From contig JADGCQ010000004.1 of the NCBI GenBank assembly GCA_015228925.1, forward strand, positions 1 to 64,000: a DNA stretch of 64,000 bases. Reading direction: 5' to 3'. Of the stretch, positions 1 through 64,000 are shown in pieces. A program made the position numbers and the translations under genes. The stretch's first letter is position 1, and each line of letters begins with the position of its first letter. Source of the stretch: Magnetococcales bacterium (GTDB taxonomy: Bacteria > Pseudomonadota > Magnetococcia > Magnetococcales > UBA8363). The notes under the pieces are model-generated. The model searched no databases, was not told the DNA's origin, and was given only the letters and a program-made list of their open reading frames with translations.

Positions 1-46
1 ACCCTGGGGGCAATCCCCCAGACCCCTTTTTTCTTTTAATAATTTT
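1..46 (-). repeat. dispersed intergenic repeat with terminator-like hairpin
   Basis: This is the reverse complement of a unit found again at 25157-25202 (nearly identical) and, with small changes, at 25362-25411 and 25458-25505. It holds a GC-rich hairpin (arms CTGGGGG and CCCCCAG around CAAT-type loops) followed, in plus orientation, by CCCC and a T-rich run, so it resembles an intrinsic terminator reading rightwards. The copy starts at the window edge and may be incomplete on the left. It lies upstream of the cytochrome c biogenesis genes. Confidence 0.75.
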
Positions 47-94
47 AAGGGGGGGTCTGAACGGTTACGGGCAGGCGTAGCGGGATGTGATCCT

Positions 95-1123
95 TTGGTG
101 AGAACAGCACAGAATTTCCAGGGGGCGGCAAGGTGGTTCACCCGACTGATAGAAGGTTTTGCCTCTCTGAAGTTTTCCCTGGCTATCCTTCTTTTGCTGC
201 TTGGCGGCTTGCCTCTGTCTACCCAGGGTGTGATATCCAACACTGTTTTGTTGACGGTGGCAGGGTTGCTGTTTATCGTCAATCTTGCCGCAGCGTTGCA
301 GAGTCATGCCACTTTTCGTTCTCAACCTGGGTTGCTGGTCTTTCACACCGCTTTGGTGGTGGTGTTGGCGGCGGCACTGACGAGTCGATTGACCTATTTC
401 AAAGGTGCTGTGGAGTTGCTTCAGGGAGAGGTTTTTCCTGGGGTTGCCCAGATGGAAGAACGCGGGATATGGCATCCTGATGGTTTGCGAAACCTCCGTT
501 TCAGTCACGATGGTTTTACAGTAGACTATGCCCCTGGTTTAAAGCGTGGCGTCACGCGCAACCAAGTTCAGTGGCAAGAGGGGGATGGGACGATCCACAG
601 TGCGGTCATTGGCGATGGCGTCTCTTTGGATTTGGAAGGTTATCGATTTCGTACCACAGCCAACAAAGGGTTTGCCCCAGTCTTTTTGTGGATTCCCGTC
701 GATGGTTCCCAACCAGTCCGTACATCCCTGCACTTGCCGAGTTATCCGGCCACTATGGAACAGGTGAGTCATTGGCGGATACCGCAAACCACGATTCGGA
801 CCAAAATCACTTTGTTGTTTGACGAAGTGGTGGTCGATCCAGAAAAATCTTCGCAACTTCACCTTCCCCGCCGCTATCGGTTGAAACTGGCAACGGAAGA
901 GGGATCGGTTCATGTACTCAAAGATGGTTCTATCGTGCATTTTTCCGAGGGGATGCTCGTGTTTGAAGGGTTACGGTCCTGGATGGGGTATCGTATTATC
1001 TATGATCCAGCCATGAACTGGCTGTTGGCATCCAGCTTGGCCGCTATTTTTGGCTTGGCGTGGCATTATCACAGCCAATTCTCACGGTATCACTGGGCTG
1101 ATGGCGTATTCGATGGGCCTTGA
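95..1123 (+). CDS. ccsB: ResB/CcsB-like cytochrome c biogenesis membrane protein
   Basis: Probable CcsB/ResB half of System II cytochrome c maturation, which carries haem to the periplasm and joins it to CXXCH motifs. The 342-residue protein has hydrophobic segments near residues 28-48, 52-70 and 78-98, a long periplasmic stretch, and a final membrane segment near 308-328, the usual ResB arrangement. It is shorter than the classical Bacillus protein but similar to compact CcsB forms. The start is a TTG at 95; a clear Shine-Dalgarno sequence is not obvious, so the true start could differ by a few codons. The next gene, ccsA, begins 3 bases after the stop, so the two are surely cotranscribed. 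Many proteins elsewhere in this window carry CXXCH and would be its clients. Confidence 0.85.
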   Translation: MVRTAQNFQGAARWFTRLIEGFASLKFSLAILLLLLGGLPLSTQGVISNTVLLTVAGLLFIVNLAAALQSHATFRSQPGLLVFHTALVVVLAAALTSRLTYFKGAVELLQGEVFPGVAQMEERGIWHPDGLRNLRFSHDGFTVDYAPGLKRGVTRNQVQWQEGDGTIHSAVIGDGVSLDLEGYRFRTTANKGFAPVFLWIPVDGSQPVRTSLHLPSYPATMEQVSHWRIPQTTIRTKITLLFDEVVVDPEKSSQLHLPRRYRLKLATEEGSVHVLKDGSIVHFSEGMLVFEGLRSWMGYRIIYDPAMNWLLASSLAAIFGLAWHYHSQFSRYHWADGVFDGP

Positions 1124-1126
1124 TTT

Positions 1127-1996
1127 TTGTTGTGTGCCATGGATTGCGCAGCGAGGCCAGAAAATTTTTGGAGTGGCGGCATGGCCGTAGAAGAACAAAA
1201 TCTTATGTGGTTGGCCATGTTGGGATACCTGATGGCGGGAGGGGCGTCGGTTATTGGCGTTATTTTCAACCGCGAATGGGGTCGGCTCACGCTGGCACTT
1301 TTAAGTGGGGGGTTGTTGTTGCATGGCTTGTCCCTTGGATTGCGTTGGCACCGGTTGGGCCATGGTCCATTTGTGTCGATGTTTGAGATATTGTCCAGCA
1401 ATTTGTGGAGTCTTACCTTGGCGGTAACGTTGTTTTACTGGTTTTATCCCACATTGCGTGCCACGACGGTGGTGACACTGCCGACATTGTTGATTCTTAT
1501 GGGTTGGTTGATTGTGAGTGGTTCTGGTGATACCGCCATCCCCCCGACCTACGATACCATCTGGCTTTATATTCACATCGGCTTTGGAAAGATCGCCCTA
1601 GGAGCGATTCTGGTTGCGGTGGGGATTGCTGGAATCATACTATTGCGCACCCTGGGGTTCATGGAGCGATTATTTGCGCGGTTGCCGGACAGTCAGCGTT
1701 TGGACGAGTTGTCGTATCGATTGGCAGCCTTGGGGTTTATTTTTCACTCCCTTATGCTTGTCGCCGGTGCTATCTGGTCGTTGGATGCCTGGGGACGCTA
1801 TTGGAGTTGGGATCCCTTGGAGACATGGACGTTACATACCTGGTTGTTATTAGCCCTTTTTCTGCATTTGCGACCGTTGTTCCGTCCCCCCCCCGTGGTG
1901 GGTGCGCTGTTTATCTGGGCAATTTTCATTTTTGCTTTCCTGGTTTTCTTCGGAATTCCATTTGTCTCCCAGGCACCCCATCAAGGCGTTGTTTAA
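1127..1996 (+). CDS. ccsA: CcsA/ResC-like cytochrome c haem lyase subunit
   Basis: Polytopic membrane protein of the CcsA/CcmC/CcmF haem-handling family. The signature tryptophan-rich segment lies near residues 216-240 (AIWSLDAWGRYWSWDP then LETWTLHTW), with candidate haem-ligand histidines at about 66, 150, 207 and 237. In System II, CcsA and CcsB form the haem exporter and synthetase. The start at 1127 is a TTG; ATG codons at 1139 and 1181 are alternatives. The gene starts 3 bases after ccsB and ends directly against the next ATG at 1997. A run of nine C at 1886-1894 encodes Pro-Pro-Pro near the C-terminus; slippage there would replace roughly the last 35 residues. Confidence 0.88.
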   Translation: MLCAMDCAARPENFWSGGMAVEEQNLMWLAMLGYLMAGGASVIGVIFNREWGRLTLALLSGGLLLHGLSLGLRWHRLGHGPFVSMFEILSSNLWSLTLAVTLFYWFYPTLRATTVVTLPTLLILMGWLIVSGSGDTAIPPTYDTIWLYIHIGFGKIALGAILVAVGIAGIILLRTLGFMERLFARLPDSQRLDELSYRLAALGFIFHSLMLVAGAIWSLDAWGRYWSWDPLETWTLHTWLLLALFLHLRPLFRPPPVVGALFIWAIFIFAFLVFFGIPFVSQAPHQGVV

Positions 1997-3919
1997 ATGG
2001 ATTTTCCGTCTAAGTCTGCTTCTGAAATTCCAGCCAATTCTTCACTGGGCTGGGTTTGGTTGGGTTTGTCTTCATTGCTACTTTCTTCATGCCTTGGTTT
2101 GTTTCTTATTTTATCCCGTACCCCATGGTTTTCCCCTTGGTTGGCTACGACGACCACAGGATTTTCGCGTGCGTTGGTCTATCACGTCAATTTTGCGGTA
2201 TTGATCTGGTTTCTCTCGATGACCGGAGCCTTGATCACCCGCGTTTATCACTCCAGTGGATATTTATTCAACCGAACCGCTTTGGTATTGACGTGGGGTG
2301 GTACGGTGATCTTGCTTTTTGCCGGGATCCATGGCGAGGGTCAGGCGGTTCTCAGCAACTATATTCCCGTATTGAATAATCAATCGTTCCTTTTGGGGCT
2401 ATCCCTTCTGGGGTTGGCCGCGTTTATTCTTTCTTGCCATGGATTATCCACCCTTTTGACCCCGTGGAACATGCTGCGACGTAACCCGATTCAAACGGGG
2501 GTCATGGCGGGGTCTTTGGCGTGGTTTGTGGCATTGATTGCATTTTTTGTGGTGGCTTGGCACTTGGCCGGAGATGATCAAACTCCCCCCGATTTTAATA
2601 CTCTTTTTTGGGCCGGAGGACACACGTTGCAATTGGCCCATGTTCTCTTGTTACTCGGCGTATGGCTTTTCCTGACCCAATCGTTTCACCCTTCTCCCTA
2701 TTCTCCATGGCTTTCCATGGGATTACTTCTGTCCTCTATTCCCGCCATTCTGAGTATTATTGGCCTGTTTTTTATCGATATTCCCAGCGGAGAATATCAT
2801 CAATTATTTACAAACTGGATGCAGTATGCCAGTTGGTGGGCAGTACCTGGAACCATCGTGACCGTCTGGCCTGGATGGAAAATGGTTAGGTCATCCTTCC
2901 GTGAGAACAACCCTGTTTTAGTCTCAGTGTTTCTTTCTATTTTTCTGCTGATTCAAGGGATTGTCTTTGGCACCATGATTGAGGGGGATACTGTCCTTGT
3001 GACGGCGCATTATCACGCAGCGGTTGGGGCTGTTACTTTGGGATATATGGGGTTGGTCCGTCACCTGCTGGCCGAGTCTCGGATGGTGATTGTCAACCGT
3101 CTTTGGATATGTTGGCAGCCGTGGATGTTTGGTGTCGGTGTTTTTCTACTGACATCTGGATTGGAACTTTCGGGAATACACGGGGTTGAGCGTAAAATTC
3201 CCGGTTTTACTGCGACGTCTATGGCGGGCATTCTTGGGATGGGTTTTGCGGGAGTGGGAGGTAGTTTGGCGATGGCGGGGGTGGTGATTTTTTCAGTTTT
3301 TCCACTGAAGGCATTGGGGCGTAGATGGGTTGTTGAGCGTTCGATCCCCGATTTTTTGTTCCGCCATCGCCTTTCTCTGCTGATTATGACGGTGATTATC
3401 ATTGGGATTGTTGCGCAATTGTTGGAAATGGTGCCGTCAACCAATCCCCAGGTCCAAATTGCACCAGAAAATACCACCCAGACACTTGCCAAAGAGACGT
3501 TACCGCAACGTTTTCTTGAAGGGGCCTTGTTGCTGCAATCGAAACGCTTTACGGATGCGGCGGCTGTGTTTCATGTTATTTTACGGGAACGTCCCCGTAT
3601 GCCTGAGGCTCATGTCAACATGGGCTATGCCCTCTTGGGGTTAGGAAAGGTACGCGCCGCTCTGGATTTCTTTCAGGGGGCTTTGGCCTTGAATCCCTAT
3701 CAGACCAACGCTTATTTTGGGTTGGCGGTTGCGTTGGAATCGGAAGGCGATTTGGAAACGGCACTTGGAGCCATGCGAAGTTTTGTCCATATGAGTCCAG
3801 ATACGGATCCTTGGTTACCGCGTGCGCGGTCTGCCATCTGGGAGTGGGAAACCGCGTTACAAGAAAAACGCAGTCAGTTATCTGAGGATCAAAAAAGTAA
3901 GGAAGATCCGACGAAATGA
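1997..3919 (+). CDS. haem-copper oxidase subunit I-like membrane protein with C-terminal TPR
   Basis: A 640-residue protein with about 12 hydrophobic helices followed by a TPR domain (about residues 490-610). Several segments recall haem-copper oxidase subunit I: H63 in a helix-II-like segment (LVYHVNFAVLIW), H209 in FWAGGHTLQ where CuB ligands normally sit, H268 in EYHQLFT where oxidases usually have a His pair, and DTVLVTAHYHAAVG with H338 and H340, matching the helix X haem ligands. The tandem His-His of the CuB site is reduced to one His, so oxygen-reductase chemistry is doubtful. The gene abuts ccsA without a gap and belongs to its operon. It may bind haem or take part in cytochrome assembly. 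The assignment to the oxidase superfamily is my inference from spacing of motifs, and the TPR fusion is unusual for that family. Confidence 0.6.
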   Translation: MDFPSKSASEIPANSSLGWVWLGLSSLLLSSCLGLFLILSRTPWFSPWLATTTTGFSRALVYHVNFAVLIWFLSMTGALITRVYHSSGYLFNRTALVLTWGGTVILLFAGIHGEGQAVLSNYIPVLNNQSFLLGLSLLGLAAFILSCHGLSTLLTPWNMLRRNPIQTGVMAGSLAWFVALIAFFVVAWHLAGDDQTPPDFNTLFWAGGHTLQLAHVLLLLGVWLFLTQSFHPSPYSPWLSMGLLLSSIPAILSIIGLFFIDIPSGEYHQLFTNWMQYASWWAVPGTIVTVWPGWKMVRSSFRENNPVLVSVFLSIFLLIQGIVFGTMIEGDTVLVTAHYHAAVGAVTLGYMGLVRHLLAESRMVIVNRLWICWQPWMFGVGVFLLTSGLELSGIHGVERKIPGFTATSMAGILGMGFAGVGGSLAMAGVVIFSVFPLKALGRRWVVERSIPDFLFRHRLSLLIMTVIIIGIVAQLLEMVPSTNPQVQIAPENTTQTLAKETLPQRFLEGALLLQSKRFTDAAAVFHVILRERPRMPEAHVNMGYALLGLGKVRAALDFFQGALALNPYQTNAYFGLAVALESEGDLETALGAMRSFVHMSPDTDPWLPRARSAIWEWETALQEKRSQLSEDQKSKEDPTK

Positions 3920-3950
3920 AACCATCCAATCTGGTGTTCTTTAAAAAAAT

Positions 3951-3978
3951 TTTACTGGATTGAAGTCTGTGTTATAGT
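3951..3978 (+). promoter_or_regulatory. possible sigma-70-type promoter
   Basis: TTTACT at 3951-3956 and TATAGT at 3973-3978 are separated by 16 bases, giving a good -10 and a weak -35 element. It would drive the ankyrin gene at 4109 with a leader of roughly 125 bases. Inference from consensus matching only. Confidence 0.3.
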
Positions 3979-4108
3979 CATTGTCGTGGATAGGGAGAGT
4001 GATACACCATTTTGCGTCATTCTTGAGAGTGGACATGGCATCGGTCCCCTTCCTGGCTGCGCCACCTGAAATTCGGCCTGTTCTTATACTTAAAGAGGAG
4101 TTCTGGCA

Positions 4109-4735
4109 ATGTTGCGGCGTCATTCCATTTTTCTGATCGTTGTATGGGTTCTGGTCGGTGTTTTACCAGGGTCAATATCCTGGGGTGGGGTTGAGGCGCA
4201 TATGGCCTTTCCCGTCACCATGCTGGATTACAGTAAAGATCCGATTAATCAAAAAATTAAAACGCTTATCAATGAAAACAGGAATGAAGAGTTGCGGGAG
4301 TTTCTCGCTTCCAGCGTCAATGTGAACACCGCAGACAATAAACGGGTCAGCCCGATCCATTATGCAGCCTATAAGGGACACGTTTTGGCCATGAGGTTGT
4401 TGATTCAACGGGGTGCGAACGTTTGGGCAACCGTTTTTGGTGGCTGGACAGCACTGCACTATGCCGCATTCGGTGGGCATCCAGAGGTGGCCGACATGTT
4501 GATATCCATGGGTGTCCCGGTTGATGTTCGGGATGTTGGTGGGGAGTCGCCGTTGTTTTACGCTATTGAAGGGGGTCATCTGCCCATGGCGCGGTGGTTG
4601 ATCGAACGCGGTGCGAATGTTCGGCACCCCAATAACAAGAATGAAACTCCTTTAAAAATTGGCCTTGAGTCCAGTGACAAGGAAATCGCAAATTTTTTCA
4701 AAACATTAGATGGTAAGACATCCCCAAAACAATGA
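4109..4735 (+). CDS. exported ankyrin-repeat protein
   Basis: A 208-residue protein with an N-terminal signal peptide (RRHSIFLIVVWVLVGVLPG) and about four ankyrin repeats between residues 75 and 200, seen from the recurring patterns SPIHYAAYKGHV, TALHYAAFGGHPEVADML and SPLFYAIEGGHLPMARWLI. Ankyrin repeats bind other proteins; here the partner would be periplasmic. A Shine-Dalgarno AAAGAGGAG sits before the ATG. The gene stands alone between the oxidase-like gene and the OmpA-family gene with gaps of 189 and 119 bases, so it may be its own transcription unit. No enzymatic motif is present. Confidence 0.8.
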   Translation: MLRRHSIFLIVVWVLVGVLPGSISWGGVEAHMAFPVTMLDYSKDPINQKIKTLINENRNEELREFLASSVNVNTADNKRVSPIHYAAYKGHVLAMRLLIQRGANVWATVFGGWTALHYAAFGGHPEVADMLISMGVPVDVRDVGGESPLFYAIEGGHLPMARWLIERGANVRHPNNKNETPLKIGLESSDKEIANFFKTLDGKTSPKQ

Positions 4736-4854
4736 GGAAGCGCGTTGAACACGGCGCGGAAGAATAAACTTAACAAATAAAAATTTTTAAACATTTGTTT
4801 TTCTGTCAGCAGGATCGCTCGGCGTGACGAGAACGAATGAAATAGGAGGCTAAC

Positions 4855-5895
4855 ATGCAAACAGGGTTATTGTTATTGGGTCGTCGATTGCGGTTTCCGT
4901 TGATGGGTGTTCTCTTGGTTTGGGGTGGGAGTATCTCTTCGGCGGAAGAGTCTTCTTGGAAAGTCAATGGCATGTTGCAAACGCATCCGCTAGAGAGTTG
5001 GCACACTCTTGGGAGTGCGGGTACCCAGGTTTATTTTGCCCCTGCGGATGTGGCCTCTGCTGAGGAGGAGCAACCAACGACAACTGGCGAAGCCGGGTGG
5101 TTGTCAGGAGGTGAAATGCAGTGGCATCCGCTCCAGAGTTGGCATGCGTTGGGGAGAACGGGGACGCAGATTTATTTGGGTGAAGTTGATCCAGAACCGG
5201 AGAAATGGGAAGGTGTGGCGGAATCCACCTGGAAGGTGGATGGCATGTGGCAGTGGCATCCCCAAGAGAGTTGGTATGCTCTGGGTAGTTCGGGAACGCA
5301 GTTTTACTTTGCAACTGCCGATATTGCGCCTCCGCCCGAGGTCGTCCCGGAAAGTCCTCCGCCATCCCCCGGAAGTGTGGTCATGGCGGACTCGGATGGC
5401 GATGGTGTCCCTGATGAGAGAGATCGGTGTTCTGGGACTTCGCCGGGGACTGTCGTTGATGCCTCGGGGTGCAGTCCCGACCCAGACGGCGATGGTGTTC
5501 GTCGGGAGGATGATCGGTGTCCCAATACCCCCGCTGGTGTTGCTGTCAACAAACAGGGATGTTGGGTTTTGGGAACCGTGTTGTTCCGTTATGACGATGC
5601 GCATATTCAGAAAAAATTCAAGCTGGAACTGAAGAAGGTGTTTGATGCGTTGGAAAAATATCCCGACATTCGCGTGGAAGTCCAGGGGCATACGGACAGT
5701 GTTGGTACCCCGGAATACAACGACAGACTGTCATTGCGTCGTTCCACTTCGGTTAAAGAATCGCTCCAACGGTTGGGTATCTCTTCGGAACGCTTGTCTC
5801 CAGCGGGGTATGGTGAAAATCAGCCTCTCAATAACAACACCACAGAGGCAGAGCGAGCCGTCAACCGTCGCGTGGATATTGTAACTGTCGAGTGA
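4855..5895 (+). CDS. OmpA-family protein with N-terminal W-H-P triple repeat and thrombospondin type 3-like repeats
   Basis: 346 residues. A signal peptide (about 1-29) is followed by three copies of a roughly 33-residue unit at about 33-66, 82-112 and 123-154, with core pattern HPxxSWxALGxxGTQxYF. Then a proline-rich linker, calcium-binding thrombospondin type 3-like repeats (DSDGDGVPDERDRC and DPDGDGVRREDDRC, about 176-225), and a C-terminal OmpA peptidoglycan-binding domain (about 235-346) with VEVQGHTDSVG and NRRVDI. Such proteins usually tie the outer membrane to the cell wall, but here the beta-barrel expected at the N-terminus is replaced by the triple repeat. I do not recognise that repeat. 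A strong AGGAGG precedes the ATG. Convergent with the chemoreceptor at 6061. Confidence 0.85.
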   Translation: MQTGLLLLGRRLRFPLMGVLLVWGGSISSAEESSWKVNGMLQTHPLESWHTLGSAGTQVYFAPADVASAEEEQPTTTGEAGWLSGGEMQWHPLQSWHALGRTGTQIYLGEVDPEPEKWEGVAESTWKVDGMWQWHPQESWYALGSSGTQFYFATADIAPPPEVVPESPPPSPGSVVMADSDGDGVPDERDRCSGTSPGTVVDASGCSPDPDGDGVRREDDRCPNTPAGVAVNKQGCWVLGTVLFRYDDAHIQKKFKLELKKVFDALEKYPDIRVEVQGHTDSVGTPEYNDRLSLRRSTSVKESLQRLGISSERLSPAGYGENQPLNNNTTEAERAVNRRVDIVTVE

Positions 5896-6060
5896 CAACG
5901 GATGGCGGGGGTGGGGGGAAATTGGCACGGTGCAGCAACCGTTCTCATTTCCCTTCACTGACATCCCTATTCGTGTGCTTTGGCACTATGGATACTCAGC
6001 CCCCCCCCCGCCCTTGTCCCTATTGCCACATCTCCGTCTGAGGCAAAACATTCTGGAATA

Positions 6061-7635
6061 CTACCCCAACGTTATCATGGCCCTGGGGGAATGTGTGGAC
6101 GGCTCCATGGTCCGTGACAATGGCTGCGGGGTGCGGGTTTCATCCACTTTGAAGAAGGCAACGGCGGACTCCATGATATCCGCTTGGGCCGAAAGTTCTT
6201 CGGAAGTCGCCGCCATCTCCTCCGAGGCTCCGGCGTTTTTTTGAATGACCTGATCCATTTGCTGAATGGCCTGATTGATTTGATTGGCACCCTGATTCTG
6301 TTCCCTGCTGGCGACTGCAATCTCCTGCACCAACGCGGCAGTCCTTTGAATGTCTGGTATCAACTGGATCAGCTTCGTTCCCGCCTTCTCCGCAATTGCT
6401 ACGCTGGAAGAAGAAAGTCCACTGATTTCCCCCGCCGCAGTCTGGCTCCGTTCCGCAAGCTTGCGGACTTCCGCAGCGACCACAGCAAAACCCTTGCCGT
6501 GTTCACCCGCTCGCGCCGCCTCGATGGCGGCATTCAAGGCCAACAGATTGGTTTGCCGGGCGATCTCTTCAATAATGCTAATCTTGCTGGCAATTTCTTT
6601 CATGGCCGCCACCGCTTCCGTCACCGCCCCGCCAGCCTCCTCGGCTTCTTTGGCCGCCTTCTGGGCAATGTGTTCGGTCGAAGTAGCATTATCCGTATTC
6701 TGTTGAATATTCGACACCATCTCTTCCATAGCCGAAGAGGTTTCCTCAATCGATGCGGCTTGTTCGATCGCCCCTTGGGATAAGCTCTGCGAAGCCCCAG
6801 AAAGCTCATTGCTACCAGAGGCAACCTGCTTCGAGGCACCTTTGATCTCGATAAATGAGGATTGTAACTTATCCAATGCAGCATTCATGGCCTGGGACAT
6901 GTGTCCGATTTCATCAGTGCTGGTGAGCGAACTCCGCGTCACCAAATCACCGCCGCCAAAACTGCTGATCAACGTTTGAAGTTTATTCACGGGGGTCAAG
7001 ATGCTGTTCGAGACCAACATGCCAACCAAAAAACTGAGAATCACGACGGCAAAACCGGAACCCCATAACGCACTCCTGACATAACCCGTCGATGCGACAA
7101 TACCATCCACTTTTTTATTCACCTCCTCCACATGCATGGTAACGAGCCAATCAATCTTCTTTTGCAACACGCTGGAAGCGGCGTCAAACTCTTCCATGAT
7201 TACATTTCCCGCATCAATCCCCTGGGTAATGTATGCCTCAACCATCTGCCTTCCCACACTATTCAGGTCTTCAAACGACTTTTTAAGATGCCCCAACTGC
7301 TCCAATTCCGAAGTGGCGTTCTCCTTGCGGAACATCGCCTCGAACTTGGCATAATCCTCCATAAACCTTTTCGTAGCCTCCTCGGCATCCTCATAACCAT
7401 CCCGATTATGGGTGGCGGAAACGTCGGTCAACCACTGCTGAACCCCGATGACATCGGCCTGCATGTCCTTGGCCATCAAGGCGAATGGCAGGGTTTCGGT
7501 TCCAACAAATCGGGCATCGCGCTCCGTTTCGACCACCGATTGCATGATGATGGCATAAGCCGCCAGAATAATCACGATGATGCCACCGAACCCCAAACCT
7601 AACTTGGTACGAATTTTCATATTATTCATCGTCAT
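6061..7635 (-). CDS. methyl-accepting chemotaxis protein with helical periplasmic sensor
   Basis: Chemoreceptor of about 524 residues. The first membrane segment lies just after [10 protein letters not shown], a mostly helical periplasmic domain (four-helix-bundle type) follows, then a second membrane segment (about 186-205), a HAMP region and the cytoplasmic signalling hairpin. The hairpin tip is intact ([19 protein letters not shown] and [15 protein letters not shown]). I chose the ATG at 7635, which follows GGGAGAGGGAC, rather than an upstream in-frame start at 7680. It ends without a CheR-binding pentapeptide. No che genes are nearby. It is transcribed in the same direction as the larger chemoreceptor upstream, with a 167-base gap. 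Confidence 0.92.
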
Positions 7636-7802
7636 GTCCCTCTCCCAATCCACTTTAGCCTGGGTGGTGTCCTTCACCAACCGGCACCCCTGTTAAAAAT
7701 CCCAAGAATCGGCCAAATGAGACTTGCCATGGCCGCATTCCAGCCCACAAGCCGATTCTCCCCGTAATCTGAATTGTCTTTGAAAAGGCGAGGGTCAAGG
7801 GT

Positions 7803-10739
7803 TCATGAGGAAACATCACCCCGGAACAATCGATCCAGAACCATAAAGAGGCGTTGGCGGTCAACATGGAAGAACTCCAATACCTCACGGGCTTTGGTTA
7901 ACACCGCCTCCGCTTGTCCCGCCAAATCTTCACCCGCCGCGTTGTCCCCCGCTTCCACTTCCGCTCTCAGGCGTGCCGCCTCACGGGCAACCTGCACCAG
8001 TTCGCGTGATCTTTCTCTGACTACGGTAAATACCTCACCAAGCTCGATAAAATCGGGATGACCCGCAAAAATTCGCTGCCCATCACCATCCAACCAGCGT
8101 TGGAAGGAATCAATTTTTCCAGAAAGAACCGAATCCAGATTGGATTCTGCCGAAGCGGCTCCCTCCAATACGATGGCTTTCTCCAACAGATTGATCCATC
8201 CAAGGAAAAGCTCCTTAAGTTCCCTGGCATCAAACATCCCTTCTGTCGGTATGGTAAACGCGGCGCGAACCTTGTTTAAAGCGGTAGCCGAATACAGGGT
8301 GATGTCGGTTACGTGTCCAAAAGCGGTGGCTGCCCCAACCGTCTCCCGAGCCAATCGGACCATGACCTTGGCCAGATCCAACACACTCCGGGCCGAAGAT
8401 TCGCTCTCTTGCGCTGCGGCCAGGGTCAAGTCCGCCCCTTGCCTGGCATCTTTTGCGGCACTGGTGACCTTTCCTACCGCATCGGAACTTTCACGCGCCG
8501 CATCGAGAATCTGGATCGATTCGGTTTGCGCATCTGCCGCAGAGCGCGCGATTTCGGAAGCGGCAAAGGAGAGTTCCTCGGTGTTGCGTACCACCATATC
8601 GGTAGACCGAGAAACGTCACCAACCGCGCGAGATATGGACTGAATCGAACGATTTTGCTCGTCCACTGCCATGGAAATTTCTTCGTTGGTTTGGTGAATA
8701 ACCTTGACGATGCGGTAAACTTGTTCGGAGGCCGCTGCAACCTCTTTTGTCTGATCGCGGATGTCGGAGATTCTCCGGGAAACTGTGTCGGTAGCGAGTG
8801 AAGTCTGTCGCGCCAATTCTTTGACCTCGTTGGCTACCACAGCAAAACCTTTGCCCGCATCACCAGCCCCAGCCGCCTCAATGGAAGCATTCAAGGCCAA
8901 CATGTTGGTTTGTTCAGCAATATTGTTGATCAGTTCGACCACCTGCCCAATTTCTTGAGCCGACAGTTCCAGGTGCTCCATAACCTCCTTGCTGGCACTG
9001 GTATGGGTAAAGGCGATGTTGGCCATTTTGGTGGCTTCGCGACAAAGATGCTGAATGGCTTCCAGAGAGTCCACCATCTCCTCGGTAGCACCAGTCACGG
9101 CAAGAATCGCTTCGCGGACACCCTTCAAGCTTTGATCCACACCGGCAATATTGGCGGTCATCTCTTCGGAAGCAGCCGCCACCGTGGAAGCACCTTCCTG
9201 CCCACATTCAGCCCCTTTGACAATATTCTCCATATTGTCGAAGAGTCGATTCGACGCCGTTTCTACCTCGGCCATCCCCTGTTGAACGCCGATCATCAAT
9301 CCCATGATATGGCCCACATGGTCCGCCAAAAGACGGTTGGCTTGACCGACATCTCCCGCTTTTTCAGTGATTTCTCCGGCCCCCTGTTGAACTTCACTGC
9401 GTATGCTGTTGAGACTATTGGCGCAAGCCTCCACCGTTTCTGACTGCAAAGCCAGATCACGGGCGATTCCCGTCAGGCTGGCTGCCATTGCGTTGATGGA
9501 ATGTCCCAGTGCCTTCAACTCACCTGCTGGCAACAACGATTCATTGACCTTGAAAGTCAAATCTCCAGATGCCAGACGGCGCACGTCCGCAGCCAAATTG
9601 ACGATGGGGCGCGAAAGACGACCTGCAACCATGTAAATAAAGATAATAGCAATTCCCAACGATACCAAAGCGATCAACGCGGACATTCCACGCATTTGCG
9701 CTAAAGACTCTTCGCTGCCAGCCATCAGTGCGTCCTGGGATTTAACCTCAGCGATACTCCAACCGAAAAGCGACAGGGGACGGAAGACGATCGTGTAACG
9801 CATACCATTGTCTTCAAACTCCCCCACGCCAGTCTCTCCCGCTTGCATCAATCCGATGATCTTGGCAAAATCGGGGCTTTCGGACACGCTCTTGGTCGGT
9901 GGAAAATAATCTTCCGGTTTTTGCTCTGATTCCGGGTCTTGGCCCGCTTTCAGGTTGGTTGCGATGTTTTGATTGCCGCTGTCGGCAATCAAAAAACCTT
10001 TTGGATCGAGAATGAAGGTCCGCTTGAATACAAGCTTTTCTGCTTCGGCATTGGCCAGCTTTCCATGTTCCGAATGGGGAAAGGCATCGATACTTTCCTG
10101 GAAATAGGTGATGGGTATTTCATAATGGTAAAACGCCGGTTTGGAGCCATCCTCCAAAATGATGGGTGCCGTGTAGGCAAAAACCCATTGACTGGCATCT
10201 GGCGACATGTACGGGTAGGCGATGTGAACTTCACCCTTGGCCAAAGCAAAGCTTGGGTCGAAAAAAGGGGCTTCATTTTCCGCACTGGAAAAATCATCAT
10301 CTGGAGCAACGACACCCAAGGTCAATCGTGTATGTTCCTGGCCGGTTTTATCGATCACGCAGGTTTCGACAATGGGAAAACGGTGCTGCATTTTTTGGAT
10401 CCAAAGGTCCAGATCATCCTTTAATTTTCGCTGCTCCTCAGAAAACTGGAGAACCATTTTTCCTTCTTTTTCGGCATACTGGTTCCCCTTGCGGGTATCG
10501 GCCAGCGAAAAATAACGGATAAAATTCGGGTACTCCAAGGAGAGGAGGATCATATCCTTGGTGCGATTGTGCAGACCCATAGCCCTGTGGCTTGCCTCTG
10601 CCAAGCTATTCTTCATCCCCTCAATGGCCGATTGTTCTACCGCCTTTCTGGTCAAAAGGTACGATAACACGCTGGATACGACCAGAATAACAACAAGGAT
10701 CAATGAAAAGGTAAAAACCAATCGATATTTTATATTCAA
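7803..10739 (-). CDS. large methyl-accepting chemotaxis protein with Cache-like sensor and degenerate CZB domain
   Basis: 978-residue chemoreceptor. Membrane segments lie near residues 9-28 and 350-373 and enclose a large periplasmic Cache-like sensor. HAMP follows, then a long signalling region with the hairpin tip [19 protein letters not shown] near 615-640. The C-terminus (about 850-935) aligns by eye with the CZB zinc-binding domain of chemoreceptors ([18 protein letters not shown]), yet all four expected zinc ligands (three His, one Cys) are replaced. The sensor is closely related to that of the diguanylate cyclase encoded just upstream (FPIVETCxID, GQEHTR, [13 protein letters not shown] are shared). 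The 18-base gap to that gene suggests cotranscription. Confidence 0.9.
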
Positions 10740-10757
10740 AGGTTCATCTCCAGATTT

Positions 10758-12890
10758 TCACTTGATTTGGTCCCATCGGACCACTTGGTTTCTTCCTAAT
10801 TTTTTTGCAGCGTATAATGCGTTGTCTGCCAGTTTGAGCAATGCCTTCTCATCGTTGGTATTGGCAAGGGGATTGGATGAAACGCCGATACTGATCGTCA
10901 CCCGCATATTCTGGATTTGGGTTGCTTCAATTTTTTGGCGTAACTTCTCGGCAACGGCACAGGCTTGATCTGCCCCTGTATTGGTCAATAGAACACAAAA
11001 TTCTTCACCGCCGAAGCGGCAGGCAAAGTCGGTCTGACGAAACATAGTCCGTAATGTTTCCCCAATGGTGCGCAGTACCAAATCCCCCATATCATGGCCA
11101 TGCGTGTCATTAAATTTTTTAAAATGGTCAACATCAAAAAACAAGACTGATAAATTCAGACCGTAACGCAAAGCACGGCTAAACTCAACCGGCATGGACT
11201 CTTCCAGCCAACGACGGTTGAGCAATCCGGTCAATTTGTCGGTAAATGAGAGTGAACGTAATTCTTCTTCCAGTTTTTTTTCCCGGGTGATATCACGCAT
11301 CAAGGCTGCGGAGCCAATCTTTTCTCCCTCTGCGTTTAAAAATTTGGAGGCGTAGAAATTAAGCACCAATTGATTGAATACAACAATATCAGCCATGCCA
11401 CCAAACTTATCCCCAGCAATCACCGCCCGGATATACTCTGGATCATCCAGCAGCGCGTAAAAACCACCCTGAGCGATCTGTTCCGTTGTTTTTCCCAGAA
11501 GGCGTTCTGCGGCGGGATTGACCAGAACGACGGTATCTTTGCCATCGGCGACAACAACCCCTTCTTGCGTACTGTGGATGATCGTGGTCAACTTATTGCG
11601 TTCCTGAATGAGAAAGTCTCGACTTTTTTCGATTTCCCGGCGCATATGATTAAAATGGCCCACGATTTGGCCCAGTTCATCTTGTGTATTGGCAGTGACA
11701 TCAACACATTCCCGACCATTCTGGAGTGCTTCCATGGCAATAGATAATCGGCTGAGGGGGCGGGTGATCCAACTGGAGACTATCCATACAATGGTAAAAC
11801 CCAGAATCAAGACGCCCAAGGCCACCGCAATAATCACGTTGCGAATATTGGTCAGGGAGATGTTGCCTTTCAGCAGGGCATTGTAGGACTTGATACGGAC
11901 AAGACTCCATCCAAGAGTGGGTAAGGGCTTGTAAGTGATAAAATAACGCTTCCCATCCACAGTGAAAGATCCGTGATTTTCTTCCCCATTCCTGGCTTTT
12001 TGTATCAAGGAAAGAAAATCAGGATGATCGGACAGCGTGTCTATTTTGGGCAGATAATCCTGTAACAGTGCCGGTTCATCCTCCCCTTTTCCAGGTTTCA
12101 GGGAAAAGTTCGTCTCCCGAAAGTTATCGATCACAATCAGACCTTGGGCAGTCAGAATGACAAATCGGTCGGAGAGTGGGTCTTGCTCCTGTAGGGCTTT
12201 GCTGGTTTCTCCCACTTCCGGTGAATTTTGCATCATAAATTGTTTAAAAAAAGCCAGTGGAATTTCAAAATGGTAAAAAGCGGGTTTACTGCCATCATCC
12301 AGGACCACCGGTGAGGTGTAAGCAAAAACCCATTCCTTGGCGTCTGCCGACATATAGGGTTCTGCCAAGTAAACTTCTCCGGGCGGTAGCTGAAACGTAG
12401 GTTTGAAAAACGAAGCCCCTCCCTCGTCGGGAGACATGTCGGCCAGGGGGGCTTTATGTCTGTGCGTGGTCCGTGTGTGTTCCTGACCCGTGGCATCGAT
12501 CAAGCAGGTTTCCACGATGGGGAACCGTTTTTGAAGAGCGTAGGTCCAATCGTCCAAACGTCCCTGAAGAACCTGCTGTTCCGGTGTTAAAATCAAATGG
12601 TGATTGCTATCATAACGATTTCCTGCCTTGGTCTCAGGAAGGGAAAAATACTCTTTGAATGCGGGATTTTCCAGAGCAATGCCCATGGTGCTTCGGGCAC
12701 GATCGTGAAACATTTCACATTGACTGTAAACATGTTCTAAATCATCGTGCATGATGCTCAAGGCACTGGCGATGACGGCTTCCTCCGTCTTCTCGAAGGA
12801 AAACCAACCGATGATGCCTGTGGACAAGCCCAAAAGAATGACAAACAATGCGGCGAATCGGTGTTTTATTTTGAAAAACTGTATTTTCAC
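10758..12890 (-). CDS. membrane diguanylate cyclase: Cache-like sensor, HAMP, PAS, GGDEF
   Basis: About 710 residues. One membrane segment near the N-terminus and another after the periplasmic sensor are followed by HAMP, a PAS domain (EGVVVADGKDTVVLVNPAAE) and a GGDEF domain with an intact active site (RFGGEEF) and an upstream RQTD product-inhibition site at the usual spacing, so it should make c-di-GMP with feedback control. The GTG at 12890 gives a good anchor start and is preceded by a purine-rich stretch; an upstream in-frame start at 12935 is possible. The sensor is a paralogue of that in the chemoreceptor downstream, so one signal may feed both chemotaxis and c-di-GMP. The PAS-GGDEF output closely resembles that of the protein at 23393. 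Confidence 0.9.
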   Translation of the reverse strand: MKIQFFKIKHRFAALFVILLGLSTGIIGWFSFEKTEEAVIASALSIMHDDLEHVYSQCEMFHDRARSTMGIALENPAFKEYFSLPETKAGNRYDSNHHLILTPEQQVLQGRLDDWTYALQKRFPIVETCLIDATGQEHTRTTHRHKAPLADMSPDEGGASFFKPTFQLPPGEVYLAEPYMSADAKEWVFAYTSPVVLDDGSKPAFYHFEIPLAFFKQFMMQNSPEVGETSKALQEQDPLSDRFVILTAQGLIVIDNFRETNFSLKPGKGEDEPALLQDYLPKIDTLSDHPDFLSLIQKARNGEENHGSFTVDGKRYFITYKPLPTLGWSLVRIKSYNALLKGNISLTNIRNVIIAVALGVLILGFTIVWIVSSWITRPLSRLSIAMEALQNGRECVDVTANTQDELGQIVGHFNHMRREIEKSRDFLIQERNKLTTIIHSTQEGVVVADGKDTVVLVNPAAERLLGKTTEQIAQGGFYALLDDPEYIRAVIAGDKFGGMADIVVFNQLVLNFYASKFLNAEGEKIGSAALMRDITREKKLEEELRSLSFTDKLTGLLNRRWLEESMPVEFSRALRYGLNLSVLFFDVDHFKKFNDTHGHDMGDLVLRTIGETLRTMFRQTDFACRFGGEEFCVLLTNTGADQACAVAEKLRQKIEATQIQNMRVTISIGVSSNPLANTNDEKALLKLADNALYAAKKLGRNQVVRWDQIK

Positions 12891-12945
12891 TCTTTTTTCA
12901 ACCTTTCCTTTCTGCTGTGCGTTCCACAGAATCATTCAGGGGGAT

Positions 12946-14985
12946 TCATTGTAACATGGGTCTCATTTGCGCGTCGGAAACATTGGGATAAACAGAATCT
13001 TTCATAAGTTCAACAATTTCATCTGCCCTGACCGGAGGACTGAATAAAAAGCCCTGCACCTTGTCGCAATCTGACCGCCGAAGGAACTCTAACTGTTCCG
13101 ATGTTGATACCCCTTCGGCGACAACCGTGAGTTTGAGACCACGCGCAACGGCCAAAATGGCGGTGACGATCGCGGCACTTTGATCGTCATAGGCAATATC
13201 GTTGATGAAAGAACGGTCGATTTTAAGGGAATGCACCGGATAGTTGCGTAGGCAGCTCAGGGAAGAATAACCCGTACCAAAATCATCAATGGAAAGATGG
13301 ATGCCCAGTTCACGCCACTGCCCAAGGATCTCGATGGCCCGTTTCTCATCTTCAAGAAACATGCTTTCGGTAATTTCCAATTCCAACCATCGTGGATCAA
13401 GACCGGATTTCCGCAAGTTTTTTTTCACAACATCAACAAGACTGGCACTTCTAAACTGACGTGGAGACACGTTGACCGCCATCTGGATCGGGGGGTAGCC
13501 TGCATCCTGCCAGCGTTTGTTTTGAGCGCAGGCCTCCATGAGGATCCATTCGCCCAGGGGGACGATCAAACCGTTTTCCTCTGCCAATGGGATGAACTGA
13601 TCGGGCGTCACCAGACCATACCGGGGGCAGTTCCAACGCACCAACGCTTCGACCCCCGATAATGCCCCAGTCAGGACATCGTACTGGGGTTGGTAGAGCA
13701 AAAAGAATTCTTTACGTTCCAATGCATTTTTCATGGCCACTTCGGTGTTCCAACGTCGCATCGCCACTTCACCCATCTGTTGGGTGTAGAACTGGATGCT
13801 GCTACCGCCCATTTTTTTCGCCTGTTGCATGGCGGTTTCGGCGTGTTTGAGCAGGATTTCGGCATTATCGACATCCATGGGGTAAACCGTGATGCCGATA
13901 CAGGCGGAAAAGTTGAGGGTGTGTTCACCGAGTTGCAGGGTATGGCCCAGTAGCGTTAAAATTTTCTCGGCAATGCGTCCAAAATGGGCCACATCATCCA
14001 ACTGCGTGGCCAAAAGGACAAATTCATCGCCGCCGAAGCGGGCAATGGTATCGTTTTCTCTCATCCCTTCTTTTAATCGTTGTGCCAGGATTTTCAACAC
14101 TTGATCCCCAAGGAGGCGCCCACCGTTGGTATTGATCTGTTTGAATCGATCCAATCCCACCCATAATACACCGATCAGTTGTTTGTGGCGTTTGGCTTGG
14201 ACAATGGCTTGACTGAGGCGATCCTTCAAGAGCATCCGGTTGGGTAATTCAGTCAGAACGTCATAATTGGCAACAAACTCGATTTGTTGCTGACTTTCAC
14301 GAATATCGGTAAGATCGGATAGAATTCCAACAAAATTTTGGATCGTGCCATTCTGGTCATGGATGGCCTTGATGACCGTCCATTGCGGATAGATATCCCC
14401 ATTGTGGCGTCGGTTCCAAACATTTCCGGTCCATAGCCCCTGATTGATCAAGGTATGCCACATGGTGGCGTAGAAAGAGGCATCGTGCCGCCCACTTTTT
14501 AACAAACGCATGTTTTGACCGAGAATGGTTTCTTCCGAAAAACCGGTAATATCGACGAATGCTTGGTTGATCGAGCAAACTGTCCCCTGGGCATCGGTGA
14601 CGACCACAGCTTCGCTGAGGTGAGAAAACACCTTCCGAATCATTTCCAATTCGACCTCTTTTGCCCTAAGAGTGACCAATTCCTCCTGCATTTGGCGGAA
14701 TGATCGGATACGGTCTGTTTTGGTGATTCTATGGTGTGTAACAATTCTACGCAGTTCTTTGGATGAAAAACCAACGGTAAAAAGGCCGAGTCCCAAGGCA
14801 AATCCTGAGTAGGCGGTACGAAATGCCAGCCAAGATAGGGTTGCCATGGTCAGGAAAAGTATGGGGAGGATTTTGGTATCATCACCGTCCAGCATTATTT
14901 TGAGCAACGGTGAACCCGGAAATAGGGTGAACACGAGGGTGACAACGGCGGGAAGACCAATCAGAATCCACAGGCGTACAGGCAC
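12946..14985 (-). CDS. membrane-bound PAS-GGDEF-EAL protein (c-di-GMP turnover)
   Basis: 679 residues. Two or three N-terminal membrane segments (about 5-70), a PAS domain (EAVVVTDAQGTVCSINQAF, about 125-235), a GGDEF domain with RFGGDEF and an REND inhibition site, and a full EAL domain. EAL landmarks are intact: VEALVRW, NVSPRQF, ELEITES, DDFGTGYSSL, KIDRSFI, EGV and QGFLFSPP. Both synthesis and hydrolysis of c-di-GMP are therefore possible. The GTG start at 14985 follows TCAGGAGAACC. It lies upstream of the cyclase at 10758 on the same strand, with a short gap, so the minus genes from here to 7803 may form one operon. Confidence 0.9.
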   Translation of the reverse strand: MPVRLWILIGLPAVVTLVFTLFPGSPLLKIMLDGDDTKILPILFLTMATLSWLAFRTAYSGFALGLGLFTVGFSSKELRRIVTHHRITKTDRIRSFRQMQEELVTLRAKEVELEMIRKVFSHLSEAVVVTDAQGTVCSINQAFVDITGFSEETILGQNMRLLKSGRHDASFYATMWHTLINQGLWTGNVWNRRHNGDIYPQWTVIKAIHDQNGTIQNFVGILSDLTDIRESQQQIEFVANYDVLTELPNRMLLKDRLSQAIVQAKRHKQLIGVLWVGLDRFKQINTNGGRLLGDQVLKILAQRLKEGMRENDTIARFGGDEFVLLATQLDDVAHFGRIAEKILTLLGHTLQLGEHTLNFSACIGITVYPMDVDNAEILLKHAETAMQQAKKMGGSSIQFYTQQMGEVAMRRWNTEVAMKNALERKEFFLLYQPQYDVLTGALSGVEALVRWNCPRYGLVTPDQFIPLAEENGLIVPLGEWILMEACAQNKRWQDAGYPPIQMAVNVSPRQFRSASLVDVVKKNLRKSGLDPRWLELEITESMFLEDEKRAIEILGQWRELGIHLSIDDFGTGYSSLSCLRNYPVHSLKIDRSFINDIAYDDQSAAIVTAILAVARGLKLTVVAEGVSTSEQLEFLRRSDCDKVQGFLFSPPVRADEIVELMKDSVYPNVSDAQMRPMLQ

Positions 14986-15273
14986 TTAGAGGTTCTCCTG
15001 AGAAGGGGTGGAGTCAAGATACTTCGACCGGTTGTATTGGTACCCTCCCCAAGGTTTACTACAATTTTAATGCCACTGCGTTCCCTTCAGTGCCGTATGG
15101 GCAAAAGGCTACGGTTTAGGGTTTTCCAGTCACGGCAGGGATCGGATGATGTCCCGATTTTATTCCCATAAATAGGAATAAGACAGGAAATTTTCCAATA
15201 AATGAGAAAAACAGGGGGGCCACGGCCCTTTTGTTTTGAGTCAGCTCCCAGCTTTAAGAAGAATACCTTGGTT

Positions 15274-15810
15274 TCACCACCACTTTTTTGGTGATCCGGG
15301 ATGGACATCGGTGTGGCACCGTTCACAGATGAATGGTGAAAAGGCGACCCGTCCATGGCAAGCACCGCAAAATTGACCGCGCAGAACGGAATCCATGGTG
15401 ATGGCGTTTCCCTTTGCCACAGGGAGGAAAGGTTTGGGATGGCAGTTGCTGCAATCAAGCCATCGGGTATGGGTGGCATGGGGAAAACGTATATGGGGCA
15501 TGTTTTTGGTATTGGTCATGAGGATCTCTGTATCGAGTACCTTCATGGACGTTTTACCCTGGAGATCCGCCCGTGGAGAGATCAGGTTTTTGTCGAGGGT
15601 TTTTACCCAATTGACTTCTCCCAGGCGATCATGGGGAAAAGAGTTGAGTGCCTGGGCCGGTTTTTGCAGAGACTCTAGGGATCTGTTGCTGGGATCATGA
15701 TATCCGTCCTTGTTACCGGGAAGATGATTGGGATCTTTGGCGATCCCTGGCCGCGCCAGTCCGGTGACTCCAATCATGATGGCCAGACTCAACCAAGCGA
15801 TGCGTGACAT
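15274..15810 (-). CDS. periplasmic triheme c7-type cytochrome
   Basis: 178-residue exported protein with signal peptide (RIAWLSLAIMIGVTGLA) and three haem motifs near the C-terminus: CSNCH, CGACH and CERCH. Extra His residues (HIRFPHATHTRW and TDVHPG) fit bis-His ligation, as in small c7/c3-like electron carriers that shuttle electrons in the periplasm. The start at 15810 is preceded by AAGGAG; a longer in-frame extension to 16149 lacks a signal and overlaps the kinase gene, so I rejected it. The gene diverges from the sensor kinase at 15851, with only 40 bases between the two starts. Confidence 0.88.
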   Translation of the reverse strand: MSRIAWLSLAIMIGVTGLARPGIAKDPNHLPGNKDGYHDPSNRSLESLQKPAQALNSFPHDRLGEVNWVKTLDKNLISPRADLQGKTSMKVLDTEILMTNTKNMPHIRFPHATHTRWLDCSNCHPKPFLPVAKGNAITMDSVLRGQFCGACHGRVAFSPFICERCHTDVHPGSPKKWW

Positions 15811-15850
15811 TGTAGAGAAACTCCTTGTTTTGGGTGATGGGAACCAGTTG

Positions 15851-18307
15851 ATGAATTCTGAAGACCCTGCAAACTCCCTACCGAATGAGACGGCGGCATC
15901 CGAATCGGCGGTTATCGCCAAAGAGGGGATCCCGCCACTCTTTCCCTTGGTGCGACATTTTTCGGTGACCAGCTTTATCGCCATGATCTTGGTGGGGGCG
16001 GCGTTGGGTTGGTATTTGAATAAGATGCAGGTCGAGATTTTACAGCATTTGGTGGAACGACAGAATGTCGCACTCACACGCGCATTTGCCAATTCACTTT
16101 GGCCTTTGATGCAGGGTTTAATACGGGAGAACGACCGTTTGGGTTCCAAGGAAGTGTTGGTTCACTCGATACGCGCCAGCCTCGACTATACGGTGCTGCA
16201 TCTGGTACACGATCTGGATGTCGTCAAAGTCAAATTGTACGACAAACAGGGGACGATCATCTACTCCACCAGTGCGCCCGAAATTGGTAATAACCAAAAA
16301 GATAATCCAAGATTTGTTTCGGCCATGGCGGGTGAAGTACAAAGCCAGCTCACTCTGACAGGGCAGTATTCCACATGGGAAGATGTTTTGGAAGAGAACG
16401 ACCTCGTCTCCAGTCTTATTCCCCTTTATCTTGGCAACCAAGTTGAAGGGGTCTTTGAGCTTTATTATGATGTATCCACCTCTTTTAAAGAATTGTCTCA
16501 GGTTCGCAACCTGGCTATCGTGTTTTCTGGGATTGCCTTCCTGCTGCTTTATTTTATTTTATTTTTCATCGTTCGTCGTGCCCAGCAATTGATTTCCCGT
16601 CAAAACTCGGCTCTTGTTTCCATGCTCGGACAAATTCGTCAGATCAATGCATCTTTGGAAATGAGGGTGGAGGAACGGACACGACGTTATGTCGAAATCA
16701 ATCGGTACTTAGGCCGCGAGATTCAAGAGCGGCGACGCACCGAATCGGAGTTGCGCAAGTTGACCCGCGCCGTGGAGCAAAGCCCGGTGTCTGTGATCAT
16801 TACCGATTTGGAGAACCGCATTGAATACGTCAATCCCAGGTTTTGCCAGGTGACCGGATATACTGCCGCTGAAGTCATTGGAAAAAATCCAAGAATTCTC
16901 AAGTCTGATTTTATGTCCCCGGAAGAATACCGTATCATGTGGGAAACATTGCGGGAGGGGAATGAATGGTGTGGCGAGTTTCACAACCTGCGCAAAAACG
17001 GGGAACCATTTTGGGAGTTTGCGTTTATCTCCACCATCCGTGATCCCGATGGCAATCCAACGCACTATCTGGCGGTCAAAGAAGATATCACCCAGCGCAA
17101 GCTGTCCGATGAAACAATCCGGCGTAATGAACTGCGGTTGCGCACCATCATGGAAAATGTGGTGGAAGGGATTATCACCGTGGATTGCGATGGCATGATC
17201 GAATCGGTCAACCCAGCGGCGGAAAGAATTTTCTGTATTGAAGCCAATGAACTGTTGGGGAAAAATATCAGCATGTTGGTTCCCGCAGAACACGCCAGCC
17301 GTCATGATGATTATATCAAGGACTACCTGACTTGGTTCAAGTCGTGCCGAAAGGGTTCGTATCTGGATGGCCCTACCCGTAGTGAGCTATTTTTTGAGCG
17401 GGTGATGGAGTCGCGGCGGATGAACGGTGAATCCTTCCCCTTGGAATTGACCGTCAGCCATGTGTGTCACAACGCGCGCGACCAGTTCATCGCTACCGTT
17501 AGAGACATCAGTGAACGCCGACGCGCCCAGGCAGAATTGGAGTCGGCACGGAGAAAATCGTTTCAACAGGAAAAAATGGCAGCGGTGGGGACATTGGCAG
17601 CGGGTATTGTCCACGAGATTGGTAACCCGATTGCGGCCATTTCCGGGTTGGTGGACGAACTACTGGATTGCATCCATACGGGGCAACCGGTGACGTTTGT
17701 CGAGCCTTTGGATTTGGTCCAGCAGCAAATTCAACGGTTGTTGACCATCACCCGGGAAGTGTCTGCCTTTTCTCAACCCCAGACCGATGATCGGCATCTC
17801 CTCGATATTAACGGATTGATCGAATCAACGCTGCGTCTGATGCGTTTCGACAAGCGGGTCGGCAACCTGGAAACCCGGATCCATCTGGATCGTTCTCTAC
17901 CAGCCCTTGAGGGGTCCGAGGGTCAATTGCGTCAGGTATTCATCAACCTGATCATCAACGCCGCCGATGCCCTGGACGGCATGAAACGTGAGGATCCATG
18001 TATCACTGTGACTTCAAGCTTTCAAGATAGTTGGGTCGTTGTCGCTATCGAAGATAATGGGCCGGGGATGGACGAAGAGGTCAAAAAACACGCCTTCGAT
18101 GCCTTTTTTACCACAAAACCGGTGGGGCGGGGGACTGGGTTGGGTCTTTCGCTTTGTTTTAACATTATTAGTGAACATGGTGGAGATATCATGATTGACA
18201 GTCGCCCGGGTGAAGGGGCCTGTTTTAAGGTTCGCCTGCCAATTTTGGTGACAACAATGCAGGGGGGAGGACATGGAGAGTTTGTTGCAAATCTTGGTTG
18301 TGGATGA
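15851..18307 (+). CDS. membrane PAS-PAS sensor histidine kinase, NtrB class
   Basis: About 818 residues. Membrane segments near residues 39-57 and 220-243 enclose a periplasmic sensor domain. A coiled coil, two PAS domains (VIITDLENRIEYVNPRF and GIITVDCDGMIESVNPAAE) and a kinase core follow. The phosphoacceptor His lies in AGIVHEIGNP; ATPase landmarks are NLIINAADAL, EDNGPGMDE, FFTTKPVGRGTGLGLSL and GEGACFKVRLP. The ATG at 15851 is favoured because upstream in-frame starts overlap the divergent cytochrome; Shine-Dalgarno support is weak. The 3' end overlaps the response regulator by 35 bases, so the pair is translationally coupled. Confidence 0.9.
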   Translation: MNSEDPANSLPNETAASESAVIAKEGIPPLFPLVRHFSVTSFIAMILVGAALGWYLNKMQVEILQHLVERQNVALTRAFANSLWPLMQGLIRENDRLGSKEVLVHSIRASLDYTVLHLVHDLDVVKVKLYDKQGTIIYSTSAPEIGNNQKDNPRFVSAMAGEVQSQLTLTGQYSTWEDVLEENDLVSSLIPLYLGNQVEGVFELYYDVSTSFKELSQVRNLAIVFSGIAFLLLYFILFFIVRRAQQLISRQNSALVSMLGQIRQINASLEMRVEERTRRYVEINRYLGREIQERRRTESELRKLTRAVEQSPVSVIITDLENRIEYVNPRFCQVTGYTAAEVIGKNPRILKSDFMSPEEYRIMWETLREGNEWCGEFHNLRKNGEPFWEFAFISTIRDPDGNPTHYLAVKEDITQRKLSDETIRRNELRLRTIMENVVEGIITVDCDGMIESVNPAAERIFCIEANELLGKNISMLVPAEHASRHDDYIKDYLTWFKSCRKGSYLDGPTRSELFFERVMESRRMNGESFPLELTVSHVCHNARDQFIATVRDISERRRAQAELESARRKSFQQEKMAAVGTLAAGIVHEIGNPIAAISGLVDELLDCIHTGQPVTFVEPLDLVQQQIQRLLTITREVSAFSQPQTDDRHLLDINGLIESTLRLMRFDKRVGNLETRIHLDRSLPALEGSEGQLRQVFINLIINAADALDGMKREDPCITVTSSFQDSWVVVAIEDNGPGMDEEVKKHAFDAFFTTKPVGRGTGLGLSLCFNIISEHGGDIMIDSRPGEGACFKVRLPILVTTMQGGGHGEFVANLGCG

Positions 18308-19655
18308 CGAACCGGCCATCCGGCAGGTACTGGTGGGGATGCTATCGCGTGCGGGCTACGCGGTGGAGCAGGCAGTCGATGGTGAGGATGCTTTGGAACG
18401 TATTGAAAAAGGGGCGTTTGATCTGGTATTAAGCGATATCAAAATGCCGCGAATGAGTGGCATTGAGTTGGTGCGGCGGGTCCGGGCGTTGGGGTTGGAT
18501 ACGCAATTTTTGATGATGACCGCCTTTGCTTCCATGGACACGGCCATCGAGGCGATGCGGGCCGGGGCTTATGATTACCTCATCAAGCCTTTGCGTAAGG
18601 AGGATGTGTTGCGCCGACTGGAACAGTTGGGTAACGTCATGCGTCTCCAGGATGAAAACCGCACTTTGCGGCAAATTGCCCGTGCCACCGGAACTGATTA
18701 TTGTCCCTTGAGTTCCCCAGCAATGCAGCGCATCGAGCGGCAAATCCAAAAAGTTGCGACCACCGATCATACGGTTTTGATTGGCGGCGAGTCGGGAACG
18801 GGGAAAAGTGTTCATGCCCGTGCCATTCACGCCGCAAGCCATCGTTTGGCAGGGTTGTTTGTCCCGGTCAATTGCGGTTCCATTCCCGAACAATTATTGG
18901 AAAGTGAATTTTTTGGTCACGTCAAGGGGGCGTTCACCGGTGCGGATCGTATCAAGAAAGGTCTGTTTGTTCAGGCCGATCACGGCACCCTGTTTTTGGA
19001 TGAAATTGGTGAATTGCCACTCCATCTCCAGGTGAAGCTGCTGCACGTCCTTGAGCAGCATCAGGTCCGTCCCGTTGGCAGCGAGGAGTTTCGCAAAGTC
19101 GATGTCAGAATCGTTGCCGCGACCAACAAGGATCTTCAGACCATGGTTCGGGAAGGGACTTTCCGCGAAGACCTGTATTTTCGCCTCAACGTGTTTAATA
19201 TCCATATTCCCCCCTTGCGGGAACGTCCGCAGGATCTTGAAACGCTATTGGATCATTTTTTATCAAAAAATGCCGCCAAATTTGGCGATAATGTTGTATT
19301 CTCTCTAACTACCGAAGCGAGGGATGCCATCATGGCCTATCATTGGCCAGGCAATACCAGGGAGGTGGAAAATGCCCTGGAACGGGCCAGTGTTCTGACC
19401 GAAGATGGTATCATCGGCCTTGGGGATCTGCCCGAAGTGTTGGCGAGTTTTGCTCCGCAGGCTTTGGCCAATGGCAACAATCAACTTCATTCTTCACGTA
19501 ACTTGCGGGAACGGATGCAGGATATTGAAGTCCAAATCATTCTCGAAGTCATCAATGAGTGCGATGGAGACCGTAAACAGGCGGCAAAAATTCTTGGAAT
19601 TAGCCTGTCCAGCCTCTACCGTAAATTGGAACTGGCCAATGTACCGAAACTCTAA
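18273..19655 (+). CDS. sigma-54-dependent response regulator, NtrC class
   Basis: 460 residues: receiver domain with phosphoacceptor D55 (LVLSDIKMP), AAA+ domain with Walker A GESGTGKS, the sigma-54 contact loop GAFTGA, Walker B TLFLDEIGELP, and a C-terminal Fis-type helix-turn-helix (RKQAAKILGISLSSLYRKL). It is the partner of the kinase encoded upstream. It should activate promoters of the -24/-12 type with sigma-54; I searched the nearby intergenic stretches by eye and did not find a convincing one. Likely targets are the cytochrome, propeller and cyclase genes alongside. Confidence 0.93.
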   Translation: MESLLQILVVDDEPAIRQVLVGMLSRAGYAVEQAVDGEDALERIEKGAFDLVLSDIKMPRMSGIELVRRVRALGLDTQFLMMTAFASMDTAIEAMRAGAYDYLIKPLRKEDVLRRLEQLGNVMRLQDENRTLRQIARATGTDYCPLSSPAMQRIERQIQKVATTDHTVLIGGESGTGKSVHARAIHAASHRLAGLFVPVNCGSIPEQLLESEFFGHVKGAFTGADRIKKGLFVQADHGTLFLDEIGELPLHLQVKLLHVLEQHQVRPVGSEEFRKVDVRIVAATNKDLQTMVREGTFREDLYFRLNVFNIHIPPLRERPQDLETLLDHFLSKNAAKFGDNVVFSLTTEARDAIMAYHWPGNTREVENALERASVLTEDGIIGLGDLPEVLASFAPQALANGNNQLHSSRNLRERMQDIEVQIILEVINECDGDRKQAAKILGISLSSLYRKLELANVPKL

Positions 19656-19772
19656 ATGCTGGTTTATAAGTTTTGGGAAAACAAAATTTTCTGTTTGGTT
19701 CTTGTCAGCAGGGTTGGCACCCCTGGACTGACAGTGTTCGAAGGTGCGTCGCATGGGATGGAGGAAAAACAA

Positions 19773-20486
19773 GTGAAGAACGATCAACGGGTTGGATGGA
19801 CTGGGAAAAAATGGGTAGGCTTGGGTTTGGCCTGGGGGAGTGTGACGCTGCTGGCGTTGCCGCTCATGGCTGCCGATCCTGAACCGGGCGTAGCGGTTAC
19901 AGAGGCAACAAGGCAGGAGGTTCCTAAGGCCGATGCACCCAAGCCGGAAGTCCTGTATCGTGAAGGATTGGAGGCGATAAAAGTCAATGATCTGGTGGCC
20001 TCTGTAGGTTTGTTTCGTGGGGCGGCTGTTGCCGGACACGTCCCTTCCATGGTCAAACTTGCTGATGCCCTTGACCGTTCTGGGGAAAACCAGGAAGCGA
20101 TGCAGTGGTACGAAAAAGCGGCTCGGTTGGATAGTCCCGAAGGGGCTTTGGGCTTGGGGCAGATGCTTATTTCTGGAGGTTATGGGAAAGAGCGGATCAA
20201 AGAGGGCGTTACGTGGATTCGCAAGGCTGCGGATCAGCGTTTTGGGGCGGCCATGGTTATTTTGTCCGGCGTGATTGCCTCGGATCGTTTTGTCGAGCAA
20301 CCAGACCCCAAGGAAGGATTTAAGTTGCTCAATGATGCCGCAGAAATGGGCTACCTACCCGCCATGAAAGAGCTGATCAAAGTTTATAGCACTGGGGCTT
20401 TGGGACAAAAAGTCGATCCGGTTCAGGTGCGCATGTTGGAAGGTAAAATTCAAAAAGCACTGAAGGACGCCGGAGGTAAACCATGA
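19773..20486 (+). CDS. exported Sel1-like repeat protein
   Basis: About 237 residues. The GTG at 19773 follows GGAGG by eight bases and opens a good signal peptide ending near ALPLMAADP; the in-frame ATG at 19656, right after the regulator stop, adds 39 residues and is less likely. Sel1-like repeats follow: AMQWYEKAARLDSPEGALGL, GVTWIRKAADQRFGAAMVI and FKLLNDAAEMGYLPAMKEL. Such proteins act as periplasmic scaffolds. The stop overlaps the next ATG (ATGA), which ties it to the cytochrome gene. Confidence 0.82.
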   Translation: MKNDQRVGWTGKKWVGLGLAWGSVTLLALPLMAADPEPGVAVTEATRQEVPKADAPKPEVLYREGLEAIKVNDLVASVGLFRGAAVAGHVPSMVKLADALDRSGENQEAMQWYEKAARLDSPEGALGLGQMLISGGYGKERIKEGVTWIRKAADQRFGAAMVILSGVIASDRFVEQPDPKEGFKLLNDAAEMGYLPAMKELIKVYSTGALGQKVDPVQVRMLEGKIQKALKDAGGKP

Positions 20487-20827
20487 AGATCATGTCCCGA
20501 CTGTGTTCGCCCAGTCTCTTGGCAGGAGGCGGGTTGTTGTTTTCCCTGCTTGCGGTGGCCCCTCTTGAGGCGGCTGATCCGTTTGAAGGGGGAAAACTTT
20601 ACGCAGAGTCCTGCGGTCGGTGTCACGGAGCCACCGGACGCGGGACGATGCCTGGTGCCCCCGATTTTTCACGTTCAGCAGATCCTACCAATGGTCTTAT
20701 GCAGGGCAACGCGCTTCTGTTGGACCGCATTCGCAAGGGGGGTACGACATGTCCAACCTTCCGTTCGGTGTATACCGAGGAGCAAATTATGAACATCATC
20801 GCCCATATCAGAAGGCTACAACGGTGA
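20483..20827 (+). CDS. small exported cytochrome c with probable His/Cys axial ligands
   Basis: 114 residues with a signal peptide (cleavage near LEAADP) and one haem motif, CGRCH, at residues 44-48. In class I cytochromes the sixth ligand is the Met of a MP-x-F motif shortly before the last helix. Here the corresponding stretch reads GGTTCPTF, with Cys90 where Met is expected, and is followed by TEEQIMNIIAHIRRL, the normal C-terminal helix. A His/Cys-ligated low-potential haem is therefore plausible. The start overlaps the Sel1 gene by four bases and the stop overlaps the GTG of the next gene, so this is a compact operon. Confidence 0.85.
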   Translation: MKIMSRLCSPSLLAGGGLLFSLLAVAPLEAADPFEGGKLYAESCGRCHGATGRGTMPGAPDFSRSADPTNGLMQGNALLLDRIRKGGTTCPTFRSVYTEEQIMNIIAHIRRLQR

Positions 20828-22026
20828 ACTATTTCTTGATTGTGGTGTTGTTTTCATGGCTAGTTGCGGGGTGTTCGCCCTCTTCCGACGATGGGAAAGG
20901 GGGGGAAGTGTCGGGAAAACCCGCTGCTGAAAAGCAATCGGTCACGTCGAAGGCTGGCAGTGCGGTGCCGACCGCTGGACTTGAATCGGTTGCCCCTGGA
21001 GAAGTTTCAGGGAAAACCCTGGTAGTTACCGATGTGGTCCTCGATTCTTTTGATGTTGGCCCCGATGTGTATGTGCGTGCCTTGATGGTAGACAAGGATG
21101 GCAACGCCTTGTGGGTAGGGACGTCTGCGGGGGTGATGGAAATTGGATTGGATGGACTTGGGATGCGTCATACCTTCACCCGGGCTGATGGTTTGGCCAA
21201 TGAGTATGTTTTTGCCATCGGCCAGGATCGAGAAGGGTATCAATGGTTTGGAACCAATGCCGGTGGGGCGTCGCGCTACAAGGATGGCCAATGGAAAACC
21301 TATTTTCCCATGCATGGATTGGCTGATTATTGGGTCTACTCGTTTGCCCAGCACCCGGATGGCAGTTTTTGGATCGGGACATGGGCCGGGGTGAACCGGA
21401 TGGATCTGGACAGTGGCCATATGGAAACCTTTGTGGGTGAATTGGTCAACGAGTGGGTGTACGCCATGGTGGTCGATGCAAAAAACCGCATCTGGTTTGG
21501 CACCGAGGGTGGGATAAGCCGTCTGGACGGTCAGGACTGGCAGGCGTGGACCCACAAGGATGGGTTGGGAGGGGAGAACAGTGACCACCTTGAGGCCAGC
21601 ACCAACACCGGCCTGGGGACGCGGCGGCGTCATGACCTGGGAATCTTCAATGCCGGGGCACCAACCTATAATCCGAACTATGTTTTTTCTCTGGTGATGG
21701 AAAGTGCGGATGTGGTGTGGGCTGGAACCTGGGGGGGAGGGGTCAGCCGCTTTGATGGTAAAAAATGGACCAGTTATACGCAAAAAGATGGTTTGCCGGG
21801 CAATGTGGTCTACAGCTTGGCGATGGATCAAAAAGGGCGGATATGGGCTGGTACCGATAACGGCATTGGTGTGTTTGAAGGGGGAAAGTGGCGGACGGTT
21901 CCCCATGATAAGGCCTTCATGAATCAACATTTCTATGCTATCACTGCTGCCCCTTCCGGGGAGATCTGGGCGGGAACCAGGGGCAAGGTAGTCAGGATCG
22001 GCGATGCGAACGCGAAAAAGGAGTAA
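20824..22026 (+). CDS. lipoprotein with two-component-regulator-type beta-propeller
   Basis: About 400 residues. The GTG at 20824 overlaps the preceding stop and opens a lipoprotein signal with lipobox LVAGC, so the mature protein should be lipid-anchored. The rest is a propeller built from Reg_prop-like repeats, for example DGLANEYVFAIGQD, WFGTNAGGASRYKDGQWKTY and WAGTWGGGVSRFDGKKWTSY. In other bacteria these repeats form the sensor part of hybrid histidine kinases; here there is no kinase. A longer in-frame start at 20620 lies inside the cytochrome gene and was rejected. The next gene is a clear paralogue. Confidence 0.85.
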   Translation: MNYFLIVVLFSWLVAGCSPSSDDGKGGEVSGKPAAEKQSVTSKAGSAVPTAGLESVAPGEVSGKTLVVTDVVLDSFDVGPDVYVRALMVDKDGNALWVGTSAGVMEIGLDGLGMRHTFTRADGLANEYVFAIGQDREGYQWFGTNAGGASRYKDGQWKTYFPMHGLADYWVYSFAQHPDGSFWIGTWAGVNRMDLDSGHMETFVGELVNEWVYAMVVDAKNRIWFGTEGGISRLDGQDWQAWTHKDGLGGENSDHLEASTNTGLGTRRRHDLGIFNAGAPTYNPNYVFSLVMESADVVWAGTWGGGVSRFDGKKWTSYTQKDGLPGNVVYSLAMDQKGRIWAGTDNGIGVFEGGKWRTVPHDKAFMNQHFYAITAAPSGEIWAGTRGKVVRIGDANAKKE

Positions 22027-22030
22027 TGGA

Positions 22031-23368
22031 GTGCAAACCCAATGGAAAAATATGGTGTTCGTAGGTGTTGCTCTGGCGATTGCCGTGGTTTCCTATCTGA
22101 TAGGACGTCAGCAAGGAACGCACACACAAGCAGTTCTGGAAGATAAGGCGGTCGCTAAAGGCGATGCGGGTACAACCAAACCGCTTTCCCCTCTCATGAG
22201 GGGGAGAAATCCACTTTCTCCAGAGGATGGTGCGATGGGATTTGCCCATCCTGCAACCGCTGGGCAAAATACTGGGGCGACACCGCCGTCAACGGGTCAG
22301 GGGCAGGCTCCGGTATTGGGTGATCCCAAGGGGGAAACCGCCAAGGGGAAATTTACCCACTTTCGGGTGGGAAACCGAAATGTCAAATCAATGTTTGCCC
22401 AGGAGGACTATGTTTGGGTAGGGACTTCGAGTGGCGTAATCCGATATGATGTCACCAATGATGATTATCGTTTGTTCGACGTCCGCAATGGCAGTTTGTT
22501 GGCCAATGGGGTGTTCCATGTCGGTCCTTTGGGCAAGTCCATTGTCGTGGGTACCTATGGTGGTGGAATGTCTCTGTATGATCAGGAAAAAGAGAAGTGG
22601 ACCTCTTTCAATATTCCCCAGGGTTTGGCGGATGCCTTTGTGTACGATGTCATGAAGGTGGCCAATGGCGATGTGTGGATCGCAACATGGTCTGGGGCTA
22701 ACCGCATCGTGGGTGGCACTCTCCCAGATCCTTCCCAGTGGCGTACCTATACGGTGGAGAATACCCAGGGTGGGTTGCCCAATGACTGGGTTTACGGGCT
22801 TGCGGAAGGGTTGAACGGAGACGTATGGTTGGCTACCGAGGGGGGATTGGCCCTTTTTCGGAACGATCAATGGAAGCATTGGACCCATGCCGACGGGGTA
22901 GGTGCCCCCTACGAACAGGTGAAAGGACAAAATGTTTTTGACAGCGATCCCGGTGCCGTATCCAGTCACCATGCCCGTCAGAAAGAGGAACAGGGACTGG
23001 GGCATGTGAAAACCGCCTATAATCCCAACTATATCATTTCTCTTGAGTCCGATGGCAAAGGTGGGGTGTGGTGTGGAACCTGGGGGGCGGGTTTGGCCCA
23101 TTTTGATGGTGAAAAGTGGACAAATCTGACTAAGGACAACGGTTTACCTTCTAATCACATATTCATGCTGCATCGGGATGAGAAAGGGCGTTTGTGGGTA
23201 GGGACCAGTGCTGGTTTGGCGTTAAGACAGGATGATGGTTCCTTTACTGTGAATACTACAGCGGATGGTCTTTTCTCCAACAATGTGTTTTCCATGACCT
23301 TTTCTCAGGATGGTTCACAATGGGTGGGCAGTTATGGCGGGGTTGCCAGAATCTATCCAAAGCAATGA
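22031..23368 (+). CDS. membrane-anchored Reg_prop-type beta-propeller protein
   Basis: About 445 residues. The GTG at 22031 lies seven bases after AAGGAG, better placed than the in-frame ATG at 22004. A single N-terminal membrane segment (NMVFVGVALAIAVVSYLIG) anchors a periplasmic propeller of Reg_prop-like repeats (VWVGTSSGVIRYD, WCGTWGAGLAHFDGEKWTNL, LWVGTSAGLAL). It shares repeat order and the YNPNY segment with the lipoprotein encoded just upstream, so the two arose by duplication. It probably acts as a periplasmic sensor or scaffold with its neighbours. Confidence 0.85.
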   Translation: MQTQWKNMVFVGVALAIAVVSYLIGRQQGTHTQAVLEDKAVAKGDAGTTKPLSPLMRGRNPLSPEDGAMGFAHPATAGQNTGATPPSTGQGQAPVLGDPKGETAKGKFTHFRVGNRNVKSMFAQEDYVWVGTSSGVIRYDVTNDDYRLFDVRNGSLLANGVFHVGPLGKSIVVGTYGGGMSLYDQEKEKWTSFNIPQGLADAFVYDVMKVANGDVWIATWSGANRIVGGTLPDPSQWRTYTVENTQGGLPNDWVYGLAEGLNGDVWLATEGGLALFRNDQWKHWTHADGVGAPYEQVKGQNVFDSDPGAVSSHHARQKEEQGLGHVKTAYNPNYIISLESDGKGGVWCGTWGAGLAHFDGEKWTNLTKDNGLPSNHIFMLHRDEKGRLWVGTSAGLALRQDDGSFTVNTTADGLFSNNVFSMTFSQDGSQWVGSYGGVARIYPKQ

Positions 23369-23392
23369 GTTTTTGATGGGATGGTTTGTAGT

Positions 23393-25117
23393 ATGATTTC
23401 TGTGAGTAAACTATTTCAATCGTTCAGCATCAGTGCGCGGGTGATGGTTTCTACCGCCAGCGTTGTCGGGATACTGTTGCTTTGGATCATCTTTTTTTCG
23501 GTGGAGCGTCAGGAAATGACGATCATGGCCCAGAATGAACGGACCATGACCATGATGGTGACCAATGTGATCAGTGCATTGCATACGATCATGAAAGCGG
23601 GGTATGCCAATATAGCCCATGATTTTGTCACCGATATACGCAAAGACAAGAATATCATTGACTTTAAAATTCTCCGTATCAATGGTCAGGAGGCTTTTCT
23701 CGACAACAAGACCGTCAATGATGTCAATCGTAGGTTGGGTGATGAGGAGTTTTCATCCAGGGACTTAGAAGAAGTTCGGCAGATTTTGGATCCAAAAAAT
23801 CCTGATTTACTCTGGGTCAATGATAATTTGCGACTTCTTCCACGTTACATAAAGAGTGAGGGTGGTCGTGATCTTTTAATCTACTTGGCTCCGATCATAA
23901 ACGATGAAAAATGTTTTCGCTGTCATGGCCGGGAATATCGGTTGCGCGGGGTTGTCCAGTTGACCACTTCTTTGACCCAGGCTGAGTTGGATATTGCCCA
24001 GACGCGGTATCAGGCATTGATTATGGCGTCGGCGGCGGTATTGTTTATGTTGTTGCTGTTGTATCTAATGATTCGTTATTCATTGGTTCGCCCCTTGGGA
24101 AATGTGCGGGATGCTATGGAGATGGTGGCTGGGGGACGCTTGGATATGATGATCAAGGTTCCCGGCAGGGATGAAATCAGTGAGATTGCCAAATCTTTTA
24201 ACACGATGATCTTTAAGTTGCGGGAAACTTACGATGGGTTGCATCAAGAGCAGGATAAGCTATCTACCATCATCCTTGGCGCGTTGGATGGCATTGTGGT
24301 GACCGATGGGGCGCAACGGGTGGTATTGGCCAACCCTTCGGCAGAGCGGATGCTGGGGAAAGATTTAAAGAAAATCATAGATGGAGGTTGGGAAAATCTG
24401 ATTGATGATCCCGAATACATGAATGCTGTTTTGAATCGTCGGGGGCAAGAAATCCCAGAGTTGGTGTTCTATAACAATCGCGCCATTAAGGTTCATGGTG
24501 CCACTCTTTTAGACGAAATAAAGCGTCCCTTAGGTTCCGCGTTTATGTTTCGGGATGTCACCGAAGAGAAAAAATTGGAGGATAAACTCAGACTCCATGC
24601 CATCACCGATGGTTTGACCCAGCTCTACAACCGGCGTTTCGTGGACGAGTCCTTGGTCAAGGAGGTCAAAAGGTCACAGCGCTATGACCATTTTTTTGGG
24701 TTTATATTGTTTGATGTTGACCACTTTAAAAAATTTAATGACACCTACGGCCACGATCAGGGAGATCGGGTTTTGCAGGCCCTTGCCAGAGTGATGAAAG
24801 AACATTTCCGCATTGTTGATTTTCCCTGCCGTTTTGGGGGTGAAGAGTTTTGTGTTCTTTTGCCGGACACCGATGTTACAGGGGTTTACATTGTCGCAGA
24901 GCGTTTTCGGCGTCGTGTGGAGCAGATGGAGGTAGACGGTTTAAAGGTAACGGTGAGTATTGGAATTGTGGCGATGCCCGCGTGTGAGGTCAACAGCCCT
25001 GAGGAATTGATCAAAAAAGCCGATGACGCTCTCTACGAGGCCAAACATAAGGGACGCAACCAAGTTTGTTCTGCAACGCCCATCGCGGATGGGGAACTGC
25101 CTTTGGACCTGCGATGA
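23393..25117 (+). CDS. diguanylate cyclase with c-type haem motif in its periplasmic sensor
   Basis: About 574 residues. An N-terminal membrane segment is followed by a periplasmic domain carrying CFRCH (about residues 174-178), a covalent haem site, within a region like the DUF3365/Tll0287-type haem sensors. A second membrane segment (about 204-224), HAMP, PAS (GIVVTDGAQRVVLANPSAE) and GGDEF follow. The active site is RFGGEEF with an RIVD inhibition site. It should couple redox or gas binding at a haem to c-di-GMP synthesis. The ATG at 23393 lies eight bases after GGGATGG; 23381 is an alternative. It closes the cluster that starts with the NtrB/NtrC pair. Confidence 0.9.
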   Translation: MISVSKLFQSFSISARVMVSTASVVGILLLWIIFFSVERQEMTIMAQNERTMTMMVTNVISALHTIMKAGYANIAHDFVTDIRKDKNIIDFKILRINGQEAFLDNKTVNDVNRRLGDEEFSSRDLEEVRQILDPKNPDLLWVNDNLRLLPRYIKSEGGRDLLIYLAPIINDEKCFRCHGREYRLRGVVQLTTSLTQAELDIAQTRYQALIMASAAVLFMLLLLYLMIRYSLVRPLGNVRDAMEMVAGGRLDMMIKVPGRDEISEIAKSFNTMIFKLRETYDGLHQEQDKLSTIILGALDGIVVTDGAQRVVLANPSAERMLGKDLKKIIDGGWENLIDDPEYMNAVLNRRGQEIPELVFYNNRAIKVHGATLLDEIKRPLGSAFMFRDVTEEKKLEDKLRLHAITDGLTQLYNRRFVDESLVKEVKRSQRYDHFFGFILFDVDHFKKFNDTYGHDQGDRVLQALARVMKEHFRIVDFPCRFGGEEFCVLLPDTDVTGVYIVAERFRRRVEQMEVDGLKVTVSIGIVAMPACEVNSPEELIKKADDALYEAKHKGRNQVCSATPIADGELPLDLR

Positions 25118-25136
25118 TTTGTTACGACCGCCCTAG

Positions 25137-25453
25137 GGCGTGTTGACATTCAATAAAATTATTAAAAGAAAAAAGGGGTCTGGGGGATTGCCCCCAGGGT
25201 TTTGACTTTGCTTTTGAATTTAAACAAAAAGGTTTCTAGCTTTAAGCTTTTGACCTTGTTTTTGAATTTAAACAAAAATATTTCCAGATTTAAGCTTTTG
25301 ATTTAAGGTCAAAAACAAATTCAAATTCAAAAGCAAAAAATTGAAGCTTTTGATTTAAAGTCAAAACCCTGGGGAAAGAATTCCCCAGACCCCTTCTTTC
25401 TTTTCAATAGTTTTTTAGGGGGGTGTCAATAAATTATTGAATGTCAACACGCT
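25137..25453. mobile_element. MITE-like element with long inverted repeats, flanked by CTAG
   Basis: A 317-base non-coding element. The left end GGCGTGTTGACATTCAAT and the reverse complement of the right end AGCGTGTTGACATTCAAT match at 17 of 18 bases. Further in, the copies of the hairpin unit at 25157-25202 and 25362-25411 are also inverted with respect to each other. CTAG borders both ends (25133-25136 and 25454-25457), as expected for a four-base target duplication typical of some IS5-type elements. The core is AT-rich. No transposase gene is present, so movement would need a transposase in trans. The 524 bases between 25118 and 25641 hold only this element and the copy beside it. Confidence 0.65.
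25212..25307. repeat. two tandem 48-base AT-rich repeats inside the MITE-like element
   Basis: The segment TTTTGAATTTAAACAAAAA occurs at 25212 and again 48 bases later, and in both copies is followed after about ten variable bases by TTTAAGCTTTTGA. The following bases to about 25361 contain parts of the same unit in inverted form. Function unknown. Confidence 0.6.
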
Positions 25454-25457
25454 CTAG

Positions 25458-25505
25458 AAAATGATTAAAAGAAAAAAGGGGTCTGGGGGATGACCCCAGG
25501 GTTTT
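25458..25505 (+). repeat. further copy of the hairpin repeat
   Basis: This copy follows immediately after the right CTAG of the MITE-like element and has the same orientation as the left internal copy. It again pairs an A-rich stretch with the CTGGGG...CCCCAG hairpin. On the minus strand it reads as a hairpin followed by T-rich sequence. Bases 25506-25641 beyond it show nothing recognisable. Confidence 0.7.
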
Positions 25506-25641
25506 GATTCTTTTTTCGATATTTGAACAAACAGGTTACTCTATTCAGAAACCATATATCTCCTACTGCCCGTGGTTTGGGGAATTTTTAAACCCCAAGG
25601 GCGCGACAGATCACACAAGATTTCAGCCGAAGAGTCATTTC

Positions 25642-25992
25642 ATGGATATTAAGTGGACAAAAGCGGCACATGGATTTCAGCAGGCGACCTACCCGAACAA
25701 TAAATACCGGCTATCTGCACATTGGATCAGGGAAATCATGGTTGATGGCAGGGTGGAGGAACGCATAACACACCTCGGTCGGGTCGATGTTGAAGAGCGG
25801 GCGGATGGGAGTCTGAATTTCCTGTTTGGAAGCCAGATCGCTTTCTGGCCCGAAGTTTATAAAAAACTCCAGGAAATCAAAGCATCTCCAGAAGAGATTG
25901 CCGCGATTGTCGCCTCCATGGCGACAAAAATCCCCCTCCCCCCCAAGGACCAAACACCTCCGCGCATCATCCGTGGAATCCCCGTCGGATAG
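25642..25992 (+). CDS. hypothetical protein, 116 residues
   Basis: Not recognised. The reading frame continues upstream to 25504, but that extension runs into repeat sequence, so the ATG at 25642 (MDIKWTKAAHGFQQATYPNN) is a more likely start. The product has no signal peptide or membrane segment; it contains an aromatic-rich middle (GSLNFLFGSQIAFWPEVYKK), a helical segment (SPEEIAAIVASMATK) and a proline-rich basic tail. It sits between the MITE-like element and the polyferredoxin gene, and codon use is similar to that GC-richer neighbour. It could be an accessory gene carried with the repeats. Confidence 0.5.
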   Translation: MDIKWTKAAHGFQQATYPNNKYRLSAHWIREIMVDGRVEERITHLGRVDVEERADGSLNFLFGSQIAFWPEVYKKLQEIKASPEEIAAIVASMATKIPLPPKDQTPPRIIRGIPVG

Positions 25993-26065
25993 CCCAAGCC
26001 GCCAGGATGACCTTGACTCAGTTTCGGTTCAAAATTCGCCCTTGGGGTACGAGGGGGAGGATACG

Positions 26066-28294
26066 GTGAAGCGACTCGGGTTGCCCATTTTTCTCCTGAT
26101 TTCCGTTTTATTGATCGGGATGGCGGCGGCGCATGCCCATGGTCCCGGCAGATTGATGCGGGTCGAGACCGGCTATTGTGCCCCAGAGTCCTCTGGAGTG
26201 TTGTCGCGTGAGCATTGGCAGATCCCAGTCGGCGAGACCGGGGCGTCGTTTTGTGTGCGATTGCGCAACCTGGAATCCTTCCGGGTTGGGGTGCGATTGC
26301 GTTTTCTCTCCGGTTTCGTCTCTGCGGAGGGGGGCGAAATCTGCCAGATGAGCGATGCCCGTGAGCCTATCGTCCAGGGTCATTTCTTTCGCATGGGGGC
26401 AAATCGCTGCCGCATGGGATCGGTGGTGCTGGAACCCGGTGAAACCCAGGACATCGCGGGATATTGGACCCGGAAGCCGGATCGTTCCAAGTTGAATCTC
26501 CATGGGGACAACGATCGGGTGATGGTGGGTTGTGTGCTGAGCGAGGCATCGGCCCTGGATCCCCCCGAACGTCTGCATATGGGCGGGATGCATATCAAGA
26601 GGCATCGCGGAATGCACATGGCCCGTGTCGAAGGGAGCGGCTTCGCCCCTGATCCACCGGTGGTCCCGGAAAATTTTGACGACCAGGATCCGGCGTGTGA
26701 TCCCTTGGCCAAGGTTTTGGCCGAAAGGGTCGTACAGGCTGCGGTAACGACCGTCGCTTCTCCCTCCGCAGTCGCGCCGCCGATGATTCATCCGGGGATC
26801 TCTCCGTTCTGGGTGTGGAGCGGAGGGGGGCTGTTGCTGCTGGTGGCCCTTTACGGATGGACCGTTCCAGAGCCGCAGGTTCGTGGCACACGGGAGGGCG
26901 TCCCCCTGATCCGGGTGGCCTGGATCGCGCCACTGGTCCGTTTTTTGACGGGTTCCCCCGGGCCGCTGATGTTTTTAAAGTGGATTTCGATTTTGCTGTA
27001 TGGTCTGGTCATCGTCTCGGGCCTGGGGGGAACGACAACCGGGGGGGAGAGTTGGGTCACCATTTTTGTTTGGAATCTGTGGTGGCCTTTGGTGATCCTG
27101 TCGGTGGTGGTTGTCGGCACGGCGTGGTGTGCGATTTGTCCCTGGGAGGCATTGGCCAGTCTGTTGGTACGTGGGGAGATGGTCCAGCGAACCGGGAATC
27201 GGGATCCGGGATGGTTCGTCGTGCCGCGCTTGTTGCGCAACACCTATCCGGCGTTGGTGCTGTTCTTGGGCTTGTCCTGGCTAGAAATGGGGCTGAACGC
27301 CACCAACCGTCCCGAGTTGACGGCCTGGATGGCGGTGCTGATGGGGTGTCTGGTGGTGATAGCCCTGATACTGTTCAAGCGCAAGGCGTTCTGTCGCTAT
27401 TTTTGTCCGGTGGGTCGGGTGCTGGGGCTGTATGCGCGACTGTCCTGCATGGCGATACGGCCAATTGATCAGGCGGTTTGCGATGGCTGTGCGACGCTGA
27501 CCTGTTATCACGGATCTGAAAACCTTCCCCCCTGTCCGACCCATCTGACCGTGGGGCGGTTCAGTCAGAACACCCATTGCCTGAGTTGCGGAAGCTGTCT
27601 GTTCTCGTGTCCGAGTCGCAACGTCTCCTGGCAATGGCGTCCCATGGCCAGCGAGGCGGCGGATTCGGGGCGTCCCAGTCGTGACGGGGCGTGGTTCATG
27701 CTGATTCTGTTGGGCATGACCCTGTTTCATGGCCTGTCTATGACCCCCATGTGGGAGGAGGCGGTGTGGTGGTTGTCCAACCGGATCGGCGAATCGGGTG
27801 AACCGGTGGTGGCATTCCTGCTGGGGATGTTGGTGCTGGTCGCGCTCCCCGTGCCGGTCTACGCTTTGGCCGTGGTTGGCTCAGGATGGCACGATTTCTC
27901 CCGCCGGTTCTGCGCGTTGGCTTTTGCCACGCTGCCGTTGGCTATGGCCGGTCATCTGTCTCACAATGTGACCCATCTGGTGCGGGAGCGTACCGATGTG
28001 TTGGCTTGGTTGCGCGATCCATGGGGTGGAATCGTGTTGCCGGTCTGCTCCGTCCCCCAGATCCCCCTGGATACGGTGACCGGGGATGAGATCATCCTGG
28101 CGGCGGTACGGATCTTGTTGGTGGTGATTGGCTTTCATGGGTCGATGGTCATCGTTCGGCACCGACAGGGCAACCCCGAGGATCCAGGTGTTCTGGGACG
28201 GGTCTGGAGACGGTTGCCCATGACCCTGTTCGGCCTAGTGATTTCGGCGATCACCATCGGACTGCTGGCCAGTGACATGGTGATGCGGTTCTGA
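26066..28294 (+). CDS. NosR/NapH-like polyferredoxin membrane protein with Cys/Met/His-rich periplasmic domain
   Basis: About 742 residues from a GTG at 26066 preceded by GAGGGGGAGG. A signal or anchor segment is followed by a periplasmic domain of about 240 residues with Cys at 38, 63, 93, 115 and 156 and a Met/His cluster at 171-185 (HMGGMHIKRHRGMHM), a plausible copper or haem site. The second half has several membrane helices with CAICP and FCRYFCPVG near helix ends and a ferredoxin-like pair of 4Fe-4S motifs (CDGCATLTC and CLSCGSCLFSCP). These features fit the NapH/NosR/CcoG group that moves electrons across the membrane. Base composition (around 60-67 percent GC in sampled lines) is clearly above the roughly 50 percent of neighbours. 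Confidence 0.8.
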   Translation: MKRLGLPIFLLISVLLIGMAAAHAHGPGRLMRVETGYCAPESSGVLSREHWQIPVGETGASFCVRLRNLESFRVGVRLRFLSGFVSAEGGEICQMSDAREPIVQGHFFRMGANRCRMGSVVLEPGETQDIAGYWTRKPDRSKLNLHGDNDRVMVGCVLSEASALDPPERLHMGGMHIKRHRGMHMARVEGSGFAPDPPVVPENFDDQDPACDPLAKVLAERVVQAAVTTVASPSAVAPPMIHPGISPFWVWSGGGLLLLVALYGWTVPEPQVRGTREGVPLIRVAWIAPLVRFLTGSPGPLMFLKWISILLYGLVIVSGLGGTTTGGESWVTIFVWNLWWPLVILSVVVVGTAWCAICPWEALASLLVRGEMVQRTGNRDPGWFVVPRLLRNTYPALVLFLGLSWLEMGLNATNRPELTAWMAVLMGCLVVIALILFKRKAFCRYFCPVGRVLGLYARLSCMAIRPIDQAVCDGCATLTCYHGSENLPPCPTHLTVGRFSQNTHCLSCGSCLFSCPSRNVSWQWRPMASEAADSGRPSRDGAWFMLILLGMTLFHGLSMTPMWEEAVWWLSNRIGESGEPVVAFLLGMLVLVALPVPVYALAVVGSGWHDFSRRFCALAFATLPLAMAGHLSHNVTHLVRERTDVLAWLRDPWGGIVLPVCSVPQIPLDTVTGDEIILAAVRILLVVIGFHGSMVIVRHRQGNPEDPGVLGRVWRRLPMTLFGLVISAITIGLLASDMVMRF

Positions 28295-28472
28295 AAATCG
28301 GCAATCTTCCCGGTTGTTTCTGTCAAAAACGCCATTCGGCCCCATTTTGGTGCCGTCTTCCCGCTTTTTGGCGCAATGCCGGGGACGCTTACCTTGATTC
28401 AGATGGAAACACCTCCACGTATGGGAAGGTACCCTTTTTTCTTTCAATCATTTTCTGGCCTTTGGGGTGGCA

Positions 28473-30236
28473 TCAGTGGCGAAAACGTGAGGAAAGATCC
28501 AAAACCCGGCTGATTTCATCCAAGCTGACAATCCCGCTCAAAACCAATTGGACGCCACTATCGGCCATGGTGGCCAACCCTTTCTTCTGGGCCAAGCGGG
28601 AAAATTCGGTTTTTGTGGCCCGATGGGAGATCAAATTATCGAAATCGTCATCAATCGGAATCGCTTCCATGACCGTGATGCGACCTTTGTAGCCCAGATC
28701 ATAACAGGCACCGCAACCCGTAGCATGGTATATGACCACATGATCGCTCGCCTCCACACCCAGTATTTCCCGCTCCAACGCCGTCGGTTTGCTCGGCAAC
28801 TTGCAGTGTGGACACAGCTTACGGACCAGTCTTTGCGCCAATATACCCACCACATTACCCGAAAGTGTGTCGGGTGTTACCCCAATGTCAAACAATCTTG
28901 GAAATGCCCCAAGGGCAGAATTGGTGTGTAATGTGGAAAACACCTTGTGACCCGTCATCGCCGCACGCAACGCCATGGTCGCCGTATCCAAATCTCGAAT
29001 CTCACCCACGAGGATCACATCGGGATCCTGCCGCAACATCGAACGGATCCCCTCTGAAAATCCAAGATTGGCCGCCGTATTGACCGAAGTTTGACGAATC
29101 ATCTGAATGGGATATTCAACCGGATCTTCCAAGGTCATAATATTGATTTCAGGGGTGTTTAAAAAATTCAGCATGGAATACAATGTCGTCGTTTTGCCAC
29201 TCCCCGTTGGACCGGTCACCAAGATGATCCCCACAGGATGCGCCATCATCATCTTCAAGAGGAACATGGTCTCTGTATCCAAACCCAGATATTCCAGACG
29301 CATGATCCCCTTGTTACGATCCAAAATGCGTAAAACAATGTTCTCGCCATGCGTGGTCGGTTGGGAGGCGACCCGGAAATCAATCTCACGCTTCGATACC
29401 TTCAAGGTAAAGCGACCATCCTGAGGAGATCGGGTTTCAGCAATATTCATCTTGCTCAGCACCTTGACGCGCACGGTCAATCCCGACAGATAATCCCGGT
29501 GCAAACTACGCATTTCCGTCATCACCCCATCAATCCGATAACGAATACGCACAAATCCCGCTTCCGGTTCGATATGAATATCCGAAGCATCCCGACGCAC
29601 AGCATCCGCCAGCAGCGAATCGACCAACCGAACCATGGGATGGCTGAATTCTCCCGTCTCCGCCGAGGCTAAACTTTCCAAATCCACTTCCCCGGTCTCA
29701 ATCTCCCGCATGATCCCTTCGAGAGAAAGTTCAAAGCCATAATATTTATCAATGGCTTGACCTATCTCAGATTCCCCAGCCAAAACCGACTTGATGGTTG
29801 TTCCAGGTTTCAACCGCGCCTGAATCTTATCCAAAATCCCCACATCCATGGTGTTGGGCATGGCCACCGTCAACAGCAACTTCTGTTCATCCCAGTCTAC
29901 CGGCATGATGCGAAAACGTTCCACCAACTTTTTTGGAATCATTTTCACCGCTTCGGGATTCACATCGGTCTGGCTGAGATCGATACTCCCCTCACCCAAC
30001 GCGGCCCCCAGGAGGTCGCGCATCACCGCTTCCGGTACCAAATCAAGCTTGACCAGGATCCGTCCCAACTGCTCTTTGGTCTTTCTCTGTTCGTGCAGAG
30101 CAATGCGCAGTTGATCCTGAGTGATGATCATCCCTTCAAGCAACAACTCACCGAGGCGGCGAGGCTTGCGTTCAGAACCCGCAGAGGCATCCGGTTTTGT
30201 TGGTGAAATAATCTTGGGAGAAGAAGTTTGGCTCAT
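28473..30236 (-). CDS. mshE: type IV pilus/type II secretion ATPase, MshE-like
   Basis: 587-residue GspE/PilB-family ATPase powering pilus extension. An N-terminal MshEN domain (about 25-165; RRLGELLLEGMIITQDQL) of the kind that binds c-di-GMP in MshE precedes the motor domain. Motor motifs are Walker A GPTGSGKTTT, Asp box LEDPVEY, Walker B RQDPDVILVGEIRD and the His box TLHTNSA. A zinc site of paired CxxC (CPHC and CGAC) is present. It is last in a minus-strand operon with the TPR, secretin and MshM-like genes. A second, fused paralogue lies at 35529. Confidence 0.92.
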   Translation of the reverse strand: MSQTSSPKIISPTKPDASAGSERKPRRLGELLLEGMIITQDQLRIALHEQRKTKEQLGRILVKLDLVPEAVMRDLLGAALGEGSIDLSQTDVNPEAVKMIPKKLVERFRIMPVDWDEQKLLLTVAMPNTMDVGILDKIQARLKPGTTIKSVLAGESEIGQAIDKYYGFELSLEGIMREIETGEVDLESLASAETGEFSHPMVRLVDSLLADAVRRDASDIHIEPEAGFVRIRYRIDGVMTEMRSLHRDYLSGLTVRVKVLSKMNIAETRSPQDGRFTLKVSKREIDFRVASQPTTHGENIVLRILDRNKGIMRLEYLGLDTETMFLLKMMMAHPVGIILVTGPTGSGKTTTLYSMLNFLNTPEINIMTLEDPVEYPIQMIRQTSVNTAANLGFSEGIRSMLRQDPDVILVGEIRDLDTATMALRAAMTGHKVFSTLHTNSALGAFPRLFDIGVTPDTLSGNVVGILAQRLVRKLCPHCKLPSKPTALEREILGVEASDHVVIYHATGCGACYDLGYKGRITVMEAIPIDDDFDNLISHRATKTEFSRLAQKKGLATMADSGVQLVLSGIVSLDEISRVLDLSSRFRH

Positions 30237-30248
30237 GGTGCAGAGTAA

Positions 30249-32453
30249 TCAGAATTTTCCGGTCTGTAATACCAATACCGTCATGCGGTGACGCACCGAA
30301 TCGATGTTAAAGTTGACTTTGTTGTATCGTTGCGCCGCATCCAATGCCTGTTGATAATACGTAATCGCCTGAGACGTTTGATTCAGATGATCCAGTGCAA
30401 CCGCCAAGTTCACTAATATTTCTGGATTACCGGATTCCAAACGATTGGCACTTTTAAAAGCGACCACAGCCTCTGACCAACGTTTTTGCGATGCCAGCAT
30501 GTTACCCTGGAAAAAGTGCAAATGTGCAGCCTCTGGAGTTTCACGCAATTGCTGGCGTAAATAACTTTCCTCCCCCTCGACTTTGGTAGTGCCCTGAATG
30601 CCCGCCAAACCTGCCAAAGCCATGGAGTTCCTCGGATCCAAACGGAGAACTTTCCGATAATAATATTCCTCTTCCCGTACATTTCCCCGCCGCGACGCCA
30701 CGGAAGCCAATCCAACCATGGCCCGGGTATCACGGTTATTCGCTTTGTAGACCCGGAGGAACAACCTTTCCGCTTTATCCAAATGGCCTTTTCTAAACGC
30801 CTCCGACGCTTGAACGATTTCCGCATCATGTTGATCCCGATTCTCCCGCTTTGTCTGCCGCTCCTCGGATCGGCTCTTTGAATCGGCAACTTCATTGAAA
30901 TGGGATTTTGGGGAAGATTGACTCGGTTGTCGAATCCCCTCCTCTTTCTTCAATCCATTTTCCTGGACCAATGGGGGTGCAGCGGAAGTGATTATCTCTG
31001 AGGTTTGTTTTACCGTTTCTACCTGTTTTTCTTCGGATTTTGGCGATTCGGTAGGAAGGCCAGCATTTTTCATCGCCTCCGATCCCAACGGACCACCTGC
31101 GATCTTGGCTCCTTGTTCCCGCATCCATGGTGCCGATGGTGCGTGACCAACGTTCTGTTTTGGGTCAACCTTGGCCACGTTCAATGGTTTCAAATCAGCC
31201 GACCGTGCCGTTTTTTCCTCCCTGGACTGGAGAATCTCCTCATCAAAGGGGGCCAAAGCTTCATTGACAAAGTAACCTGCAACAACCACAACGACTGTCG
31301 CGACCACGGCCCCAATGGAATAGATCCACCGGCGACGCCGGACACTTTCTTCATACAACCTGCGCGAAGCCATCAATTTCGAGGCTTTTGACCAGGCATC
31401 GCCTTTTCCCCGCGCCCCACTGGAAGAACTACGGGAAGCGGTCAACTCGGAAGTATCGGAAACTTCGACCGCCCCCGAAGAAACATCTTCCACTTCTTGA
31501 ACATTCCTCCGGTCAGGGTTCTTTGGAACCTTGGAAAAGAAACGGTCTGACCAACCGTGCCGCTCGCCACTTTTCCCGGCCACAGTTGCAGTTTTTTGAT
31601 TTGAACTTGGTGTCGCAACAGGTTCTAAAGGGACAGTTGGGGCCAACTCTAGCGATGGTGTGGCAACGGGATCCAAAAAAGGGCTTGCCTCCAGTTCCAA
31701 AGACAACCCTTGCAGCGGTTCTGCGATCACCGGAGCGGGTTCCATGCTCAAAGACGATCTATGGCCAGGCTCAACAACCACATCCGGTGTTGCCACGCCC
31801 CCTTCAGCACCAATCGTAACAGAATCTTTCTCAATGCTCTCGAACGCAATCAATTCTTTTTTGGGGGGTTCTTCAAACAACAACGTCAACGCCTCGGAGT
31901 GATCCCCCTCCAAACGGGGATCCTGGACAACCGTGATCTCCGTTTGATCTTCTTTTTGCCCCAAAGCGATGTTTCCATCACCCTGATCGGTATGGATGAC
32001 AACATCCTCATCCAAAACCACTTCCATGGAAGGGCTGAAGTCAACGCCACGGTCCCCCGCAGATCGCTTATCAATCAAGCCTGCTCCCTCCAAATCATCC
32101 AAAAGGACGGGATCCTGTCTGTGGGCCTTTTCTTTGGGGGCCTTACGATGTTCGGGTGTTTTTTCCTTACCAATGTCGAAATCAGGAAAACCATCTTCCC
32201 AGGAAGAAAGAAAATCCCAATCAGCGGATGACACCGGATCAGACTTCTGTGAGAGCGTGCTGCGTTCCCCGGCAGGGTGCTTACTGGAACTCTCTTTCCC
32301 AATCGGCGTTTTATGATCGGGTTCTAATTCCATTGCGATTTCTAAATCGGCCAAGCCCGGAACGGGAGCGGGTGCTGAACTCGTTCCAGAATGGGAGTGC
32401 TTGGCACGTCGAATATTTTCCGCACTCTTGAGAGTTTCAAGCAACAGGCTCAT
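30249..32453 (-). CDS. mshN: MshN-like TPR protein with acidic N-terminal domain
   Basis: 734 residues. A long, low-complexity, acidic and serine/proline-rich N-terminal half (about 1-365) is cytoplasmic by topology; a single membrane segment (about 377-397, SIGAVVATVVVVVAGYFV) and a periplasmic linker follow, then TPR repeats from about 555 to 720 (AFRKGHLDKAERLFLRVYKA, YYRKVLRLDPRNSMALAGLA, AVVAFKSANRLESGNPEIL). Position between secretin and ATPase, and the TM-plus-TPR layout, match MshN; the N-terminal half is much longer than I expect for that family. Its start overlaps the secretin stop by four bases. Confidence 0.75.
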   Translation of the reverse strand: MSLLLETLKSAENIRRAKHSHSGTSSAPAPVPGLADLEIAMELEPDHKTPIGKESSSKHPAGERSTLSQKSDPVSSADWDFLSSWEDGFPDFDIGKEKTPEHRKAPKEKAHRQDPVLLDDLEGAGLIDKRSAGDRGVDFSPSMEVVLDEDVVIHTDQGDGNIALGQKEDQTEITVVQDPRLEGDHSEALTLLFEEPPKKELIAFESIEKDSVTIGAEGGVATPDVVVEPGHRSSLSMEPAPVIAEPLQGLSLELEASPFLDPVATPSLELAPTVPLEPVATPSSNQKTATVAGKSGERHGWSDRFFSKVPKNPDRRNVQEVEDVSSGAVEVSDTSELTASRSSSSGARGKGDAWSKASKLMASRRLYEESVRRRRWIYSIGAVVATVVVVVAGYFVNEALAPFDEEILQSREEKTARSADLKPLNVAKVDPKQNVGHAPSAPWMREQGAKIAGGPLGSEAMKNAGLPTESPKSEEKQVETVKQTSEIITSAAPPLVQENGLKKEEGIRQPSQSSPKSHFNEVADSKSRSEERQTKRENRDQHDAEIVQASEAFRKGHLDKAERLFLRVYKANNRDTRAMVGLASVASRRGNVREEEYYYRKVLRLDPRNSMALAGLAGIQGTTKVEGEESYLRQQLRETPEAAHLHFFQGNMLASQKRWSEAVVAFKSANRLESGNPEILVNLAVALDHLNQTSQAITYYQQALDAAQRYNKVNFNIDSVRHRMTVLVLQTGKF

Positions 32454-34186
32454 GGATTCCCAACACCCAATTCACTCCAATCCTTGTCTATCCCTTTTGT
32501 TCGGGTCGTATATAAATCTTTACTGGCTACCCGGTCCATATCGTTGGCATCGGAGATGGTCACAGGTCTGAGAAATATGACCAATTCTTTTTTCTCTTGT
32601 TGGTTATTCCGATAACTAAATAGTTGCCCTATCAATGGAAGACTTCCCAGGACGGGGATGGAATCCATGTTTTTAGAGAAATTGTTTTCCATCAATCCCC
32701 CCATAATCGCCAACTGTCCACTGAGAACACGCAATGTTGAATCCATCTCTTGCACTTTGACGACAGGCACCTTGGGCGGCGTGAATGATTCCCCATTGGG
32801 ATTGTCTGGACGCATGTTCGGGTCAGGATTGTCAACCCACTCGGATATGCGCTGAATGGTGGGATGAACATTCAGAGAAATCACGTCACCTTCGCTAATC
32901 TGCGGTGTAACCTGCAAGATGATCCCGATGGGGGCAATACGCATCTTTGTTTCCTTTCTGGACAAGGAAATAAGATTTGAAGCATTGATAGTCTCACCCG
33001 CAACATTGGAAACGGTGGGAGGCGTCACTTCCACCTCGAAATAGACGACGTTTTCGGTAACCCGGAGAACGGCGGTCTGATTGTTCATGACGGTGAGTCT
33101 TGGATTGGACAGCACCTTGGAATCACCAAACCGTGATAACAGGCGTACTGTCGCTGTAATATCAGCGTTTTTCATCACACCCGTCAGGAAAGGAACCTCA
33201 CCTTGATGCATGGTCAAGGACAGGGCAGGGTCACTATTGAGTTCCTGGTTGAGCATATTTTGCCTATTACCCCTGTCGGTCGTGTTATCATTCATCAACA
33301 GGTTCCAGTCAACCCCAGCTTGAAATCGGTCGGACAGACGCACTTCAACGATGGCCGCCTCAATAAACACCTGCCGTTGCGCATCACGGATGATCTGGTC
33401 GAAGAACGATTGGACCTCACGGTGCTGACGACTGGTTGCTAAAATGCTGAAATTACCAGTCGCACTGTTGAGAACGACACGCTTGCCTTCCCCTTCAGCC
33501 GCTGTACCAAGAATGGCATCCAGATTTTCGAGAATGTTACCCCAAAAATCGACATCGCTTTTTGTAGCCAAGCTGATTGTCGAATTATTGCCCGCCACTT
33601 TGCTACTCGACGAAGCCATATTGGTCGTCGCAGACATTTTCGATTCAAATTGTCGGTTGTTCAGAATGTAATCCAACTTATAATTGCGGCGAAAAGGGAG
33701 ATCGGGGGCAATGGTGATGAAATCTTGGGTAATTCGATATTTCAGGCCCGCATATTCGCTAATACGGCTGAGAATAGCGGGCAAAGTCTGATTGGCGGCA
33801 TTCAGGGTGATCTTTCCCTCGACTCCCGGATAGATATCCACATCAAGATCGGCATCACGAGCCAGGGCAAAAAGAACCTCGCGCACAGGGGTATCGGTCA
33901 CGGAAACGGAATAGGTGGCCAGCGGCGCGGCACTGGATTGTGGCATGAGAAATGTCGATGAATGTGCAAGATCGGGAATGGAATTGTCTGTTTCCAAAAT
34001 TGGTGGAGGAACGGCGGTATCGGGACGTTTTGGTGAATATTCAGAAACTTCCCATACCTCACCGCCCTGCGGGTCCGCTGGACTGCTGGCTGACAACAAC
34101 AGAAAGAGCAACGTCACCAAACCGATGACCGGGAGATTGATTCCCAGTAAACGATCCGGTTTGACGCGATCAGTACACATCAACAA
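32450..34186 (-). CDS. mshL: MshL-like outer-membrane secretin
   Basis: 578-residue secretin that should form the outer-membrane channel for the pilus. N-terminal signal (VIGLVTLLFLLLSASSP), an STN-type domain (about 90-165, VTDTPVREVLFALARDADLD), and the secretin core in the C-terminal half with LLSRFGDSKVLSNPRLTVMN, VPVVKVQEMDSTLRVLSGQ and the membrane-insertion lip near GGLMENNFSKNMDSIPVLGS. It overlaps the MshM-like gene by 17 bases upstream and the TPR gene by four bases downstream, so the four genes are one operon. Confidence 0.92.
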   Translation of the reverse strand: MLMCTDRVKPDRLLGINLPVIGLVTLLFLLLSASSPADPQGGEVWEVSEYSPKRPDTAVPPPILETDNSIPDLAHSSTFLMPQSSAAPLATYSVSVTDTPVREVLFALARDADLDVDIYPGVEGKITLNAANQTLPAILSRISEYAGLKYRITQDFITIAPDLPFRRNYKLDYILNNRQFESKMSATTNMASSSSKVAGNNSTISLATKSDVDFWGNILENLDAILGTAAEGEGKRVVLNSATGNFSILATSRQHREVQSFFDQIIRDAQRQVFIEAAIVEVRLSDRFQAGVDWNLLMNDNTTDRGNRQNMLNQELNSDPALSLTMHQGEVPFLTGVMKNADITATVRLLSRFGDSKVLSNPRLTVMNNQTAVLRVTENVVYFEVEVTPPTVSNVAGETINASNLISLSRKETKMRIAPIGIILQVTPQISEGDVISLNVHPTIQRISEWVDNPDPNMRPDNPNGESFTPPKVPVVKVQEMDSTLRVLSGQLAIMGGLMENNFSKNMDSIPVLGSLPLIGQLFSYRNNQQEKKELVIFLRPVTISDANDMDRVASKDLYTTRTKGIDKDWSELGVGNP

Positions 34187-35294
34187 GCAACTCCGTTGGC
34201 TTTCCTTGGAAATTCATGAATGCTTCCTGGTCACCATGCGTTCCTGGGACTTTCGATGGACCTGGAAGTCCCTCCATGGGTGCCACAACCACTTGATCTA
34301 CCTCCTGAGTCGCCGACGACGGACCCCCATCCAGCCAAAGCGGAAGCGTCCCTGATATGAGACTCATCCCCAGGATGCCAATCACCATGGTGGACGGCTT
34401 GGGATAAGGAATGCGGACAACACCATGACCTAAATTGGGAAAACGGTCGGGCATACTGAGGTGCATGGGTCCAAACCGGGATAGGGAAGTGATTTTCCGC
34501 AGCCGGGATAAGTGAACGTGCTTTTTTTCTACAACGCGCACCCCTTCCCGAAAAGCCTGAACCAAAGCGTCGTGTGCGAGAACGTCGGTGCGCCTTAAAC
34601 TTCCATGGGCCGCCCCATGAATCGCCATGAATGCTTGCGGTGAAAACGCCACTTGAGCCGTCCCATAGAAGGCACGATCCAGGCGGGTTTGGATGTAGTG
34701 ACGGGTATCCTCCAGGGAAAAAGGTGGTACGATCATATGCTGGGTAATACGGTCGCCGATGGGACGCAGTATCGATTTGCCCAACATGCGATCCAATTCT
34801 GGTCGTCCAAAAAATATCATTTGCAGCAATTTATGGTTATAGGTCTCAATATTACTGAAAAATAATAATTCTTCGTAGGTTTCCGGCAACATCGATTGCG
34901 CCTCATCCAGCAGCAACAATGCCTGCTGCCCTTCTTTGAACAGGTGGATAAGATAATCCTGTAATTGTTGGCGTTTGCCATGTTCATCCTGACCCGGTTG
35001 CGGCTTTTGTCCAAACTCCAGCAACAGTACGTCGCACAGTTTTTCTGGGGCAATTTTGGGATCAATGATCAGGGCGGTATGAACCCGCGAAGGCAACCGT
35101 TGGCACAAGAGGCGGCACAGAGTGGTTTTTCCAGTTCCAATCCCCCCCACCACCTTGATGATTCCCTCACCCTCCAAAACCGCCAGTTCCATGGCATCCA
35201 GAAGCCCCTGACGTTGACAATCAGGATAGAAGAAATCTTCGTCGGGGTTGATGGCAAACGGCAATCGGTGAAATCCGAAGAATTCTTTGTACAT
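34170..35294 (-). CDS. mshM: MshM/ExeA-like AAA ATPase
   Basis: 374 residues of the ExeA/MshM family, which helps secretin assembly or peptidoglycan passage. N-terminal FGFHRLPFAINPDEDFFYP is the family hallmark; Walker A is GGIGTGKTT and Walker B LLLLDEAQSM. A hydrophobic segment near 325-345 could be a membrane anchor with a short periplasmic tail, as in ExeA. AGGAAAAAAAT precedes the ATG. First gene of the minus operon; it diverges from the fused ATPase gene at 35529, and the roughly 230-base space between must hold both promoters. Confidence 0.88.
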   Translation of the reverse strand: MYKEFFGFHRLPFAINPDEDFFYPDCQRQGLLDAMELAVLEGEGIIKVVGGIGTGKTTLCRLLCQRLPSRVHTALIIDPKIAPEKLCDVLLLEFGQKPQPGQDEHGKRQQLQDYLIHLFKEGQQALLLLDEAQSMLPETYEELLFFSNIETYNHKLLQMIFFGRPELDRMLGKSILRPIGDRITQHMIVPPFSLEDTRHYIQTRLDRAFYGTAQVAFSPQAFMAIHGAAHGSLRRTDVLAHDALVQAFREGVRVVEKKHVHLSRLRKITSLSRFGPMHLSMPDRFPNLGHGVVRIPYPKPSTMVIGILGMSLISGTLPLWLDGGPSSATQEVDQVVVAPMEGLPGPSKVPGTHGDQEAFMNFQGKPTELLVDVY

Positions 35295-35528
35295 ATTTTT
35301 TTCCTGTCAACAATGGGTGTCCAGTTGCATCCAGATCAAAAAAAATCTGCGACTTCACGTCCGAATCTGAATCAAGCAAGCAAAATCAGAGCCAGAACCA
35401 ACAACCGGATGCAAAAGGAATCCGAGCCGATCTTCAATAATGAATGACCCTCAATCTATGGCATGATATGGTAGCCATCAATCGTCAAGTTGGTCTTTTC
35501 ACCCTTTGAACCTTCTGGAAACGGATCC

Positions 35529-38219
35529 ATGAACACCCGTTTTTTCAAATCATTGACCGATTCATTGCGTACATTCCCCATCCGTTTCTCCCACCCGGTA
35601 TGGGTACTTTTGCTCCAGGATCGGGAAGTACGCCTGCTCCACATGGGTGATGGGCATCAGGATTCGGAGAAAATTTTTAATCAATCCTCCAAGGGACAGG
35701 AAAAATTTCGCGCATTTGTGCTTCAGGAAAATGCGACCCAAGGGAGTTTCTTGTTGCTGGCCGATTTGATTGACGATGCCCTGCACTCCCAGACCATTCC
35801 CGGACTGAGATTCCATAATCGCTGGGGAGCCATGGAAAAACGCCTTGACAGGCTGTTTCGGAGTACCCCTTATCGTCGCGCCACTCCTCAAGGTCGCATG
35901 GCATCAGGAAAAGAACAGGTACTTTTCTCCGGCCTCACCGAACCCCGAATGGTGCAGCCATGGATCAACATCCTGAGTGAGGAAGGAAAAAAGATTGCCG
36001 GCCTGTGGTCGCTCCCTCTTTTGAGTCAGGAAATTCTTCCTGACCTACTCCCGGATCATTCAGGAAACACCCTGCTCGTGAGTTTTGGAGCCGCAGGCCA
36101 ACGCCACAGCCTGTTTCTGGCTGGCCAATTAATCATCAGCCGTCTGGCCCCACGTCTGCAAACCCATGACCAAGAGATCGGACTGACCGTCATGGCTGAA
36201 ATTGAGCGGACCCGACGCTACCTCATCGGTCTACGCCTCATCCCCAGCAGAGACGCACCCTTGGATGTCTGTGTTCCGCTTCATCAAAATATGTTCCATG
36301 CGTCGGTTCTCGAATGGTCGTCCAGCAAAGACATTCGGATGATTTTCCATCCTGTGGAGACCTGGGGACGCAACCTTGGATTGCCGGGATCGTTCCCCGC
36401 CCAGCGCATGGATTTGCTTTTTGCGCAATTTTTGCTCAAAACTTTGCCAGCCAGCCACTACAAACCAAAGCTTCCAGAACGGACAACCGCACAAAACTCC
36501 CTGGAGACATCCACCCTACCCACGGGGAAAGCAGCATCGCAACCCGTACACCGGGTTGGAGACCTCCTGGTAGAAATGAAGGTCATCTCCGAGCAACAGC
36601 TTGACATTGCCTTGGCGGAACAAAAACGGTTGGGATACCCCATTGGTAAAGTATTGGTCACACTGGGATTTATCTCAGAAGAGCGGATGCGTGATCTCTT
36701 AGGAGCCTCCCTGGAACAAGAAATCGTTGACCTAAACCTGGGAACCTTTGATTCCCAAGCATTGAATTATCTCCCCAAACATTTTGCCAAACGGCATAAC
36801 ATCCTCCCTCTGGACTGGAACCCAACGACAAGAACCTTGACCGTCGCCACGGCCAATACTTTCAACATGGCGGCACTGGACAAATTGCAGTCGCTCCTGC
36901 CCGAAGACGTTCATGTCAAACCGAAACTTGCCTCCGAGAGCGAACTGACTGCCGCCATCGATAGTGCCTACGGCATCGAATTATCGTTGGAAGGGATTCT
37001 CAACGAACTGGAAACTGGAGAGGTTGACAGCGAAAGTTTGCTTGAAGATGAGGGGAATTTTAGCAATCCCATGTTGCGCCTGGTGAATGCCATGCTCACC
37101 GATGCCGTCAAACGCAACGCCTCCGACCTGCACATCAATCCCATGGCCAACCTGATTCGCATCCGCTATCGCATCGACGGCGTTTTGCGCGAAGCGCGGA
37201 TTCTCAACCGTAAATATCTCCCCGCATTGGTTGTGCGCATTAAGGTCATGTCAGGTTTAGACATCACCGAAACCCGTACCCCTCAAGACGGTCATTTCAG
37301 TTTGGAAATCGCCAATTCCAGTATTGATTTCAGGGTTTCAATCCAACCGACGAACCATGGTGAAAACATGGTTCTGCGCATTTTGGACCGCAACCGCAGA
37401 CTCGTCGGTCTTGAACAACTGGGTCTCAACGAAGAAGATATTGGAGCCATCAACCGACTCATGCAACGCTCCGAGGGGATCATCCTGGTCACCGGTCCCA
37501 CAGGTTGCGGCAAAACAACCACCCTTTATGCCATGCTTTCCAGAATCAACACGTTGGAAAAAAATGTCATGACCCTTGAAGACCCTTTAGAAATTCCATT
37601 GGACGCCATTCTACAAACTTCGGTCAATAAAGCGGTGGATCTGGATTTTGCTTCGGGAGTCCGTTCCATGCTGCGCCAGGATCCCGACATCATCATGGTC
37701 GGGGAAATACGCGATTTGGAAACTGCCGAGATGGCTTTGCGCGCCGCCATGACCGGACATCAAGTTTTTTCCACCCTGCACGCCAATTCGGCCATGGCCG
37801 CTATTTTCCGTCTGCTTAACATTGGTTTGCGCTCCGACATGTTGGCGGGTAACATCACCGGAATCATGGCGCAACGGTTGGTTCGTAAGCTATGTACCCA
37901 GTGTCGCGTCCCTATTTCCCCGGATCCTTATGTTGGATCTTTTTTCCGAGACCACCCTGGATCACAGCCCGTCTATCGGTCAAGCGGCTGCCGGGCGTGC
38001 GAGAATACCGGGTACAATGGCAGAACGTGTATCATGGAGATCTTGGTCATTGACGATGATTTTAACGACCTGATTTCGCTCAACGCCCCCCAGGCCGATT
38101 TCCGAAAACTGGCACGGGAAAGAAAATTACCTATTATGGCCGATTCGGGGAAAAAATTGGTCTTGGAAGGGGTAACAAGTGTCGATGAAGTTATTCGGGT
38201 GTTGGGCATGGAGCTTTGA
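35529..38219 (+). CDS. fusion of MshI/PilM-like domain and MshE-type ATPase
   Basis: About 896 residues. The first 330 resemble the N-terminal half of the MshI-like protein at 39473: compare VLFSGLTEPRMVQPWINIL with ALFVGLTDPETTTPWLNIL, and IAGLWSLPLLSQEI with IAGIWSLPLLALQV. The rest is a full MshE-type ATPase, with MshEN domain (VGDLLVEMKVISEQQLDIAL), Walker A GPTGCGKTTT, LEDPLEI, Walker B RQDPDIIMVGEIRD, TLHANSA and CxxC pairs (CTQC, CRAC). Family members normally have these as separate proteins that meet at the inner-membrane platform. I prefer the ATG at 35529; a TTG at 35490 is also in frame. First of the plus operon. Confidence 0.85.
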   Translation: MNTRFFKSLTDSLRTFPIRFSHPVWVLLLQDREVRLLHMGDGHQDSEKIFNQSSKGQEKFRAFVLQENATQGSFLLLADLIDDALHSQTIPGLRFHNRWGAMEKRLDRLFRSTPYRRATPQGRMASGKEQVLFSGLTEPRMVQPWINILSEEGKKIAGLWSLPLLSQEILPDLLPDHSGNTLLVSFGAAGQRHSLFLAGQLIISRLAPRLQTHDQEIGLTVMAEIERTRRYLIGLRLIPSRDAPLDVCVPLHQNMFHASVLEWSSSKDIRMIFHPVETWGRNLGLPGSFPAQRMDLLFAQFLLKTLPASHYKPKLPERTTAQNSLETSTLPTGKAASQPVHRVGDLLVEMKVISEQQLDIALAEQKRLGYPIGKVLVTLGFISEERMRDLLGASLEQEIVDLNLGTFDSQALNYLPKHFAKRHNILPLDWNPTTRTLTVATANTFNMAALDKLQSLLPEDVHVKPKLASESELTAAIDSAYGIELSLEGILNELETGEVDSESLLEDEGNFSNPMLRLVNAMLTDAVKRNASDLHINPMANLIRIRYRIDGVLREARILNRKYLPALVVRIKVMSGLDITETRTPQDGHFSLEIANSSIDFRVSIQPTNHGENMVLRILDRNRRLVGLEQLGLNEEDIGAINRLMQRSEGIILVTGPTGCGKTTTLYAMLSRINTLEKNVMTLEDPLEIPLDAILQTSVNKAVDLDFASGVRSMLRQDPDIIMVGEIRDLETAEMALRAAMTGHQVFSTLHANSAMAAIFRLLNIGLRSDMLAGNITGIMAQRLVRKLCTQCRVPISPDPYVGSFFRDHPGSQPVYRSSGCRACENTGYNGRTCIMEILVIDDDFNDLISLNAPQADFRKLARERKLPIMADSGKKLVLEGVTSVDEVIRVLGMEL

Positions 38220-38260
38220 TTCACATTTCACGCTGAATTATTTTCCAAGAGGTCGATATT

Positions 38261-39463
38261 GTGCCCAAATATTTTTACAAGGCGAGCGACGACAACGGCG
38301 ATGTCCGAGAGGGGTCCATCGATGCCGCCAACGTCGATGAATTGGAAATGCGCCTTGACCAGATGGGTCTCATGCTCATCAGCCTCAAGAGCAACCGCCG
38401 GGGTTTCAACCTATTTTTTCGCCGTCGCGGCATCAGTCGCAGAAATCTTATCGTTTTTTGCTTCAACATGGAACAAATGGCTCTTGCCGGGGTTCCCCTG
38501 ATCGAAGGGATGTCCGACCTGCGCTCTGGGGTGGAAGATGCCACCTTCAAAGAACTGATCACCGCACTGGTCGAAGATGTGAGCGCAGGTCGATTCCTGT
38601 CCCAAGCCATGGAATCCCACCCGGAAACATTCAGTCCTGTCTTTATCCGGTTGGTCCATGTGGGCGAACAAACCGGCAGCTTGGGAGAAATATTTCAAAG
38701 CCTCACCGAAAACCTTAAATGGGAAGATGAACTCATCAGCCAAGCTAAAAAAGTGGTCACCTATCCCGCCATCGTGGGTTCCGTTGTCACTGGCTTGGTT
38801 TTTTTTCTGATGCTCTACTTGGTCCCGCAACTCATGCAGTTTATTTTGGAGATGGGGGGCGAAATTCCCCTGCATACACGCGCTTTAATCGCATTCTCCG
38901 ATTTTATCTCCCATTGGTGGCACTTGCTGCTTATTTTCCCTATTGTGACCTTTGCCGCCATCAAGTTTGCTGCTCGAATCAGTATGGACGCCCATCGTTA
39001 CCTCGACCGAACCAAACTTAAGATCTGGATGTTCGGACCCTTGATTCACAAAATCATCTTGGTCCGGTTTGCCCGTTCTTTTGCCTTGATGTACAAATCG
39101 GGAATCCCAATCCTCGATAGCTTGGGCATCAGTGAAGGGTTGAGCGAAAACTTGGTGGTTCGTGAAGCACTGGCAAAAGCACGCATGATGGTCTCCGAAG
39201 GCAAGGGAATCACGGAAAGCTTTCGGGCCGTTGGTTTTTTCCCCCCCTTGGTCCTCAACATGCTCCAGGTTGGGGAGTCCTTGGGAAAATTGGACCAGTC
39301 TTTGCTTAATGTCAGTTATTTTTACGACCGGGATGTCAAGGAAAATATCGCAAGGCTCGAAACCGCCATCGAACCGCTCCTGACCATGGTTCTGGGTGGT
39401 GTATTGGGTTGGGTCATTCTCTCGGTTCTCGGACCCATCTATCAACTGATCGAAAAACTGTAA
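38261..39463 (+). CDS. mshG: GspF/PilC-like inner-membrane platform protein (MshG)
   Basis: 400 residues of the type II secretion F family. It opens with the typical PKYFYKASDDNGDVREGSID and has the two repeated F domains with three membrane segments (about 172-193, 220-240 and 370-392). Repeat motifs are MEQMALAGVPLIEGMSDL and ARSFALMYKSGIPILDSLG. The start is GTG at 38261, eight bases after AAGAGGT. It would anchor one or both ATPases. Ten bases separate it from the next gene. Confidence 0.92.
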   Translation: MPKYFYKASDDNGDVREGSIDAANVDELEMRLDQMGLMLISLKSNRRGFNLFFRRRGISRRNLIVFCFNMEQMALAGVPLIEGMSDLRSGVEDATFKELITALVEDVSAGRFLSQAMESHPETFSPVFIRLVHVGEQTGSLGEIFQSLTENLKWEDELISQAKKVVTYPAIVGSVVTGLVFFLMLYLVPQLMQFILEMGGEIPLHTRALIAFSDFISHWWHLLLIFPIVTFAAIKFAARISMDAHRYLDRTKLKIWMFGPLIHKIILVRFARSFALMYKSGIPILDSLGISEGLSENLVVREALAKARMMVSEGKGITESFRAVGFFPPLVLNMLQVGESLGKLDQSLLNVSYFYDRDVKENIARLETAIEPLLTMVLGGVLGWVILSVLGPIYQLIEKL

Positions 39464-39472
39464 CCGATCCCC

Positions 39473-41074
39473 ATGGTTCGCAAATTTTTTCTTTTCCTTT
39501 CGGACCATGTTGTCACCACCTATGAATGGCGTCGGGGTTTTTTTCTTGAAGGTACACGTCTGGAACTCAATCAAGATGGATTGAAAGAATTTGAGAAATA
39601 CCTCGACAAAGTTGGGTTGGACGGTCCCGTTTACCTGCTCATTGATGTCACCGAAGAAGAGCTTCATGAAGAACTCGTTCCCAAACTGATCGGAACGAAC
39701 CGGAAAAAAATCATCCGCCAACGTGCCAGCCGTATTTTTCGCAACACCCCCTTTGTTCATTATCGTTTTCAGGGATCGGTCAAAGGAAACCGAAAAAAGG
39801 AACATGCCCTGTTTGTTGGGCTAACCGACCCGGAAACAACCACCCCCTGGTTGAACATCCTGATCAAACATCAAGCGCAGATTGCCGGTATCTGGTCACT
39901 GCCTCTGTTGGCCCTTCAGGTTTTTAACCCATACATTCCAAAAGACCATTCCGTCATGCTGATTAGTCCCAATTCTGGGGGACTCCGACAAATATTTGTC
40001 CAAAACGGAAAAATCAAGGTCAGCCGCCTGTCGCATCTCCCCTCACGGGATCCTGAAACCGTGATGCTGTTCATGCATGGCGAAATCGCACGTCTTCGGG
40101 GTTATCTGAGTACATTACGACTGATTAATAACGATGAGAAACTTGATATTTTTTTATTATGTTCAAAAAAACTACTGCAATACATCAACGAAAATCACAA
40201 ACCCATTGAAACCCACGAAATCCATCCCGTGGACGCCGAATCATTGGCCCTTGGGTTTAACCTGAAAGGCGGTTTGGATGACGAAAACGTCGATATTCTG
40301 TTTGGCCAATGTCTTCTCAAACACCGCATCAGTAACCATTATGCCCAACCTGAAGTCATCCATCGCCATCGTGTCATCATCATCAGTCAGTGGTTCAAGG
40401 TTTTGGCGATGGTCTTGTTTGCCTGTGGCATTGTCATGGGTTTGGTAATCGCTTTTGATGGGTATCTGGTTTTGGCGAAAATTCCAGAACTGGCGCAAAA
40501 AGTTGATGCAGCCCAATTATCCATGCGTAAACTCGCCATCGATGGCGATGCCAAGGACAGCACAGGTCTGGATTCCGTACTCCCGGCCAAAATCCTCGAC
40601 AAAGTTGTCACAATGAGAACCACACCCCAGAATGCCTTGGTTTTCGTCAGTCGGTCATTGGCCAATTTTGATGATTTGTGGATCGATAACATGGATTGGG
40701 AGTCTCCAGCCAAAGAATCTCCAGACCTACAGCAGCCCATCCAAAAAAAACCAACGAAAGCGACTTCCGCTCGTGGCAGTTCTCGAAGCAAACCCCCCAT
40801 GGAGAGCTATCGGATTGCCAATCAATCCATCCGTATTTCGGGACGTATTACCCCCTTTCATGGATCATCCAATGTTGCTCAACGCCGGATCGAGCAATTT
40901 ATCAGCACCTTGAGATCGATGCCAGAAGTATTGGCCGTCACCGCAGAAACAATGCCTATGGACGCCGATCAAAATGCAATCCTCGATAATACTCGTTTGG
41001 CAGATACGAGCGATAAAGCATTATTTGTTATTAATGTAATAATAAATAATGACGGTGATCGCCATGTTCCATAA
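39473..41074 (+). CDS. mshI: MshI-like protein: PilM-like domain joined to a PilN-like region
   Basis: 533 residues. The N-terminal 300 residues look like a PilM/MshI-type cytoplasmic domain and are related to the N-terminus of the fused ATPase at 35529. A single membrane helix near 308-328 (VLAMVLFACGIVMGLVIAF) is followed by a coiled-coil stretch and a periplasmic domain with the pattern of PilN/GspL-type proteins (SYRIANQSIRISGRIT). It should link the ATPase and platform to the periplasmic PilO-like partner encoded next. The 3' end runs past the start of that gene. Confidence 0.8.
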   Translation: MVRKFFLFLSDHVVTTYEWRRGFFLEGTRLELNQDGLKEFEKYLDKVGLDGPVYLLIDVTEEELHEELVPKLIGTNRKKIIRQRASRIFRNTPFVHYRFQGSVKGNRKKEHALFVGLTDPETTTPWLNILIKHQAQIAGIWSLPLLALQVFNPYIPKDHSVMLISPNSGGLRQIFVQNGKIKVSRLSHLPSRDPETVMLFMHGEIARLRGYLSTLRLINNDEKLDIFLLCSKKLLQYINENHKPIETHEIHPVDAESLALGFNLKGGLDDENVDILFGQCLLKHRISNHYAQPEVIHRHRVIIISQWFKVLAMVLFACGIVMGLVIAFDGYLVLAKIPELAQKVDAAQLSMRKLAIDGDAKDSTGLDSVLPAKILDKVVTMRTTPQNALVFVSRSLANFDDLWIDNMDWESPAKESPDLQQPIQKKPTKATSARGSSRSKPPMESYRIANQSIRISGRITPFHGSSNVAQRRIEQFISTLRSMPEVLAVTAETMPMDADQNAILDNTRLADTSDKALFVINVIINNDGDRHVP

Positions 41075-41687
41075 ATCTCCTGAGTCTGCATTGCTTTGGA
41101 AAGTATCGTTCATTTTCATCATCGCCATCCTACTGGGAATGGCCGCCGTATGGGGCGGTATGACTTACCGCGATTCCGCGCATCAGCAGATTCAGTCGAT
41201 TCAGAATGAACTAACCACCATAAAGAATAAAAAAGAATCGTATATCAAAGAATTGGACCTTGTAAAAAATTACAAGCCACTTTATCAAACATTTGTCTCC
41301 AAAGGGGTGATCAACCAGGAACCACGGCTTAAATGGTTGGAAACCATCGAACAGATCGGCCAAGGGTTAAAATTAACCAAGCCAGTCCGTTATAAACTTG
41401 AGGTACGCAAAGCTTTCGACCCCCCTTTTTCCTTGCCTCAAGGTCACTTTGTTCTTTTTGTCAGCCTCATGACCTTAAATATGGATCTTCTGCACGAAGG
41501 TGATATTTTTAGGTTTTTTAATGCTCTTGAACAGCAAGCCTATGGGATTTTCAGTGTCCCCTCGTGTTCCATCAAACGGACAACCACACGGTATCGGTTA
41601 CAGAATAACGCGGAGTGGACCACCTCCTTGGAGGCGGAATGCGCGTTGCATTGGTTTACCCTCTGGGATAAGGAAGACAAACAATGA
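41064..41687 (+). CDS. mshJ: MshJ/PilO-like alignment protein
   Basis: About 207 residues with a short cytoplasmic tail, one membrane segment (VSFIFIIAILLGMAAVWGG), a coiled coil (about 45-75) and a small alpha/beta periplasmic domain, the layout of PilO/GspM and MshJ. The ATG at 41064 follows GGTGATCGCC and overlaps the end of mshI by 11 bases; an upstream in-frame ATG at 41049 lacks ribosome-binding support. It overlaps the next gene by four bases. Confidence 0.78.
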   Translation: MFHKSPESALLWKVSFIFIIAILLGMAAVWGGMTYRDSAHQQIQSIQNELTTIKNKKESYIKELDLVKNYKPLYQTFVSKGVINQEPRLKWLETIEQIGQGLKLTKPVRYKLEVRKAFDPPFSLPQGHFVLFVSLMTLNMDLLHEGDIFRFFNALEQQAYGIFSVPSCSIKRTTTRYRLQNNAEWTTSLEAECALHWFTLWDKEDKQ

Positions 41688-42409
41688 AGATTGTTTCTTT
41701 TATTTTCCTGGTCTTATCCTGGTGGCACCCCATGATTGACAGCCAAGCCGAAAGCCAAGATTCCCCCTTGCCATCTCAGTCCGAGCCTTCCCAACAAGAA
41801 TTATCTTTAGGCCGTCTGTTCAACACCCCGGCCCATCGCATGTTGCTCGATCAACGACGCCTGACCCTTTCCCCCGATGGGGATGCAAAATCCATCGAAG
41901 ATCAAGCGGAAGATATTTCACTTCCTGGGGTTAAAGGTCCGCGATACCTATCGGTCACCGGGTTGATTCTCAATGAGAACGGTGAACGAAAACTCTGGCT
42001 AAACGGCAAGGTTGTGGACGCTCAAAAAACATATGATGGCGAGGGTTTTTCCGTCGATTTGGAGTCGGCAACCAACAAAGGCTTGCCGGTATCCTCGGTG
42101 GATACGCATGAGAATTATCTGGTCAAGCCGGGTCAGACTGTTGATTTTGTAAAAAAACGGATAACAGCCACCTGGGAGATTCCCGAAAGTGAACGGGCAT
42201 CAGCGCGTCGAGAACCGCCACCACCGAACCCAAAATCCGCTGCCGTTCCACAAACGAATGGCCCTTCGACGACAAACACATCGTCGGCATCGGATCCATT
42301 TCAAGGCCTCCCTCTGTCTCCCGGTTTGGCAAATACTCTGAATGTCCTCCAACAACTCAAAGCCATCCAATCCAGCAGTGCCGCCCCCCCATTGGAGGAA
42401 AAACCCTGA
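41684..42409 (+). CDS. MshK/PilP-like exported protein
   Basis: 241 residues with a signal peptide (KIVSFIFLVLSWWHPMI), a disordered acidic stretch, and a small beta-rich region (GLILNENGERKLWLNGKVV, ENYLVKPGQTVDFVKKRI) that resembles MshK and the homology domain of PilP, which bridges the inner-membrane complex to the secretin. The C-terminus is rich in Pro, Ser and Thr. Last gene of the plus operon, ATGA overlap with mshJ. It converges with the prepilin operon 27 bases further on, with no clear terminator hairpin in between. Confidence 0.65.
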   Translation: MKIVSFIFLVLSWWHPMIDSQAESQDSPLPSQSEPSQQELSLGRLFNTPAHRMLLDQRRLTLSPDGDAKSIEDQAEDISLPGVKGPRYLSVTGLILNENGERKLWLNGKVVDAQKTYDGEGFSVDLESATNKGLPVSSVDTHENYLVKPGQTVDFVKKRITATWEIPESERASARREPPPPNPKSAAVPQTNGPSTTNTSSASDPFQGLPLSPGLANTLNVLQQLKAIQSSSAAPPLEEKP

Positions 42410-42436
42410 TGGGTGCCGGTCCGAAAAGACAACCGA

Positions 42437-43186
42437 CTACGGCAACAACCAGTTTGATTCCAGTGCCCGCAATTTGACCACATCGGGGGACATCCACATC
42501 AGAATATCATCTCCAGCTTGATAAAACCGTTCAGGATTGGGATTGTCAGGATTATCGCCATCATCGATGATATTTTCTTTTTCTAATGCTGTGGCTGCGG
42601 CAAATGGCCTTTTAAGATTTGTGTCCAGGTTCATGGCATAGGCACCATGGCCATTGGGACCATGGGAAATCACCATCACCGGGATATTGGATAACAGCAG
42701 TGTGCCACCACCGGAATAGACCTCCATGTCGCCATTGGTATCGAAGTTGTAGCCACCATTCACCGTGAAGGCACTGCTGACGCGATAGGAATAAAAATTC
42801 CCCCATTTATCCATGGGTTTGATCCCCAAACTTTGCCATGGCAATAATCCAGTCTGCTGACCATCGGGAGAATCGGTACACAAACCCGTTACGGCGTCTC
42901 TGTTTTCCTGACCATCCGCGACAGTCCCCACATACCAGTCTGGACAAGGCAAAGATCCTGTCATAGCAATAAACCCCAATAACACCTGTTCAATCTCCCG
43001 CATGGCCTGTTGCGTTTTTTCCAGATTGGCTTTGGCACTTTGAACCCGGATGGCACTTACGGCACCAAGCATCAAGGTTCCCGCCACCGCCAACAGAATG
43101 GCCATTTCAATCAAGGTGAACCCCTGTATGGAGTTCATGGAGATGCGCACAAGTCGCCCTGTTGGGATGAATCTGTTCATAATCAC
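42437..43186 (-). CDS. minor prepilin with LPCPD/LPW signature
   Basis: 249 residues. A leader of about 22 residues ends in QG followed by FTLIEMAILLAVAGTLMLGA, the prepilin peptidase site (G/F) with Glu5. The body shows GSLPCPDWYVG, LLPWQSLGIKPMDKWGNFYS, NIPVMVISHGPNGHG and DDILMWMSPDVVKL, all mirrored in the prepilin at 43994. It likely forms part of a pilus tip or initiation complex. The start is a GTG at 43186; an internal ATG just before NSIQG would give a short leader. Third gene of the minus prepilin operon. Confidence 0.82.
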   Translation of the reverse strand: MIMNRFIPTGRLVRISMNSIQGFTLIEMAILLAVAGTLMLGAVSAIRVQSAKANLEKTQQAMREIEQVLLGFIAMTGSLPCPDWYVGTVADGQENRDAVTGLCTDSPDGQQTGLLPWQSLGIKPMDKWGNFYSYRVSSAFTVNGGYNFDTNGDMEVYSGGGTLLLSNIPVMVISHGPNGHGAYAMNLDTNLKRPFAAATALEKENIIDDGDNPDNPNPERFYQAGDDILMWMSPDVVKLRALESNWLLP

Positions 43187-43202
43187 CGCAAAAAATCAGA
43201 AT

Positions 43203-43976
43203 TTACAATTGAGTCAGAACATTCAAAATTTCAGAACATTTAATGCCCAGGAGCCGATCGTTGAAGGAAGAATTAATAACACCACCAGATTTATCATAAG
43301 ACTCATCCAGATCAGCATTTGCTCCTTCGAGAAACTCTGGAATCAAGTTCACCGCTGTGACATCACTGGCACGGATCTGGTTAGTCAACGCCTTGCCAGG
43401 AGAGAACAGAATGGCAGCATATTTTTCTGGGTCTCCGCTGATGGTGAGGTCAGTCTGGTCGCAAAGAAAGCTCGCTTTGGCGGGGTATCCGGTGCTGAAT
43501 CGTGACGACAGGGCATACCAGATGGGAGCCTGTTCGCCATCCACCAGAGGTGGCAAACCAAGGGTTTTCCATGGCAAAAAACCGAGGGTCGAACTACATG
43601 CCCCTTCGAGAGCATTTTCACCGTAATCATCCAGAGGATCGGCGGTATTGCGATAAAAGCCTTCATAGGGGCAGGGGAGTTTTCCATACGCTTTTGCCGG
43701 GGGAGGGGTTTTGGCCGCCTGCATGGCGGCATAGGCGATCAATGCCCTCTTCGCATGGATCAGCGTCACGTTGGAGACTTGATCACCACGGAGTCTTTTA
43801 CTTTTGATTAATAGCGCATCCAAAGCCAGGGAGAGACCCCCAAGGAGAATGACGGTCATGATGATAATCAGGGCAGCCCCCTGTTGATCACCCAAGGTTC
43901 CCCTCTTTGAAACAGTATTGGTTCCAGGACTCAAAAGACACCCACTCGCAGAAGCATCGCACCTTTGCCCAAACAA
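43203..43976 (-). CDS. PilX/MshP-like minor prepilin
   Basis: 257 residues. The hydrophobic segment starts DQQGAALIIIMTVILLGG, like PilX-type pseudopilins, which have AAL in place of the usual FTLIE and lack Glu5. The body again has GKLPCPYEG and LGFLPWKTLGLPPL, linking it to the two neighbouring prepilins. A TTG at 43895 just after AGAGGGGAACC would give a short leader (MGDQQG) and may be the true start; the longer frame at 43976 adds 27 unusual residues. Sixteen bases separate it from the next prepilin. Confidence 0.75.
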   Translation of the reverse strand: MFGQRCDASASGCLLSPGTNTVSKRGTLGDQQGAALIIIMTVILLGGLSLALDALLIKSKRLRGDQVSNVTLIHAKRALIAYAAMQAAKTPPPAKAYGKLPCPYEGFYRNTADPLDDYGENALEGACSSTLGFLPWKTLGLPPLVDGEQAPIWYALSSRFSTGYPAKASFLCDQTDLTISGDPEKYAAILFSPGKALTNQIRASDVTAVNLIPEFLEGANADLDESYDKSGGVINSSFNDRLLGIKCSEILNVLTQL

Positions 43977-43993
43977 AATCGTCCTTTAATCGA

Positions 43994-45487
<1,494 letters not shown>

Positions 45488-45718
45488 TGTTTCTTCGTTT
45501 TTATGGGCTTCTACAGCTTTTTCCGAACGAACCCCTCCCCTTTACCATAGTATTGGGGTAGGATGTGCGATCCTTTGTCGAGGAAGGGCAAACAACGACA
45601 CCCACGAGCAGGATACTCTATCCATGTATTGGCCGACAATCCAGGGAAATTTGTTTCCTTTTTGCCTCAAAATATTCCTTTAATAATTTATAACCGTTAG
45701 GGTCACGTAGCCTGAACG

Positions 45719-46534
45719 ATGATCAATGCCGACAATAATAGCATCAACGCTCTTTTTCTCAATCATGGCAGAATCCTGTGGATCATTGCCCGCATGACTG
45801 TTTGGGAAAATGGTTTAAACCGTCTGCCATGGGCGGTGTTATTGGTTTTGAGTATGGGAATCGGGCTGGCTTATTTTCTGGGGGCCGTCGCCATCACCGA
45901 AGAGGCGATGATACAAGGTGCGGTAACGGGTGCTTTTTTCCGGTTTTGTGCGGTGTTTTTGTTAACCATTGCCGTGATCGCCAGCGTGGCCAGAGAGTTT
46001 AACGACCGAATGGTGGATACAACGTTAGCCCTGGCCATCCCCCGTGCCGTCTATTTTGGCGGTAAATTGATCGGCTTTATAGTAACCGCCATTCCCATGG
46101 CGGCAATTTTTGGCCTCATCTTGATCCCTTTTTCCCCCTGGGATCAGGTGGTTTTGTGGAGCATTTCCCTGGGTTGCGAACTCATCCTTATGGCCGCTCT
46201 CAGTCTTTTTTTGGTTCTGACCCTGACTCATGTTACCCCCGCCCTGGCAGTTGCCATGGTAACCTATCTGTTGGCACGATCCATGGGGACCATGGTGCTG
46301 ATAGCCAGTGGCCCCTACGCCCAACTTGAACCCATGCCCGGCAAACTGCTCTTGCCAGTTCTCCAATGTCTTTCCTGGCTGCTTCCTGATCTGGGACGGT
46401 TTACCTCCGGGGAATGGCTGGCCTATCACACCGGAAGTTTGCATGATTTGGGAAACATCGCCATGGAAACCATCATCACCCTTTTTCTTCTTTGTGGGGC
46501 AGGACTCTTTGATCTTTATCGGAAAGACATTTAG
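45719..46534 (+). CDS. ABC-2 type permease-like membrane protein
   Basis: 271 residues with about six membrane segments between residues 35 and 262, resembling permease subunits of ABC-2 exporters (VAREFNDRMVDTTLALAIPR lies on the cytoplasmic side as in that family, with a final helix ending in YRKDI). No ATPase gene is adjacent in this window, so the partner must be elsewhere or the protein works differently. No clear Shine-Dalgarno sequence precedes the ATG at 45719; an in-frame ATG at 45794 is an alternative. The following gene overlaps its 3' end. Confidence 0.7.
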   Translation: MINADNNSINALFLNHGRILWIIARMTVWENGLNRLPWAVLLVLSMGIGLAYFLGAVAITEEAMIQGAVTGAFFRFCAVFLLTIAVIASVAREFNDRMVDTTLALAIPRAVYFGGKLIGFIVTAIPMAAIFGLILIPFSPWDQVVLWSISLGCELILMAALSLFLVLTLTHVTPALAVAMVTYLLARSMGTMVLIASGPYAQLEPMPGKLLLPVLQCLSWLLPDLGRFTSGEWLAYHTGSLHDLGNIAMETIITLFLLCGAGLFDLYRKDI

Positions 46535-47252
46535 ATCCAATACCGCTTCCTCCTCCCGCACACCGCCTCGACAACTCTTGGTGCTTTTGGTGTTAGGGGT
46601 TGTCGTGCAGTTGCTATGGGGCAGCACGCGACCACCACTCACCGCCAAGGCCGAGGATTTACCACAACCACCAGCGCAACAATGGTTGCAGCTTGGAGCC
46701 TTCGGAGATCAAGTGACTTTGGCACGTATTCTCATGCTGTGGTTGCAAAATTTTGACAACCAACCGGGTCTGGCCATCCCCTTCCGTAATCTGGACTATG
46801 CCAACTTGGAAAAATGGCTCGCATTGATTCAAACCTTGGATCCACGCAGCGAATATCCCCTGTTTGCCGCCCTTTATATGTACGCTGGCACCCCCGATCC
46901 CAAGCGAACCCGGATCATGCTGGAGTTTATCCACCGCCAGTTCCACGGCAACCCGGAACAACGTTGGCGGTGGCTTGCTTTTGCTGCCGTCCGCGCCCGC
47001 CACCGCCTCAATGATCCCCAGCTCGCCCTGCTTTACCTCAACGCACTGCTCCCGGAAATCAAACAAGGGCATCTTCCACAGTGGGTATTGGGTGTCCGTT
47101 TGAGCCTACTCCAGTCAACGGGTCAATTGGAAAGTGCCCGCCAGTTGGTCGGTGGTCTGCTCACGCATGGGGAGATTCATTCGCCCACAGAAATTACTTT
47201 TCTTTCCGATTGGCTCAAAAAACTAGAAGAAGGGGTGGTATTTGACCGATAA
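46509..47252 (+). CDS. anchored helical repeat protein, function unknown
   Basis: About 247 residues. The open frame extends upstream to 46308 inside the permease gene; I chose a TTG at 46509, which leaves a short basic N-terminus, one membrane segment (LLVLLVLGVVVQLLWG) and a periplasmic helical domain with TPR-like pairs (YPLFAALYMYAG, RWRWLAFAAVRARHRLND, ARQLVGGLLTHGEIHSPTEI). The start remains uncertain. The overlap with the permease suggests that the two proteins work together, perhaps in assembly or export of a surface structure next to the pilus genes. Confidence 0.6.
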   Translation: MIFIGKTFRSNTASSSRTPPRQLLVLLVLGVVVQLLWGSTRPPLTAKAEDLPQPPAQQWLQLGAFGDQVTLARILMLWLQNFDNQPGLAIPFRNLDYANLEKWLALIQTLDPRSEYPLFAALYMYAGTPDPKRTRIMLEFIHRQFHGNPEQRWRWLAFAAVRARHRLNDPQLALLYLNALLPEIKQGHLPQWVLGVRLSLLQSTGQLESARQLVGGLLTHGEIHSPTEITFLSDWLKKLEEGVVFDR

Positions 47253-47290
47253 AGTTAACAATTGGTAGAAGTTACACAAATCACAATATG

Positions 47291-47644
47291 TTAAGTTCCA
47301 AGCAAAACTTCCGCAGGAATATGCAGTTCCTTGTGCAAATTGATCATCATCTTCTTCGAAAGGGGACGGTTCCCGGACAGGATTTCAGAAACCTTAGATT
47401 TTGGGCCAAGCATCGGCTCCAAATCTTTTCTCGTCAATCCCATCTGATCCATACGGAACTTGATTGCTTCAATAGAGGTAGGATTATCAATGGGGAAGTG
47501 TTTGTTCTCATAGGATTCCACCAGGGTTACCAACACATCAAGAAGATCACCATCGGACGTATCTGATTCAGCATCCATCAAATAGCTGACCCTTTTGAGA
47601 GTCAACTCATAGTCCTGTTCTGTTTTGATTGGTTTGATGTCCAT
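47291..47644 (-). CDS. higA: HigA-like antitoxin
   Basis: 117 residues. The C-terminal half is a helix-turn-helix of the HigA type (MGLTRKDLEPMLGPKSKVSE then ILSGNRPLSKKMMINLHKEL), the N-terminal half an acidic segment that would wrap the toxin. Its ATG overlaps the toxin stop (TAATG), so the two are coupled, with the toxin first as is usual for higBA. It should repress its own promoter through the palindrome at 47961. Confidence 0.9.
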   Translation of the reverse strand: MDIKPIKTEQDYELTLKRVSYLMDAESDTSDGDLLDVLVTLVESYENKHFPIDNPTSIEAIKFRMDQMGLTRKDLEPMLGPKSKVSEILSGNRPLSKKMMINLHKELHIPAEVLLGT

Positions 47645-47943
47645 TATACGGTCTCCATATCGATTGCATCGTACTGCTTATGGGTTCCAATAAAGCGGAT
47701 ATAGACTACCCCGAATGGATAGTTGATTTTCACCAACAGTCGGTATGCGTTGCCATGGATGTTAAAAACAATGCGACTATTCTTTAAAGAACTGGCATTT
47801 CGGTATTGTGCTTTAACATCTGTCCAACTTTTCCAGTCTGCCTTCTCCGCTTCTTTGTACCAAGCTTTGAGGGGTTGTTCGCTGTCGGCGTAGATTGACT
47901 GTCCCCAGAAGTCCCGCAAAGTCTTGATAGCAATAACTCTCAT
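47644..47943 (-). CDS. higB: HigB-family toxin (mRNA interferase)
   Basis: 99 residues matching the HigB_toxin family along its whole length: AIKTLRDFWG, PLKAWYKEAEKADWKSW, NSRIVFNIHGNAYRLLVKIN and VVYIRFIGTHKQYDAID. Members cleave mRNA at the ribosome when not bound by HigA. Nothing suggests inactivation. The pair sits between the permease region and a lone prepilin, among repeats, so it may have arrived by transfer. Confidence 0.92.
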   Translation of the reverse strand: MRVIAIKTLRDFWGQSIYADSEQPLKAWYKEAEKADWKSWTDVKAQYRNASSLKNSRIVFNIHGNAYRLLVKINYPFGVVYIRFIGTHKQYDAIDMETV

Positions 47944-47960
47944 GGGAACAATCTATCATA

Positions 47961-47975
47961 TTCCCATTTTGGGAA
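47961..47975 (-). promoter_or_regulatory. candidate HigA operator palindrome
   Basis: TTCCCATTTTGGGAA is a perfect 5-base inverted repeat around a 5-base centre, 18 bases upstream of higB. A further half site GGGAACA occurs at 47944-47950 beside the start codon. Spacing and position fit autoregulation by HigA. Inference from symmetry only. Confidence 0.5.
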
Positions 47976-48173
47976 CAAATATTTTTTACGGTCTTGCCAA
48001 AACCCTGATGATTTTGGTGCATCCAAGAATCAGGCTATAGCCGCAAAAAAAATGCGCCAACTGAACGATCTTCATTCGCCTCTATGGGGCTGGAAGTGTA
48101 GAATGAAGCCTGTTTGAAAGCAGAACCTTTCCAGCACGCGCCAACCTATTAACTGTAGGAAATCTGATCCATC

Positions 48174-48839
48174 ATGATCATTCTCCCCAGAAAAACACAT
48201 CAAGCCGGTTTCTCGCTGATTGAAATTGCCATTGTCCTGGTCATCATTGGGCTTCTGCTAGGTGGGGTCATGAAAGGACAAACCATGGTTCAAAACACCA
48301 AAATCAAACGCATCGCTACCGATACCCAATCAGTCCAAGCGTCCATCCACGCCTATTCAGACACCTATTGGCAATTGCCAGGGGACGACAGCGGTGCAGT
48401 TGCCCATTTCACGGCGGCGGTGGTTGGTCCTGGCGATGGCGATGGTAAAATAGAGGGATTGTTTGAACCCGCCGACCTGGACGCAGATGAAACGGCCCGT
48501 GCATGGAGTCATTTGCGTTGCGCCAACCTGATCAAAGGATCCTGTGTTGCTGCCGCCACCGCAAGCGTACTGCCGCGAAACCCGGTGGGTGGTATTGTTG
48601 GCATCGCAGATGGCCGTGCCTCTTCTGCCACCGTCCTGGACATGACAACAATGGCTGTGTGCATGACTAACATTCCGTCAACGGTCGCTGAGGCCTATGA
48701 CACCCTCCAGGATGATGGTGTCGGCACCTCCGGTGACGTTCTCGGCAGCGCAAACGGTGCCGCAGCTGCGGATGCGACACCGAGTAATGCAACAGCCTAC
48801 ACTGCCGGTCAAGTCGTTTATGTATGTTCCGGTTTTTAA
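48174..48839 (+). CDS. type IV prepilin, MshA/PilA-like
   Basis: 221 residues. A 12-residue leader ends in G before FSLIEIAIVLVIIGLLLGGV, a classical prepilin N-terminus with Glu5. The body has TYWQLPGDDSGAV and a C-terminal pair of Cys (AVCMTNIP and YVCSGF) that could form the usual disulfide loop. It is the most standard pilin in the window and may be the major subunit of the MSHA-like pilus, although it lies about 3 kb from the other prepilins and is split from them by higBA. No clear Shine-Dalgarno sequence is visible. Confidence 0.82.
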   Translation: MIILPRKTHQAGFSLIEIAIVLVIIGLLLGGVMKGQTMVQNTKIKRIATDTQSVQASIHAYSDTYWQLPGDDSGAVAHFTAAVVGPGDGDGKIEGLFEPADLDADETARAWSHLRCANLIKGSCVAAATASVLPRNPVGGIVGIADGRASSATVLDMTTMAVCMTNIPSTVAEAYDTLQDDGVGTSGDVLGSANGAAAADATPSNATAYTAGQVVYVCSGF

Positions 48840-48876
48840 TTAAAATGTGACGACGTTCACACCCCCCCTTGACAAA

Positions 48877-48951
48877 CGTCATCCTAAGCGAAAGCATGGG
48901 ATCCATGGAGGCCCCGTGAAACCTAGATTCCCGCTTTCGCTTAGAATGACG
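48877..48951. repeat. long inverted repeat, REP-like hairpin
   Basis: Arms CGTCATCCTAAGCGAAAGC (48877-48895) and GCTTTCGCTTAGAATGACG (48933-48951) pair at 18 of 19 positions around a 37-base loop. It lies downstream of the prepilin. The next 18 bases, 48951-48968 (GGGGTCTGAACGGTTACG), occur exactly at 52-69 as well. It could stabilise the prepilin mRNA, end transcription, or be a mobile REP-type unit. Confidence 0.75.
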
Positions 48952-49095
48952 GGGTCTGAACGGTTACGACAAAGGAGGACGACGGGGTACCTGCCAACAT
49001 TATGAAGCAGTCTGTTTAAGTTCACACCGCTCCTCAGTGGTGTGCATGAGATGTGATTGATTTGTTGAAAATCTGATAGACTACAGGAAAGTCTC

Positions 49096-50037
49096 ATGCC
49101 GGAAAGTGACGAAAAACGCCATAATGATCAGTTCGACGTCCCATGGAAAGATATTCTGGATGCCTATTTGCCTGATTTTCTGGAGTTCTTTCTGCCTGTA
49201 GCGTTTGCCGAAATCGACTGGAGTCGAGGGTTTGAGTTCCTGAACACCGAATTTGCTCGCATCTCCCGTGATGCCGACATCGGTGATCGGCGAATGGACA
49301 AGTTGATCAAGGTGTGGCAACGCGATGGCAAGGAGTTTTGGGTTCTCATCCACATTGAGATTCAGGGAGACAGGAAAACGAATTTTGCCTCAGGAATGTA
49401 TGTCTTCCAGTATCGGGCCTATGATCTCTACCAAGTGCCGGTAGTCGGTTTGGCTATCTTGGCTGATGAGGAGGTTGGATGGCGGCCAACGGAATTTGGT
49501 TATGAAATGTGGGGAACGAAACAGAGCTATCAGTTTACTTCTGTAAAGCTGTTGGACTATTCGGAAAGCGGGTTGGAGCAGTCCACCAACCCGTTTGCAG
49601 TTGTCACGTTGGCGCATCTGCATGCCAAGAAGACCAAGCATCTGGCAGAGGACCGCTATGTGGTCAAAAGGCGGATGATTTTTGGGTTGTACCGAAGAGG
49701 TTTTAGTCGCAAGCAGGTGATTGATCTATTTAACTTTATCGACTGGGTGATGCATTTGCCGAAAAAGCTTGATGATCGGTTGAACGCAGAGATTCTTGAA
49801 CATGAGGAGAGCCAGAAAATGCCTTACATTTCGAGTATGGAACGGTTTTTGGAAGAACGGGGCGAAAAAAAAGGTGAGGCAAAAATGTTGGCGCGCCAAT
49901 TGCGGAGCCGTTTTGGTGAATTACCAACGTGGGCCAGCGAAAAGCTTAACAAAGCCGAACCGCCTTTTCTGGAGGAATGGGGACTTAGGATCTTGGATGC
50001 TAAATCACTGAACGCAGTTTTTGCAGACCGGACATAA
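49096..50037 (+). CDS. Rpn/PD-(D/E)XK-type putative transposase-nuclease
   Basis: 313 residues. The N-terminal half matches the Rpn (YhgA-like) nuclease group: RRMDKLIKV followed by FWVLIHIEIQG gives the D...ExQ core of a PD-(D/E)XK active site, and FQYRAYDLY follows. The C-terminal 60 residues (MLARQLRSRFGELPTWASEK, then LEEWGLRILDAKSLNAVF) match the DUF4351 tail. Relatives promote RecA-independent recombination, and are often multicopy. It lies just after a repeat hairpin. The gene looks intact. Confidence 0.8.
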   Translation: MPESDEKRHNDQFDVPWKDILDAYLPDFLEFFLPVAFAEIDWSRGFEFLNTEFARISRDADIGDRRMDKLIKVWQRDGKEFWVLIHIEIQGDRKTNFASGMYVFQYRAYDLYQVPVVGLAILADEEVGWRPTEFGYEMWGTKQSYQFTSVKLLDYSESGLEQSTNPFAVVTLAHLHAKKTKHLAEDRYVVKRRMIFGLYRRGFSRKQVIDLFNFIDWVMHLPKKLDDRLNAEILEHEESQKMPYISSMERFLEERGEKKGEAKMLARQLRSRFGELPTWASEKLNKAEPPFLEEWGLRILDAKSLNAVFADRT

Positions 50038-50342
50038 CGGCGACCATTCTCCGGGATTGGCCACTGTCGCTTACGGTCGCAATTGGCACCCTATTTAAGG
50101 GTAAATAATTTCCGACAAATTGCCATCGACCAAGCGGGGGTCTGAAGTAGGTCCGCAGGTGTCTCGAAGTATCGGAAAAACAAAATTTTCGATCGAATCT
50201 GATTAAATTGAGCCGGAACTGTAAAGGCCACGTGGGAAAACGAGCTGTTTGGAAACATCCTGTTATTTTTGGATTCTGGTTTTGTCTTTTTTTTGCCCGA
50301 ATGCCATCATGTCCGGCATGGTTTAGGTGGCCGTAACAAGGA
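50038..50342. other. 305-base intergenic region, nothing recognised
   Basis: This gap lies between two converging genes. I see no open reading frame with coding character, no strong hairpin with a T run, and no copy of the repeats described elsewhere. GCGACC and GGTCGC near 50038-50095 could pair weakly. Confidence 0.6.
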
Positions 50343-51419
50343 TCAAGGGGTACGGTCCACATCCGGCAAACCAGCCACCGGATGAAAAACCCGATGGACA
50401 TAATGCAGGATCGCAACAAGTTTTTCATCGGACAGAACCGATTTCCACGCTGGCATAGATGTGCCGGGAATTCCATCGCGCAGAGTCGCCAGTAAAGTCG
50501 TCGCCGTTTGCCCATCCATAAAGGTTTTAGCGGTAAGATCGCGTGGATGCGGCTCAAGAAACCGGCCAATCCAATTCTTACCAGTCCCGTCGGCGGCATG
50601 GCAAAAAGCACAATTTTTTTGGAAAAGCGTCTCCCCCAACCGTTCCACCGGCGTCAGATCGGCCACAACAGCAGGAAGGTCATGAACGGCATAAATCGAC
50701 GCCCCACTCACCCCGTCAATTTTGCCCACCGTTTCTGGCGTCACGCCATTGCGCGGAAAAGAGACCGGCCTTGAATCCCAAATCGGTCCCTCTTCCTCCA
50801 CCCGCCCACGATCATGGCAGGTGATACAGGCTGAAAAAAAAAGTTGCTTGCCCTCACGCTGCTCTACCGTCAGTTGATCATCGGGGGTATCCAACGCCAA
50901 CGCCCCGGTTGCAAACGGAAAGGCCACGGCATACCGTTCATGATTGTCCCAACCATTGGCTTTGGTGTGATAGCGGGTATTGGAAGCATGGCGAACCATG
51001 AACTCCCAACGGACAAAATCGGCAACCTCTGCGATTTCGTCTTTACCGAGAATGGTGCCAAACCCCGCCATGGCACTCCCAGAAATACCGGAGGTAATGA
51101 CGGTCACCATCCGTTCACGAGAAAGCTCACCAGGAGAAGTTGCCAGAAAATTGCGCGGTTTGGGGGAGAGAAAACTGCTGGCCAACGTTTGCGCGTCTCC
51201 AGAGTAACCATGGCAAAAATAGCAGCGGAAATTATAGATCTTCCGCCCCCGCTCATGATGTTGGGCATCCCACCCATCCTCGGCAACCACCGAATTCACC
51301 GATCCCGCCACAACGGGAAGGCTTTCCAACCCCTGTGCCATCGCGGGATGGTTGACCAACAACCCCAGCCCAATCGTCAAAGCCGCCTGCAATACCACGA
51401 TACCATCCCACTCAGCCAA
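50343..51419 (-). CDS. exported triheme cytochrome c
   Basis: 358 residues with a signal peptide (VVLQAALTIGLGLLV, cleavage near AMAQ) and three class I cytochrome c haem motifs: CYFCH, CITCH and CAFCH. The first and third domains carry candidate Met ligands after the haem (SAMAGFG and GTSMPAWKSVL); the middle one is shorter. It most likely passes electrons between periplasmic partners. It lies 55 bases downstream of a similar triheme cytochrome on the same strand, so the two are probably cotranscribed. Confidence 0.88.
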   Translation of the reverse strand: MAEWDGIVVLQAALTIGLGLLVNHPAMAQGLESLPVVAGSVNSVVAEDGWDAQHHERGRKIYNFRCYFCHGYSGDAQTLASSFLSPKPRNFLATSPGELSRERMVTVITSGISGSAMAGFGTILGKDEIAEVADFVRWEFMVRHASNTRYHTKANGWDNHERYAVAFPFATGALALDTPDDQLTVEQREGKQLFFSACITCHDRGRVEEEGPIWDSRPVSFPRNGVTPETVGKIDGVSGASIYAVHDLPAVVADLTPVERLGETLFQKNCAFCHAADGTGKNWIGRFLEPHPRDLTAKTFMDGQTATTLLATLRDGIPGTSMPAWKSVLSDEKLVAILHYVHRVFHPVAGLPDVDRTP

Positions 51420-51474
51420 AGAATTCCAACGCCGAACCTGAAAAGATCACCACCATAGAGGATATGGCTGTTAG

Positions 51475-52566
51475 TCAGTGTTGCACATCCTTCCCTGAGC
51501 CTTCACCGCCCGTTTCCATCTTTTTAAGTTCTTCGTTATGGCCCGGTTTGATAAAAGTGAGAAACACATATTCACCAACATTGGCGATTTCCTGGGGAGA
51601 CAAAACCTTTTCCCAGGCAGGCATTTCGCTACGCACCATCCCCTTGGAAATCACTTCAAACAAGCGTGGCCGATTGTATTTGTGCTGCGACGCCGGGTGA
51701 CGGAAATTACGCGGCTTAGGCTCGATAAACTCTGCTCTCGGACCTCGGCCATCCCCATTTTTTCCGTGACAGACGGAACAATTGGCCAGATAAAAACGCA
51801 TCCCCCATTCCGCATCCCCCTTCAAACTCTGCGGCATAGGCTCCCGCATGGCCACAAGATCCAAAGACCCCTCTTTTTCCTCCTCCGATAACGCAGCCCC
51901 ACTTTCCCCCTTTTCAGCCCCTTTCTCAACCGACTTTTCCCCCTCCTGGAACATAAACGCGCCGCGAATGTAATGCACAACCGCCACAATCTCCTCCTCG
52001 GACAAACGGCCTGACCATGCAGGCATCGCCGTTTCGGGACGACCAAACCGCACCGAGAACAACATGCGTTCGAGGGAAAGTTCCTGACGGGCCTTATCAT
52101 CCGTAAAATTACGTGGCGGGGGAGTCAGTCCACTTTGTGCCCATACTGCGGTGTCGCCACTGTCCCCGTGACATACCGAGCAATTTTGGGCAAACAAACG
52201 TCGGCCAAGGCTCGCATTCTCCGAACGAATGGAAGGCATAAGCCGATCCTGGATATAATCAATAACACCCTCAATCTGGGCCTCTGTAAGAATACGGCTC
52301 CAACTCGACATTGCCGTCCCGGGACGCCCATCCCGAACGGACTTGATCATCCGCTCCCGGGTCAATTCTACCAAACCGGAAGCATCGTTGAATTTCCGCG
52401 GTGGCGGATTCATTCCCCCGGAAATTGTAGAACTCCCTTCACCTTTTCGCCCATGGCATGATGCACAATATTTCTGGTACGTCTCGTGGGGAGAGTTCTC
52501 GGTTGCAGATGCCGACAAAACCGATAGAAAAAAAATAACCGCAACGGAGAGAAAAAGTTGTAACAT
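51475..52566 (-). CDS. exported triheme cytochrome c
   Basis: About 363 residues. Three cytochrome c domains carry CASCH, CSVCH and CSVCH with Met ligands in GTAMSSW, ETAMPAW and SEMPAW. A Glu/Lys-rich linker separates domains two and three. The ATG at 52566 (MLQLFLSVAVIFFL) opens the best signal peptide, with AGGGA about ten bases upstream; an in-frame ATG at 52611 is less likely. The repeated PPPRxF and PKPRNF segments after the haems suggest domain duplication. It diverges from the NHL-propeller gene at 52774. Confidence 0.88.
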   Translation of the reverse strand: MLQLFLSVAVIFFLSVLSASATENSPHETYQKYCASCHGRKGEGSSTISGGMNPPPRKFNDASGLVELTRERMIKSVRDGRPGTAMSSWSRILTEAQIEGVIDYIQDRLMPSIRSENASLGRRLFAQNCSVCHGDSGDTAVWAQSGLTPPPRNFTDDKARQELSLERMLFSVRFGRPETAMPAWSGRLSEEEIVAVVHYIRGAFMFQEGEKSVEKGAEKGESGAALSEEEKEGSLDLVAMREPMPQSLKGDAEWGMRFYLANCSVCHGKNGDGRGPRAEFIEPKPRNFRHPASQHKYNRPRLFEVISKGMVRSEMPAWEKVLSPQEIANVGEYVFLTFIKPGHNEELKKMETGGEGSGKDVQH

Positions 52567-52773
52567 GATCATCATTCCCTGTCTGTTTTCCCTTGAACAT
52601 GCCTCTGTCATGGGTCAACCTTTCTGGCAAATTTACTTGAACAAATATCAAGGTATGGACTATAACACATGGCACGGGCAAAGTTCTATTGGCAATACCG
52701 CTCCAAAGAGGAAAGATGCATCCCATTTCGTCAACTATCCCCCCCCTGACTGTCATGTAACGGGAGATTACCC

Positions 52774-54219
52774 ATGTACAACTCGGTTTCATTGAGGATC
52801 ATGCTGGCATGCTTTGCCCTGCTACATCTGGTGTCGGGGTGTGTTACAACGCCCAAGAAAGCGGATGATTTACCCGAACTGGTCTTTCCCATCCCTCCCG
52901 ACCAGGCACGTATGGCTTACGAACGGACCATCTTCGGCAGTGCCGACAGTCTGCCCAAAGAGAGTTCCACATCGTCTGAGCTTAAATCCATACTTTCCGG
53001 CGAATCGGACACTTCCGGCAAAGCCTTCGGCAAACCCTATGGCATCGCTGTCGCCAAGGGGGTCGTTTTTGTCTCCGACACCATTCATCGGTCGGTCATG
53101 CGATTTGACCCCGGTCACGGCGAATTTTCCGAGATCGGTAAAAGTGATCCGGGTACTCTGACAAAACCCATGGGCCTCTCTGTGGACGCAAAGGGCAATC
53201 TGTACGTCATGGACGCAACCGCCAAGCGGGTCATGGTCTATGACAATGCCGGAAAATATCTCCGTTCCATCGGGAAAAGGGAGGATTTTGATCACCCTTC
53301 CTCCGTCGCTGTCAATCCCGAGGGAACCCGCGTCTTTGCTGTGGATACCGCCGGCCCGCGCAGCACCCCAGAATTCCACCGTATTCGCGTTTACGATGCC
53401 ACCAATGGAAATTTTCTCCATGACATTGGCCGTCGCGGCAGTGGCGATGGCGAATTCAACCTGTTGCGTGATGCCACCGTTGGCAAGGATGGACTCCTTT
53501 ACGTCGTCGATGGTGGTAACTTCCGGGTTCAAGTTTTCAACCAGGATGGCACCTTCGTGAAAAAATTCGGTGAGGTGGGCCGACATCTTGGCCAGTTTGC
53601 CCGTCCCAAGGGAATCGCCACGGACAGCGAAAACAACCTGTACATTTCCGACGCATCCCACGGAAATTTCCAAATCTTTAACAAAGATGGACAACTTCTC
53701 CTTTTTGTCGGAGACCGTGGCAAAGATACCGAACGGGCCAAATACCTCCTTCCCTCCATGATCTCTGTCGATGAAGACGGTCGGGTTTACATGGTTGATC
53801 AAGGTTATCGAAAGGTAGACGTTTACCGCCCCATATCCCTGGATACCAAGAGCGGTTTCCTTGGAAAAGCCTATGAAACCCTCAGCAAGATGAAACCTTC
53901 AAAAAATCCCAAAGACCCAACCCCCGCCAAACCGCAAGGGGATACCCCGGCTGCGCAGGTTCCAGAAAAAGCCTCAACACAATCGACCACCACCCCTCCT
54001 ATTCAGACGGCCCCAGCACCAAAAACGACGGCACCACAGACTGCGGCACCCCAAGCTGCCGTCCCAGCACCAGAAATCGCAAAGCCTACAGTGACAACAA
54101 CCCAAGTGCCAACACCAAGCACTCAGGTAGCCAGTCCACCTGCAAAACCATCCGATGGCACCAAGCCAAGCTTTCAGCTCAAAGGAGACTCCAAAATAAG
54201 AAGGCTTGGCGAGCATTGA
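52774..54219 (+). CDS. NHL-repeat beta-propeller lipoprotein
   Basis: 481 residues. Lipoprotein signal with lipobox LVSGC, then six NHL-type blades between about residues 80 and 365 (KPYGIAVAKGVVFVSDT, KPMGLSVDAKGNLYVMD, DHPSSVAVNPEGTRVFAVD, LLRDATVGKDGLLYVVDGG, RPKGIATDSENNLYISDA, LLPSMISVDEDGRVYMVD). A tail of about 110 residues is rich in Pro, Thr, Ala and Gln and may cross the peptidoglycan. NHL propellers bind proteins or serve as scaffolds; the location between cytochrome genes suggests a role in organising them. Confidence 0.85.
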   Translation: MYNSVSLRIMLACFALLHLVSGCVTTPKKADDLPELVFPIPPDQARMAYERTIFGSADSLPKESSTSSELKSILSGESDTSGKAFGKPYGIAVAKGVVFVSDTIHRSVMRFDPGHGEFSEIGKSDPGTLTKPMGLSVDAKGNLYVMDATAKRVMVYDNAGKYLRSIGKREDFDHPSSVAVNPEGTRVFAVDTAGPRSTPEFHRIRVYDATNGNFLHDIGRRGSGDGEFNLLRDATVGKDGLLYVVDGGNFRVQVFNQDGTFVKKFGEVGRHLGQFARPKGIATDSENNLYISDASHGNFQIFNKDGQLLLFVGDRGKDTERAKYLLPSMISVDEDGRVYMVDQGYRKVDVYRPISLDTKSGFLGKAYETLSKMKPSKNPKDPTPAKPQGDTPAAQVPEKASTQSTTTPPIQTAPAPKTTAPQTAAPQAAVPAPEIAKPTVTTTQVPTPSTQVASPPAKPSDGTKPSFQLKGDSKIRRLGEH

Positions 54220-54242
54220 CCTGACAGGATGAAATCCTGATA

Positions 54243-54290
54243 TTTCTAGGGCGTGTTGACATTGGCTCATTTGTTGACACGCCCTAGAAA
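54243..54290. repeat. perfect 14-base palindrome between converging genes, MITE-end remnant or terminator
   Basis: TTTCTAGGGCGTGT (54243-54256) and ACACGCCCTAGAAA (54277-54290) are exact inverse copies around 20 bases. The sequence GGCGTGTTGACATT and flanking CTAG equal the ends of the element at 25137, so it may be two element ends joined with the middle deleted. In RNA it would also form a stable hairpin between the NHL gene and the haem-binding-protein gene, both of which end here. Confidence 0.6.
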
Positions 54291-54328
54291 ATTAACTTAT
54301 CTTTCCGATACGTTCGATTTTCACCAAC

Positions 54329-55300
54329 TCATTGTTGGGAGAAAACCAGATTAATGGTATCTGAGACGCTCTTATGCTCATTGGCGGCATGATTGAAGAT
54401 TGCTATCGCTGCGGAAATGGTTTTCCCTTGGCCGAGAATTGCGTCATCATCGTGTCCCGTGTTCAGTAGACGCGACATTTCCAGATACCAAAACCCTTCC
54501 TTCCATACCCCTTGCGCAACAACATCGGCAATACTTCCAGAAACTTTCCCGGTTAACGTAACACTCGGCACTTCATCTTCCTGGTGTAGTTTTGGGGCTT
54601 TGTTGTTGATATAGAAAGCATCGCCTGCATCACTGCGATTCATAATATACACAACGCCAAAGGGGCTGTCATATTCGGCGGCCCCTTCAATCGGCTTCTG
54701 GGTAATCGTTTGGTGACGATCTTCGGCAAGACCGGCGGCATTGGTTCGCCCAGCAGACCAATGCCATAGATCAACACGATAATCTTTGTTACTTAACATG
54801 CATGAGTCATAATCACCGTCCAATTGGAAACGAACAGCAAAACCATCATCAAACTTCTTTTTGTCTTTTTGATAGCTCGTATCATTCCAACGCCAGGGAC
54901 GGAAACTTGTATCCGCAGCCTTATCCGGCCAACGGGCAGCTAAATAAAATCGATCTCCGAAAACTCCGACCCTGATTTCTACATCCACCATGCCTGTTAC
55001 ATTGCCAGGATCTTGCTCCAAGGCCGGATTCACCGTTGTCATGAATACCTGTTTTGTAAGACCGGGCCATTCATCCACTTGCCCATCGACGACGGGAGCT
55101 GCACTCAAAACAGGTACATTCAAAGTTCTCGCTTGGCCAAAGGTTGTCGGTTTCATGGGGGCAGCCCCGTCCTTGGCTGCAACCGTGGATGACCACGCAA
55201 AAACCAACAGCAGTAACGTAAGGACAGCCACCCCCCAATCCGGTACAAGACTCTTTGGAAAATGCTTCAACTGCGAGATGTAAATGTTGAATTTATTCAA
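54329..55300 (-). CDS. ethylbenzene-dehydrogenase-type haem-binding protein
   Basis: About 323 residues. The start is a TTG at 55300, overlapping the cupredoxin stop, seven bases after GGAGGGAGGG; the TTG at 55342 is a poorer choice. A signal peptide (VAVLTLLLLVFAWSSTVAA) precedes a domain that looks like the EB_dh/DOMON group, seen from VDGQVDEWPG, FYLAARWPD, DGFAVRFQLDG and VDLWHWSAGR. Relatives hold haem b or c with a Met/His pair as the gamma subunit of molybdenum enzymes; no catalytic subunit is present here. No CXXCH is seen. Last gene of the five-gene operon. Confidence 0.78.
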   Translation of the reverse strand: MNKFNIYISQLKHFPKSLVPDWGVAVLTLLLLVFAWSSTVAAKDGAAPMKPTTFGQARTLNVPVLSAAPVVDGQVDEWPGLTKQVFMTTVNPALEQDPGNVTGMVDVEIRVGVFGDRFYLAARWPDKAADTSFRPWRWNDTSYQKDKKKFDDGFAVRFQLDGDYDSCMLSNKDYRVDLWHWSAGRTNAAGLAEDRHQTITQKPIEGAAEYDSPFGVVYIMNRSDAGDAFYINNKAPKLHQEDEVPSVTLTGKVSGSIADVVAQGVWKEGFWYLEMSRLLNTGHDDDAILGQGKTISAAIAIFNHAANEHKSVSDTINLVFSQQ

Positions 55301-55760
55301 TTTGTATCCCTCCCTCCATCCCCTGCTTGCGATGGTCTTCAATCGTACAATACGCCGTATAGCTACCCTTTGTTACAGGCACGAAAAATAATTCCAAAGC
55401 ACCATTGGGAACAATCTCCAAAGCGATCACATGGGGTGCTTTGATCTCCCCCTGACCAGGGGCCTCGATTTTGCGTGTGCTGATGGCCATGTAAAACTCT
55501 GGTGCAGTAAAATAATGTTTCTTTTCCCCTTCATTTTTCAGGACCAGCTTGTAGGCTTTCCCAGCCTTAAAGCTGAGGTGATTGGGGGTATAACTGTGTT
55601 CGTCGAGAGTTACTGTAATAGTCTCCATTTCCTTCCAATTGGCTTCAGAAACAATTTTATCACGCTGAGCAATAGGATCCAATACGTCTGCGTTGGCAAC
55701 CATGCTACTGACAGTCAACAGGGCAAACATTGTCCTTACGGCAACCTTGATTATTTTCAC
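55293..55760 (-). CDS. exported cupredoxin with rusticyanin-like ligand spacing
   Basis: About 155 residues from a GTG at 55760 that follows GAGGAGAAACATAAC; an upstream in-frame start at 55889 overlaps the preceding gene. Signal peptide (AVRTMFALLTVSSMVANA) and a single cupredoxin domain. Type 1 copper ligands are likely His in GEKKHYF and Cys, His and Met in AYCTIEDHRKQGM, with spacing C-x4-H-x4-M, the spacing I know from rusticyanin. It should shuttle single electrons in the periplasm between the multihaem cytochrome and the haem-binding protein encoded beside it. Confidence 0.82.
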   Translation of the reverse strand: MKIIKVAVRTMFALLTVSSMVANADVLDPIAQRDKIVSEANWKEMETITVTLDEHSYTPNHLSFKAGKAYKLVLKNEGEKKHYFTAPEFYMAISTRKIEAPGQGEIKAPHVIALEIVPNGALELFFVPVTKGSYTAYCTIEDHRKQGMEGGIQIE

Positions 55761-55804
55761 GTTATGTTTCTCCTCAATGATAGGAAATTGATTGATTCTC
55801 CGAG

Positions 55805-56425
55805 CTAATAAATCTTGCCAATAAAACGGCTGCTGTAGGGGGGAAGAAGTTTTTGGATCGTGATCAGATGGTCGCGGATTCGCTTCCAACCGGATTGGTC
55901 ATTCACTTCGTTGAGATCAATCGCACCAACCGCAGACCGAATATCCAAAGCCCGCTGCCGCTCTCCCCGCGACCAAGCTTGAATCATATCCAGCGATTTA
56001 TGCTTGTTTGTAAGATTGGGATGTTGGTCACGAAAATCAAGGTCTGCGATATGATCGGCATGGGAGCCAAAAGACATCAAGATAGAACGCACATAGTTGA
56101 CCCAGAGACGATCTGCGATGAGTAGCGCGACGAGATTAACCAAGAGGGATACGCCGACAACCCAGCCGGTTTCGTGGAGCATGATCGTAAAAACATCCGA
56201 AGATGTGTCTTTGTGAATACGGTAAATGTTGGCATCAATCAGGGTGCTAAAACGGTGATAAAGGTAAACCAAACCAAGGGAAATGATGGTCAATTCAAGT
56301 ATTAAGAGGGCCAAAAGCATCCGCATCTGAATTTTGTAATCCACATAGCGGATTCCCAACTGACTGAAGGAAAAAGAGAGAATCGGTCGTTTGGCCAATG
56401 ATTTTCTTTTATTGGGATTGTCCAT
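55805..56425 (-). CDS. two-helix HAMP-like membrane protein without output domain
   Basis: 206 residues. Two membrane segments (about 36-56 and 86-107) with a short loop of about 30 residues between them. After the second segment comes a HAMP-like stretch (RLWVNYVRSILMSFGSHADH) and a helical tail of about 75 residues, but no kinase, GGDEF or chemoreceptor domain. The layout matches the protein at 57201, although the sequences differ. It may sense or couple electron flow through the cytochromes to the cytoplasm. The ATG follows GTGAGGATTT; 12 bases separate it from the cytochrome gene. Confidence 0.65.
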   Translation of the reverse strand: MDNPNKRKSLAKRPILSFSFSQLGIRYVDYKIQMRMLLALLILELTIISLGLVYLYHRFSTLIDANIYRIHKDTSSDVFTIMLHETGWVVGVSLLVNLVALLIADRLWVNYVRSILMSFGSHADHIADLDFRDQHPNLTNKHKSLDMIQAWSRGERQRALDIRSAVGAIDLNEVNDQSGWKRIRDHLITIQKLLPPYSSRFIGKIY

Positions 56426-56437
56426 CGTGTTAAATCC

Positions 56438-57214
56438 TCACAGATCGTGGCAAATCAGGCACAGTTCCGATTGTCCTTTGGGTACGACCAAACCACCATG
56501 CTCTTTGCTGTAACCGACATGGCAGGAGATACATCCTATCTTACCATCGGGTAAAACGACAGCCTTAGGCAACTGATCGATGGGACGATAACCGCCATAG
56601 GATGTCGCAGCTTGGTAGGATCTGCCGATAGGATGGTTTATAGAACTAGACTTATGGCGCATCAATCCTTGGGAATCGATGCCCACTTGGTTTGTATCGG
56701 CCTGCTCATCATGGCACCCCATGCATTGGAGAGAGAAAGGGTCCAGATTCAAGTTTGGAGGTGCGTTTCTGGCATCCAGGTGACCGGCTCCCGTGAGAGA
56801 GATCCCCTGATCAGGCATTTTTTCAAAAAAAGCCTTGTCATGACAGGCCAGACAAAAAGCGGCACCCGCAAGCTGGGTTCGCATCAACCCTGTTTGAACT
56901 CCATGAACATGATGACAGGAACTACAGGTCAAGTCACCTTTCCAATCGAGTGGATATTCCTTGGCCAAGGGCCGTTTTGGGGAAAATCCGCTGGGGTGAC
57001 TGAGAAGAATGGCTTGAGCATGACAACCGCCACACAATTTTTCCTGACTGGCAACCAGCACTGCGGCGTTGGCCGATGTCACCTCGGTAGCGACATGGCA
57101 CAGAGTACAGGGAGTGGTTGCCATGTGGGTTGCAGTCGTGCGGGCCGATCCCCACAGAAAAAAAATGATCAGAGCAGGGGAAAAGGCAACAGCCCATTTC
57201 TTATAATTTAACAA
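56438..57214 (-). CDS. seven-haem c-type cytochrome
   Basis: 258 residues with a signal or anchor segment (WAVAFSPALIIFFLWG) and seven CXXCH motifs: CTLCH, CGGCH, CSSCH, CLACH, CMGCH, CISCH and CLICH. Spacing follows the doubled-CXXCH type of multihaem cytochromes, and many other His residues can supply bis-His ligation. It is the largest electron carrier in this operon. The start is a TTG at 57214, overlapping the upstream gene by 14 bases. It could be membrane-anchored and exchange electrons with the HAMP-like membrane proteins on either side. Confidence 0.9.
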   Translation of the reverse strand: MLNYKKWAVAFSPALIIFFLWGSARTTATHMATTPCTLCHVATEVTSANAAVLVASQEKLCGGCHAQAILLSHPSGFSPKRPLAKEYPLDWKGDLTCSSCHHVHGVQTGLMRTQLAGAAFCLACHDKAFFEKMPDQGISLTGAGHLDARNAPPNLNLDPFSLQCMGCHDEQADTNQVGIDSQGLMRHKSSSINHPIGRSYQAATSYGGYRPIDQLPKAVVLPDGKIGCISCHVGYSKEHGGLVVPKGQSELCLICHDL

Positions 57215-57764
57215 GGCTATCCAATTCCTTGATTTTTTCTAGGTTATGTTTCAATCCATCGCCCAAATTGGGTTGTTCCAGTTCCAACTGCGCCAGAGCC
57301 AGGTCCACCAGCTCGCTAAAGCTGTCATAGTGATATTGTAAGCGGTTGGCAGCCCCGGCCAGTCTTAATTGCTCATTCTTAAGGTCACCGGAGTCTGTCA
57401 GACCATCCACGGTACAAGGTCCGTTTTCAATCTGGAGTATCAGGTTTTGGGTAAATTGGTGCAGAGGACCGGCAACACGGTAAGTGCTGTAGACGGCAAT
57501 CAACCAAGTGACCAGCCCCGTCATAGCCAACAATATGGAACCGGAAGTGATGAGTGCTGGTTTAAGTTGTTGCCGGGTCATGATCAGAGAATGGAACATG
57601 CTCGCATAGCTCAAGCCTGGAGCGTAATCGATGTAATAAAGGATGGCAGAGAAAACAAGACCAGAGGAAAGGCCCGTCCACAGGGCAAGCTTGGCTACTA
57701 GGTGAAGATGAGCCACCATGACAGGGGAACTGGTGGGTTCAACTGTGGAAGTGGCATCTGGCAT
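57201..57764 (-). CDS. two-helix HAMP-like membrane protein, first gene of the electron-transfer operon
   Basis: 187 residues, with two membrane segments (about 24-46 and 72-93) and a HAMP-like start (YSTYRVAGPLHQFTQNLI) followed by a helical cytoplasmic tail ending in a coiled coil. No output domain is present. It is a functional twin of the protein at 55805. The ATG at 57764 follows a GGGGGG stretch. It heads the operon HAMP-like, cytochrome, HAMP-like, cupredoxin, haem-binding protein, whose genes overlap or are separated by fewer than 50 bases. Confidence 0.65.
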   Translation of the reverse strand: MPDATSTVEPTSSPVMVAHLHLVAKLALWTGLSSGLVFSAILYYIDYAPGLSYASMFHSLIMTRQQLKPALITSGSILLAMTGLVTWLIAVYSTYRVAGPLHQFTQNLILQIENGPCTVDGLTDSGDLKNEQLRLAGAANRLQYHYDSFSELVDLALAQLELEQPNLGDGLKHNLEKIKELDSLVKL

Positions 57765-57983
57765 TTAGAATTCCCCCCTAAATCAGAATTCTTCATTGCT
57801 GGCTGAACGTTTGGGTTTCCCTCCCGACGGCTTACCAGAAAGTCTGCCAAGTCTACATCAACCTGGAGAATACGGGTACTGTTTTTTTGTTAGGCGGTCA
57901 GCTTTCAGCACCAATAACTAGGTAGTCCAGATCGACTATATTGCCAAAAACCGATCCATAAGTTGGCAATATTTGGCAACGGC

Positions 57984-58020
57984 AACAAAAAACGGCTTCA
58001 GAGCATCTACTCTGAAGCCG
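57984..58020 (-). terminator. intrinsic terminator of the tRNA-Val gene
   Basis: On the minus strand an 11-base perfect stem (CGGCTTCAGAG paired with CTCTGAAGCCG, six-base loop) is followed by TTTTTTG. It lies 30 bases after the tRNA 3' end. Confidence 0.92.
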
Positions 58021-58050
58021 TGTAACATCTTGTCTTATAAGTAGTTTCAA

Positions 58051-58125
58051 TGGTGGGCGGCACAGGGATTGAACCTGTGACCCCTGCCGTGTGAAGGCAG
58101 TGCTCTCCCGCTGAGCTAGCCGCCC
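58051..58125 (-). tRNA. tRNA-Val (anticodon CAC)
   Basis: The acceptor arm GGGCGGC pairs with GCCGCCC, the anticodon stem CTGCC pairs with GGCAG around TTCACAC, giving anticodon CAC, and the T arm ACAGG-TTCAATC-CCTGT is standard. The CCA end is encoded. 75 bases in total. Confidence 0.96.
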
Positions 58126-58242
58126 GGACCTGCCGGGTGCATCATATTCCTCTTGCCCGAACCCTGCGTAAGCCTTATACATGCAGTGGTGTGATCATGT
58201 CAACAAATCACGGCCAACACAAAACAACGAAACGCAGCTACA

Positions 58243-59178
58243 ATGAATATTGCTGACCTTACCGCCACTCTGGAATATTGGTTGACCGCCGGTGTTGATG
58301 TCCTTTCTGGTGAGCGGTTGCAGTTTCCTCAGCATCCCAAACCCTACCAAGAATCCATCACATCCGCTACCAGTCGCTCCCGACCATCACACCCCCCCGT
58401 CCATCCGTCGCACGACCCAGACCATCCAGAGGGAAAAACACCCCTAACACCACCGACCACCCCCCGCCCCCCCGCAAAACCAGCCCCCCTGGCAACGCTT
58501 GTCACAAAAGCACTCCCTCCAGAAGAACGTGCAATCAAACTCGCCGCCATGGCCCAATCCCTCGCCCAGTGTACCCAATGCAATCTGGCACACATGCGGA
58601 CCAATATGGTATTCGGTGTTGGTAGTGCTGTGGCCCCTGTCGTCTTCGTCGGCGAAGGACCGGGTGCCGAAGAAGACCTGCGTGCCCAACCCTTCGTCGG
58701 TGATGCCGGAAAACTCCTGGATAAAATGATTCATGCCATCCAACTGCAACGCAAACACATCTATATCGCCAACGTCGTCAAATGCCGCCCCCCAGCCAAT
58801 CGCAACCCTTTACCCCCCGAAATAGAACAGTGCCAACCATTCCTGTTTGAACAACTGGAAACCATTCGACCGAAAGTGATTTTCGCACTGGGAAAGTTTG
58901 CCATCGCCTGTTTGACCGGATTATCTGGACCCATCGAAACAATCAGAGGACAAACACCCCTCTGGCGCGGTATTCCAGTCATTCCCAGCTACCACCCCGC
59001 TTTTTACCTGAGGACGCCATCCCGGAAAAAAGCGGCCTGGGAAGACCTTCTACGCCTTAAAGCAATGCTCGCCGAACCAGAATCAACCCCATCATCAACG
59101 TCGCCGCCAAAACCCAATGGTGAAAATGAGAACGACCGTGTAGATTTCCAATCGTCCAACCACCATGAGGATGGCTAA
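58243..59178 (+). CDS. family 4 uracil-DNA glycosylase
   Basis: 311 residues. After an N-terminal helix and a long Pro/Thr-rich linker (about 35-90) comes the family 4 UDG fold: CTQC of the 4Fe-4S site, VFVGEGPGAEEDLRAQPFVG at the active site, IANVVKCRPPANRNP, CQPFL, IFALGKFA, and the C-terminal IPSYHPAFYLR with the catalytic-loop His. It removes uracil from DNA in base-excision repair. The linker is long compared with thermophilic family 4 enzymes. The last 84 bases overlap the end of trkH on the other strand. Confidence 0.93.
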   Translation: MNIADLTATLEYWLTAGVDVLSGERLQFPQHPKPYQESITSATSRSRPSHPPVHPSHDPDHPEGKTPLTPPTTPRPPAKPAPLATLVTKALPPEERAIKLAAMAQSLAQCTQCNLAHMRTNMVFGVGSAVAPVVFVGEGPGAEEDLRAQPFVGDAGKLLDKMIHAIQLQRKHIYIANVVKCRPPANRNPLPPEIEQCQPFLFEQLETIRPKVIFALGKFAIACLTGLSGPIETIRGQTPLWRGIPVIPSYHPAFYLRTPSRKKAAWEDLLRLKAMLAEPESTPSSTSPPKPNGENENDRVDFQSSNHHEDG

Positions 59179-60531
59179 CAATATTTTACCCACTTCGGGT
59201 ACCGCTGCAAAATTACTCGCTGGTCCCACAGTACCAAATCCTGGGCCGACATTGGAAAAACAAGTCAAAGCAGCACCAAAGGCACTCACCGGATCCATAC
59301 CCAGAAGAATTAAAATAACCATGGATCCCAATACCAACACTATCGCCAATAAAATCATGGCCACGCAAGCCTCCACCATGTCTCTCGGGACGGTCTCCCG
59401 ATCCACCTGTAAATGGATGATTCTAAGGGGGGTCAACAGCCGACGACACACAACCGCGACGGTCTTGAGAAGCACAATAACACGGATTACCTTGACACCC
59501 CCCCCTGTGGAACCCGACATGCCGCCAATCACCATCAGCCCCCCCAAAATCGCTTGAGCAAGAAATGGCCATTGGGCATAATCCGAGGTGGCAAACCCCG
59601 TCGTTGTCATAATCGAAACTACCTGGAAAAACCCTTCCCGTAATGCCGTTTCCAAGTCGGGATGCGTCCATAGGCGACTTAACGCAATAACCAAGCTTGA
59701 AACCACAATCAAACCCAGGTAAACGTGTAATTCCGATGTATTCAGTATGCGGAAGTTTCGGCGGAATAACACATGATAGTGGATCATAAAATTGATCCCA
59801 CCCAACGTCATGAATACAATCGCAACCCACTGAGCTGCGGCAGAAAAGGCACCAAAACTGGCGTTTCGTGTTGAAAATCCCCCCGTGGAAAGCGCGGTCA
59901 TCGCATGGTCCAACGCCTCCAGCCAGTCCATTCCGACCCCATAAAATCCCACGGTAGCCAAAAGCGTATAGCCCAAATAAATGCCCCACAATATGCGTGC
60001 CGTGGAAATTAAACGTGGCGTAAAACGATCTTTGCTCGGCCCAGGCACCTCCGCCTTCATGATCTGCATCCCCCCTACTCCCAGCGCAGGCAGGATCGCC
60101 AAGGCCAACAACAACATCCCCATACCCCCCAGCCATTGTGTCAAACTGCGCCAGAAAAGCATCCCCTTGGGCCAAACTTCCACATCGGTCAATATCGATG
60201 AACCCGTCGTGGTATAACCCGCCGATGCCTCAAAAATGGCATCCACCCATCCCAACAGCCCCGAAGCCACAAAAGGGACCGCGCCGGCCACAACCGCCAC
60301 CAACCATCCCAGACTGACAATCATGAAACCATCGCGAGAATTGAGTTCACCACGCATATTACGGGTAAAATACAGCCCCGCCAAACTGGGAATCCCAGTC
60401 ACCGCCACCGCACAAAAAAAAGGCCACGTAGACTCACGAAACCACCAAGCAACCCCTCCCGGAAACACGAGAAAAAAGGCCAAAATCAGCAGTAACGCCG
60501 CAAGAACCCGAATAACCATCAATCCGTTCAT
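59095..60531 (-). CDS. trkH: Trk potassium uptake membrane protein TrkH
   Basis: 478-residue potassium channel-like subunit with the four M1-P-M2 repeats of the Trk/Ktr family. Selectivity loops are visible in SAGYTTTGSSIL, TALSTGGFSTRN, MTTTGFATSDY and CFSNVGPGFGTVG. It imports K+ under control of the TrkA ring. Its GTG/ATG region overlaps the trkA stop by four bases, so the two are cotranscribed. Confidence 0.93.
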   Translation of the reverse strand: MNGLMVIRVLAALLLILAFFLVFPGGVAWWFRESTWPFFCAVAVTGIPSLAGLYFTRNMRGELNSRDGFMIVSLGWLVAVVAGAVPFVASGLLGWVDAIFEASAGYTTTGSSILTDVEVWPKGMLFWRSLTQWLGGMGMLLLALAILPALGVGGMQIMKAEVPGPSKDRFTPRLISTARILWGIYLGYTLLATVGFYGVGMDWLEALDHAMTALSTGGFSTRNASFGAFSAAAQWVAIVFMTLGGINFMIHYHVLFRRNFRILNTSELHVYLGLIVVSSLVIALSRLWTHPDLETALREGFFQVVSIMTTTGFATSDYAQWPFLAQAILGGLMVIGGMSGSTGGGVKVIRVIVLLKTVAVVCRRLLTPLRIIHLQVDRETVPRDMVEACVAMILLAIVLVLGSMVILILLGMDPVSAFGAALTCFSNVGPGFGTVGPASNFAAVPEVGKILLAILMVVGRLEIYTVVLIFTIGFWRRR

Positions 60532-61889
60532 GTAGAGACCTTGACCGCCAAGACATCATCGATCTGAGACACCAGGTCGGTGGCACACAAGATGAGCGCA
60601 TGGTCATCCTCATCCAGCAAGGTGGCTCCATTGGGGACGGTAACGCGATTGTTGCGTACCACCGCCGCAATCAAAATCCCCTTCGGAATCTTCGCCTTGG
60701 CTAAAGTGACATGAGCCAACCGACTGCCAGATTCAATTTTAGCCATAAATGCCTGAAGACGCCCATTCATCATGGGAGCCGATTTGATGATATTCCCTTT
60801 GCGGAGTGAACCGAGAATTTCTCCAACCGTCGCCCCCTTAGGGCTGATAGCGGATTCAATGCCATAATCTCGCGCCAGAGCCAGATAACTCTCATTGTCC
60901 AACATGGGGATGACCGTTGGAATCCCTTGGCGAATAGCCGCCAATGCAACTAAAAAATTGACCTCCTCACGGCCAGCGACAGCCACCAACGCAGCGGGGT
61001 GACCGACCATATTCATGAGAAAGGTCAGATCGGTGGCATCCGCATTCATGATGAATGCGTCGGGGAACATGTCTGCCAGGACATGACAACGATCAATTGA
61101 TTTTTCGATGAATGTGATGTTTGAATAGCCACAGGCGGACAGCCCCATCCCCACACGAACCCCAATTCCACCGCCACCGACAATAATGACACTGCTGCGG
61201 CCATAGGAACGAATACCCAGGAGCTTGTACATGTCTTTGCCCACGGCAGTGGCATCGAACGTGATGTAAACACGGTCGCCGACACTAAGAACGGTTTCAC
61301 CCGAAGGAAGATGTACCTCACCGTTTTGTTCAGCGGCAACGATGAGCGGAATCTTTCTACCTGCCTTGGCCAATTCACGCAGTGGGGAACCAATCAATAG
61401 GCTCTCGTGTCCAAGTTTGAAGCCCGCCAATTTGATCGCCCCGTCAGGAAAAGGGATCACTTCAATAGCAGATGGGACGGTCAGCAATTGTACAATCGCA
61501 TCGGTAGCCGCCTGCTCAGGATTGAAAATACGGGTATTGTGGAACCGATCTGCCTGCCATAACCGCGCTTTGGATGTGTATTGTTCTCCACGGATGCGCG
61601 TAAATATACGGGCATTTTCGTTTTGGGCATGCGTGATCAAGGTCAAGACAATGTTTGTCTCATCCGAATTGGTCACGGCAAAAACCAAATCGGCCTTCTC
61701 AATATCTGCATCTTCCAGGACATCATCGGATGATGCATTCCCTTGAATCACCTGCACATCAATCTTTTCCTGGATCTTGGTGACCGCTTCTCGACTGGAA
61801 TCGATAATGGTAACGTTATGCGTTTGCTCCGAAAGGTGCCTTGCCAAAGTGACGCCGACCAATCCGGCACCGAAGATGACAACATTCAC
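60528..61889 (-). CDS. trkA: Trk system regulator TrkA
   Basis: 453 residues made of two RCK_N-RCK_C units. The first NAD(H)/nucleotide site is FGAGLVGVTLARHL, the second VGGGGIGVRVGMGL, with acidic residues at the strand ends (IIDS, FIEK). TrkA_C-type domains follow each. It sits on the cytoplasmic face of TrkH and gates it according to nucleotide state. The ATG at 61889 is 140 bases downstream of the MFS gene end, where the promoter should lie. Confidence 0.94.
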   Translation of the reverse strand: MNVVIFGAGLVGVTLARHLSEQTHNVTIIDSSREAVTKIQEKIDVQVIQGNASSDDVLEDADIEKADLVFAVTNSDETNIVLTLITHAQNENARIFTRIRGEQYTSKARLWQADRFHNTRIFNPEQAATDAIVQLLTVPSAIEVIPFPDGAIKLAGFKLGHESLLIGSPLRELAKAGRKIPLIVAAEQNGEVHLPSGETVLSVGDRVYITFDATAVGKDMYKLLGIRSYGRSSVIIVGGGGIGVRVGMGLSACGYSNITFIEKSIDRCHVLADMFPDAFIMNADATDLTFLMNMVGHPAALVAVAGREEVNFLVALAAIRQGIPTVIPMLDNESYLALARDYGIESAISPKGATVGEILGSLRKGNIIKSAPMMNGRLQAFMAKIESGSRLAHVTLAKAKIPKGILIAAVVRNNRVTVPNGATLLDEDDHALILCATDLVSQIDDVLAVKVST

Positions 61890-62031
61890 TGTCTGTTTCC
61901 CTTGCGTTGCGTCACATTACAATGGCCACGCTGTGGCAAACGTTTCCCCGATACGTCTCCATCGATATCCACCCCATGAAGAGCCGCCACATTAGATTGC
62001 AACGATTCTGAAATGTCAAATTAGAAAAAAA

Positions 62032-63261
62032 TCAATTTTCTATGCCCTGCCCAGGTTGTCCCAAAATGACGATGCGCCCGACAAACCCAATCGCCATAAG
62101 ATTGGCCAACACGGCGATGATACCGATTCTCTCATATCCGATGATCGCTCCGTGAACATCCTGCGTGATGAGTAAACCCGACAACAAAGTTGCCAATCCC
62201 ATAGAAAGAGACTGAACTGTCGTATTCAAAGACATGAATGTTCCACGAAGGACGGGCTGAGCCGATGAAACGATGATGGTCATGGCTGGAACCATCCGTC
62301 CTGAAATCAATACAAAAAAAGACGTTGTGCAAAGGAGCCAGACGGGCAAGGGGACGGTGCCAATATGGGTTACAACCCAAAGTGGACCAATCGCCAACGA
62401 TGCAACCCAGCGATAGATGCGTACTTTACCCCATCGATCCGCAAATTTACCGATAAGTCGTGAGGAAAACAGCGTTGCCGCCCCGCCACAGAGATAAACG
62501 TAGGGAATATCGTCGGTCGAAATGCTAACATTATTCACGGCATAGATGGTGATATAGGGGATGACGGTAAATCCAGAAAAAATAATAAGTCCCGAATAGA
62601 ATAACGCACGCCGATGATTGGTATCACGCAACACGGCAAACAATGCCGAAAAGGGGTATGCCGTTTTTTTTCCTTTCATGTGGTGACGTATCTCTGGAAG
62701 ATTCCTCATTCCCAACAAGACAAGCATCAGCACCAGAATCGCCGTAAGTATGAATGGCGCACGCCATTGAATATTGTTGGCCAGCCACAACGAGAGGGGA
62801 ACCCCTGCCACGGTCGCCATCGCAAATGCCGTGGAGATGATACCGGTCGCCTCGGCCCGCCGTGGGTAGGGGATGACATCACCAATCATAGTCTGCACCA
62901 GCGCACCGATAATACCACCAAAGGCACCGGCCAAACCTCGGGCAAAAAGGAGAACTTTATAGTTTTCGGCCAATCCACAGATCAAGGTTGCCAGACCAAA
63001 CAAGAAAAAAATGATCAGAAGAGTTCGTTTACGCTCAAAACGGTCGATAAACGTGGTCGCCAACACGCCGGAAAAGGCGGAACAAAAGCTGTATGAAGCG
63101 ACAAGGAATCCAAATTCATCCGTTTTGATTCTCAGTGCCTCCATCAAAATAGGGCCCAGAGGCATCATGATCATAAAGTCGAGAATATGACAAAACTGCA
63201 ACCCAGCGAGGGTGCGCAGAAACTTCCTTTCTTGTTTTTGGCTAAGGAACTGCGGTTCCAT
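62032..63261 (-). CDS. major facilitator superfamily transporter
   Basis: 409 residues with about 12 membrane segments. The loop 2-3 motif is present as FIDRFERKRTLL, and the second half carries the matching KFADRWGKVRIY. It resembles sugar-efflux or drug-efflux-type MFS exporters; the substrate cannot be told. The gene starts three bases after the Hpt-protein stop, so it is in that operon. Bases between its stop and trkA hold nothing I recognise beyond the trkA leader. Confidence 0.88.
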   Translation of the reverse strand: MEPQFLSQKQERKFLRTLAGLQFCHILDFMIMMPLGPILMEALRIKTDEFGFLVASYSFCSAFSGVLATTFIDRFERKRTLLIIFFLFGLATLICGLAENYKVLLFARGLAGAFGGIIGALVQTMIGDVIPYPRRAEATGIISTAFAMATVAGVPLSLWLANNIQWRAPFILTAILVLMLVLLGMRNLPEIRHHMKGKKTAYPFSALFAVLRDTNHRRALFYSGLIIFSGFTVIPYITIYAVNNVSISTDDIPYVYLCGGAATLFSSRLIGKFADRWGKVRIYRWVASLAIGPLWVVTHIGTVPLPVWLLCTTSFFVLISGRMVPAMTIIVSSAQPVLRGTFMSLNTTVQSLSMGLATLLSGLLITQDVHGAIIGYERIGIIAVLANLMAIGFVGRIVILGQPGQGIEN

Positions 63262-63264
63262 GGA

Positions 63265-64000
63265 TCAGTCAATCTCATCCGGGTGCAGACCCAAAATCGA
63301 GGCAATACGGTTCAAGGTTTGAAATGCACTTGGAAAATCGAGGATATCCATCTGCGTTTCCAAGGTTGACAGAAAATCATGCGTTTCCGCGCGAGACCTT
63401 AGTTTTGGAACCAGTTGTGACATGGCGTCCAAAGCCGATATCTTTCTCTCCCGTAGAGATTTCGCCAAAATCTTCATTAACGCCAGAATTTCTTTCGTAT
63501 CCGCCACGGGTTGTTCCGGGTTATCCCTGGAAATGTCCCGTTTCCTGGGAAGATTCCCGATGGCTGACATCACTTCCAGCATGGATCGCTCGAATGCATC
63601 CAAACTCGATGACTGGGCAACCCCGTTTTCTCGCAACTCACGTTCAAGAGTCGATACGGATTCAACAATACGAATCGCCGAAATATTTCCAGCAATTCCA
63701 CGAATGGTATGCAACAAGGTCAACACTTCCGATACACGCTGTTCTTCATTGCTCGCCAACAGGGTCCGTATCCGCCGCACCGCATCGGCATAATGGCGAT
63801 GGAATTCCTCCAACAGGGAGCGAAACAAATGATCGTTGCCGCGAATGCGATGCATCGCTCCCCGAGTATCAATCCCCGGTAGATCTTGTAAAAACCAACC
63901 ATATCCCTTCTCCGAATCGGTCGTTTGGCCAACAGGATTGGCTGGTGCTTCCACCGTAGCCCGTTGTGGAACCCACTGTTTGAGGACATCATACAGTGTC
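63265..64000 (-). CDS. C-terminal part of a phosphorelay protein with Hpt domain (runs off the window)
   Basis: The frame stays open to the window edge: before the GTG at 63954 it reads TLYDVLKQWVPQRAT, which looks like the end of a receiver domain, so the start lies outside. The visible part has an Hpt domain (about 60-140 residues after the edge) with the phosphoacceptor His in LLHTIRGIAGNI, where the usual K is replaced by R, followed by a helical tail of about 90 residues that resembles a second helical unit. Probably the end of a hybrid sensor kinase or of a REC-Hpt protein. Cotranscribed with the MFS gene. Confidence 0.82.
   Translation of the reverse strand, partial: TLYDVLKQWVPQRATVEAPANPVGQTTDSEKGYGWFLQDLPGIDTRGAMHRIRGNDHLFRSLLEEFHRHYADAVRRIRTLLASNEEQRVSEVLTLLHTIRGIAGNISAIRIVESVSTLERELRENGVAQSSSLDAFERSMLEVMSAIGNLPRKRDISRDNPEQPVADTKEILALMKILAKSLRERKISALDAMSQLVPKLRSRAETHDFLSTLETQMDILDFPSAFQTLNRIASILGLHPDEID

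Follow-up and report, generated by a model that had tools for sequence, protein, structure and literature searches.

Open questions about the motor ATPases of type IV pili (T4P) and type II secretion systems (T2SS) are how they remain engaged with the membrane platform, in which stoichiometry they do so, and how motors for extension and for retraction replace one another in the PilM socket. These questions are touched by a gene in the stretch of Magnetococcales DNA analysed here (the window, 64,000 nucleotides of contig JADGCQ010000004.1), in which a PilM/MshI-like domain is fused to an MshE-type ATPase, and the question is what a motor might do with such a domain of its own. PilM/GspL-type proteins are known to dock and stimulate the motor (PMC6325625, PMC11656802). 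PilM links PilF to PilN/PilO, and PilMN stimulates the PilF ATPase about two-fold (PMC6325625); PilM also provides the socket in which PilB sits, a place for which the motors of extension and retraction compete (PMC11656802). In Vibrio cholerae, MshI is GspL-like, and the genes mshI to mshF constitute the assembly operon (PMC4624765).

The fused gene (35529..38219, forward strand) is an unbroken frame with its ATG at 35529 and its stop at 38219, and encodes 896 aa comprising the PilM/MshI-like domain, a linker, an MshEN domain (36552..36986, +) with a near-complete c-di-GMP motif pair, and a T2SSE ATPase domain (37065..38198, +). Walker A (GPTGCGKTT), Asp box, Walker B, His box and tetracysteine are intact, and these catalytic motifs are conserved in 26 fusions. 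Pfam recognizes only MshEN (residues 398-486; PF05157, 52.7 bits) and T2SSE (residues 513-890; PF00437, E 2.9e-127) in the fusion protein, to which NCBIfam adds a c-di-GMP motif model at residues 342-391 above its cut-off; the MshEN part reaches 59.9 bits with NF053729 (cut-off 38). Compared with the published motif (PMC5013675), motif I of the window deviates at two positions (L10->V, G18->K) and motif II is without its terminal Q. The fusion stays below the named equivalog cut-offs (GspE 512.8 vs 630, PilB 486.5 vs 675.7, and likewise TfpB), as does the unfused MshE-type ATPase of the window (28473..30236, reverse strand), and no MshE equivalog model was matched in NCBIfam. Therefore, the fusion was classified as MshE-type rather than PilB or GspE. 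Its ATPase half and the unfused MshE-type protein are 52% identical. Residues 342-893 thus have the same MshEN-T2SSE architecture and catalytic motifs as MshE, PilB and GspE, but the fusion has an extra PilM/GspL-type domain of ~318 aa in front, whereas described members of this family have extra GSPII domains at most, of which Thermus PilF has three (PMC6325625).

The sequence-only reading had proposed that the N-terminal third of the protein is related to the N-terminal half of an MshI-like protein whose gene lies 1.2 kb downstream (39473..41074, +). This was confirmed in a search of the genome against itself, in which fusion residues ~1-318 matched that protein with 36% identity over 258 aa (E 8.7e-33) and matched a second MshI-like protein, on contig C31 of the same genome, with 34% identity (E 5.6e-27). 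The WSLPLL and LF-GLT-P segments proposed to be common to both do indeed fall on columns of an alignment of 26 sequences, in which 14 positions are invariant. The MshI-related part itself is present, but its proposed limit at residue 330 did not hold, because it ends near residue 318, where the MshI transmembrane helix begins. Residues before 340 had no match in Pfam, NCBIfam or PDB sequences, and this includes the PilM_2 profile of Pfam for residues 1-340. For residues 13-335, an AlphaFold2 model that drew on 26 relatives with and without the fusion reached a pLDDT of 88 and a pTM of 0.86. Its ten best PDB matches were all PilM (5eox, E 1.6e-10; 2ych; 3jc8), followed by PulL (5tkw), EpsL (1yf5), GspL (4pht, in complex with GspE) and FtsA. 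The TM-scores were moderate, mostly 0.40-0.57, as we would expect for a multi-subdomain actin-like fold at ~10% identity. The comparison with PilM, MshI and GspL that had been suggested as a check therefore favours the proposal: the predicted fold matches the cytoplasmic domains of PilM and GspL and supports a PilM/GspL-type actin-like domain (35595..36482, +), and homology, alignment and predicted fold agree in assigning it to the PilM-like cytoplasmic domains of MshI and GspL, to MshI by sequence and to GspL by fold. The actin-like fold is also common to type IVa PilM, which is however a separate protein with a DxG nucleotide loop (VGLDIGTS in the PilM of this genome), whereas the motor-linked domain lacks this loop (LLLQDREV). 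ATP binding by the fused domain is therefore doubtful.

In MshI the same domain is directly followed by a transmembrane helix (residues ~303-330 in the downstream protein) and then by a periplasmic, PilN-like half. Both are present in the MshI relatives and absent from the fusions, which have a linker and the motor in their place, and for this reason the fusion was not classed as MshI. Alignment and fold prediction together show that the N-domain is of the actin-like type seen in the cytoplasmic part of GspL and MshI, with the membrane-spanning and periplasmic half of MshI gone and a short linker leading into a complete MshEN-T2SSE motor. The linker (~25 aa, residues 316-340; 36474..36548, +) is predicted to be disordered. 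Both halves fold in the full-length model, but at a pTM of 0.43 it leaves their mutual arrangement unfixed and gives no support for a rigid unit.

A continuous frame across 36450-36600 and the same fusion in other genomes had been named as further checks, and both supported a genuine fusion. The frame is continuous, GC3 is even across the junction between N-domain and motor (0.56/0.55/0.58), and the fusion was found at full length in relatives. The first in-frame ATG downstream of the N-domain is, read by eye, codon 350, which lies within the c-di-GMP motif, so that a separate MshE started there would be damaged; a TTG near 36445 may be a candidate internal start for a separate MshE. Among 48 Magnetococcales genomes, 29 carry the fusion (in G029 and G032 it is cut by contig ends), and in the relatives the N-terminal part is MshI-related and not an unrelated sequence. 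Four genomes of the genus have it at 72-80% identity, and over 20 further fusions, from other parts of the order or paralogous, match at 39-53%, with no internal stops. A scan of GTDB contigs with a single-sequence query, which finds close relatives only, returned full-length fusions with 76-80% identity in the Magnetococcales MAGs DCbin4, HA3dbin1 and nWRX3bin12. Contig C74 of the same genome as the window carries another fusion of full length (44% identity over residues 27-893). No fusion was detected in ~740 other sampled Pseudomonadota, drawn from a phylum sample of 398 genomes that includes some Magnetococcales and from 369 of the class of G351; in these samples, the N-domain outside Magnetococcales is confined to unfused ORFs of ~430-611 aa and to fragments truncated at contig ends. 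No description of a natural fusion of PilM, GspL or MshI with a motor was found in the open literature, subscription papers being outside the scope of the search. As far as these searches go, the components are known and their architecture is undescribed.

The fusion is embedded in an msh cluster. Directly 3' of it lie genes for an MshG/GspF platform protein (38261..39463, +), the MshI-like protein, an MshJ-like protein in the PilO position (41049..41687, +) and, by position and conservation, an MshK-like protein (41684..42409, +). An MshM/ExeA-like AAA ATPase (34170..35294), an MshL-type secretin (32450..34186; TIGR02519 236.9 bits, cut-off 250.2) and an MshN-like TPR protein (30249..32453) are encoded, like the unfused MshE, on the reverse strand. 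mshG directly follows the fusion at all fusion loci with downstream sequence, both in msh clusters and in lone pairs. In the first type of locus (the window, L009-L011, L056, L060) the fusion lies within an msh cluster composed of M-L-N-E and fus-G-I-J-K, with unfused MshE and unfused MshI present; in L047-L051 only the fus-G-I-J-K part is covered. In the second type (L041, L043-L045, L052-L055, L057-L059) a fus-mshG pair stands without I-J-K. In the tree of ATPase halves, a single branch separates all fusions from the rest (SH-aLRT 80). The best N-domain tree requires two changes, but a single clade was not rejected (AU p 0.19; L082 and L032, fusions cut by contig ends, were labelled as fusions). 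These trees are most simply read as one fusion event, with moderate support. The order L-N-E-fus-G-I-J-K in one run in L056 suggests that mshE was duplicated in tandem between mshE and mshG, capturing the 5' half of the neighbouring mshI, probably once, and the fus-mshG pair may later have spread also as a two-gene module.

On this basis, we propose with a probability of roughly 0.6 that the product of the gene is a dedicated extension motor for an MSHA-type pilus (T2SS/T4P family) with its own PilM/GspL-type docking domain. This proposal draws on the homology to MshI, the predicted PilM/GspL fold including the match to 4pht, the motifs conserved in 26 fusions, the constant mshG neighbour and three carrier genomes, G006, G008 and G025, discussed below. 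A fixed stoichiometry of N-domain and motor follows from the covalent linkage, and from the published roles of PilM/PilB, PilM-PilF and MshI we infer that the docking partner would be a fixed part of the motor. Six N-domains would ring each ATPase hexamer and fill the place of the separate PilM, GspL or MshI domains, and the motor would arrive at the platform protein MshG already joined to its docking part, without exchange in a shared socket. It would probably still be gated by c-di-GMP via MshEN. Several points speak against this proposal. Given the low pTM and the flexible linker, the N-domain may or may not rest on its own motor. In V. cholerae, surface MSHA piliation rises when mshI is deleted (PMC4624765), and an MshI-type domain could therefore restrain a motor instead of promoting it.

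Unfused MshI is also found in 23 of the 29 carriers, most of which keep unfused MshE as well, and the fused domain therefore need not replace MshI. In such genomes the fused motor would work alongside ordinary MshE, comparable to a pilus with two motors. The same retention of MshI, together with the fusion and mshI lying in one gene run with mshG in the window, would fit a different role, in which the fused domain pairs with MshI in mixed dimers or rings and so serves as a targeting tag that recruits the motor to MshI-bearing machines in competition with plain MshE. This alternative has perhaps between a fifth and a quarter of the weight, and it is opposed by the lone fus-mshG pairs without adjacent mshI and by G006, G008 and G025 (93, 99 and 96% complete), in which the fusion is present and neither MshI nor MshJ was detected in profile searches of the draft genomes. 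The other carriers without MshI (G002, G027, G032) are limited by contig ends or completeness. G008 and G025 have separate type IVa PilM and PilN, whereas G006 had no match to the PilN family and has a secretin, TPR and AAA_22 set elsewhere in its genome. There (L100, on contig C44), three AAA_22 (MshM/ExeA-like) ATPases stand in a row beside the MshL-like secretin and TPR protein. Where MshI is missing, the fused N-domain of the dedicated motor may be the sole MshI-type docking domain.

It is tempting to extend the dedicated-motor proposal to the N-terminal extension. The fusions have 15-35 N-terminal residues more than MshI, in the window MNTRFFKSLTDSLRTFPIRFS (35529..35592, +), for which an amphipathic helix and/or a PilN-like xxPxR peptide can be hypothesized. 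A hydrophobic-P-x-R motif within the last 24 residues before the first strand occurs in 14/30 fusions and 0/11 MshI proteins (shuffle control: 2.3 on average and at most 8 in 2000; given the relatedness of the sequences, this cannot be read as a probability). Magnetococcales PilN proteins start with INLLPYR or VNLLPYR, and a PilN-like peptide in cis is hypothesized for about half of the fusions. Tentatively, at odds of about one in five, the gene might encode a self-docking motor that combines a PilN-like peptide (as in NLLPER; PilN of the order has INLLPYR), a PilM-type domain and the motor in cis and forms with MshG a two-gene module independent of MshI and MshJ, as in G006, G008 and G025. 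If true, this would be a motor-platform module of two genes that works without MshI and MshJ.

Less probably, the N-domain might be a regulatory or inhibitory module that restrains the motor until a signal arrives, for instance c-di-GMP on the adjacent MshEN. Its position directly before the near-complete c-di-GMP motif, the flexible linker and the piliation phenotype of the V. cholerae mshI deletion (PMC4624765) would agree with such a role, but known family members dock or stimulate motors (PMC6325625), and we regard it as rather unlikely. Quite improbable is mere membrane targeting, by which a fusion-specific amphipathic helix and the N-domain would carry the motor to the membrane with no specific docking: the extension is absent from MshI and its hydrophobic moment in the window is reached by only 0.2% of shuffles, but the moment is unexceptional in most relatives, so that an amphipathic helix general to the fusions was rejected, and the conservation of the whole domain, with its invariant columns, exceeds the needs of a membrane anchor. 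An artefact, a lost stop or a mis-assembly joining two genes, can be dismissed, since the same fusion recurs in 29 genomes including independent MAGs and as a paralogue in the same genome.

The dedicated motor may also be compared with Acinetobacter baylyi, where two extension motors, PilB and TfpB, act on one pilus (PMC8213720). Here likewise two extension ATPases are encoded for what appears, from genes alone, to be one pilus; unlike the fusion, neither PilB nor TfpB is described with a PilM-type domain in the available part of that report. A natural covalent fusion of a PilM/GspL-type domain with a motor is evolutionary evidence of a close partnership between motor and docking protein. For structural studies it offers a complex that is potentially stable, and for experiments a testable system with a possible restriction of extension-motor exchange.

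A second msh cluster of the same genome (C31:1-9861, L042) has the canonical order L-N-E-G-I-J-K without the fusion, and with the window and C74 this makes three MSHA-type gene sets in one genome. In the window, a pilin-like protein with an N_methyl motif and a long Thr-rich mucin-like stretch (43994-45487, −) adjoins two further pseudopilin-like genes (42437-43186, 43203-43976). Beside these pilin genes, 45719-47252 (+) encodes a hydrophobic 271-aa protein, ABC-2 permease-like with no Pfam match, and then a membrane/repeat protein. Several lone fus-mshG loci are near N-methylation pilin-like genes and an ABC transporter, with an ABC ATPase (L053, L043, L044) or an ABC-2 permease (L053), and a link between an ABC transporter and the fusion-bearing pilus is possible. 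A Ser/Thr protein kinase with an Lcl_C domain is encoded beside the fus-mshG pair in L055 (6382-8142, −) and has a homologue in L057. Further along the window, two multi-domain c-type cytochromes with cbb3-type domains (50343-52611, −) adjoin an NHL-repeat protein (52774-54219).
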